Shown piece after piece: positions 1 through 32,487 of a stretch of DNA of 32,487 bases; the first letter of the stretch is position 1, and each line of letters starts with the position of its first letter. Location: positions 1 through 32,487 of IMG/VR virus record IMGVR_UViG_3300028840_003855; one strand, given 5' to 3'. The stretch comes from a virus. The translations under genes were made by a program, and so were the position numbers. The notes beneath the pieces are model-generated. The model had not been told where the DNA came from, made no database searches, and saw only the letters and a list, made by a program, of their open reading frames with translations.

Positions 1-213
1 TCTGATATATGCTATTCAGTCCATACCTCCAGGAGATGCAGTGTTATGAATTGGCTTAATGGAAGTGGTCTTAGTCAGAATACAGTAGACAAGATATATA
101 AGATACATAGGAAAATGCCCCCCCATGTAGCCCGGGCGCATAATGCAGTATTCTTGGATGATGACGCACTAATTGACATGAAGTTTGTAGTAGTAACAGG
201 GGAGAAGAAATGA
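1..213 (+). CDS. C-terminal end of an unidentified protein (partial)
   Basis: An open frame runs from the first base of the window to a TGA at 211-213, giving about 70 residues that end in GEKK. The gene starts before the window. The stop overlaps the ATG of the next gene (ATGA), which is typical of translationally coupled phage genes and supports the frame being real. I see no recognisable motif, and the visible part is basic with a mixed helix/strand composition. Function unknown. Confidence 0.55.
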   Translation, partial: SDICYSVHTSRRCSVMNWLNGSGLSQNTVDKIYKIHRKMPPHVARAHNAVFLDDDALIDMKFVVVTGEKK

Positions 214-1049
214 ATAACCTTAAGACAGTACACCCAGTGTCAGTTACAAGACAGCATGAGGCTATGATACCCAACCTCCTTAGCAGGTTGGATGATGACA
301 CTCCCATCTTATCCCTCAATAAGTGGGGAAGGACATTCAGACCCAGGACACTGACTGTATGCGACATCCTGGAGGTCATTAAGCTGAATGCCGCCTATAC
401 TAAGATACCTTATGACAATGGCTCATATGGGGCCGTTATCTGTATTGATGTCCTGGATAAGCTGCCTCAACCCCAGTTGATGGTGGATGAGATCTACAGG
501 GTTACAACAGAAGATCCACTTATCTACGTGGAGGTCCCATTCCTCCAGCCATATGACCATACCAGCAATAGCTACTACAGGTATACCCCCAGGGGGTTGG
601 AGTATATCATGAGGCCCTTTGAGATGATTGACTTTGGTATCTTTAACGGCCCAGGAAGCACTATGCATTGGGTATCCAGGATCTTCCACTCCCTTCTATT
701 CGATAGGGAGGGTGACCTTAAGTCCTTACATGAATTAGCTGGTAGTCCCAACTACCTGGAGGCTACCCAGATCTTTGGCATGGACTTGTCCTATCTGAAG
801 GGGGCGGATGACTTTTTAACCCAGAAGGAGCATGCAGTTTGCATTTCCTGTAGCTTCTATGGTATATTTAATAAGGGCAGTACTATGCTAACAGATAGTA
901 CTGACACCAGTAATGACACCAGTACTGCTGAAGATACTAACAATGTAGGGGGTAAGGAGGGCAGTGAGGAACTAGATGCCAAATATGAGCTTCGGCCAGC
1001 TCCGGAGCCTACTGAAATACCTGGACAACCAGGAACAGAGGGAAGATGA
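210..1049 (+). CDS. Class I SAM-methyltransferase-like protein, probably degenerate, with acidic tail
   Basis: 279 residues, starting at an ATG that overlaps the upstream stop. Residues about 73-85 (YGAVICIDVLDKL) match the post-motif region of class I methyltransferases. Residues 106-127 (YVEVP, then a YYRYTP-type segment) resemble the C-terminal half of Methyltransf_11-type proteins that are often encoded beside phage terminases. The glycine-rich SAM-binding motif I expected near residues 33-45 is not recognisable; that stretch reads PILSLNKWG. The protein may therefore be catalytically inactive or bind another ligand. Residues after about 225 are Ser/Thr/Asp/Glu-rich low complexity. The last 74 nt overlap the start of the terminase gene. 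The fold call is family inference; the substrate is unknown. Confidence 0.6.
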   Translation: MNNLKTVHPVSVTRQHEAMIPNLLSRLDDDTPILSLNKWGRTFRPRTLTVCDILEVIKLNAAYTKIPYDNGSYGAVICIDVLDKLPQPQLMVDEIYRVTTEDPLIYVEVPFLQPYDHTSNSYYRYTPRGLEYIMRPFEMIDFGIFNGPGSTMHWVSRIFHSLLFDREGDLKSLHELAGSPNYLEATQIFGMDLSYLKGADDFLTQKEHAVCISCSFYGIFNKGSTMLTDSTDTSNDTSTAEDTNNVGGKEGSEELDAKYELRPAPEPTEIPGQPGTEGR

Positions 1050-3000
1050 ATATAAGGGCTCAGTCCTTAAGCATGGCTTTGACCTGCAGGGCACTATAGA
1101 TGGCCTCCAGGCCGCGGACTGGCCAGTTTCAGATATTATTTATTACATCATATCAGCCAATCCATGCCTCTGGGCCCAATACTGGCTCAGGAACCCCATG
1201 GATCCCTCCAAGCCCCTCCATCTCTTCGACTACCAGAAGGCAATACTCAACTGTAATAATAGGAAGAAGCTCACCAGGTGCGGCAGGCAGATAGGCAAGA
1301 CTCTCTGCATGGCAGTGGACATTCTCCATACTGCCTGGACAAACAACTATGCCAAGATCCTCTACGTAGCACCCTACCAGGCCCAGGTTAAGGTCTTGTT
1401 TGATAAGACCCTTATGCCCCTCATTCATGACGTCCCTGAGATTAGGAACTCTATATCCAAGATGCCCAGCCATCCATACTACCAGGCTATCTTCAAGAAT
1501 GGGGCAGAGATCAGTGCTATGACTGCTGGTACCAAGTCGGGGCAGAAGGGTGCAGGTATTAGAGGCAACCCCGCTGACCATCTCTATCTGGATGAGATGG
1601 ACTACATGGGAACTGGAGCTATTAGCGCCGTTACTGCTACTACCTTCAGCAGGCCCAATGCCCGGATATGGGTATCCTCAACTCCCACTGGTAAGAGGGA
1701 AGAGTTCTACCACTGGGCGATGGACAGTAAGAGTGACTTCATCTGCAAGAAGTGTCAGAGGGAAGCCAGGGATGGAAGCCCATTTCATTATCAATCCCAT
1801 GTATCTCCCCTCTTCACTGAGGAGACTGATACATTCTACAGGAACCAGCTTCCTACCATTGAGTATATGCATGAAGTTCTGGCAGATTGGGGGGAGGAAG
1901 CACAAGGAGTCTTCCGGCATGGAGATATAGATATATGTCTTGAGTTAGGTATGACTATCCCTTCTATAGACCCAGATACAGGTGAGGAGGAATATGAGTC
2001 CTACGCCTATGAGGATCTAAGGCCTGATCCCAGGAACTTCTACGTCATGGGAGTTGATTGGAATACTGAGACGACAGGGGTTCAATTGTGTATAATAGAA
2101 TATAATCCAAGTGATGCGCCCGTCAATGGAGTTCCTACCCACCTATATAGGCTCTTCAGGACAGAGATAGTTAATAATACTGAGTTTACTGAGCATGGGG
2201 CTGTCGGCAGGGTTATGGCCCTGGATAAAGAAATGCCGTTGAAGTATATCTATGTGGATGAAGGGTATGGTACTATCTGGATAGAGGCATTGAAGAAGAA
2301 AGCCATTGATGCTGGTAGACTGTCATTGGCTGAGAAGATAAGGCCTATCAACTTATCTAGTACCATTGAGGTCTATGATCCACTGGACAAGACCAGGGTG
2401 AAGAAGCATATTAAACCATTCATGGTTAACCATGCTGCCAGAGTCATAGAGGGCCACAAGATGGTACTCCCTGACTTTGAGGATGAGAGAACCCTCCTTG
2501 TGGGACAGATGAGGGAATATGTTATTATAAGGAGGGGCGCATCAGGGAGGCCTGTATATACTGACAGCAATGAAGACATGCTAACGGCATGGATGCTTGC
2601 TCTCCTGGGCTTTGCAATGGAGTATAGTGAGCTTACTAACTATGAGTCCACCGACTCGGCAGCTATTGTAGAGGACATCATCAAGAGCAGGGCACAGGGG
2701 ATGGTTAGTACCAGGGAGATAGGCAGTCCGGCTACTGAGGATATATTACAGACTAAATACGGAATAGAGAAGAGACAAGGGGTCTTCCAGGAGTTAGTTG
2801 AGTCGTATGGCATACAATACAGTTATTCAAGGAGGGGGGAGACGCCCAAATTAATTGAGGTAGACGTTCCTGGAACAATAGTTCAGAATGACTTATCCCT
2901 GAAGGACAGGGAGTTAAGGGGCACCAGGGCAACAATCAGTCCTAGGTCGGAGGGAAGAGGCTTTGGTGGAAGGGCAAGTCCTGGAAGGAGAACATTTTAA
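976..3000 (+). CDS. terL: Terminase large subunit (DNA-packaging ATPase/nuclease)
   Basis: 674 residues. The N-terminal ATPase carries a Walker A-type motif RCGRQIGKT (101-109), a Walker B LYLDE (203-207) and a coupling motif SSTPTG (234-239). The C-terminal RNase H-like nuclease is indicated by VMGVDW (acidic D361), YIYVDEG (D428) and a late acidic NEDM (about 532-535). This is the motor that pumps DNA through the portal and cuts concatemers. The start has GAGG about 7 nt upstream; a second ATG lies three codons in. The gene overlaps the upstream CDS by 74 nt in another frame. The tail after about residue 600 is Gly/Arg-rich. No small terminase is visible in the window, so it is probably upstream. 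Identification is strong from the complete motif set. Confidence 0.95.
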   Translation: MPNMSFGQLRSLLKYLDNQEQREDEYKGSVLKHGFDLQGTIDGLQAADWPVSDIIYYIISANPCLWAQYWLRNPMDPSKPLHLFDYQKAILNCNNRKKLTRCGRQIGKTLCMAVDILHTAWTNNYAKILYVAPYQAQVKVLFDKTLMPLIHDVPEIRNSISKMPSHPYYQAIFKNGAEISAMTAGTKSGQKGAGIRGNPADHLYLDEMDYMGTGAISAVTATTFSRPNARIWVSSTPTGKREEFYHWAMDSKSDFICKKCQREARDGSPFHYQSHVSPLFTEETDTFYRNQLPTIEYMHEVLADWGEEAQGVFRHGDIDICLELGMTIPSIDPDTGEEEYESYAYEDLRPDPRNFYVMGVDWNTETTGVQLCIIEYNPSDAPVNGVPTHLYRLFRTEIVNNTEFTEHGAVGRVMALDKEMPLKYIYVDEGYGTIWIEALKKKAIDAGRLSLAEKIRPINLSSTIEVYDPLDKTRVKKHIKPFMVNHAARVIEGHKMVLPDFEDERTLLVGQMREYVIIRRGASGRPVYTDSNEDMLTAWMLALLGFAMEYSELTNYESTDSAAIVEDIIKSRAQGMVSTREIGSPATEDILQTKYGIEKRQGVFQELVESYGIQYSYSRRGETPKLIEVDVPGTIVQNDLSLKDRELRGTRATISPRSEGRGFGGRASPGRRTF

Positions 3001-3130
3001 TCATACCTTATTACTTAATAGCAGATAACTATGGGCCCGAACCTGTGCGCCCCCTGCAGGCTGTAGACTCTCAAACCTACTATCCCGGGCCCATCCCTCT
3101 CTATATTGACATCAATGGTGGGCAGGATCT
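3001..3130. repeat. Intergenic gap with a 9-bp inverted repeat
   Basis: This is one of the few gaps longer than 100 nt in the module. It holds a perfect inverted repeat: ATGGGCCCG at about 3031-3039 and CGGGCCCAT at about 3085-3093. The roughly 45-nt loop contains the 8-bp palindrome CCTGCAGG. There is no T-run after the second arm, so it is not a typical intrinsic terminator. It could be an RNA structure between terL and the next gene, or a protein or nuclease site. No ORF of note lies here. Confidence 0.4.
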
Positions 3131-4951
3131 ATGAGTGAATATAAGTATATAGGCTATAAGCCAAAATTGGGGCCGGATCCTCTCTTCATCCATGGCCAGT
3201 ACTATGGGTGGGATGAGGAACAGATGGGTGAAGCCCCTAGTGGTACCCCATACAGTAAGGACTTTGAAGGCACTGTTGGTCTATACCAGGCCGCCTTATC
3301 TACCTCTTCTTCATTAGATACAGCAGTTGATACTGCTATCAACCAGGTGTCTAATATGAACGTCCCTGTTACGGACCCAACCCTTGGCAGAGCAGTGAGG
3401 TCCATTAGTAATGGAGATCATGACAATTACATAACAGGGGAGGACTGGCTGGCTGCTCTATCGGCTGTGGGACTATATGGTCCGGCTGTCTCTAACCCAG
3501 CCTCCGTCTTTAGTGGTCTCCAGGACTATAACCTTACTGACATCCTGATGGACCAGCTGAAGTACAGGCTGGGCAAGTGGCTAGCGGACACCCTCAGGGG
3601 AATACCTGTGGTTGGTGGTAACATAGCAGACAGGATAGAGGGCGCTATTACAGACTACAGCTGGGAGGAGACAGGGGAAAAGCTATTAAGCAGGGAGGAT
3701 CTAAGGCGCCCTATGGGGATTGGTCAATTGGCTGCTGCGGGAACCGGAGGAAGGATCTCCAACTTTACCTCCCTGGTGCATGCGGATACAATAGTAAAGG
3801 CAGTCAGGGAAAGGATCAAGGATCCTGGAGTGAGGGACTACAACCCTGTTGCGGTGGAGTTACTACCAGTGGCTGACTCTATGAGGAGGCACCATAGCTC
3901 CACTATCAGGATACTCAATGTGGCTACTATAGGGATGGAAGTTCCTCTGGTAGACATAAGTAAGGTAGAGGTATCTGATACCACTGACATAGGGAATTGG
4001 CTGGTGGCAAATGGGGTAGATGTAGCTAAACCCGGGGTGGATGTATATAGCTGGGTCAGGGGTAACATTATTACTGACCACTTTGTCAGTAATGCTATCC
4101 AGGGGTCATCCAGAAGTATTGATGAGATCCTTGTCCTTCTAACTAACTGGGCTAATAGCTCTGACGTAGCATGTTGTCTTCTTGATAACCTCCTTGGGGT
4201 GTCCAGGTTCATGTCAAGTACTCACTTAAGGTTCCTGAAGATGCTGCGGCTGGGCATGACCTTTTCTTTCAATGGTCTTTGTATTGGGGCGGGGGACCTT
4301 ATCAATTCCCTGGTGGATCTGCTGAATATAGTGATAGAGGCAGCACTGGGGAATGTAGTAGCCACTCTGGAGAGGACACTTGATAACTGGACCATATCAG
4401 CCACTTCTGCCCTCAGGGACCAGGTAGCAAGGATGGGTGATACCATTAAGAGGTGCAGCCCATTTGATGAGCTGATAATGTACTCCCTTGATTCAATAGA
4501 TGACATGATCAGATCACTCAAGGCATATATGATGGACTACGTCAATATGCTCAAGCTTTCTCATATCAGGACTGACAGGTACCTGGTGATGGCCAGGAAG
4601 AGGGAGTTCTGCAGGGAGATGCTCCAATTGATTGACCTTCTCATTAAGGGGATGGAGACGGGGATTATGTGCACTGATCAAAGCAATATATCCAGGAGCT
4701 ACTCAGCTCCTACTTCCGCAGAAGTATATTCCTTTGTATCAAATAGTAACTACAGGGTTAATTTCACCTCCAAAGAGGCAGTAGAAAGATTTGGCTCCGG
4801 GCCATCCTCCGGTGAACTTCTCAGTAATATAGGAGAGTCCTCAGAACTAGATGATATAGATGACCTTAAGCTAATACAGAGGTGTAGGGATGTGCTTGAC
4901 GATGTGGAGCTGGAGCTAATAGCCAGTGCAGTAAGGGGGGTAGTAGATTAG
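3131..4951 (+). CDS. Unidentified virion-module protein (606 aa)
   Basis: I do not recognise this protein. It starts at ATG 3131 behind a weak GGGCAGG, and an in-frame TGA about 8 codons upstream limits any extension. It is mostly helical in appearance. A hydrophobic stretch around residues 370-410 (LCIGAGDLINSLVDLLNIVI and beyond) could be a buried helix bundle or a membrane-interacting segment. The C-terminus is acidic. The TAG stop overlaps the GTG of the portal gene (TAGTG), so the two are probably co-translated. Its place between terminase and portal suggests a packaging-vertex or injected protein, but that is positional inference only. Confidence 0.75.
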   Translation: MSEYKYIGYKPKLGPDPLFIHGQYYGWDEEQMGEAPSGTPYSKDFEGTVGLYQAALSTSSSLDTAVDTAINQVSNMNVPVTDPTLGRAVRSISNGDHDNYITGEDWLAALSAVGLYGPAVSNPASVFSGLQDYNLTDILMDQLKYRLGKWLADTLRGIPVVGGNIADRIEGAITDYSWEETGEKLLSREDLRRPMGIGQLAAAGTGGRISNFTSLVHADTIVKAVRERIKDPGVRDYNPVAVELLPVADSMRRHHSSTIRILNVATIGMEVPLVDISKVEVSDTTDIGNWLVANGVDVAKPGVDVYSWVRGNIITDHFVSNAIQGSSRSIDEILVLLTNWANSSDVACCLLDNLLGVSRFMSSTHLRFLKMLRLGMTFSFNGLCIGAGDLINSLVDLLNIVIEAALGNVVATLERTLDNWTISATSALRDQVARMGDTIKRCSPFDELIMYSLDSIDDMIRSLKAYMMDYVNMLKLSHIRTDRYLVMARKREFCREMLQLIDLLIKGMETGIMCTDQSNISRSYSAPTSAEVYSFVSNSNYRVNFTSKEAVERFGSGPSSGELLSNIGESSELDDIDDLKLIQRCRDVLDDVELELIASAVRGVVD

Positions 4952-7284
4952 TGGGCATCATTAGTAGTCCAAGCAATGGCAAAGGCTCTGGTACGGCAAT
5001 AACTCCAAACAGAGCTGACAGATTTATGGGGGCAGTAAGGAGCCTTTTCAATATTACCCCATCCTCTTCTGTAGTGGAGCTAGAGGAAGCTTCAAAGAAG
5101 CCCAAGGAAGTTACTGCCCACCCAGAGTCAGCCCGACTGGAGTATGGCAAGGTGACCAGGCCTGGTGGGAGTAAGGAGTGGAATGCCCCCGAATTTGACT
5201 TCAGTAAGATAGCCAAGTGTCTGGCCTCAGAGGCGTTCTTCCGGAGGATAGTTGATAAGTACATAGAGCTAATATGGAGGAACGGATACAGGATTAGTGG
5301 GGATAACCCCACCTCTACCAGTTACGTAATTGAGAGGCTGCGGCAGATGGCTATGGTTACCAGGACTCCCACTGATAAGTTCCTGAGGGAACTCACTCAG
5401 CAGGTGGTGACTTATTCCAACTGCTTTGTGGAGAAGGTGAGGAATGAGGATGCATCTGGGGGTAGAGTAAGGACTACCTTTGATGGTAAGGAGCTGAAAC
5501 CTGTTGCTGGGTACTTTGTGGTGGATGCTACAGGTATAAGGGTGGCTAAGAGGAAGAATGGAAGGGTAGAGAAGTACAAGCAGGTAAGGATAAGGGCTGC
5601 GGAGAAAGAGCCTGAGTGGAGACCGGAGGATATGATCCACATAGTAAAGGATAGGGAAGCAGGACTTACATTTGGCACTCCCATGGTAGCCCCGGTAATA
5701 GACGACATTCAGGCCCTCAGGAGGATAGAGGAAAATGCTGAGATGCTTGTCTTCAACCATGCTATTCCCCTCTATCAGTACTTAGTTGGGGACGATCTTA
5801 ACAGGCCATCCCCGGAGGCAATACAGAAGGCCAAGAGCACAGTCAGGCAGATGACTACAGATGGGATGCTGGTAACTCCCTACTACCATGAGGTAAGGGC
5901 AATTGGCGCCGAGGGAAGGGCGCTAAGGCTGGAGGGAATACTTGACCACTTTAAGAATAGGGTCTTTGCTGGCCTTGGTGCCAGTGAAGTTGCACTTGGA
6001 TACTCTGGTACGGCAAGTAGGAGCACTGCAGAGGCATTAGAGAGGGGCATGTTTAGCACTGTAAGGGAATTTCAGAATGTCCTTAAGACCGCAATACAGG
6101 AGGAAATTATAGCTGAGTTATTGATGGAAGGCGGATTTGACCCATCAGTTGAGTCCATAGAGTTTGCTTTCCCGGAAATTGATATTGATGATAGGATCAA
6201 GGAAGAGAACCACATTATTAACCTGTATAATGGAAACCTTATTACTGAGTCAGAGGCCAGGCTCCTTATGGGTAAGGATCCAATTAAACCTGAGCAGAGA
6301 AGTGACATGTTCTTCTGGAAGGTAGAGGTAATAAGGAATGTAATAAGGGCCGTGGATGAGCCCTTCCTCCTCAGTAACCCAGGCATCCTCAAGGGTATTA
6401 CCAAGGATCTGAGTGGGCGGATGGCATCTGTTAAGTCATTAGACATGCCAAGCAATCAATATGGAACCAAGATGGCCCCTGGCACATATAAGGACTCTGC
6501 CGCACTTACTACCCCTGTCCTGCAGGAGGTTGGAGTGGAAGTGGTAACTGACGAAATTACAGTGGAGGCAAGTAGGCTCCTTGAATCCCTTAACTATCAG
6601 GACTATGTAGCGGCCCTGAGGAGGAGATACAGGACAGCGGAGGATGATGCCAGGAAGCTCATAAGGGAGAGGTATGTTGATGGCATAGAGGACAGCAGGA
6701 ATGGAAATGGATACAGGGTAATTGACTCCCTCAGGGACTTTGATAAAGGCAGAATGGATATGATCCTGGATCTGACACTTGATGAGATGCTCAAGGACTC
6801 TGCCGGTTATGTCCTTCCAGCCTTCATGGCTGGAGTAGAGGATGCCTGCAGGCAATTAGGGGTGCAGAGTATAGCCTATAACTACTCTACTGATAGTACC
6901 TACCTTGCGGAGCAGTCCAGGAAGTGGCTTAGCTCCGCCTTCAGGGACCTTAAGTCCTCTGCAGAGGGGATAGTCAGGACCACATATGATAAGAAGGATG
7001 CAGAGGGCGCAATTGGTAGTGCCTTCGATTCCAATTACTATAGAATAAGACTGGGTGGTAGGAATGAGTTACAGAGGGCATTTAACATTGGTACATTCAG
7101 GGGAGGTCTCTTCCTGGGGGCTACTAAGTTCTCCATATCCCACTTCCCATTTGATTCGGATGGCAAGTGCCGGGTACATGAGGGCAAGGCATATGAGATA
7201 GGTCCTGATACGGATCTGGCGGCAATACCTCCTGGGTATATGACTCATCCACTATGCACTTGTAGAGTAAAGTTAATGAGGTAA
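4951..7284 (+). CDS. Portal protein fused to a MuF-like head-morphogenesis domain
   Basis: 777 residues. The GTG start overlaps the preceding TAG and follows a GGGGGG-containing ribosome binding site. Residues about 60-430 read like a phage portal (DUF935/SPP1-type style), with a central segment EDMIHIVKDREAGLTFGTPM and a later region with SRSTAEALERGMF. The C-terminal part has the pattern of the SPP1 gp7/Mu gpF minor-head family: DSDGKCRVHEGKAY, then PPGYMTHPLCTCRVKLM at the extreme C-terminus. Portals form the dodecameric DNA channel, and MuF proteins are minor internal head proteins that are usually separate. Here they are one chain with no stop between them. Next gene 14 nt downstream. 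Confident for portal, fairly confident for the fusion. Confidence 0.85.
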   Translation: MGIISSPSNGKGSGTAITPNRADRFMGAVRSLFNITPSSSVVELEEASKKPKEVTAHPESARLEYGKVTRPGGSKEWNAPEFDFSKIAKCLASEAFFRRIVDKYIELIWRNGYRISGDNPTSTSYVIERLRQMAMVTRTPTDKFLRELTQQVVTYSNCFVEKVRNEDASGGRVRTTFDGKELKPVAGYFVVDATGIRVAKRKNGRVEKYKQVRIRAAEKEPEWRPEDMIHIVKDREAGLTFGTPMVAPVIDDIQALRRIEENAEMLVFNHAIPLYQYLVGDDLNRPSPEAIQKAKSTVRQMTTDGMLVTPYYHEVRAIGAEGRALRLEGILDHFKNRVFAGLGASEVALGYSGTASRSTAEALERGMFSTVREFQNVLKTAIQEEIIAELLMEGGFDPSVESIEFAFPEIDIDDRIKEENHIINLYNGNLITESEARLLMGKDPIKPEQRSDMFFWKVEVIRNVIRAVDEPFLLSNPGILKGITKDLSGRMASVKSLDMPSNQYGTKMAPGTYKDSAALTTPVLQEVGVEVVTDEITVEASRLLESLNYQDYVAALRRRYRTAEDDARKLIRERYVDGIEDSRNGNGYRVIDSLRDFDKGRMDMILDLTLDEMLKDSAGYVLPAFMAGVEDACRQLGVQSIAYNYSTDSTYLAEQSRKWLSSAFRDLKSSAEGIVRTTYDKKDAEGAIGSAFDSNYYRIRLGGRNELQRAFNIGTFRGGLFLGATKFSISHFPFDSDGKCRVHEGKAYEIGPDTDLAAIPPGYMTHPLCTCRVKLMR

Positions 7285-7298
7285 CTCAGGAGGGAGGT

Positions 7299-7661
7299 AT
7301 GTGGATAGTGTCAACATCGCACCATATTTCATTTGTAATGGTTCTTGTTCTTGTAGTAGCAGCTCTTTCTGCTGTGGCAGAGATCATCTCTCCAGAGTAT
7401 GATGGTACCATGAGGGGACTGGAGCTAAGAGTTGAGGGATTGAGAGCTGATGTTGTAAATCTCAGGAAGTCAGTCGATGAAATGAACAAAAAGCTGGACC
7501 GCTTAAGTGACTATATTAGTGATAACAAAGTGGATATAGCCAGGTTGGAAGTGAGGACAGGGATAATAGCTGGAGTATGCGGCATCGGGGGAGGCGGGAT
7601 AGTCCTTGGTGGAAAGTACGCTATTGTCAAAAGAAATGGCAGTAAGAATAACGGTGGGTAG
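7299..7661 (+). CDS. Small membrane protein with coiled coil (XhlA- or spanin-like architecture)
   Basis: 120 residues, ATG with AGGAGG 5 nt upstream. Residues about 10-30 form a hydrophobic N-terminal segment (FVMVLVLVVAALSAVAEII). Residues about 38-82 form a heptad-rich region (LELRVEGLRADVVNLRKSV and on) typical of a coiled coil. Residues about 86-108 are a glycine-rich hydrophobic segment, followed by a basic tail. This layout resembles haemolysin XhlA-type or other lysis accessory proteins. A gene inside the head module is an unusual place for a lysis protein, so a structural or anti-superinfection membrane role is equally possible. Confidence 0.6.
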   Translation: MWIVSTSHHISFVMVLVLVVAALSAVAEIISPEYDGTMRGLELRVEGLRADVVNLRKSVDEMNKKLDRLSDYISDNKVDIARLEVRTGIIAGVCGIGGGGIVLGGKYAIVKRNGSKNNGG

Positions 7662-7672
7662 GTGGTGATAAA

Positions 7673-8218
7673 ATGTCATTAGGAGTAACTTTAAGGAGAC
7701 CAATATTCTACACCTCCCATAATATTGATGAGTTAGGTGTTCCTGGGACTAATCAGGCTCATGCATCTGGGATAGGATTTGCATTCAGTCTGGCATCAGG
7801 TACTACCCATGTAGTGGACCGGATTAATATAATGAATGTGGCGGTAACGACTAAGGTTGCTACCACTTTCAGGGTTAACTTCTTCTCAGAGTCATCCAGG
7901 GGTGGAGTTGCATATACTGACTCCACCTACGTGGGTGGGCTTGATATAGCAACCGCATCAGGGTGCCCGGAGGATCCATATGGCCATCCCAGCACAGGTG
8001 GAGTTTACTATGGAAATGCCTTCAATGCTACCTACAGCAATGGAGTGGCCTGTAACCTTCCATATCATACGTATAGTGCTACCAGTCCGGTGATAGCAGG
8101 AGACTTAACTCAGGGATGGAATGTCCATGCCACCATGCAGAACCTTGGTTCAGTGAGGGCAGCCCCGGTTAAGGTGGGGATATTGTATGAGCTGGCTAAT
8201 TATGCTGATACGTACTAA
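7673..8218 (+). CDS. Small beta-rich protein, possible capsid decoration
   Basis: 181 residues, ATG after GGTGGTGA. The sequence is rich in Gly, Ser, Thr, Val and aromatic residues, with alternating hydrophobic patterns (HVVDRINIMNVAVTTKVATT; VKVGILYELANY at the C-terminus). It has no charged helical parts, which suggests a beta-sandwich. It lies between the portal and the protease/scaffold genes. Decoration or minor virion protein is a positional guess; I do not recognise the family. Confidence 0.65.
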   Translation: MSLGVTLRRPIFYTSHNIDELGVPGTNQAHASGIGFAFSLASGTTHVVDRINIMNVAVTTKVATTFRVNFFSESSRGGVAYTDSTYVGGLDIATASGCPEDPYGHPSTGGVYYGNAFNATYSNGVACNLPYHTYSATSPVIAGDLTQGWNVHATMQNLGSVRAAPVKVGILYELANYADTY

Positions 8219-8248
8219 TAGTGGTAACATAGATGGTGGTGATACAGA

Positions 8249-10177
8249 ATGAGTGAACTATTAATAACAGATACACTGAGGATATTCCCCCTTCCAATTA
8301 ATGAGGAGAAGGCAGAGGAATTCATCCTTATGGATAATACTGGGGTAAAGAGTCTGGGACCGGGGCGCTCTCTCCTGGCAAAGCTAGCTGCGTCTCACTG
8401 GGGATATATTAATGGTAATGGTTTCTGGTATGAGCCCAGTACAGCGGATGAGACCATACCCACATGGACTACCCCATTTCAAAAGCCAGTTCTGACCTAT
8501 CACCCCATATCTGATTCCTCAGCTGACAATGTAATAGGAAGGATACTGGACGTAAGGTATCAGAAGGGCGTAGCCAGGGAATTTGTTGAGGATGACCTTA
8601 TCCCGGATAATAAGCCTGACGGATATCTGGAATTTATGACCAGGATATCTGATGAGGCGTCTATACCTAAGGTGCTGGACCGGAGGTATGATACAGTCAG
8701 CATTAGCGCCATAGCCAGTAATGTGATGTGTAGCATCTGTAATAAGCCGGCAGTAGTTAAGGATTCCACCTGCGGACATACCAGGTTTGCAAGGTACAAC
8801 AAGGACGGGGACAGGGACTCTGGTGGTAAACTATGCTATTACAAGGCAGGGCCCCTTAAGGGTAGGCATGTGGCCTTTGTTATATCCCCTTCTGACGTAT
8901 ATGCAGGTGTCCAGTCAGCAGAATGGGAGCCCACTGAGACAGTACACGATAGTATTGGGGGACAAAGCCTCCTGGAACTCTTTGTAGTATCAAGGGATGA
9001 GGGGCTGGCTATGAGCCTTAATGATGGTTCCTCAGTTAATATATTTGATAGCTTTGAGGTTAATAAGAAGGCCATCTTTGATATGATATACCGCAGTGAT
9101 AATGATGTTGAAGATAAAGACATTGAAAATAGAGACAATAAACCAGGAGAGGAGGAAAGAATAGTGAGTAAAGAAATAACCGTGGAGGACTTCCTGGCTG
9201 AATATATTGGGGTAGCTGAGGTTGACATAGATAAGGCTATTGAGGATGGTACCCTGGTATTAACCGAGGATGCTAAGCTATCCTACAAAGCAAGGAAGAA
9301 TTTGCCGGATTCAGCATTCTGTGGGCCGGATAGGTCCTTTCCAGCCCATGATGCAAGTCATGTTAGGAACGGATTGGCAAGGTTGAACCAGAGTCACTTT
9401 AGCCCGGCGGTTAAGGCCAAGATACTGAGTTGCCTCAGAAGGAGAGCCAAGAAATATGGCATCAAGGTCAGTGCTAAGGTGTCTAGCAGCACTGAGGATG
9501 AGTGGAAGATAGATGAAGTCGTAGTGCATGACATCCTCCTGGCTGATGCCACAATTGAGGAGATACTTGCCATGGAGGTGATGGAAGAATACATGGCTGC
9601 TAATACAGATAATGGCAAAGCTGAACCTACTACTGATGCTGCTAACGCTAATGCTACAACCACTGATGCTAGTAGTGCTACTGCTACTGAACCTACTACC
9701 ACTGGTGCTGCAACCGCTGATGGTGGTGGTAACAATGGTGGAGACAATGGTAAGGAGAAGGTTAATGATGCTGCCCTCAGGGAAGCAGTCAGTGAGAGGG
9801 ATGAGACTATTAAGGCCCTTACGGCTGACAAGGCTGCTGTTCACAAGGAGCTTAAGGAGACAATAGTAGATAGTATCCTCTATACCAGACTAGTTATGAA
9901 GAAAGTGAAGAAGGAGGATATAGAGGCCGAGAGGGAGAAGCTCCTTGCGAGGGAGGTCACTTCCCTTAAGGATACCCTTGACGACCTTAGAGTTGAAATT
10001 AACCAGGGTCGCCCTGATACTCCAACAGAAGTAGTTGATGCCGCAGGGGTAGATGGGGATAGAGATCCTGACGTAGTAACAGACAAATTAGGTAATAGTG
10101 GAAGAAGAATGAGTGAGAGTGAAAGAAGGATCAAACACCTTATCCCAGAGTTGGATGAGGGCTTTGATAAGACATAG
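8249..10177 (+). CDS. Prohead protease fused to scaffold-like C-terminus
   Basis: 642 residues. Residues about 75-155 carry the pattern of a phage prohead serine protease (U35/S78-like): LTYHPISDSSADNVIGRI with a candidate catalytic His85, then RYDTVSISA with candidate Ser151 or Ser153. Directly after comes a Cys/His set CSIC (161-164), CGH (175-177) and C196 that looks like a zinc site. Residues 351-381 (NLPDSAFCGPDRSF, then HDASHVRNGLARLNQ) match a motif seen in many phage protease/scaffold proteins (DUF6582-like). Residues about 455-500 are an Ala/Thr/Gly linker. Residues about 505-590 are charged and coiled-coil-like, as expected for an internal scaffold removed on maturation. It sits before the capsid gene as usual. 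An internal start for a separate scaffold cannot be excluded. Confidence 0.8.
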   Translation: MSELLITDTLRIFPLPINEEKAEEFILMDNTGVKSLGPGRSLLAKLAASHWGYINGNGFWYEPSTADETIPTWTTPFQKPVLTYHPISDSSADNVIGRILDVRYQKGVAREFVEDDLIPDNKPDGYLEFMTRISDEASIPKVLDRRYDTVSISAIASNVMCSICNKPAVVKDSTCGHTRFARYNKDGDRDSGGKLCYYKAGPLKGRHVAFVISPSDVYAGVQSAEWEPTETVHDSIGGQSLLELFVVSRDEGLAMSLNDGSSVNIFDSFEVNKKAIFDMIYRSDNDVEDKDIENRDNKPGEEERIVSKEITVEDFLAEYIGVAEVDIDKAIEDGTLVLTEDAKLSYKARKNLPDSAFCGPDRSFPAHDASHVRNGLARLNQSHFSPAVKAKILSCLRRRAKKYGIKVSAKVSSSTEDEWKIDEVVVHDILLADATIEEILAMEVMEEYMAANTDNGKAEPTTDAANANATTTDASSATATEPTTTGAATADGGGNNGGDNGKEKVNDAALREAVSERDETIKALTADKAAVHKELKETIVDSILYTRLVMKKVKKEDIEAEREKLLAREVTSLKDTLDDLRVEINQGRPDTPTEVVDAAGVDGDRDPDVVTDKLGNSGRRMSESERRIKHLIPELDEGFDKT

Positions 10178-10196
10178 AGAGGAGGTATAGCAAAAT

Positions 10197-11333
10197 ATGC
10201 CGAAATTGAATTTTAATACACAGACAACTAAGAGGCAGCCCATAAGGACTGCCCCTACCAAGTTCCTTAGCAGCAAGACCAGGCCGCATGTGGAGGTTAG
10301 TGAGGGCATTCACCTTCCGGATCCATTCCTCCCCTATAAATGCCTGCCGGTACAGTGGATAGATGTGGAAACCTCTGATGCTGTGGTCATTGGTAAGGGG
10401 ACGATAGTCAGTCTCCTTACCAATCAGACTGAGACCGGGACTACCCCCTCTGGTATAGTCAATATAGCCAGCAGTGGTACCATTCCAGTCTTTGAGGATG
10501 CTACGGTTGCAAGCTCTATGATAGTAGCCAGCAACATAGATAGTAGCTTCTTTGGCTACGAGGACTCTATAGCAGGTCTTCTGGTGCCATGTAATGGAGG
10601 TATTCAGCAGAGGATACCCTATAGTGCCAGCGACGCAACAGTTGGCACCTTTACCTGTAGTGGTCTGGTAGTAACTGATGCAATGGGAGCGGATCCTGAG
10701 TCCAACTTCTGTCTTATAGACGGCAATATGCCCATTGGTATGGTATATGAGGACGTTTACCAGGACTTAAGGGGTAAGCACCTCAATTACAACCTGTGGG
10801 AGAGTTGGGGGGTCTGCTGTGATTTCTATATTGAAGTACCATTTGTAGACTTGGAATTGGTGAGCAGCTTCACCTCTGGCTATGTGGCCGCAGTGGATAT
10901 GCATCCATATAACCTTAATGCGACTACATGTGCCGGGTATCTGGCCACTTATAAGAAGTATCCATTCCTATACTTCTATGGTACAGCTACCTATAGAGAT
11001 GGCTCGGCAGGACAGATCCTTAAGAGTGACATGAACGGCAAGTTCATCCCCCAGGGCACTGGGACTAGCCTTACTAATGCAGCTACTGCTCAGACAGTAG
11101 GTAGGCTGGTCCTGACTGACTCCAGATATCCCAAGGACATGCTGGAGCTGGTAGATACTTACCCCGGGAGCAAACTGCCTGGTACTGAGACTGGTGGTCT
11201 GCCCAAGGTACTGTTTGACTTCATACAGGATGCTGAGTATGGTATTAATGGCTCATATCCAAGTATTGCGTCTACAGTTAACCTGGTGCAGAACGGGCAT
11301 TATGGAATGGCCCACATTCAGCTCCAGGTTTAG
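10197..11333 (+). CDS. Head-module structural protein, unidentified (378 aa)
   Basis: The ATG follows a strong AGAGGAGGT. The protein is rich in Gly, Thr, Ser and Tyr and appears beta-rich, with an N-terminal basic segment (about residues 1-30) and no signal peptide or membrane segment. It lies between the protease/scaffold gene and the major capsid gene, 46 nt before the latter, a slot often held by decoration or secondary capsid proteins. It is not itself the HK97-type capsid protein, which is encoded next. Function inferred from position only. Confidence 0.7.
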   Translation: MPKLNFNTQTTKRQPIRTAPTKFLSSKTRPHVEVSEGIHLPDPFLPYKCLPVQWIDVETSDAVVIGKGTIVSLLTNQTETGTTPSGIVNIASSGTIPVFEDATVASSMIVASNIDSSFFGYEDSIAGLLVPCNGGIQQRIPYSASDATVGTFTCSGLVVTDAMGADPESNFCLIDGNMPIGMVYEDVYQDLRGKHLNYNLWESWGVCCDFYIEVPFVDLELVSSFTSGYVAAVDMHPYNLNATTCAGYLATYKKYPFLYFYGTATYRDGSAGQILKSDMNGKFIPQGTGTSLTNAATAQTVGRLVLTDSRYPKDMLELVDTYPGSKLPGTETGGLPKVLFDFIQDAEYGINGSYPSIASTVNLVQNGHYGMAHIQLQV

Positions 11334-11379
11334 TACATATAATAACTAACTACAATTGGAAGGGAGGTTAGAAGAATAG

Positions 11380-11554
11380 ATGGATAAAGGGAATAAGGAC
11401 CTACAGATATTCAGAAGGGTGTACAGCGCCTTCACTAACAATGGCTATGTGGTGGATGATGAGTCCCCCACCGGCTTTAGTGATGAGCCTATGCTGATCA
11501 ATGACCTTCTGGTGCAGGCTGACCTCACCAGGTTCGATATGAGCCTCCTACTGT
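11380..11554 (+). other. Capsid exon 1
   Basis: 175 nt encoding the N-terminal arm, ending DMSLLL plus one base of a split Phe codon (T|TT). The 5' splice site follows T11554. The last seven exon bases CTACTGT (11548-11554) pair with GCAGTAG (11561-11567), ending in U.G. Confidence 0.85.
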
Positions 11555-14500
11555 AGTAATGCAGTAGTGTAACTCCACTGTATGCTGGAAAGCCCAACCA
11601 CTTCTGTGGGGGTAATCAGCAGGTAACTTAAGATAGCAAGTAAGGGGCATTCAATATGATGCAGAAGAAGACGTTAGAAAAGGAGTACTACAATAACAAG
11701 CTAACCCAAGCTGAGATAGCTGATAAGTATGGAATATCAAGGAATACTGTTATTGAGTACTTCAGGAAATATGAACTAAGTCCCCTGAAACCCTATGAGA
11801 GAAATGGTACACAGGAACTAACGCCCCACCAAAACGAGTTCATGGTGGGTACAATGTTAGGAGATGGATGTTTACTAGTGGCTAAGAATGGAACGAATGC
11901 ATGGCTGACTGTTAAGCACTCATATGAGCAGTTACCCTACGTGGAATGGAAGTATGATATTATGAAGTCTTTTGCTGGATGTGATATCAAACATTGTGAT
12001 GACTATGCACATGGCAAGTTATACAGGAAGGCATATTTCAGAACAATATGTCACCCAGTATTTACTGATCTCCATAATACATTCTATGACAATGGGGTAA
12101 AGGTAGTGACCAATGAGATAGTCTCTATGCTGACGCCATTTAGTATAGCTGTATGGTTCATGGATGATGGTACCAGGAGTAGGAACCACCTGGAGTTTGC
12201 GACCCACTCATATACACCCCCAGAGCTGGAGAGGCTACAGAAGGTACTTAGACGTAAGTTTAATGTGCATACCTCCCTCTGGTTTGCCCAGTATAGGAAG
12301 GGTAGCAATCAGAAGATGTTTAAGATAGGCATTCTGAAGAGAAGTGTTGGTGACTTCATATCTATCATTAAGCCATACATGATACCATCTATGATGTACA
12401 AGATTGAGCCATTACTCTCAGGAACCTCAGAGACTAGATGTGGAGCCCCAGCAGTGCTGGGAGAAGATATAGTCCAAACCCTGTAAGAAATACTGCGAAA
12501 GCAGGGGTAGTAATTGTTATACCGACAACTGTACAGACCATTGTGAGGGAGGCATTGGAGCCAGCCCTCCTGATTGTGCCTAATATGTTTCAGACAATCA
12601 ATCTGACTCAGGGTAGGCACGTTCAGATAGGGGCGGTAGGTGCCATGGTTGCCCGGGAGATACCGGAGACCTCAGAGTATCCAACCCAGGACCTTGATAT
12701 TGATGGGGGTATGGAAATTGCCCCGACTAATTCCACTATATGCTGGAAAGCCCAACCACCTGTGTGGGGGTAATCAGCAGGTAACCCAAGATGAGCCAGT
12801 AGGCGGGCAATCGGAGGTAGTAATGAAGGAAGCAACTCTTAGAAAGGAATATTTTGATAACCAGCTCACTATAATGGATATAGCTGAGAAATATGGTAAG
12901 GGATATTCTACTGTAAACTACTACTTCAAGAAGTATGATATAAGTCCCCTAAAGCCTCATGAGCGGATGGATGTACCAGACTTAAGCAATGAGCAAAGGT
13001 CATTCCTCATTGGTACAATGCTCGGTGATGGGTCATTGGAATTGGCCCATACCGGTATGAATGCAAGACTTCATGTAGAGCATACAGTAGACCAGGTTGA
13101 TTATGTGATATGGAAGCATCATCTTATTAAGCCCTTTGTTACCGGCCCTGTAAAGTACAGGGAAAGGAGTAGGAAGGGTAATAAGTCGATAATGTGTGGA
13201 TTTCGCACAGTATCACATCCAATCTTTACTGACCTACATAGAATGTTCTATGATGCAGGGGTAAAGGTAGTGACCAATGAGATAGCCAGGGAGCTTACAC
13301 CAATGGCATTAGCTGTATGGCTTATGGATGATGGAAGTAAGAATGGGAACTCAACCATTTTTTGTACCCATTCATTCACAAGGCCGGAGTTAGAGAGATT
13401 GCAGAGTGAACTCTCTGGTAAGTTCAAGATAAATACAACTCTTCAAGCTGCTGGACATAGAAAGGGTAGTAATCAGAAGATGTACAACATCTATGTACTC
13501 AAGAACAGCATGGAGAGACTTGTTGAGCTATTGAGACCTTATGTCATTGAACCGATGCAGTATAAGCTGGAACCATCACTAGGGAACCTCAGAGGCCATA
13601 CGTGGAACCCCAATGGGGAAGATATGGTCCAAGCCCTTCAAATACTGTGATAAGCAGGGGTACTAACTGGATATAATTGCCTTCTCAGTAGCCAAGCACG
13701 GACTTCAGCTCCGGGTTGGTGATGAGACTATAAGAGAGAGTCAGTGGGACGTCAATTCTGAAGGCGTCGGCTGGTAGGGATACCAGCAATAATAAATGTG
13801 GCTTACATCAGTGAAGCCTAAGGGACTAAATGAGTCCTATGGTAATACTGAGGGGTTCCAATAGGGGCCCTGCAGAGACTCTTAGTTAATACTAAGGATA
13901 GGTAGTGCATGTAGTAAATATAGGTTACCTATAACACGCCACACACCTAGAACAGGTGAAGATATAGTCCAAACAACATAGAAATATGTTGGGTAATAAG
14001 CTTCGGAATGTGGTTAGACATTAGCCACTCTATACAGCAATGTATGGTAACTAAGTGGATGAATTCAGGGGAAGCCCTACCGGATAGTGCCGGGGGTAAC
14101 CCTGAGCCAAGCCTGGATGAGGGTAAGGTATCCAGGAAGGTGCAACGCACAGCCAGTGAGGCCTCAACAATAACCTGGCCAAGAGCTTCCACCAGCCTAC
14201 TGGGCTGAAGAGATGTGCTGGACTATACAGTAATGTGTAGAGCCATAGGATAAAAAGCCTATGGGGTAACAATTCGTAAGAGCAGCCGGCCGTGCTTGAT
14301 TGATAGGGCTCGGCTTAAAACTAACGCTACTATATGCTGGGACGAACTGAATGAGCTGGTACTTGGGCACAGAACCCCCCAAGTAATAAACCAAGCTATG
14401 ATACAGTCAATCAGCAGGGAAGATGGGTGGAATTGATGGTACACAATAGGATACATAGGAATGATTACTTTTTCAGTAAATGGAGTGTAGATATGGCATA

Positions 14501-16225
14501 CGTACTAGGGTTTACAACAGCAGATGGATGTATCAAGGATACTACTGAGCTTGCGTACATTGTCCATGAGAATGATGTGGATGTGCTGGAGTATATCAAG
14601 AATGCCATGGACATGGATCATAGGATATATGACCATAATTATGGGTATGGCTTTAAGGGTAGTGGGAAGTACAAGAGGTTAGCACTAAAGTCCAAGAGGA
14701 TGAAGGCTGACTTGGAACTCCTTAATGTTACTCCCAGAAAGACATATACAATAACTCTACCTCCAATGATTCCTTCTGACATGCAGGGTCACTATGTAAG
14801 AGGTTACTTTGATGGTGATGGTTCTATTAGCCTATACAATAACAACAAGCAACTCACTGCTATAGTGGGTATGAAGACAGCTAGTGAGGTTTACGCTAAG
14901 CAGCTGGGGCAGTTGCTTGAGGGTAATGGAATTAAGACTAAGGTTTACAACAGACCATCAAAGGAAATGAAGTATGTTGATCTATACGAGCTTAGGGTAG
15001 CTAGTAGATCAATACCTGACTTTGGGGACTTTATGTACAAGGACGCTCCTTTCTACCTGGAGAGGAAGTATGAGAAGTTTCAAGCACTCTATGCAGGTAG
15101 GTTTGATAACTGCCTGATATGCAACACCAAGTTCTATAGGAAGAGAATTGGTGGAAGCTTCTGTGAGGGTTGTACTAAACTAGTGAATAACCAGCATGTC
15201 AATGAGATAGCGTCAATTACCGGCATTCCCTCAGAGGTCATACGTAGTGCTTGTGTTAAGGAGAATGTAGGGAGCATTAACTATGCATCCCTCAAGGAAC
15301 TTATTAGCTCCTATCACAAGAAGATATGATCCGAACTAGTGGGAGACTACTAGCAAACAACTTGCTATCACGCCACAAGGAAAATAGAGCAGCCAAGCTT
15401 CTCAATGAGTTTGGCTATAGGGTCATGGACAATGTTAGCCCTAGTACTGTTGCTGATCCTACAATGTATGGGTCAACTTCAGGAAGGGATATCACTGGAG
15501 CATTCAATGGCTCCATGACTGCCAATGACATATTTGATCTCTACACCTGGCTGGCAATGAGGGGTTTCACCCCTGATACACTACTGATCCACCCCCTGGC
15601 CTGGCGTACATTTTTATGTGACGCAGAGGTAAGGGAGGTAGTCCTAAAGGGCAATGTCCTTGCTACCCGGAGGCTTCCTCAGGGAACCTATAGTCCCGGC
15701 TGGGGTACCAGCCATGAGGGCAAGGGACTGAGGACTACTGCCACTGGTAGAGGGACAGCTACAGGGTATGGTACCGGGCCGGACACAGTCCTGGGTAAGA
15801 TAGGAGCAAACCCATGGACCAGTGATCTGAACCCATTAGCTGCTACGTTTAACATAGCACCACAGTACTTACCCAGTCCCTTGTCGGTATTGGTGTCCCC
15901 CTATGTACCATATAGCAGGGGCGCCGCCGTCATTAGCAGTGGGAGTCCTGCAGTTAGCAGGAGCTACCCAACTACTTCCGTCATAATGGCTGACTCTTCA
16001 GCCTGTGGTATCCTTGTACAGAGGGACCCAGTTTCGGTTGAGGAGTATGATGATCCTCCGAGGGACATCAGGGCTATTAAGATAATGGAGCGTTGGGGTA
16101 TGCACCTCCTGGAGCAGGGTAAGGGCGTAGCTGTTGCAGAGAATATTACCATAGCCAGGAATTATGTCTTTGATAATTCTAATGTGGTAACACTGCAGCC
16201 GTATAGTAGGACTACTGTAATTTAA
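11380..16225 (+). CDS. Major capsid protein (HK97 fold), split into six exons by five group I introns
   Basis: Predicted exons are 11380-11554, 12517-12710, 13670-13752, 14001-14014, 14277-14296 and 15365-16225, totalling 1347 nt (448 residues plus TAA). Joined, they restore a continuous protein that reads like HK97-type capsid proteins of this phage group: IPTTVQTIVREALEP (exons 1/2), LQLRVGDETIRESQWDV (exon 3), FGMWLRAAGRALSRHKE (exons 4, 5 and 6), then TANDIFDLYTWLAMRGFTPD and TLLIHPLAW. Each junction keeps frame, each 5' exon ends in T, and each intron ends in G. Unspliced, exon 1 meets TAG immediately and no exon encodes a usable capsid protein. It starts with GGGAGG about 12 nt upstream of ATG 11380. 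It forms the icosahedral shell after proteolysis by the upstream protease. Confidence 0.92.
11555..12516 (+). ncRNA. Group I intron 1 of the capsid gene (962 nt, with endonuclease gene)
   Basis: All core elements are visible. P1 is CTACTGT/GCAGTAG. P3 is TCCAC (11574-11578) with GTGGA (12440-12444). The P segment TATGCTGGAAA (from 11581) pairs with the Q segment TAATCAGCAGG (around 11613-11623) as P4. R is CTCAGAGACTA (from 12426) and S is AAGATATAGTCC (12464-12475), giving P7 GACTA/TAGTC. P8 is CCAGCA/TGCTGG (12448-12460) and P9 is CCCTG/CAGGG (12479-12506). The terminal G is 12516. The 3' end aligns with that of intron 2. The endonuclease gene lies between Q and R and extends through R and S. 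Confidence 0.88.
11656..12486 (+). CDS. LAGLIDADG homing endonuclease with N-terminal HTH (intron 1)
   Basis: 276 residues from ATG 11656, with a second ATG next to it and AAGGGG upstream. Residues about 6-45 form a helix-turn-helix segment (LTQAEIADKYGISRNTVIEY). The two LAGLIDADG motifs are at 62-71 (FMVGTMLGDG) and about 164-172 (IAVWFMDDG), so it is a single-chain monomeric type that should cleave the intron-less capsid allele. The last 20 or so codons (TSETRCGAPAVLGEDIVQTL) are read from the R, P3', P8 and S ribozyme elements, so protein and ribozyme constrain each other. It is a close paralogue of the intron 2 enzyme. Confidence 0.9.
   Translation: MMQKKTLEKEYYNNKLTQAEIADKYGISRNTVIEYFRKYELSPLKPYERNGTQELTPHQNEFMVGTMLGDGCLLVAKNGTNAWLTVKHSYEQLPYVEWKYDIMKSFAGCDIKHCDDYAHGKLYRKAYFRTICHPVFTDLHNTFYDNGVKVVTNEIVSMLTPFSIAVWFMDDGTRSRNHLEFATHSYTPPELERLQKVLRRKFNVHTSLWFAQYRKGSNQKMFKIGILKRSVGDFISIIKPYMIPSMMYKIEPLLSGTSETRCGAPAVLGEDIVQTL
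12517..12710 (+). other. Capsid exon 2
   Basis: 194 nt encoding the second part of the split Phe codon and then IPTTVQTIVREALEP through DLDIDGG. It ends after T12710: GGGGT (12706-12710) pairs with GCCCC (12720-12724) to form P1 of intron 2. The codon is complete at the junction. Confidence 0.85.
12711..13669 (+). ncRNA. Group I intron 2 of the capsid gene (959 nt, with endonuclease gene)
   Basis: P1 is GGGGT/GCCCC. P3 is TCCAC (about 12732-12736) with GTGGA near 13602. The P/Q pair TATGCTGGAAA and TAATCAGCAGG is almost identical to intron 1. R is CTCAGAGGCCATA (near 13586) and S is AAGATATGGTCC (13619-13630), with the P7 changes compensating (GGCCATA/TATGGTCC). P8 is CCCCAATGGGG. The intron ends at G13669 in TAACTG, matching TAATTG at the end of intron 1. 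The endonuclease gene lies between Q and R and runs through R and S. Confidence 0.88.
12823..13650 (+). CDS. LAGLIDADG homing endonuclease with N-terminal HTH (intron 2)
   Basis: 275 residues from ATG 12823, chosen because GGAGG lies 5-6 nt upstream and the N-terminus then aligns with the intron 1 enzyme. The open frame extends upstream to 12640, but that part lies in exon 2 out of the capsid frame. HTH at about 5-42. LAGLIDADG motifs at 61-70 (FLIGTMLGDG) and 163-171 (LAVWLMDDG). Shared segments with the intron 1 enzyme include GVKVVTNEIA and RKGSNQKMYNI. The last 25 or so codons are read from the R, P8 and S elements of the ribozyme. Confidence 0.9.
   Translation: MKEATLRKEYFDNQLTIMDIAEKYGKGYSTVNYYFKKYDISPLKPHERMDVPDLSNEQRSFLIGTMLGDGSLELAHTGMNARLHVEHTVDQVDYVIWKHHLIKPFVTGPVKYRERSRKGNKSIMCGFRTVSHPIFTDLHRMFYDAGVKVVTNEIARELTPMALAVWLMDDGSKNGNSTIFCTHSFTRPELERLQSELSGKFKINTTLQAAGHRKGSNQKMYNIYVLKNSMERLVELLRPYVIEPMQYKLEPSLGNLRGHTWNPNGEDMVQALQIL
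13670..13752 (+). other. Capsid exon 3
   Basis: 83 nt encoding DIIAFSVAKHG through ESQWD and two bases of a Val codon (GT|C). The 5' splice site follows T13752; GACGT (13748-13752) pairs with GCGTC (13764-13768). Confidence 0.85.
13753..14000 (+). ncRNA. Group I intron 3 of the capsid gene (248 nt, ORF-less, IA-like)
   Basis: P1 is GACGT/GCGTC with U.G. P10 is GAAG (13760-13763) with CTTC at the start of exon 4 (14001-14004). P2 is GCTGGTA GGGA TACCAGC. P4 is TCAGT/ACTGA. R is GCAGAGACT and S is AAGATATAGTCC (about 13960). P3 is GTGGC/GCCAC. Two hairpins lie between R and P3' (CTTAGT/ACTAAG and TATAGG/CCTATA), which is the P7.1/P7.2 arrangement of subgroup IA. P8 is CACCT/AGGTG and P9 is CAACAT/ATGTTG. 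It has no ORF. It is the most completely folded small intron here, so it should self-splice. Confidence 0.88.
14001..14014 (+). other. Capsid micro-exon 4 (14 nt)
   Basis: 14 nt: the last base of a Val codon, Phe-Gly-Met-Trp, and the first base of a Leu codon. It is bounded by the P10-supported end of intron 3 and by P1 of intron 4, where GTGGT (14010-14014) pairs with GCCAC (14024-14028). All 14 bases must serve both as codons and as intron-recognition sequence. Confidence 0.78.
14015..14276 (+). ncRNA. Group I intron 4 of the capsid gene (262 nt, ORF-less, IC3-like core)
   Basis: P1 is GTGGT/GCCAC with U.G. P2 is CTATACA GCAA TGTATGG (14030-14047). P4 is TTCAGGG with CCCTGAG; the segment AACCCTGAGCCAAGCC and the R-like GGAAGGTGCAACGCACA are very like cyanobacterial and proteobacterial tRNA introns (IC3). 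P7 is GCACA/TGTGC. P9 is CTATACA GTAA TGTGTAG (14223-14240), with a further hairpin CCATAGG/CCTATGG (14243-14264). P2 and P9 both carry GNRA loops. It ends at G14276. P10 is three pairs (TAA/TTA). I could not assign P3 convincingly, so the fold is less complete than in its neighbours. Confidence 0.75.
14277..14296 (+). other. Capsid micro-exon 5 (20 nt)
   Basis: 20 nt that complete a Leu codon and encode Arg-Ala-Ala-Gly-Arg-Ala. Together with exons 4 and 6 this gives FGMWLRAAGRALSRHKE, a segment typical of this capsid family. No other reading of the region restores it. It ends at T14296, where GCCGTGCT pairs with GGCTCGGC (14307-14314) with one internal mismatch and a terminal U.G. Confidence 0.8.
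14297..15364 (+). ncRNA. Group I intron 5 of the capsid gene (1068 nt, with endonuclease gene)
   Basis: P10 is a perfect six-pair match: TGATAG (14301-14306), next to the guide sequence, with CTATCA at the start of exon 6 (15365-15370). P3 is CGCTAC (about 14325) with GTAGTG (about 15246). P4 comes from TATGCTGGGA and CAATCAGCAGGG. R is CTCAGAGGTCATA (about 15233) and S is AAGATATGATCC (about 15320-15332). A hairpin around CTAGTGGGAGACTACTAG is a probable P9. It ends at G15364. The endonuclease ORF occupies the region from Q to S. Confidence 0.85.
14427..15329 (+). CDS. LAGLIDADG endonuclease with C-terminal CxxC zinc-like motif (intron 5)
   Basis: 300 residues from GTG 14427 (AGGGA 7 nt upstream); ATG 14436 is an alternative start. 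LAGLIDADG motifs at 25-34 (YVLGFTTADG) and 123-132 (YVRGYFDGDG). A C-terminal Cys set CLIC (229-232) and CEGC (246-249) suggests a zinc ribbon. It is followed by an HTH-like segment (HVNEIASITGIPSEVIRSAC, 257-276), probably an extra DNA-binding module. The TGA stop is formed inside the S element AGATATGATCC, and the R element is also coding. It is not close to the enzymes of introns 1 and 2. Confidence 0.88.
   Translation: MELMVHNRIHRNDYFFSKWSVDMAYVLGFTTADGCIKDTTELAYIVHENDVDVLEYIKNAMDMDHRIYDHNYGYGFKGSGKYKRLALKSKRMKADLELLNVTPRKTYTITLPPMIPSDMQGHYVRGYFDGDGSISLYNNNKQLTAIVGMKTASEVYAKQLGQLLEGNGIKTKVYNRPSKEMKYVDLYELRVASRSIPDFGDFMYKDAPFYLERKYEKFQALYAGRFDNCLICNTKFYRKRIGGSFCEGCTKLVNNQHVNEIASITGIPSEVIRSACVKENVGSINYASLKELISSYHKKI
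15365..16225 (+). other. Capsid exon 6
   Basis: 861 nt, beginning LSRHKENRAAKLL and encoding the rest of the HK97-type fold: STSGRDITGAFNGSM, NDIFDLYTWLAMRGFTPD, a P-domain-like DPVSVEEYDDPPRDIRAIKI and a C-terminal NVVTLQPYSRTTVI. TAA at 16223-16225. The open frame continues upstream to 15326, but that part is intron 5. Confidence 0.9.
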
Positions 16226-16238
16226 CCTTGTTAACAAA

Positions 16239-16266
16239 GAGAGGTAGGGGGGATGCCCTACCTCTC
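16239..16266 (+). terminator. Strong hairpin after the capsid gene (terminator-like, no T-run)
   Basis: An 11-bp perfect stem, GAGAGGTAGGG (16239-16249) with CCCTACCTCTC (16256-16266), and a 6-nt loop, starting 13 nt after the capsid stop. No T-tract follows (next bases CTTACC), so termination may be partial or it may protect the capsid mRNA 3' end. The rest of the 104-nt gap up to 16330 holds only the AAGGAGGT ribosome binding site of the next gene. Confidence 0.6.
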
Positions 16267-16329
16267 CTTACCAACATTAACTAACGCAATCATTCATAAT
16301 GGTTGTCTCCAATAGAAGGAGGTTAGTAA

Positions 16330-16722
16330 ATGGCACTAAGTAGTACAATAAGGAGTATGATAGACAGGACAGATGGGTTGAATGGTCCTGGTGATGGGGC
16401 AAGGGCCAATTACGTCTTCAGTGCGTCAGGCCTTGCCGCGGATGTGGCAAAGGTTCAGGCTGGGGATATATACCTGACGGGGGTGCATGAGACTACGGCC
16501 ACTGGCTACTTTCACTATAACTACCCCATTAATGCCATTCCCAGGGTACAGGTTTCATGGTACATTCAGCCATCCGGACTTGACATGTATATCTCAGCAT
16601 CAGGGGAGGATCACTTTGTAGTTTCCTTTGTTGATAGCAGTAATACTGCTACCCCCCCGTTCCATGATGATGACAATGACACAGTACCCGCAGTAGTAGC
16701 TACCTGGCTGGCAATAATATAG
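16330..16722 (+). CDS. Small structural protein A of a tandem paralogous pair
   Basis: 130 residues, ATG preceded by AAGGAGGT. It has no recognised family. Conserved with the next gene are SASGLAADV, a TATGYFHYNYPIN segment, PSGLDMYISASGEDHFVVSF and the C-terminal WLAII. It is compact, Gly/Ser/Thr/aromatic-rich and probably beta-structured. Placement just after the capsid gene suggests a decoration or cement protein, or a head-fibre base; that is inference. The Asp-rich loop near residues 112-118 (DDDNDT) could bind metal. Confidence 0.8.
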   Translation: MALSSTIRSMIDRTDGLNGPGDGARANYVFSASGLAADVAKVQAGDIYLTGVHETTATGYFHYNYPINAIPRVQVSWYIQPSGLDMYISASGEDHFVVSFVDSSNTATPPFHDDDNDTVPAVVATWLAII

Positions 16723-16737
16723 AAAGGAGGCTGGGTG

Positions 16738-17103
16738 ATGGCACTTAGCAGTTCAACCCCAACTACAGCAGCTGTAACCAAGAAGAGAGCTGGGTATGTA
16801 TATGGCGCATCTGGCCTTGCTGCTGATGTGATGAGGTACCAGGCCGGGGAGCTATATGTAGATGCCATTAACGAGGTAACTGCTACTGGTTTCTTTAAGT
16901 ACAACTACCCAATTAACCTGATACCTAGGATAATGACCACCTGGCAGGTTAGCCCAAGTGGCCTTGATATGCGTATCTCTGCATCTGGTGAGGATCACTT
17001 TGTCGTATCATTTATTAATAGCTCAAATGCTGCCGCTTCACCAGTGATAGATCCACTGGTAACTACACCACACCATGTTGGTAGCTGGTTGGCGATACTA
17101 TAA
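16738..17103 (+). CDS. Small structural protein B of a tandem paralogous pair
   Basis: 121 residues. The start at ATG 16738 is preferred over GTG 16735 because MALSSS then aligns with MALSST of the upstream paralogue and AAGGAGG has better spacing. Shared blocks are ASGLAADV, TATGFFKYNYPIN, IPRI, PSGLDMRISASGEDHFVVSF and WLAIL. The pair arose by tandem duplication and then diverged, mainly at the N-terminus and in the loop before the C-terminal strand. Function as for its neighbour. Confidence 0.8.
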   Translation: MALSSSTPTTAAVTKKRAGYVYGASGLAADVMRYQAGELYVDAINEVTATGFFKYNYPINLIPRIMTTWQVSPSGLDMRISASGEDHFVVSFINSSNAAASPVIDPLVTTPHHVGSWLAIL

Positions 17104-17147
17104 CTTCCTACCATAGTGAACCATTGTAGTGGAGGGGGTTATACACT

Positions 17148-17786
17148 ATGAGGAGGATTGTTAATATGGAAGATAAACTAAATGAGGAAGGCACAGATTC
17201 AATTAATCCCTTGGTGCTTGATGGCCCAAATACTGAGCCCATTAAGCCAAGGGAGGTGCCGCCCCCGGGCAGGGGAATGACTTATGACAAGGATTCCCTC
17301 CCGGCCTTTGTGAGGATCAATCCAAAGGAAGCAGGAATGTTTGATGATTCAGAGCTTAGTGGGTTGAGGCTAACCCAGTGGGGGTCGAACTATGGTCCTG
17401 TGCCAAAGGATAAGGACTGCAGCAGGATAGCCAATGCACTTGGAAGGGGTATCCTGGTGGTATGCAACCCCAAGGGACAGTCAAAGCTAATTGATGACAC
17501 CCCATTAGCCTCTGTGAAGGAGATAGATAAAGTCATGGCGAACAATGCCAGGGAGATAATAACCCTTGCAGAGTCAATTACAAGTGCGCCCGTAATAGAG
17601 GCAATGATAGAGTGGGAACTTAACAGGCCAGATAGAAGGAAGAGGAGAGGGGTAGTGGTCAGTGCATTGAGGGAGAGGCTGGCAAGTCCCAACGTCTCAG
17701 GACTTTCAACTATCAGAGAAGAGCAGTCAATGATCTATGACAAGGAAAGGAAACAAATGGTGGACGATACTATAACTATTCGCTAA
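17148..17786 (+). CDS. Unidentified connector-region protein (212 aa)
   Basis: It starts at ATG 17148 (GGAGGGGG about 9 nt upstream) or at ATG 17166, which has AGGAGG 9 nt upstream; both fit. The N-terminal 45 residues are Pro/Glu-rich and probably disordered. The rest is mixed, with a helical, charged C-terminal half containing ELNRPDRRKRRGVV. It is followed 11 nt later by the Ig-domain protein. I do not recognise a family. Placement between capsid and connector genes suggests a head-completion or internal protein. Confidence 0.7.
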   Translation: MRRIVNMEDKLNEEGTDSINPLVLDGPNTEPIKPREVPPPGRGMTYDKDSLPAFVRINPKEAGMFDDSELSGLRLTQWGSNYGPVPKDKDCSRIANALGRGILVVCNPKGQSKLIDDTPLASVKEIDKVMANNAREIITLAESITSAPVIEAMIEWELNRPDRRKRRGVVVSALRERLASPNVSGLSTIREEQSMIYDKERKQMVDDTITIR

Positions 17787-17797
17787 GCTGGGAGGTA

Positions 17798-19252
17798 TTG
17801 AATTATTTGGGTTATGATACTGGTAGACCTTATGTTAAGAGTACTATACCGGCGGCAAATGCCTCTGGCGTAGCTATATCCTCTCTCCTGGTAGTACAGT
17901 TTAGTGAGAGGATGGATGAGTCTACCATTGACTCTGATACTATCAGACTCTACATGGACCCCATGAGTGGGGTACCGAACCTCACTCTAACCTATACTGA
18001 CTCCCTTAATCTTCTTACTATTGACCCGTCGGGTAATATGGAGGTCAATAGCAGGTACTATGCGGTAGTAGATGGGGATATAGAGGACTATTATGGCAAT
18101 AAGCTCCAGCAGGACTACTGGTGGCAATTCTGGACCGCCACCCCCAGCGGATACGTCTACTCCTCAGGTGTACAGCCCCAGTTTCCCGCTACCACAAGGG
18201 AAGGATACCTTGAGGTAACTGATACCCTTCCCAGGAACTATACCAGCAATCTTGGCACTGGCTCAGTATCACCCATATTAGTATACTTGAATGATGAATG
18301 TGAGATTGGTAATAGGAACTTCCTCGGAACGGCATCAGGCTCTGTGCCTCCTGCCGCTATTGGCTCCGCATGGTTTGAAGACCCCCAGGTATCACTAAGT
18401 GGATATGTAAGTATTGCTAACCAGGAGGTGCTGGGCGACCCTGGTGTAACCCATACAGCCCCAACCTACTCCCTTCATCCATCTGGGGATATAATAAGGA
18501 TAGATGGTACAGGCTGGCTTAATAATAATGAATACATAGTTACAGTGGAGGAAGGCCTTCCAGGCTTGAACACCTACCCCCTTAAGGAGGACTATCAGTT
18601 TGTCTTCACTACCACCTACAGTCCCATCTACGCAGGGCCTAACATAATAAGACTTAATATAGGTCCAATGCTTGCCATGGTAATGACGTATATACCTGAT
18701 GATACTATCAGGAGGTTTATATATGAGGCTTCTAAGCAGGCCGATAGGCTCTATCCATCAGTAATAGATCCTAACAATGTGCCATGGTACGTTACTGAGT
18801 TTGTAATCTACCAGAGTAAGATCAGTGGTCTCTATGCGGCTATGCTCATCTTTGCTGGCGGAGGGGCTGGGGTAAGGAAGAGGCTTGGCGACCTTGAGAT
18901 AGAGCATGACGCCAGGGGCCTAATGCCGGTATTACTGCCTATCCTTGAGGACTACACTGAGAGAAGGGATGAGGCAGAGGATATGGTCAAGGACGGCACT
19001 GATGCTGGAATTGGACCTGACTGGGCGATACTACATGAGTATGACCCCAGGAGGCCCATTACTGCGGCTTCATGGACCAGGCTACCATTCAGGGACCTGA
19101 GGAAGACGGAGGCCATAGGCCCTGGTGGAACCAGGGAGGAGCCAATGACTGATGCCCTGATACCATGGATCTATGCGGCCGACCTTAGTGGAGGAGCTTA
19201 CATTGGCACAAGCAGCAGGTTCCTTCCTGTAGGAAGGTATGTTACTACATAG
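17798..19252 (+). CDS. Virion protein with N-terminal SbsA/Big_5-type Ig-like domain
   Basis: 484 residues from TTG 17798. GGAGG is only 2 nt away, so TTG 17807 with an 11-nt gap is an alternative. Residues about 10-115 read as a bacterial Ig-like (Big_5) domain: STIPAANASGVAISSLLVV, QFSERMDESTIDSDTIRL, YYAVVDGDIEDYYGNKL and a closing WWQFWTA. A second, looser Ig-like repeat spans about 140-275, ending YQFVFTTTYSP. The remaining 200 residues are mixed alpha/beta and probably the part that joins the virion. Such Ig domains usually decorate the virion surface. Role in the neck or head fibres is inference. Confidence 0.75.
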   Translation: MNYLGYDTGRPYVKSTIPAANASGVAISSLLVVQFSERMDESTIDSDTIRLYMDPMSGVPNLTLTYTDSLNLLTIDPSGNMEVNSRYYAVVDGDIEDYYGNKLQQDYWWQFWTATPSGYVYSSGVQPQFPATTREGYLEVTDTLPRNYTSNLGTGSVSPILVYLNDECEIGNRNFLGTASGSVPPAAIGSAWFEDPQVSLSGYVSIANQEVLGDPGVTHTAPTYSLHPSGDIIRIDGTGWLNNNEYIVTVEEGLPGLNTYPLKEDYQFVFTTTYSPIYAGPNIIRLNIGPMLAMVMTYIPDDTIRRFIYEASKQADRLYPSVIDPNNVPWYVTEFVIYQSKISGLYAAMLIFAGGGAGVRKRLGDLEIEHDARGLMPVLLPILEDYTERRDEAEDMVKDGTDAGIGPDWAILHEYDPRRPITAASWTRLPFRDLRKTEAIGPGGTREEPMTDALIPWIYAADLSGGAYIGTSSRFLPVGRYVTT

Positions 19253-19263
19253 GGAGTGCTATT

Positions 19264-19845
19264 ATGAGACCCAGAAGTGATAGACCCAATAGGAATGTAG
19301 ATAGGAGGCCACCATTCTACCCATCTATGGTAAGGCAACACCCCTATGTGGAGCCATATCCTGGATTCCATGGCGAGATAGACCTGAGGAAAGGGATAGA
19401 CTCTCTCCTTGAGCAGTATGGGGCATGGATGCTACTGAGACACTATGATGTTACCACCCATAGTCAATATTGGGATGAGGAGACGCAAGAGGCAATAGGA
19501 GGCCCTGCATATACCTATGTTGACCACATAGTCCTTGCCAGGAAGATGATCCAGTCAACTGGGGGAGTGCTGGGAGCACTGGAGATGCCTTCCCCACCGG
19601 GCCTTATAAGTGTACCATACACAAATATCTACCTGAGGTGGGATGCAGCTGGTGATGTATTGATAGAACAGGTAGATGAGATATTTGAGTTCAACTGGAA
19701 GTTGGAGAGGAAGCCAGAAGCTGATGAGGTCCTTGGCAAAGTAGTTATTAAACATAACATCCTGATGGCGCAGGATCTCCTTGGTGACCTTGGCCGTAGG
19801 GAGTACTGGAAGTGCGTGTGTAAGGCAGACGTAGTTGGCAAATAG
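19264..19845 (+). CDS. Connector-region protein, possible head-completion/stopper (193 aa)
   Basis: ATG 19264 lies 11 nt after the previous stop. The N-terminal 30 residues are Arg/Pro-rich. Residues about 40-193 include LLEQYGAWMLLRHYDVTTHS, a beta-rich middle and a C-terminal strand YWKCVCKADVVGK. Size and place between head genes and the sheath fit a head-closure protein, but I do not recognise a family motif. Confidence 0.7.
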   Translation: MRPRSDRPNRNVDRRPPFYPSMVRQHPYVEPYPGFHGEIDLRKGIDSLLEQYGAWMLLRHYDVTTHSQYWDEETQEAIGGPAYTYVDHIVLARKMIQSTGGVLGALEMPSPPGLISVPYTNIYLRWDAAGDVLIEQVDEIFEFNWKLERKPEADEVLGKVVIKHNILMAQDLLGDLGRREYWKCVCKADVVGK

Positions 19846-19876
19846 CCAGTAGTTGGTAAGTAGGGAAGGAAGATAG

Positions 19877-20587
19877 ATGGGAGTTAGTGGAACTTCATAT
19901 GACCTTATAGGGGAATATCCAAGACTAAGGGCAGCAGGTACCATGTCCATCTGGCAGTTCCTAAGGGAACTGGGGCGAACTATCCCTCCTGCATATGCTT
20001 TTGATTACAGTGGTGAGCAATTAAGAGTTCTCCCGGCCTATCCTTCAGAGTTTATTACTGCCGCCGATATGGACATAAACAATTTGAGGGGGAGGTTTGT
20101 TAAGACTATTACCTACCAGGTAGTGAGGAGAGAGCCTGGAACTACCAGGGATCACCCATTTGATGCTCCCAAGTATATCAAGCCCACCATCAGGGAGCAG
20201 GTGAGGCTGGAGGAGGAAACCCAGGATGGGGAGGACTATATTGAAATAAAGGGACAATGGATGGACAATTTAGTACAACTTGACTGCTGGTGCCTCACTA
20301 ACAAGGAGGCTGACGAGCTAATGGAGTGGCTGGAGGCCCATCTGGTTATCTTTGCAGGGTACTACAAGGAGTTGGGTGTACAGGAGATGTACTATTTCAG
20401 AGGTGGCAGATTTACCTGGGGCACTACAGAGGAGGAGGCAATGGTAAGGTGGAGGAACCCACTAAAGGTGAGAAGTATGACAGAGTACGTTAGGACAGAG
20501 GATCTGTGGGGGCGGAACCTCTATTCAATAAAGCAAATAATTGAAGAGATAGTAATTTATGACAGATTGAGTGACTTAGGTACATAA
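19877..20587 (+). CDS. Connector/tail-completion-like protein (236 aa)
   Basis: ATG 19877 with AGGGAAGGA upstream. A mixed alpha/beta protein with FLRELGRTIPPAYAFDYSG near the N-terminus, a strand-rich middle and a helix LTNKEADELMEWLEAHLVIF (about residues 140-160). It lies 29 nt before the tail sheath, where tail-terminator proteins are commonly encoded. That role is positional inference. Confidence 0.7.
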   Translation: MGVSGTSYDLIGEYPRLRAAGTMSIWQFLRELGRTIPPAYAFDYSGEQLRVLPAYPSEFITAADMDINNLRGRFVKTITYQVVRREPGTTRDHPFDAPKYIKPTIREQVRLEEETQDGEDYIEIKGQWMDNLVQLDCWCLTNKEADELMEWLEAHLVIFAGYYKELGVQEMYYFRGGRFTWGTTEEEAMVRWRNPLKVRSMTEYVRTEDLWGRNLYSIKQIIEEIVIYDRLSDLGT

Positions 20588-20616
20588 CAGGAAAGAGAGA
20601 GGAGGTAAGAAGATAT

Positions 20617-23466
20617 ATGGCTGATAAACTACCAGGAGTAAAATTTAATTACCCTGATGGAGGCCTTAATGTCCAGAGGCCTGCAGACACCGGCGCAAGT
20701 GTTCTTGTAGTAGGTAGTGCTGAGGACGGCCCCAAGAATGAGGCAGTTCCAGTGCATTCCCTTGAGAGGCTCAGTGATATCTTTGGTCGCTTTGGGGAAG
20801 GAAGTCTTGTAAGGGGCGCCTATGAAGTGTGGGGCGCTACTACTGAGACTGTGGACGTTAGGGCTATGAGGATTGGGAATGGTGCCAGGGCTAGCCTGGG
20901 TATCAGGGAAAAGGATGGCGCCTATACCAGGGACTTTACCAGTAATGCATCAGGTATTGCGGATGCAACCTATGCAGTATCAGGTGAGGCCACTATGATA
21001 GATGCTCTAACCCTTACTGCCAAGTATGAGGGTAGTAGATACAATGAATTCACAATGAGGGTTGGGGTAGATAGAAATGCCAGTAGCTCTAACTACGGCA
21101 GGACTTGTGCCATAGTTTACAATCCCTTCACCGGGGTAGAGTCCACTTACAGCTTTGACTATTTCAACACAGATAACACCGCTGTTGATGTGAGGAATGT
21201 TAATGAGCTGGTGGATGCTATTAATGCAGACACTAACCTTAACCCCTATATAAGTGCATCTACTACTGATATGAAGGCGCAATATGAGGTAACTCTGAGT
21301 GGTACTATAGGTGGGGCATATGTTGTCCCCTCATCCGGCGCATTTCCATATAATGAAGCAGCTGGAGTAGTTGGCGCATCAGGACAGGGGTACTACCAGG
21401 ATGATATGGTGAGGGATGTTACTGGTCCGTGTATGAGTCTCATAGGAGGTCCAGCAGTACAGACTCAGTGGAATAGTGACGGTACCCTGAAGAAGACTAC
21501 CATCTACCTGCATCATATCACTACCTTTGGTGATAATAACAGTGATGGTATTCCGGATACTATAATAGCCCCTGATCCCCTCTACGGGGAGGGTTCTGTA
21601 ATTAAGGTAGGCCCCATTGGAATGACCTGGAGCCAGAATATAGCTACTGCAGGTAACCAGGTAATATCCCTGAATAAGGTCTATGAGGTAGCCCTGGCCT
21701 CTGGGGAGATACTGGAGACAGCGGGGAAGGACTTTGCAACTTTTGATAGCACTCCCATTAACAGAAATGAGAGCCAGTCTGCTGGCTCTGTAGTAGGGAG
21801 TACTATAATAAATGCAGAGGGAGTTGGGCGGAATACTTCACAGTATAGGCAATACGTAACCCAGGGTTATGTAGGTACCTCAAGTGATGGGACTACAAGT
21901 GTATTCAACTTTGTAGCCAGGTTGGAGCCCGACCTTAGTGTCTACAGGAATGGGGTTGGCACTGGTGTGGTAGTATCTCCACCGGATGCCGATCATGATA
22001 CATGGCCAGGGAAGCTACTAAGATGTAGAGTCTACGAGACTACAGCAGGAGTTACAACTGAGACAAGGAGGCCAGCCACCTTAGCGTGGTGGGATGGTAC
22101 TGGTACCATTACCTACACTAGTGCCGATAACCTCCCTGCAGCCGGCACTATAATTACAATAGACTACAGTACGGTGGCAGGAACCTTGACTGAGTATGAT
22201 ACAAGGACTGCGGTGGAGGCCACCAGGGGATCCACCAATGACTTTGAAAACTACTTTGTCACTGGTAATGAGGTCTACTTTGGAGGCCCTCATGATACTG
22301 ACATATCGGTCACCTATGAGTATAAGAGGGACTATGGTATCCCTGGGGATGTCTCTGTCACGAACCATAATGTAGGTAAGATAGAGTTCACTAACCCCAA
22401 TAAGCAGCCGGGGCTGAGGAACCCATTGGGAACCAGGATAGGCCTTGACTATTCCTATAGACCGGAGTGGATCCAGCCCAGTGGGACAGAGTCCCTTGCT
22501 GGGGGATCTAATGGCACCGATATGACTACCAGTGAGTTGAAGACAGCCCTTAAGGAAGGATATGAGGCACTGGAGAACTATGATGTTGACATTATAGTTC
22601 CTATGGATGCCCACCTTGACTCCTACGTGGAGGACTATAGTGATGAAACTGGCATACTGGAGTACCAGAATGCCGGCTTCCACACCCAACTGGGGGATCT
22701 CCTCACTATTCTTGCTGATAATGTGGGAGACACCATAGGAGTAATAGGGGTGGAGCCTTCTAGCAGCAACAGCCTTACTGACGTTAATACCTGGGTGAAG
22801 CGGCTAACTGTGCCAAATAGTAATGACAAGCTGAGGGGTGCCAACTTCATGCCTGTATTTGCCAATAAGTACGTGCAGGTAGTGGCGGCGGAAGTGGCCA
22901 TGAGTGCAGCCAAACTGGGTGCAACCACTGTGGACTACTACAGTGATGGAGCTACCACCTATGCAGGCCTTATCAGTTCTCTGCCGGCAGCTACTGCGAC
23001 TACCAATAAGTACATAGGCAGGAGCCTGATAGCCCTGAAGCATAGACTCAGCAGGAAGCAGCTAGAGGACTTAATTGACATGAGGTATGTGCCCTTCAAG
23101 ATAAGTCCAGCTATTGGTCCGGTAGTGGTTAAGGACGTTACCGCAGCTACCCCTGGCTCGGACTATGATAGGTTGACTACCCTCAGGATAGTAAAGATGG
23201 TAGCAGACCTGGTCCGGGCGGTGGCTGAACCTTTCATAGGCAATCCTAATACTATAGAGAGAAGGAATGCTCTTGGAACTGCTATTAACAATGTCCTTAG
23301 TAGCCTAACCAGGGGAGAGAGCCAGGCCCTCAGGGGATATAACTATGAGATCAATAGTAGCCCCACAGATCAGAGGCTTGGTAATGTCTATGTAGATCTG
23401 GACCTGGTGCCAGTCTTCTGTATTGACATCATTCATGTTACAGTCCGACTAAGGAATGCACTATAG
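20617..23466 (+). CDS. Tail sheath protein (contractile tail)
   Basis: 949 residues, ATG after a long AGAGAGAGGAGGT. The N-terminus (LPGVKFNYPDGGLNVQ, then GASVLVVGSAEDGP) and the C-terminus (LRIVKMVADLVRAVAEPFIG, then YEINSSPTDQRLGNVYVDLD and a closing FCIDIIHVTVRLR) fit the phage sheath family. A subtilisin-like middle domain around residues 640-800 contains YDVDIIVPMDAHLDSY. It is larger than common sheaths, with inserted beta-rich domains between about 110 and 600. One contains DNNSDGIPD near residue 306, a thrombospondin-type calcium-loop pattern. This gene identifies the phage as myovirus-like. Confidence 0.88.
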   Translation: MADKLPGVKFNYPDGGLNVQRPADTGASVLVVGSAEDGPKNEAVPVHSLERLSDIFGRFGEGSLVRGAYEVWGATTETVDVRAMRIGNGARASLGIREKDGAYTRDFTSNASGIADATYAVSGEATMIDALTLTAKYEGSRYNEFTMRVGVDRNASSSNYGRTCAIVYNPFTGVESTYSFDYFNTDNTAVDVRNVNELVDAINADTNLNPYISASTTDMKAQYEVTLSGTIGGAYVVPSSGAFPYNEAAGVVGASGQGYYQDDMVRDVTGPCMSLIGGPAVQTQWNSDGTLKKTTIYLHHITTFGDNNSDGIPDTIIAPDPLYGEGSVIKVGPIGMTWSQNIATAGNQVISLNKVYEVALASGEILETAGKDFATFDSTPINRNESQSAGSVVGSTIINAEGVGRNTSQYRQYVTQGYVGTSSDGTTSVFNFVARLEPDLSVYRNGVGTGVVVSPPDADHDTWPGKLLRCRVYETTAGVTTETRRPATLAWWDGTGTITYTSADNLPAAGTIITIDYSTVAGTLTEYDTRTAVEATRGSTNDFENYFVTGNEVYFGGPHDTDISVTYEYKRDYGIPGDVSVTNHNVGKIEFTNPNKQPGLRNPLGTRIGLDYSYRPEWIQPSGTESLAGGSNGTDMTTSELKTALKEGYEALENYDVDIIVPMDAHLDSYVEDYSDETGILEYQNAGFHTQLGDLLTILADNVGDTIGVIGVEPSSSNSLTDVNTWVKRLTVPNSNDKLRGANFMPVFANKYVQVVAAEVAMSAAKLGATTVDYYSDGATTYAGLISSLPAATATTNKYIGRSLIALKHRLSRKQLEDLIDMRYVPFKISPAIGPVVVKDVTAATPGSDYDRLTTLRIVKMVADLVRAVAEPFIGNPNTIERRNALGTAINNVLSSLTRGESQALRGYNYEINSSPTDQRLGNVYVDLDLVPVFCIDIIHVTVRLRNAL

Positions 23467-23475
23467 CCAATAGGC

Positions 23476-23505
23476 TTGACACCACACCCATTCCGCCTAT
23501 ATACT
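23476..23505 (+). promoter_or_regulatory. Sigma-70-type promoter upstream of the tube gene
   Basis: A consensus -35 TTGACA (23476-23481) is followed after 18 nt by TATACT (23500-23505); TATATA at 16 nt is an alternative -10. It sits just after the sheath stop and before a terminator hairpin and the tube-like gene. It could give the tube gene its own transcription. Confidence 0.6.
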
Positions 23506-23527
23506 ATAGGTAGATGGGTAATACCTT

Positions 23528-23562
23528 GGAGGATGAGGATAACACCCCCATCCTCCATTTTT
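23528..23562 (+). terminator. Intrinsic terminator in the leader of the tube gene
   Basis: The stem GGAGGATG (23528-23535) pairs with CATCCTCC (23549-23556) and is followed by ATTTTTATA. It ends sheath transcripts, and it also lies downstream of the promoter at 23476, so it may act as an attenuator. The tube ribosome binding site GGGAGGT follows at about 23572. Confidence 0.75.
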
Positions 23563-23589
23563 ATATACGAAGGGAGGTATGAGATAAAT

Positions 23590-23722
23590 ATGGCAACGCA
23601 ATTAGAGACATATACCAGGACCTTCACCTCCTTTAGTGGGGCGGATATCCAGGCTGTCCTGGGTAATGTCCAGATAATGGAGATGCAGGGAGTGAGTTAC
23701 AGTGTAACCAGAGAGAAGGTGT
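23590..23722 (+). other. Tube exon 1
   Basis: 133 nt, MATQLETY through REKV. Without splicing it ends at TAG 23722-23724 after 44 residues. GGGAGGT lies upstream. An ATG further upstream (23476) opens the same frame, but it overlaps the promoter and terminator and is not credible as the start. Confidence 0.75.
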
Positions 23723-26493
23723 AGTCAGTATACCAAGATTACTAGAGGAGATAAGCAATGGGTAAGAGGAAGAAATGGAGGCCATCGGAGATACAGCTAA
23801 TTAAAGATAGCTATGGTGTAGTGCCACTTGCTGATATAGCATCAAGGTTGGGAAGAACTATATCTTCCGTATCTCATAAGATAGCTAAGTTAGGACTTGA
23901 CGATCCAAGACAATGGACACCATTTGAGGATAGGATACTTATAGCCAATTACGAGTACAACCCGGATGTGTGGGGGCTACTTCCTGGCAGGTCAAGAGCC
24001 GCTGTAACCCAGAGAGCAGCTAAGGTGTTCAACCTTTCTAGGAAGTGTGGTAACTATTCCATTAATTGGAGGTTCTTTGATGCCATCAATCATGACTCAG
24101 CATACGTACTGGGCTTTATAGCTGCTGATGGTTGCATTGAGCCAGGGCTAAATAGGCTTAGTATATCTCAGGCAGCTACTGAGGCAGACATTCTCTACTC
24201 TATCAGGGAAGCAATGGGATCCTCTAACCCTATATGCTTCAAGAATGCCAGGAATGAGGCTGCTATCTATATACACAACAGGCATATAGTAGATATACTA
24301 GAGAGCTTGGGTATAGGTAGCAATAAAACCCTTAGGGGTACTTTTCCGGAAATGGAACCAGAATTTGAGCCAGATTTTATTAGAGGTTTATTTGATGGAG
24401 ATGGTAGTATTTACATACCGTCTGACAATAGATCTGGCCGGATTCAGTTTCTTGGCTCTCATAACATGCTTACTCAGCTAAGGTTTAGATTGATTGGTGT
24501 TGGGTGTAGCAGCAGACCTGAGGTAAGGAAAAGGCAGGTTAATACCCATATTCTTTCCTACTCATCAAATGATGATCTTCTTAGGCTGTACAACTACATG
24601 TACAAATACCCAGGTATTATGATCCAACACAAGGCTCAAACTTTTGGGCTAGTAGTCAGAAGTATATTGGATAAGGTGCCTTCACCAGAGGCGGAAGCCC
24701 TGGGAGAATTTACCCAGCTCAAATCAGGGAAACCCCTAAGGGGGCAATCCTGAGGGTAAGGCAGCACAATGTGCTGATCAGCCCGCAGAGACTACACGCT
24801 GGGCCCCACACACGTGGGTGATGGTATAGTCCAATCCTCACAGTAATGTGAGAGTCAGGATATTATCTTGACAAAGCGCCAATATACACTCTTGGATCTG
24901 CCGATCCAAGGTCATTTAGCAGAGGTATTTAATCTTGCCTCTTAATCCTACTCAATTCGGTGGAAGTCCCTATGGATAACACCGAGGCTAAGTTAGCTGA
25001 TAAGCTAAATGCCGTACAGACTGGAGTAGATATGTATAAGTACAATGAAGAGTTACTAAGGGGAGATTCAGAATTCAAGTACTACTTCTTAGGACTCCTG
25101 GCAGCTGACGGGTACGTTAGCAGTAAGTCCAATAGGTTAGAAATAGCCCTCAAGGAAGATGATGTTGCTCTGCTCAGAGTTCTTTCCACTACAATTGCTC
25201 CAGGAAAGCCTCTGAGATATAGGCAGAAGCTAAAGGCATATACGCTTACAGTAGAGAGCAAAGCTATTCATGAGGTTGTGGAACTCTACATGTGTACAGG
25301 CCAAAAGAGCATAAATCTCATTTTCCCATATGGAATACCCGACCAATACATTAACCATTTCATTAGGGGATACTCCGATGGAGATGGAAATGTAGGTGTC
25401 AAGAGGGGACAAAGGAAGCTTAAGACTGGTGAGATGAAATATTACTATGGTCTAAGGTACAGGATACTGGGTACTAGACCATTCCTCCAGGGGCTTCACA
25501 TGAATTTGAGGAGACTGTGTGGATTAAAGCACAATGCTCGCCCTCATAGGAAAGGCACTGAGAATGTATATTATATAGAGTATGGGTTTTCAGCAGCGGA
25601 GAAGGTGCTGGATTTCTTGTATAAGGATGCAACCTATTATCTGTATAGAAAGAGAAGGGTATATGAACATATCAAGAACTCTGATAGCAGCGACCTAGGA
25701 AGGGTCTATGGGACACCAGAAGGCTGCTATAATACGTAGGAAGCTACATTGTAGCTAAGGTATAGTCGAACCACCTAGTAATAGGATGGACTAATGAAGA
25801 GAGGTATAGCCGGGTCCATTGTTTTTACAATCTTTGACAGAAACCCTCTTACTGCACTTAGTAAGGACACCAGGGCAATCTGGTATTACTATGCTAAGAC
25901 AGGAGATCTGAGGGAGCCGGCTAATTATTCTGAGGAAGTGGCAGAGCAGATGCTTGATAGGACTGGCATGCCACTTGGAATAGAGAAGAGGCCACCTATA
26001 TATGATGATCAGGTGTTACCTTTTGATATAACAATTACTGCCCAGAATGAGTATGGGAATGCGGCCGTCAAGAGGATATACGGAGTGGAGATACTCAACT
26101 CTGGAGCAGGTATTAGTGTAGATGATATAGTCAATAAACCAGCTCACTTGTTGACTCTAAATCCTGCTGTATGCTGGAAACCCCTAAAGACATCCAGTAC
26201 CCCCCAGGGTGACAATCTGGTGTATGATACAATGGGCAATCAGCAGGGAAGGGCATCCGGCCCAACTTGGCCGGGGAGTAACCCCCCTCAGAGGCCATAC
26301 GCAGGAAGCCACCTCGGCTAAGATATGGTCCGAACTAATGGGTGACCATTAGCTAACATAATTGGAGAGCCAGGCAACCTTTGTTGCCCGGTCATTGAGC
26401 AACTGGATACCTATAGACGTGAGGGGTGCAAATGACCCCGGCTCCCTCGTATGGAATAGGGAGTTTGAAAGGTTGAATAATCCGGCAGGATAA
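23590..26493 (+). CDS. Tail-tube-like protein, split into four exons by three group I introns
   Basis: Predicted exons: 23590-23722, 24877-24926, 25797-26135, 26365-26493 (651 nt, 216 residues plus TAA). The joined product begins MATQLETYTRTFTSFSGADI and continues through VSYSVTREKV, SPIYTLGSADPRSFSRG, KRGIAGSIVFTIFDR, a GISVDDIVN|ESQATF junction and ARSLSNWIPIDVRG. The pattern FSGADI, SYS.REK, RxIAGSI.FT.FDR recurs in the next gene. Placement directly after the sheath indicates tail tube or a tube-related baseplate protein. Junctions 2 and 3 are firm. The first (REKV|S) is uncertain by a few nt, because homologous segments have one residue rather than two between REK and P. Confidence 0.85.
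23723..24876 (+). ncRNA. Group I intron A of the tube gene (1154 nt, endonuclease gene in the P1 loop)
   Basis: The guide sequence is far from the 5' splice site: GTGCCTTC (24676-24683) pairs with exon GAAGGTGT, so the endonuclease gene lies inside L1. P2 is CCAG(A)GGC GGAA GCCCTGG (24685-24703). P3 is CCCAGC (24713-24718) with GCTGGG (24798-24803). P4 is TCAGG/CCTGA. R is GCAGAGACTA (24785-24794) and S ends in TAGTCC (24827-24832). P8 is CCCAC/GTGGG, P9 is CTCACA GTAA TGTGAG, and a last hairpin is GTCAGGAT/ATCTTGAC. Exon 2 CCAATAT can pair with ATATTGG (24664-24670) as P10. The end is put at G24876, uncertain by about 2 nt. Confidence 0.8.
23758..24753 (+). CDS. LAGLIDADG endonuclease with two N-terminal SANT/Myb-like repeats (tube intron A)
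   Basis: 331 residues, ATG with GAGGAG 7 nt upstream. Residues about 5-48 (WRPSEIQLIKDSYG) and 53-93 (WTPFEDRILIANYEYN) look like two tryptophan-led Myb/SANT-type helical repeats, an unusual N-terminal DNA-binding arrangement for this enzyme class. LAGLIDADG motifs at 116-125 (YVLGFIAADG) and 207-216 (FIRGLFDGDG). The last 25 or so codons (through FTQLKSGKPLRGQS) are read from the P1 guide, P2, P3, P4 and P5 elements, so this gene overlaps the 5' half of the ribozyme core. Confidence 0.88.
   Translation: MGKRKKWRPSEIQLIKDSYGVVPLADIASRLGRTISSVSHKIAKLGLDDPRQWTPFEDRILIANYEYNPDVWGLLPGRSRAAVTQRAAKVFNLSRKCGNYSINWRFFDAINHDSAYVLGFIAADGCIEPGLNRLSISQAATEADILYSIREAMGSSNPICFKNARNEAAIYIHNRHIVDILESLGIGSNKTLRGTFPEMEPEFEPDFIRGLFDGDGSIYIPSDNRSGRIQFLGSHNMLTQLRFRLIGVGCSSRPEVRKRQVNTHILSYSSNDDLLRLYNYMYKYPGIMIQHKAQTFGLVVRSILDKVPSPEAEALGEFTQLKSGKPLRGQS
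24877..24926 (+). other. Tube exon 2 (50 nt)
   Basis: It encodes PIYTLGSADPRSFSRG, a segment missing from the flanking ORFs but expected by comparison with the paralogous gene at 26522. The 3' end is firm: AGAGGT (24921-24926) pairs with GCCTCT (24937-24942), ending in U.G. Confidence 0.82.
24927..25796 (+). ncRNA. Group I intron B of the tube gene (870 nt, endonuclease gene in P8 region)
   Basis: P1 is AGAGGT/GCCTCT. P10 is TCTT (24933-24936) with AAGA at the start of exon 3 (25797-25800). P3 is CTACTC (24948-24953) with GAGTAG (25024-25029). P4 is TCGGTG/CACCGA, P5 is TCC/GGA and P6 is GCTAA/TTAGC. P7 is GACT (near 25020) with AGTC in the S segment GGTATAGTC (25759-25767). The core from P3 to P3' is packed into about 85 nt, and the endonuclease gene fills the P8 side. 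It ends at G25796. Confidence 0.85.
24972..25739 (+). CDS. LAGLIDADG homing endonuclease (tube intron B)
   Basis: 255 residues from ATG 24972; GTG 24960 would add four. LAGLIDADG motifs at 38-47 (YFLGLLAADG) and later FIRGYSDGDG. No extra N-terminal DNA-binding domain is visible. The first 20 or so codons (MDNTEAKLADKLNAVQTGVD) are read from the P5', P4', P6, P7 and P3' elements, so the protein start and the ribozyme core share sequence. The stop lies before the hairpin AGCTAC/GTAGCT that precedes S. Confidence 0.87.
   Translation: MDNTEAKLADKLNAVQTGVDMYKYNEELLRGDSEFKYYFLGLLAADGYVSSKSNRLEIALKEDDVALLRVLSTTIAPGKPLRYRQKLKAYTLTVESKAIHEVVELYMCTGQKSINLIFPYGIPDQYINHFIRGYSDGDGNVGVKRGQRKLKTGEMKYYYGLRYRILGTRPFLQGLHMNLRRLCGLKHNARPHRKGTENVYYIEYGFSAAEKVLDFLYKDATYYLYRKRRVYEHIKNSDSSDLGRVYGTPEGCYNT
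25797..26135 (+). other. Tube exon 3
   Basis: 339 nt from KRGIAGSIVF to ISVDDIVN. The 5' splice site of intron C follows T26135: AGTCAAT (26129-26135) pairs with GTTGACT (26150-26156), seven pairs with a terminal U.G. Unspliced, the frame stays open through most of intron C to 26321, giving a false C-terminus. Confidence 0.85.
26136..26364 (+). ncRNA. Group I intron C of the tube gene (229 nt, ORF-less)
   Basis: P1 is AGTCAAT/GTTGACT. P3 is CCTGC/GCAGG. The P segment TATGCTGGAAACC pairs with the Q segment CAATCAGCAGGG as P4. R is CTCAGAGGCCATA (about 26288) and S is AAGATATGGTCC (about 26320-26331), giving P7 GGCCATA/TATGGTCC. P8 is AGCC/GGCT. P9 is CTAATGG GTGA CCATTAG (26335-26352) with a GNRA loop. 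It ends at G26364. Its P, Q, R and S sequences are close to capsid introns 1 and 2, so it may be an endonuclease-free relative. Confidence 0.87.
26365..26493 (+). other. Tube exon 4
   Basis: 129 nt encoding ESQATFVARSLSNWIPIDVRG through LNNPAG and TAA. The paralogue at 26522 has KTCSFVARDIDMIRP at the same place, which supports the junction. Confidence 0.83.
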
Positions 26494-26521
26494 TACTGTC
26501 AGCTAGGTAGGAGGAGTAGTA

Positions 26522-27835
26522 ATGCTTGACGTACCAAGGCCTGTGCCAAGACTGAGTATTGAGGATGATGTGCCTAAGGATAAGAGGATTGGGGCCACCA
26601 GGATGGAAGTGCCAGGGGTGGTACCGTCTATATCCTCTGTTAGATCACCCAGGCCCATTGACCTACCAGTCCTGGTAACCAGGGGTGCCAGTGTGGTGCC
26701 AATGGGGGGTACCCTTATAGAGAGACCGGTGGAGAACTTGTCTCCTACCATGGGTATACCCAAATCTATCCCAGGCATGGGTCCAAGACTTATAAGCAGG
26801 GAGTGGCATGCCGGCGGCAGCCCCATGGAGATACCAAGTACCAATACTTCCAGGACCTTTAGTGGGGCGGATATAACTGCTGTAGTGCATGTCCTTGGCA
26901 ATAACAACATGTCCAGGCCTGTCATTATAGCCAATGCCTCTACTCTATCCTATTCTATACACAGGGAGAAACACCCGGTAAGGGCCCTGGGCCACACCTA
27001 TCCCAGGGGATATACCAGGGGGTCAAGGACGATAGCAGGGTCTATTATCTTCACTATGTTTGATAGAGAGGTACTGTGGGCCTTAATACAGTCCTACAGC
27101 CACGATACTGAGTGGAATGAGGGGGAATATGAGTATTCCTCCTATAGCCCCCTCATTGACCAGCTTCCCCCCTTTGACTTGACCATTACCTTTGCTAATG
27201 AGTATGGGGCCGTGGCGAATATGGGCATCTATGGGGTGGAGATAGTAGATGAAGGAACAGTAATGAGTATTGATGATCTCCTCGTGGAGAAGACCTGTAG
27301 CTTTGTAGCCAGGGACATAGACATGATCAGGCCATATGGGGATCCTCCATCCTACAGGGCATTTGGCATGGATATCAGCAATGCAGAGGTTACTCCCCAG
27401 ATGGTTGATGACTTTTATAAGTCCTTGGCCTCCAGGAGGAGATCCATTAACAGGTCAGGAGAAATAGGGGGTGAGGACTCTGTATGGAGGTATGACATTC
27501 CATACGACTATGCTATGTTCAAGAGAGAGATGATCCATACTGCTACCAGCCAGTCTTCCCTGGAGCATGGGGCCAAGGTTGTCTATACCAGGAACCAATT
27601 AAGGTGGTATGGGTATGTCACTCTGATGACCAGGGATATATACAGGTTCTTCCCTAATGCTGAGATCTATAAGCTAACAGGGGACTATGAATACAGGGTA
27701 CATGATACGGAGTATGCCCATTATAAGACCTGGGCTGAAATGAATGTGGCTTATGATGCCAATCAAATTCCCCCAAAGTTCCTTATGTCAGTGGAAGGGG
27801 TAGAGGTAAGGAGAAGTGAGGTGGCGCCACTGTGA
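26522..27835 (+). CDS. Tube-like paralogue 2 with long N-terminal extension (437 aa)
   Basis: ATG after TAGGAGGAG. Residues 1-105 are Pro/Ile/Gly/Arg-rich and probably disordered. From about 107 it repeats the tube-gene pattern: SRTFSGADITAVV, SYSIHREKHPV, RTIAGSIIFTMFDR, FDLTITFANEYGAV, IYGVEIVDEG and FVARDIDMI. The last 140 residues are extra. It is uninterrupted by introns although homologous to the split gene. It could be a second tube protein, a tube initiator or a baseplate hub component. Its TGA overlaps the next GTG (GTGA). Confidence 0.8.
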   Translation: MLDVPRPVPRLSIEDDVPKDKRIGATRMEVPGVVPSISSVRSPRPIDLPVLVTRGASVVPMGGTLIERPVENLSPTMGIPKSIPGMGPRLISREWHAGGSPMEIPSTNTSRTFSGADITAVVHVLGNNNMSRPVIIANASTLSYSIHREKHPVRALGHTYPRGYTRGSRTIAGSIIFTMFDREVLWALIQSYSHDTEWNEGEYEYSSYSPLIDQLPPFDLTITFANEYGAVANMGIYGVEIVDEGTVMSIDDLLVEKTCSFVARDIDMIRPYGDPPSYRAFGMDISNAEVTPQMVDDFYKSLASRRRSINRSGEIGGEDSVWRYDIPYDYAMFKREMIHTATSQSSLEHGAKVVYTRNQLRWYGYVTLMTRDIYRFFPNAEIYKLTGDYEYRVHDTEYAHYKTWAEMNVAYDANQIPPKFLMSVEGVEVRRSEVAPL

Positions 27836-29037
27836 ATGTAGCCGAGGCATTGACTGAATTGAGGATCCCCTTTGGAGGGAACAGGGCGGAGTCCCACCTG
27901 GATGGCCTGAGGGGGGGAAAGCTGGCTATTGATGACTACCAGCAGTACTACTTCAGTGGCAATCAATGCAGACTATATTTCAGTGGCATCTATGTGGGGG
28001 AGATAGTCTACGTAGAGTACTCACTGGGAACTAATAAGGCGCCCATCTACTCCTACATGGATCAGTATTACAAGACAGTGGCTAAGGGCAATATCCTGGT
28101 CCAGGGCACCTTCCATGTGAACCTGAGGGAGAAGGGATACCTCTTCAAAGTGAGGGATGAGATGAATGCCCTTAAGACGAGGGATAATGAGAAGAAAGAC
28201 CAATATCTCCCAATAAGGAGTGACCCCAACTACTCTGTCCTCCAGTATGTAGACTCAGCCCGGGGACAGGATAGGGAGAGGCTCTTCAGGAAATACATGG
28301 AAGTCTACTGGGGACAATTGGACCCTAGCATCAAGCCAATGACAGGCAGGAGACCAGACGAGTGGGACCAGGATAAGAATAGCAAGATAGTAGATGGATT
28401 CGATATTGTAATGATATTTGGGGTGCCAATAGCGCCTAACAGCCAGTATACTATCAAGACCATCAATGATGTACATATAGTAGGGGAAGCAGTCAGTGTG
28501 GATGATACTGGCAGGAATACTGTTGAGCAGTATAGCTACTTCGCCAGGGGGATGGATATGACTCCCACTATCTTCTACCCAACTGATGATAGCCATTTGG
28601 AGACATTGAGTCCAGAGAAGGCCCTTGAGCCAGTAGTGCCCGCTGCCACATCTACTGCCAGGGATAACTATCCTCTCGTCCTAAGGAGCCACAGGAGTAT
28701 GTTCCAGCCTGATGGTCTGTGGAGGGCTGAATTTGTACTATCTACCAATAGTGATGCTGTGGTATTTGATGGTACCGGGATGTGGGATCCTCCCATATTA
28801 AAATACAGCACCTCCACTACTACCAGAAATACGCCAAATGTGGGCATTCTTGGTAATAATCAAACCATAATGGAAGTATGGGTATCTAACATTCATCCAG
28901 ATGTAGTCAGGGTTGAGCTAAGGGATATTAAGTTCAGAATTCATGATGTCGGCAAGGCTGATCTGGTATTTACTACCAGCTTCACGCTTGCAGAGAGTAA
29001 ACCAATATCTGGGGATATACCAGATCCGGTCAACTAA
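27832..29037 (+). CDS. Tube-like paralogue 3 (401 aa)
   Basis: GTG start overlapping the preceding TGA by 4 nt, so coupled. It carries a more distant version of the same fold: SGIYVGEIVYVEYSLGTNKA, PIYSYMDQYYKTVAKG and VQGTFHVNLREKGYL, then YTIKTINDVHIVGEAVSVDD and EQYSYFARGMD. The C-terminal 150 residues are beta-rich and extra. With the two genes before it, it forms a run of three tube-fold proteins, probably tube plus tube-initiation or baseplate parts. Confidence 0.75.
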   Translation: MNVAEALTELRIPFGGNRAESHLDGLRGGKLAIDDYQQYYFSGNQCRLYFSGIYVGEIVYVEYSLGTNKAPIYSYMDQYYKTVAKGNILVQGTFHVNLREKGYLFKVRDEMNALKTRDNEKKDQYLPIRSDPNYSVLQYVDSARGQDRERLFRKYMEVYWGQLDPSIKPMTGRRPDEWDQDKNSKIVDGFDIVMIFGVPIAPNSQYTIKTINDVHIVGEAVSVDDTGRNTVEQYSYFARGMDMTPTIFYPTDDSHLETLSPEKALEPVVPAATSTARDNYPLVLRSHRSMFQPDGLWRAEFVLSTNSDAVVFDGTGMWDPPILKYSTSTTTRNTPNVGILGNNQTIMEVWVSNIHPDVVRVELRDIKFRIHDVGKADLVFTTSFTLAESKPISGDIPDPVN

Positions 29038-29052
29038 GGGGGTATTTTAGCA

Positions 29053-29475
29053 ATGCCTGAGGAAGTAAAAGAAGAAGATACAAGGACTGATGGAGTAGTA
29101 GTGGATGAAGTACCAAACACCTCTGAGGAGATAGATGAGCCAACAGAGGAACAGATAGCTGAGTGGAAGAAGCTATATAAGCATGTATATGCAGTACCTG
29201 TATCAGGGAAGTGGTATTATGTAAGGCCACTCTTCAGAAGGGAAGTTAAGGAGCTGGCTAACGCCATTAGCAGGGAGACCATGATGGCCACTGAGGGGGA
29301 GATGACAGCATCCCAGATGACGTTTGAGGATCATGTAGCTCTTGCTGGCCTGTTGTGGCCATTCATAGGGCCTGAGGAGACTGATGAGTCCCTTGGCTTC
29401 CTGCTTGGTACTTTGAGTGACCAGATAATGCGTTTCAGTGGGGCTGGGATAGATGCAGAGCCCATTGAACTCTAA
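29053..29475 (+). CDS. Tail-assembly-chaperone-like protein 1
   Basis: 140 residues, ATG 29053. Residues 1-38 are acidic. Then comes EEQIAEWKKLYKHVYAV, a strand pair (KWYYVRPLFRREVKEL) and a helical C-terminus. Size, acidity and position between tube and tape-measure-like genes are as expected of tail assembly chaperones (lambda gpG-like slot). It shares EWKxxYxxVYxV and YYxRxL with the next gene. Confidence 0.65.
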   Translation: MPEEVKEEDTRTDGVVVDEVPNTSEEIDEPTEEQIAEWKKLYKHVYAVPVSGKWYYVRPLFRREVKELANAISRETMMATEGEMTASQMTFEDHVALAGLLWPFIGPEETDESLGFLLGTLSDQIMRFSGAGIDAEPIEL

Positions 29476-30292
29476 TAGTGACACTACTAATGATGGCCCA
29501 AGCAATAAAGACATCCTGGAGTGGAAGGATAAATACAGATCCGTCTACAGGGTAGTTATCCTGGACCATGAATGCTACTACAGGAAGCTAAGGATAATAG
29601 AATACGTAAGGATTGAGGGTGCCTCCCTTACCGACCTCCAATATGAAGAGGCTGTAGTAAGGGGGGTATTATTATATCCTGGATTTGACACACTATATGG
29701 GTCCTACGCCGGGGTAATATCCACCTTATCTACCTGTATATTGAGGAGTAGTTGCCTTGAGCTGTCAGCGGAGGATCTCAAGGAGGAGGTCCCCTTAGCT
29801 GACGCCTGGGCCAGGGGCATAGATGAAGAGAAGAGGAAGATCCTGCCCAGGACTGACCCTGTATCAGGTCAGTTGGTTATAGACAAGCCCATTATTCCCC
29901 TCATTCTGAATATTATACAGGTCATTCCATCCTACAGGCCTGAGGAACTACTAATGATGACCATGGACCAAATACTAGAAAGGGTAGCATGGGCGCAGTA
30001 CATGACTGGAGATATTCCGTCTGATGTAAAGAAGCTCATCAGGGCGTACTATGGCCCTGGCTCTACTATCCACTCTACCGCCCCATCACCTAATCCATCT
30101 ACTAACCAACCTACCTATCCCTCCTCCGGCAGGGGACAATGGAGCCTCAGCCAGCAGGAGCTGGAGCAGATGTCAGCTGATGCCAGTACCAAGGCATTGA
30201 GTGAAGAGATGAGAAAGTATATGAGGAACAGAACTATGAAGAAGGGGAATACAAGGAGGAAAGATGCTGGGCCCATACCTTGGAGGAGATAA
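29453..30292 (+). CDS. Tail-assembly-chaperone-like protein 2 (overlapping paralogue)
   Basis: 279 residues from ATG 29453, in the +1 frame relative to the previous gene and overlapping it by 23 nt. ILEWKDKYRSVYRVV and a following YYRKL align with the first chaperone-like protein, so it is a paralogue with its own start. The middle is helical. The C-terminal 70 residues are Pro/Ser-rich, then very basic (MKKGNTRRKDAG). It overlaps the next gene by 29 nt. Confidence 0.65.
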   Translation: MQSPLNSNSDTTNDGPSNKDILEWKDKYRSVYRVVILDHECYYRKLRIIEYVRIEGASLTDLQYEEAVVRGVLLYPGFDTLYGSYAGVISTLSTCILRSSCLELSAEDLKEEVPLADAWARGIDEEKRKILPRTDPVSGQLVIDKPIIPLILNIIQVIPSYRPEELLMMTMDQILERVAWAQYMTGDIPSDVKKLIRAYYGPGSTIHSTAPSPNPSTNQPTYPSSGRGQWSLSQQELEQMSADASTKALSEEMRKYMRNRTMKKGNTRRKDAGPIPWRR

Positions 30293-32487
30293 CCAAAGGG
30301 AAGTAGCTAGCAGGTATGCTAGTGCCTACGCGGAGGAGTACAGTGGAGGGTATCCCTCACTGGAGCCACCCAGAGGACCTGGCATAGGTAGCACCCTCAT
30401 GAAGGGTGCTATGATGATGCTAGCCTTTGGTGCAGTAGAGAAGATAGCCCAGGCAGGTCTTAGTGGTGCCAGTAGGAAATTTGCGTCGATGGCATCCAGG
30501 CTGGCCTCCAGAGCACAGAGCAGGAGTAGACTGGCCAGGGAGTTCCATACTACTCATGTAGCAGCCAGGACTTTAATGGGTGGGCCTCCTGCTATTGGTA
30601 CAGTGGTCCGGGGAATGCCCTCTGTAGGAGCCGGGGTAGCCAGATATAGGGCATGGCAGCGAATGAGGGGTATTGATGTCAGTGCCTATAGTAGGTGGCA
30701 GCAGGGGATAGCCCAGAGGGCAGCAGCGACCACACCCTACACCAGCAGGGCATCCCAGAGGGTAGCTAACTTCAGGTCATTCATGACCGGCAGGGGTTCT
30801 CCTGAATTCAGGGGCCGAGTAGTAGGTTCAGTAGAGCAATTCCTCACCAGCTATGCCAAAGTCCTTCCTGGTATCTTCATAGCACAGAAGGCCCTTGGTA
30901 TCTTCGGCAGGGATGAGAGGAGGCCCATGGCATGGTGGAACCTCCCGGGGAGGGCAGCCAGACTGGGCACTGAATTCCTTGGCACTGCTGCTACATTCCT
31001 CCCTATTAGCCTTGCCTTCAGGGGTATAGGGGGCGCAGTTAAGCTCACCAAAGACTACACTGAACTAGGCCTTACCAGGAGACTGGCCCGGCCCCAGGTT
31101 CAGACTGGGATATACAATGCAGTTGAGAGGATCGAAAGAGCCAGAGGCAGGATGATAGGTACAAGGGAGGATCCTGGGGTCTATTCCAGGATGAGGGGAG
31201 CCGCCCAGGCTTTCCTGAGGAACCATAACATACAATGGAGAAACAGATTTATCCCCGCAGGTTGGAGGACCGGTAGGAACTGGTGGCGCTCCATGGCTGC
31301 TGGATACAGAAGGGCATCAGTGCCTAAGGCCTACAGGCTTACTGACCCTGGAATTCCCACTACCATAAGGAATATGGAGGACCTGAGGGGTATTCGACTG
31401 GGAGGAGACTTCCAGAGGGAGTTACTTGGGACAATAGGGGCAGCAGCCCAGATGCCCAGGAGAGGCTTCCTTGCCAGGGTCCTTGGTATGAGGCCTGCCA
31501 GGATAGATGAAGTCACTGGTGCCACTGACCGCTTTATGAACCTCATAAGGACTCCTGACATGAGTAGTGCCAGTAGGCAGTTACTGAGGGAAGCACTTGG
31601 GCAGATGTACTTTGACAGGGGGACTTACCTCGGCCCTCATGGTAGGGTCATCAATGTATCCAGGTATATGCCCAAGGAAGTAGTTAGTAGGGCAGTGGAC
31701 TGGACCCAGGAGCACTTTACCATCATGGGTAAGTTGAGGCCCCTGGAGTTCTTTAGGGCTAGCAGAATAAAGGACTACCTACTGGATACTGCCCCGAGGG
31801 TGCAGAAGTGGGGACCCGGGAACAGGATAAGGGTAGGGCCAGTACCTATTAGTATGGTAGGTCAGCCCCAGAACTTTAGTGAGTCAATAGTTACTCAGCA
31901 GATGATGCAGAGGTATGATCCAAGAGGGGCTATCATTGACGTCCAGCCTGGTGAGAATGTAATATGGCTCAAGACTGGCAGGAATAAAGGCTCTATGTTC
32001 TTTAGTACTGAGTCATGGAGGACTCATCCATGGAGGTTCTATCAGCCCAGGTACAGTCCGGAGAAGGCAGATATAATGCATAGGCTGGGTATGCCAATAG
32101 GGGAACTAAGTGTACCCTACTCCTTGGTGAAGGCACCCCCTGGTGGAGCTATCAGAAGAGTCCAGGACAACTACTACATGGGTATCCCCGATCCATTTGG
32201 GGCCGAGAGAGGTTCCTACCAGGAAGAGAGACAGGGGATGGCAGAGGCCTTCGGCTGGGGAAAGTGGAGGACATGGCTCCATAGCAGGATCCTGAGGAAC
32301 CCATCCAATGTGGTACGGAGGGAGGGGAGGGCATGGCCAGGCCTGGAGATAGGGGCGGGGTATGGGGCAATGCCAGGGCCCTTTAGGAGACTGGAGAACC
32401 TCTACATGAAGTACTTCAGTACCCAGTCCCCACTGGTAATGATGTCCCAGCAGAAGGGCTTCCTCAGGTACCTGGCAGAAGGAGCGC
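30264..32487 (+). CDS. N-terminal part of a very large tail protein, probably the tape measure (partial)
   Basis: An open frame of 741 codons from ATG 30264, preceded by AAGGAGGAAAG, runs off the end of the window without a stop. The N-terminus has MLGPYLGGDNQREVASRYAS, then LMKGAMMMLAFGAVEKIAQA. The first 400 residues are rich in Ala, Arg and Gly, look helical, and include a hydrophobic patch near 245 (ATFLPISLAFRGIGGAVKL). Later parts look more globular, with Trp/Tyr/Arg clusters. The gene after the tail chaperones is normally the tape measure; the Arg-rich globular parts could instead be an injected or enzymatic domain. It is intact within the window. Confidence 0.65.
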   Translation, partial: MLGPYLGGDNQREVASRYASAYAEEYSGGYPSLEPPRGPGIGSTLMKGAMMMLAFGAVEKIAQAGLSGASRKFASMASRLASRAQSRSRLAREFHTTHVAARTLMGGPPAIGTVVRGMPSVGAGVARYRAWQRMRGIDVSAYSRWQQGIAQRAAATTPYTSRASQRVANFRSFMTGRGSPEFRGRVVGSVEQFLTSYAKVLPGIFIAQKALGIFGRDERRPMAWWNLPGRAARLGTEFLGTAATFLPISLAFRGIGGAVKLTKDYTELGLTRRLARPQVQTGIYNAVERIERARGRMIGTREDPGVYSRMRGAAQAFLRNHNIQWRNRFIPAGWRTGRNWWRSMAAGYRRASVPKAYRLTDPGIPTTIRNMEDLRGIRLGGDFQRELLGTIGAAAQMPRRGFLARVLGMRPARIDEVTGATDRFMNLIRTPDMSSASRQLLREALGQMYFDRGTYLGPHGRVINVSRYMPKEVVSRAVDWTQEHFTIMGKLRPLEFFRASRIKDYLLDTAPRVQKWGPGNRIRVGPVPISMVGQPQNFSESIVTQQMMQRYDPRGAIIDVQPGENVIWLKTGRNKGSMFFSTESWRTHPWRFYQPRYSPEKADIMHRLGMPIGELSVPYSLVKAPPGGAIRRVQDNYYMGIPDPFGAERGSYQEERQGMAEAFGWGKWRTWLHSRILRNPSNVVRREGRAWPGLEIGAGYGAMPGPFRRLENLYMKYFSTQSPLVMMSQQKGFLRYLAEGA

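Follow-up and report, generated by a model that had tools for sequence, protein, structure and literature searches.

Five mobile group I introns appear to have entered the major capsid protein (MCP) gene of an uncultured myovirus-type phage; they would be spliced out to give one 442-codon frame for a protein with the HK97 fold. The probability of this reading is put at about 0.93. The analyzed window, a 32,487-base IMG/VR virus record, is a single metagenomic contig and represents a fragment of a genome, the rest of which may hold a second MCP gene. It contains a late module with terminase, portal, a protease-similar gene, a conserved upstream gene, the MCP gene, and tail genes including the sheath; the MCP gene follows the portal and protease-like genes, and the tail sheath gene located 3' of it marks the phage as a myovirus type. 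Six exons (154, 194, 83, 14, 20, and 861 nt) and five introns (983, 959, 248, 262, and 1,068 nt) make up the gene on the plus strand at positions 11380 to 16225 (Table 1). The exons sum to 1,326 nt, or 442 codons with the stop, and the introns sum to 3,520 nt, ∼73% of the gene transcript. The statement of the initial annotation that the lengths add up exactly to the gene span (4,846 nt) is borne out, as is its figure of about 3.5 kb of intronic sequence.

Table 1. Exons, introns, and intron-encoded genes of the MCP gene, and putative introns of the tail-tube-like gene, in window coordinates
Feature	Coordinates	Strand	Evidence and remarks
MCP exon 1	11380..11533	+	154 nt, last bases ACCAGGT; gapless against intronless MCPs; same site used in L006 and L062
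Intron 1, group I with endonuclease gene	11534..12516	+	983 nt; P3/P4/P7 covariation with relatives; weak Rfam match; site occupied in L006 and L062
LAGLIDADG_2 homing endonuclease gene, intron 1	11656..12486	+	Pfam PF03161, 1e-38; 3' end overlaps ribozyme core (from 12425)
MCP exon 2	12517..12710	+	194 nt; homolog alignment
Intron 2, group I, paralog of intron 1	12711..13669	+	959 nt; 65.8% identity to intron 1; held-out 3'-half model 69.3 bits; covariation
LAGLIDADG_2 endonuclease gene, intron 2	12823..13650	+	likely ATG start; Pfam PF03161, 4.5e-42; 49% identical to intron 1 endonuclease
MCP exon 3	13670..13752	+	83 nt; homolog alignment
Intron 3, ORF-less group I	13753..14000	+	248 nt; Rfam Intron_gpI 54.6 bits, above gathering
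MCP exon 4, micro-exon CTTCGGAATGTGGT	14001..14014	+	14 nt; codes F-G-M-W, matching homologs
Intron 4, ORF-less group I	14015..14276	+	262 nt; Rfam Intron_gpI 47.0 bits, E 6.4e-10, just below gathering score of 50
MCP exon 5, micro-exon TAAGAGCAGCCGGCCGTGCT	14277..14296	+	20 nt; codes L-R-A-A-G-R-A, matching homologs
Intron 5, group I with endonuclease gene	14297..15364	+	1,068 nt; held-out model 22.9 bits, E 0.0014; P1, P3, P7, P8, and P10 placed; without Rfam match
LAGLIDADG_3 endonuclease gene, intron 5	14427..15329	+	Pfam PF14528, 2.6e-12; final codons overlap core P7-P8 (core from 15228)
MCP exon 6	15365..16225	+	861 nt with stop; 56 to 73% identical to relatives
Intron T1	ribozyme 24663..24853; endonuclease gene 23758..24753		58.8 bits
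Intron T2	24927..25796; endonuclease gene 24960..25739
Intron T3	26136..26364		without ORF; Rfam 50.5 bits at 26091 to 26352

The exon map is derived from the proteins of related phages and not from splice rules. In tblastn searches, these proteins place capsid pieces at positions 11398 to 11535, 12519 to 12722, 13670 to 13753, and 15329 to 16222. The six joined exons encode a 441-amino-acid protein with no internal stop, whose alignment is gapless at all junctions with the uninterrupted MCPs of the relatives L007 to L010, Moorella phage MTATph1, and Bacillus phage KLEB27-3. The peptide GMW|LRAAGRA|LSR, singled out in the initial annotation as spanning junctions, reads with the same residues in the homologs. 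Residues 97 to 244 of the joined protein, a region spanning four junctions, match the major-head family phrog_3922 (1.9e-12); the exon 6 ORF alone matches no Pfam or PHROG family. A predicted model of the intronless relative L009, of moderate confidence (mean pLDDT of 67.5), matches HK97-type capsids in the PDB, and its long helix at residues 144 to 173 is likely the counterpart of the spine helix. The phrog_3922 profile, the L009 model, and the gene position identify the product as an HK97-fold MCP, and the uninterrupted, in-frame HK97-type protein proposed earlier is recovered. Close relatives of the joined MCP were not found in GTDB genomes, nor were close relatives of the sheath found in IMG/VR.

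The 378-amino-acid gene directly preceding the MCP gene (positions 10197 to 11333) shows no PHROG family match. Relatives carry a similar-looking gene before the MCP gene, and the counterpart in KLEB27-3 is annotated as a "putative capsid protein." On the 3' side, two small adjacent genes of 130 and 122 amino acids (positions 16330 to 17103) look like tandem paralogs and perhaps encode head decoration proteins.

A comparison of 79 relative loci, some of which represent the same contig twice, shows a continuous MCP frame in nearly all of them. The nearest relatives of the window carry partly interrupted alleles. L006 (75% identical) contains intron 1 only and has exons 2 to 6 fused, while L062 contains intron 1 at the same site and a second intron at residue ∼232, a site that is empty in the window. 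Since nearly all frames among the relatives are continuous and those of L006 and L062 are partly interrupted, the introns represent insertions into an ancestrally whole gene. The MCP gene of L066 shows only a small gap and no intron-sized insertion. The residue ∼232 intron of L062 (positions 4416 to 5236 of that locus) carries a different, HNH-like ORF, which indicates that the same gene has been repeatedly invaded by different introns. Site 1 holds an intron in three phages, and most relatives lack one there; with the endonuclease gene of intron 1, these intron-plus and intron-minus alleles at one site give the sequence signature expected of a mobile group I intron.

The window is a single metagenomic contig, and five interruptions of an essential gene are extreme, which would suit a degraded or misassembled capsid gene without a product that gathered its insertions after function was lost. 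This explanation is very improbable, since frame and sequence are kept in all six exons, with a dN of 0.24 and saturated synonymous change against L006, a pattern of apparent purifying selection on the exons. Furthermore, the junctions are gapless, the endonuclease gene of intron 1 is intact and constrained, and intron 1 is shared with the two independent contigs L006 and L062.

All five introns are preceded by U and end with G. This rule by itself is weak evidence, as chance alone should provide one or two fitting combinations at each junction. P1 helices can be formed with AGGU/GCCU in intron 1, GGGGU/GCCCC in intron 2, GACGU/GCGUC in intron 3, GUGGU/GCCAC in intron 4, and GCCGUGCU/GGCUCGGC, with one U.U mismatch, in intron 5. 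In each, the U at the exon end lies within P1 and forms the U.G pair at the splice site, so that the earlier claim of a P1 with U.G and a terminal G applies to every intron. Both of the P10 pairings named there were located, GAAG/CTTC (4 bp) in intron 3 and TGATAG/CTATCA (6 bp) in intron 5; those of introns 1, 2, and 4 are short (3 to 5 bp). With mismatches disallowed, an equally good P1 is found at 9%, 1.7%, 2.7%, 2.7%, and 20% of the T sites in the window for introns 1 to 5, respectively. Taken singly, the P1 helices are just moderately rare, so that the homologs and the ribozyme cores carry the argument.

A hairpin of CTACTGT/GCAGTAG (positions 11548 to 11567), which begins 14 nt inside intron 1, outscores the real P1 of this intron. 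It was nevertheless rejected as P1, and CTACTGT was rejected as the end of exon 1. L006 has an in-frame TAG between exon 1 and the counterpart of this hairpin, and the homologs read TRF-IP at junction 1 with no residues between, where an end at CTACTGT would add extra residues; exon 1 therefore ends at position 11533, and intron 1, for whose junctions the initial annotation gives no coordinates, starts at position 11534. L006 retains a hairpin of this type with altered pairs, and the element would fit P2.

Each intron most likely leaves the primary transcript through the two-step, guanosine-started group I reaction. P1, built from the exon end and the internal guide, would set the 5' cut, and the terminal G and P10 would set the 3' cut, after which the six joined exons would form the single 442-codon frame for the HK97-fold protein. 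The sequence itself shows the exons, their frame, the ribozyme cores, the endonuclease genes, and the partly interrupted alleles of relatives. We infer splicing of the capsid mRNA from gene anatomy and homology; the order and efficiency of splicing, any need for factors, and current mobility are inferences as well.

Introns 3 to 5 lie within 12 codons, separated by exons of 14 and 20 nt, and likely sit where the codons of the spine helix begin. Three of five sites fall inside 34 nt in ∼2% of random placements. A general preference of the intron sites for the most conserved codons was also considered, but the signal is weak (p of about 0.08, with four independent places). In exon 4, the first four bases (CTTC) belong to the P10 of intron 3, and GTGGT, the last five, forms part of the P1 of intron 4, so that this exon carries pairing segments for both the preceding and the following intron. 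The last eight bases of exon 5 pair in the P1 of intron 5, and about three pair in the short P10 of intron 4.

Such an arrangement raises the question of whether micro-exons 4 and 5, or other exons, are mostly left out, making the normal capsid a minor product or splicing a regulated step. Exon skipping between group I introns has been reported for Twort and phage SIOphi (PMC11878797, PMC3073962), and introns 1 and 2 are alike enough to cross-splice. However, the loss of exon 2, 4, 5, or 4 plus 5 (194, 14, 20, or 34 nt) shifts the frame, so that efficient skipping would cost capsid, and exons 4 and 5 encode conserved residues; predominant skipping is therefore highly unlikely. A rather doubtful extension of orderly removal of all five introns is that the shared use of the micro-exons by P10 and P1 forces ordered, mutually dependent splicing that gates late capsid synthesis, while the intron endonucleases turn on co-infecting relatives whose capsid genes lack introns. 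If true, the capsid gene would be a weapon as well as a target.

Evidence for the conserved group I core (P3, P4, P6, P7, and P8) comes from different sources for different introns: Rfam for introns 3 and 4, covariation for introns 1 and 2, and a held-out model with located helices for intron 5. A structural search of each intron with group I models, the check named in the initial annotation, succeeds for intron 3, is near threshold for intron 4 and weak for intron 1, and fails for introns 2 and 5, which alone give no group I match in Rfam because their endonuclease genes split the cores. These split cores were handled by comparing the 5' and 3' halves, together with a covariance model for the latter. 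When introns 1 and 2 are aligned with intron 1 of L006 and L062 and with intron T3 of the tube gene, P3, P4, and P7 are 100% paired, with 8 of 16 pairs altered on both sides; none of 500 shuffles reaches the covariation score of this alignment. The 3'-half model, trained on T3 and on intron 1 of the window, L006, and L062, recovers the held-out introns 2 (E of 8.5e-14) and 5, ending exactly at the predicted positions 13669 and 15364, and finds no significant match in 19 intronless relatives. In intron 5, helices P3, P7, and P8 could be placed explicitly. With homologs supporting every junction and core evidence for every intron, the earlier proposal of five group I introns in the MCP gene stands.

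Introns 1, 2, and 5 still carry LAGLIDADG endonuclease genes according to Pfam, whereas introns 3 and 4 are ribozymes without an ORF. The 3' codons of all three endonuclease genes overlap the ribozyme core, as does the I-TevI gene in the td intron of T4 (PMC3073962). Introns 1 and 2 align across nearly their full length and encode related LAGLIDADG_2 endonucleases, which identifies one element family at two sites 194 exon bases apart; intron 2 is paralogous to intron 1 and occupies another site in this gene. The intron 1 endonuclease (dN of 0.15 and dS of 1.9) looks to be under purifying selection; its close relatives are confined to L006 and L062, with the next at ≤37% identity. For the endonucleases of introns 2 and 5, no close relatives were found in IMG/VR. 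LAGLIDADG genes are found in inteins and as free-standing insertions as well, but a reading of the interruptions as inteins, translational bypass elements, or free-standing endonuclease insertions is close to negligible in view of in-frame stops after exons 1, 2, 3, and 5, exons of 14 and 20 nt that cannot be separate proteins, the group I cores, and the lack of any Pfam intein domain in the three ORFs.

About three further group I introns interrupt a tail-tube-like gene of the phrog_9206 family (window positions 23590 to 26500), located after the sheath gene. For T1 (positions 23720 to 24880), a P1-like match of GAAGGT with GCCTTC at position 24678 and a 9-base exon match of GTATATTGG (position 24662) with CCAATATAC (position 24879) can be drawn. 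The splice sites so suggested would leave the joined frame one base short, which may reflect a sequence error or an unusual splice site. In L006, the tube-like gene (positions 18108 to 19084 of that locus) has a single group I intron, located at the T3 site; unlike the ORF-less T3 of the window, it contains a LAGLIDADG-type ORF that apparently lies in the P8 loop. A tandem repeat of ∼35 bases in the tube-like gene of L006 (positions 17630 to 17700) breaks the frame, through an assembly slip or a recent duplication.

Each MCP intron is an ordinary group I intron; the kind is known, and the count and the micro-exons are unusual. The initial description, in which five introns far exceed the usual one or two, goes too far, since three per gene have been published (PMC11878797, PMC3073962), as has a crAss-like MCP gene with four insertions (PMC7886860). 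Twort and Bastillevirinae contain three group I introns in one gene (PMC11878797, PMC3073962), which in Twort is orf142, reported to be a tail tube gene (PMC11878797), like the intron-split tube-like gene of the window. Twort orf142 and the DNA polymerase and terminase genes of Bastillevirinae resemble the MCP gene in their multiple group I introns, with exon skipping reported and a small exon between introns in phiNIT1, but have at most three introns, concern other genes, and show splicing experimentally, compared with the predicted splicing of the MCP gene (PMC11878797, PMC3073962). The MCP gene of the crAss-like Zeta-group cMAG OLRF01000054 (Yutin et al. 2021) is likewise split, into five ORF fragments; it differs in having four insertions, in splice sites and cores not resolved there, and in belonging to another phage order (PMC7886860). 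Mycobacteriophage LittleE shares an HK97-type capsid gene with a likely group I intron and an endonuclease ORF, although it has one intron, with splicing proven by RT-PCR and protein sequencing (PMC3706429). The HK97 MCP genes of mirusviruses are also intron-rich, with 4 to 22 introns in one family and homing endonuclease genes in some introns, but these are spliceosomal introns without group I signatures in viruses of eukaryotes (PMC12768974).

No phage gene with five introns was found in the open-licence literature searched, and the MCP gene, an essential late gene in which micro-exons of 14 and 20 nt separate introns, forms the densest case there. The phage must remove ∼73% of the MCP transcript before capsid building. 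Standard annotation can miss such intron-split capsid and tail-tube genes, as the largest MCP exon alone matched no Pfam or PHROG family. The same gene with zero, one, two, or five introns across relatives provides a natural series for studying the tolerance of capsid expression to introns, a possible fixed splicing order of adjacent ribozymes, and the possible spread of introns inside a gene.

Follow-up and report, generated by a model that had tools for sequence, protein, structure and literature searches.

The question raised by this locus is whether the open reading frame fragments at positions 23590-26493 (plus strand) of the window, the whole 32,487-nucleotide stretch of viral DNA that was analysed, encode separate proteins or are exons of a single gene. 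The original prediction was a second split virion gene carrying three group I introns, and its coordinates and intron count agree with Rfam matches, spliced alignment and homologues. The gene contains three group I introns and consequently four exons, which together encode a predicted protein of 215-221 amino acids that is collinear with intron-less homologues. Very probably, this is the tail-tube gene of a contractile-tailed phage interrupted by three group I introns, with splicing and homing as proposed below.

Identity of the split gene

The split gene follows an uninterrupted tail sheath gene (20617-23466, plus strand; PHROG 16991, tail sheath, E 1e-62). It is an orthologue of unbroken tail-tube genes located 3' of the sheath gene in related myoviruses. 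In KLEB27-3, gp026-gp028 are annotated as tail tube proteins and lie 3' of the sheath, in the same synteny as in the window. An intron-less second tube paralogue (26522-27835, plus strand) adjoins the split gene and shows 45% identity to the KLEB27-3 tail tube protein gp027. Both tube gene and paralogue are also retained in KLEB27-3 and MTATph1. A structure model of the tube protein (pLDDT 52) finds its best PDB matches among Hcp and contractile-tail tube proteins (E >= 0.019). The tail-tube assignment therefore draws on synteny behind the sheath gene, homologue annotation and a low-confidence fold resembling Hcp and tail-tube proteins. The PHROG name 'major head protein' (phrog_9206) was not adopted, as the true capsid gene is upstream and the KLEB27-3 homologues are called tail tube. 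Protein scans of viral contigs revealed no close relative of the sheath or of either endonuclease described below. The tube gene of MTATph1 has a GTG start and is mis-annotated.

Exons and introns

A profile spliced alignment with junctions restricted to U|...G| recovered introns 2 and 3 exactly and placed intron 1 at 23723-24876. At introns 2 and 3 the exon ends in U and the intron in G, and P1 and P10 together comprise 10 pairs at each (6 and 4 bp for intron 2, 7 and 3 bp for intron 3), a number that 234 and 20 out of 20000 shuffles attained, respectively. Of the group I core, P3 and P4 are found in all three introns, and P7 is present in introns 1 and 3 and weakly assigned in intron 2. Across five tube introns, hand-picked P1, P3 and P4 helices are paired in all 90 cells, and 15 of the 18 pairs have changed on both sides, which argues against chance pairing; for these same hand-picked helices, none of 500 shuffles matched the covariation.

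Exon 1 (23590-23720, plus strand) encodes MATQLETYTRTFTSFSGADIQ...YSVTREK and has its 5' splice site within 23719-23722. It shows 53% identity to residues 1-42 of the KLEB27-3 tube protein, and the match stops at REK. At the corresponding position MTATph1 and the related locus L008, where this site is empty, read TREKAPIY without interruption. Intron 1 (23721-24876, or about 23720-24876, plus strand) matches Rfam RF00028 with 58.8 bits at 24663-24853 and has a fold z of -5.1. Its P1 pairs GAAGGU (23715-23720) with GCCUUC (24678-24683) and includes the U.G pair. Between the 5' splice site and this guide sequence, the loop holds a LAGLIDADG homing endonuclease open reading frame of 331 amino acids (23758-24753, plus strand; Pfam PF14528, 29.2 bits; PHROG 4645 and 323), whose 3' end extends into the ribozyme core. 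Close to the 3' end of the intron, the minimum free-energy fold contains an 8-bp, P9.1-like hairpin, GUCAGGAU-AUU-AUCUUGAC (24855-24873, plus strand). This predicted hairpin precedes 24876 and speaks for a 3' splice site beyond it, so that 24876 is favoured, with 24859 as the alternative. Joining the canonical U.G position (U23720) to 24876 shifts the reading frame. The in-frame joins are 23719|24877, for which the 5' site would be a G-C pair, 23722|24877, which adds one residue, and 23720|24860, which adds six. When 5' sites 23719, 23720 and 23722 were combined with 3' ends 24859, 24870 and 24876, no junction united the U.G pair, the final G, the frame and the hairpin.

Exon 2 (24877-24926, plus strand) is only 50 nt long and encodes APIYTLGSADPRSFSRG, one base being supplied by exon 1. 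It has a tblastn match to KLEB27-3, and its counterpart in L008 is APIYTMGSPDPRSFSRG (pN 0.12 versus pS 0.60).

Intron 2 (24927-25796, plus strand, 870 nt) scores below Rfam detection. It was accepted on the basis of its U|...G| junctions from spliced alignment, its P1 (AGAGGU/GCCUCU) and P10 (AAGA/UCUU) pairings, its P3 (UCCUAC/GUAGGA) and P4 (UCGGUG/CACCGA) helices, and the presence in locus L098 of a homologous intron, inserted at the identical codon and with compensatory changes in P3 and P4. A missing Rfam match is no evidence for the absence of an intron, as a joint scan at E <= 0.01 missed all introns of L098, L107, L099 and L153. Intron 2 also contains a LAGLIDADG homing endonuclease open reading frame, of 259 amino acids (24960-25739, plus strand; Pfam PF14528, 28.0 bits; PHROG 4645, E 7e-29). 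LAGLIDADG_3 is above cut-off in the endonuclease reading frames of both introns.

Exon 3 (25797-26135, plus strand) encodes KRGIAGSIVFTIFDR...GISVDDIVN, has tblastn matches to KLEB27-3 and MTATph1, and compares with L008 at pN 0.20 and pS 0.73. An ATG at 25794 was dismissed as its true start codon, being formed by the last three intron bases and absent in L098. Intron 3 (26136-26364, plus strand) is 229 nt long, contains no open reading frame, and is matched by Rfam with 50.5 bits (26091-26352). Its helices are P1 AGUCAAU/GUUGACU, P3 UCCUGC/GCAGGA, P4 UGCUGG/UCAGCA and P7 GGCCA/UGGUC. Exon 4 (26365-26493, plus strand) encodes ESQATFVARSLSNWIP...NNPAG followed by a stop, so that the spliced reading frame ends at 26493; its counterparts are ERQATFVAR in L008 and EKACTFVARS in KLEB27-3. 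All exons are under purifying selection (overall pN 0.20, pS 0.70). This selection on each exon, together with the shared order and collinearity with unbroken homologues, indicates that the four exons form one gene. Alignment to intron-less homologues, proposed as a check, supports the insertion sites, that of intron 1 to within a few bases, the tube genes of KLEB27-3 and MTATph1 being unbroken and collinear.

Filled and empty sites among relatives

The major capsid gene (11380-16225, plus strand) is the other split gene of the window, with five introns predicted by profile spliced alignment (score 587) at about 11534-12516, 12711-13669, 13753-14000, 14015-14276 and 14297-15364. Rfam matches there score 54.6, 47.0 and 21.2 bits, and two micro-exons measure 14 and 20 nt. 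Matches to archaeal snoRNAs near 11452 are weak (E 0.05-0.6, below gathering) and were attributed to chance. The window thus holds eight introns, five in the capsid gene and three in the tube gene, as had been predicted, and the accompanying claim that terminase (976-3000), portal (4951-7284) and sheath (20617-23466) are spared also held, no interruption being found in any of them. In 94 related contigs, every credible Rfam intron falls in the tube or capsid gene. The group I match in G037 (18.5 bits) was discarded, as it sits within an uninterrupted open reading frame.

Most relatives lack these introns: no split is seen in 116 of the 121 loci with the tube gene, nor in 123 of the 131 capsid loci. 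Intron-less tube homologues comprise those of KLEB27-3 and MTATph1 as well as the majority of these 116 tube loci. Sites 2 and 3 are empty in most relatives. L098 carries intron 2 only. In L008, sites 1 and 2 are empty and site 3 is filled by an intron related to intron 3 that carries an endonuclease gene, which the intron in the window lacks; the L008 capsid gene has only the first of the five introns. Insertion had been expected to favour conserved genes, and of the seven distinct sites at which tube genes of this lineage are known to be interrupted, six do rank at the 84th-100th percentile for conservation, depending on the span of sequence used; site 3 of the window, of average conservation, is the sole exception. 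The pattern across relatives is best read as one of gain and loss through homing into conserved codons.

By analogy with group I biochemistry, a guanosine would attack the P1-bound 5' splice site and the exons would be joined, yielding the tube protein of 215-221 amino acids. The LAGLIDADG endonucleases of introns 1 and 2 would cleave the unoccupied site in relatives infecting the same cell, and repair would copy the intron in. Intron 3 is an endonuclease-free version of the intron still carrying the gene in L008. Clustering in the capsid and tube genes may then reflect homing that targets the best conserved codons in genes indispensable to every relative.

The endonucleases might in addition serve the phage mainly as weapons against co-infecting relatives that lack the introns, cutting essential genes of these competitors, a role that would add to homing and that we regard as possible though rather unlikely. 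Such interference has been demonstrated for gp210 of phage PhiPA3 (PMC11620839), and most sites here lie in conserved codons of genes that a competitor cannot lose. However, intron 3 has no endonuclease and could not act in this way by itself.

A regulatory function, originally proposed as a timing or stress gate, would have coupled splicing of capsid and tube mRNAs control virion assembly according to GTP level, stress or infection time. Group I splicing does require GTP, the two split genes both belong to the late structural set, and phage introns have been suggested to act as switches (PMC11878797). However, the sporadic occurrence of the introns counts against this claim, as does the independent splitting of the two genes: the tube gene alone is split in L098, L107 and L115/L185, and the capsid gene alone in L021 and L023. 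This is not what would be expected of a conserved coupled control. The introns also vary in site, size and endonuclease content, and so offer no shared element hinting at co-ordination. A coupled gate is consequently very doubtful.

That the fragments encode distinct proteins, or are what is left of a degenerated gene, is less credible still, even with an intact paralogue next door that could stand in and an ATG that happens to precede exon 3, because exon 2 is a 50-nt segment without a start codon, that ATG is intronic and missing in L098, pN is far below pS in every exon, exon boundaries agree with the ribozyme pairings, and KLEB27-3 and MTATph1 keep the tube gene alongside the paralogue.

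In the relative L185/L186 the tube gene extends across 11 kb, and no fewer than seven introns are predicted in it. It seems somewhat probable that the tube gene of this lineage is an intron magnet with at least six distinct sites, mostly within conserved motifs, filled in varied combinations, and with at least seven, perhaps nine, introns in L185/L186. If so, this gene, only some 200 codons long, would contain more introns than any other phage gene known to us. Its predicted micro-exons (9 nt and 16-27 nt) would require several ribozymes to splice in order, and the case would illustrate how extensively self-splicing can fragment a major virion gene.

Comparison with known split phage genes

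The feature joins a known kind, as the tail-tube gene of Staphylococcus phage Twort (orf142 / tmpA), also directly after the sheath gene, already has three group I introns. In NC_007021 these score 63.6, 97.4 and 100.9 bits with Rfam, and MT151386 annotates four joined pieces. However, the Twort introns lie within 1.3 kb and have no annotated internal open reading frame, whereas two of the three in the window carry LAGLIDADG genes. The first Twort exon makes up most of the gene, so that the insertion sites are elsewhere in the protein, and the two tube proteins are barely related in sequence (hmmsearch E 0.05). The window thus supplies a second example of a tail-tube gene split by three group I introns, for a protein with hardly any relation to that of Twort.

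In cluster J mycobacteriophages, group I-type introns likewise occur in capsid (LittleE) and tail (BAKA, Optimus) genes and are spliced during late expression, and that of LittleE has a LAGLIDADG-like open reading frame (PMC3706429). Unlike the window, these are siphoviruses with one intron per gene, a minor tail gene and no multiple occupancy. The zeta-group crAss-like phages have many group I introns in core genes, including a capsid gene in five fragments (PMC7886860), but their introns extend over many genes and are accompanied by inteins, while those of the window are confined, in the available sequence, to capsid and tube. Bastillevirinae have up to three group I introns per gene, mostly with endonuclease open reading frames, and splicing in eight of nine tested genes (PMC11878797); there the polymerase, terminase and nucleotide-metabolism genes are split instead of capsid and tube.

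At identical or nearby codons, the relatives of the window range from vacant sites through single introns and remnants without an endonuclease gene to genes split many times over. This variety makes it testable how introns choose, multiply in and vanish from a virus's most demanding genes. Automatic annotation of such contigs fragments the genes for the main virion proteins.

The split tail-tube gene and its introns

The genes of the window, a 32,487-base IMG/VR virus record, run terminase, portal, protease, capsid, sheath and tube paralogues, the usual order in contractile-tailed phages, and the locus at 23590–26493 lies directly behind the sheath gene. The tube proteins of two related phages, KLEB27-3 and MTATph1, match it in consecutive pieces, one ending where the next starts. 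From an unannotated GTG start the MTATph1 copy reads TREKAPIYTMGSPEPRSFSRGKRGIAGS uninterrupted, and the joined exons 1, 2 and 3 of the window yield the same stretch. Against the tube exons of L008, a related viral contig, differences per site are 0.20 nonsynonymous and 0.70 synonymous, and this pattern is repeated in every exon, including the 50-nt exon 2. Judged by sequence comparison, the exons are one gene under selection.

In MTATph1 the gene (CDS0020, L007:18936-19570) has been annotated as 'major head protein' with an internal start codon; the upstream GTG start brings back the N-terminus. PHROG 9206 bears the same doubtful name. In L008 a 34-bp tandem duplication (GTTGTTGGTAGGGTGATG..., L008:10001-10250) disrupts the tube frame in exon 1 and is probably an assembly error.

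Intron 1 (58.8 bits) and intron 3 (50.5 bits) reach the Rfam group I gathering score, and intron 2 falls below it. Intron 2 has a P1 (AGAGGU/GCCUCU) that places U.G at the splice site, a P10 (AAGA/UCUU), a P3 (UCCUAC/GUAGGA) and a P4 (UCGGUG/CACCGA), and a related intron in the same codon of contig L098 forms P3 and P4 as well (UUUCGC/GCGAAA, ACGGUG/CACCGU). Across five tube introns, P1, P3 and P4 are paired in 90 of 90 cells and both sides have changed in 15 of 18 pairs; the helices were picked by eye, a choice that biases these counts in their favour. Profile spliced alignment permitting only U|...G| junctions recovers introns 2 and 3 at 24927–25796 and 26136–26364, in agreement with the ends derived by hand; the profile comprises 85 sequences, the hand-spliced window protein among them. 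LAGLIDADG ORFs occur in introns 1 and 2, and none in intron 3.

The canonical 5' cut of intron 1 would fall after U23720, the last base of the GAAGGU that pairs with the guide GCCUUC at 24678. A perfect 8-bp hairpin (24855–24873) suggests G24876 as the 3' end. Joining these two shifts the frame. Cutting after G23719 with the same 3' end restores TREK-APIY; U23720 with G24859 is in frame with six extra residues, and U23722 with G24876 with one.

Split genes among relatives

The tube gene is unsplit at 116 of 121 loci, a set chosen by tube similarity and so biased to unsplit genes. The capsid gene is unsplit at 123 of 131 loci chosen by the capsid C-terminus, a region without a known intron in the window, and their flanks often extend to the tube gene. 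Split tube genes occur in L008 (site of window intron 3), L098 (site of intron 2), and, at TR|EKAP, L107 and the closely related L112. L107 is also split at KR|GIAGS and probably, where the contig ends, a third time at DQLL|PF. Those of L113/L187 have uncertain boundaries.

The tube gene extends over ~11 kb (L185:824-11800) in L185 and L186, which come from different metagenomes and are 99.95% identical over 8.4 kb. Exon 1 lies at 833 and the final exon near 11725, with seven to nine predicted introns depending on the per-intron cost and predicted micro-exons as short as 9 nt (GGAAAGCGT). Shuffling the gaps between anchor exons lowers the score from 144 to 103 +/- 3.4 (maximum 113.7 in 200 shuffles). 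The region holds four Rfam group I matches and nine inter-exon ORFs with homing-endonuclease domains. The capsid and sheath genes of L185/L186 show no split. A 115-aa ORF within the split gene (L185:9264-9611) looks like a diverged tube-like protein, with two weak profile hits, and could be a stray paralogue or a piece of intron.

By the same spliced-alignment method, the window capsid gene (11380–16225) has five introns. Introns 3, 4 and 5 are inserted inside ~40 nt of coding sequence, separated by micro-exons of 14 nt (CTTCGGAATGTGGT, 14001–14014, between introns 3 and 4) and 20 nt (TAAGAGCAGCCGGCCGTGCT, 14277–14296, between introns 4 and 5). Only the first of the five is present in L008. 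Since capsid introns 1 and 2 are alike, and the endonuclease of L008 tube intron 3 resembles that of window capsid intron 5, transfer of elements from site to site and from gene to gene is probable. The capsid genes of L021, L023, L099 and L153 each contain one or two introns, several of which occupy, or lie close to, the sites of window capsid introns 1 and 2.

Insertion sites and interpretation

The tube and capsid genes, which make up at most 3.3% of the sequence in 94 related records (5.27 Mb), hold every credible Rfam group I match found there. The records were retrieved through these genes, so that fragments over-represent them. The seven distinct tube sites average 3.8 bits of conservation against a mean of 2.4, with the partly profile-derived L185 sites leaning to conserved positions. 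None of 20000 random seven-site sets matched this, and the circular-shift rank is 1–2 of about 208. The window's three sites alone give p ~0.02; site 3 has average conservation.

The best-supported reading is that the introns are selfish homing elements placed in conserved codons of genes that the phage cannot lose, and that their splicing would leave a normal tube protein. By analogy with PhiPA3 (PMC11620839), cutting by the endonucleases could plausibly bring an added competitive advantage. The coupled splicing of capsid and tube mRNAs offered in the original prediction as a gate on virion assembly finds no support, because the two genes are split independently across relatives.

A three-intron tube gene is of a known kind, given its precedents. 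Twort orf142, since identified as a tail-tube gene, is interrupted by three group I introns according to PMC11878797, and we confirmed three Rfam matches and a four-piece annotation. Introns are known in capsid and tail genes of cluster J mycobacteriophages (PMC3706429), and one capsid gene of crAss-like phages is in five fragments (PMC7886860). The multiply invaded lineage, L185/L186 above all, exceeds the cases found in the open-access literature.

Neighbouring genes

Downstream of the tube genes, ORFs at 29053–29475 and 29453–30292 overlap in different frames (29053–30292); this is where tail assembly chaperones, made by programmed frameshifting, are usually encoded. Downstream of the capsid gene, positions 16330–17103 encode a tandem pair of small proteins that resemble each other (130 and 122 aa), apparently a duplication, and L008 seems to have a single copy.
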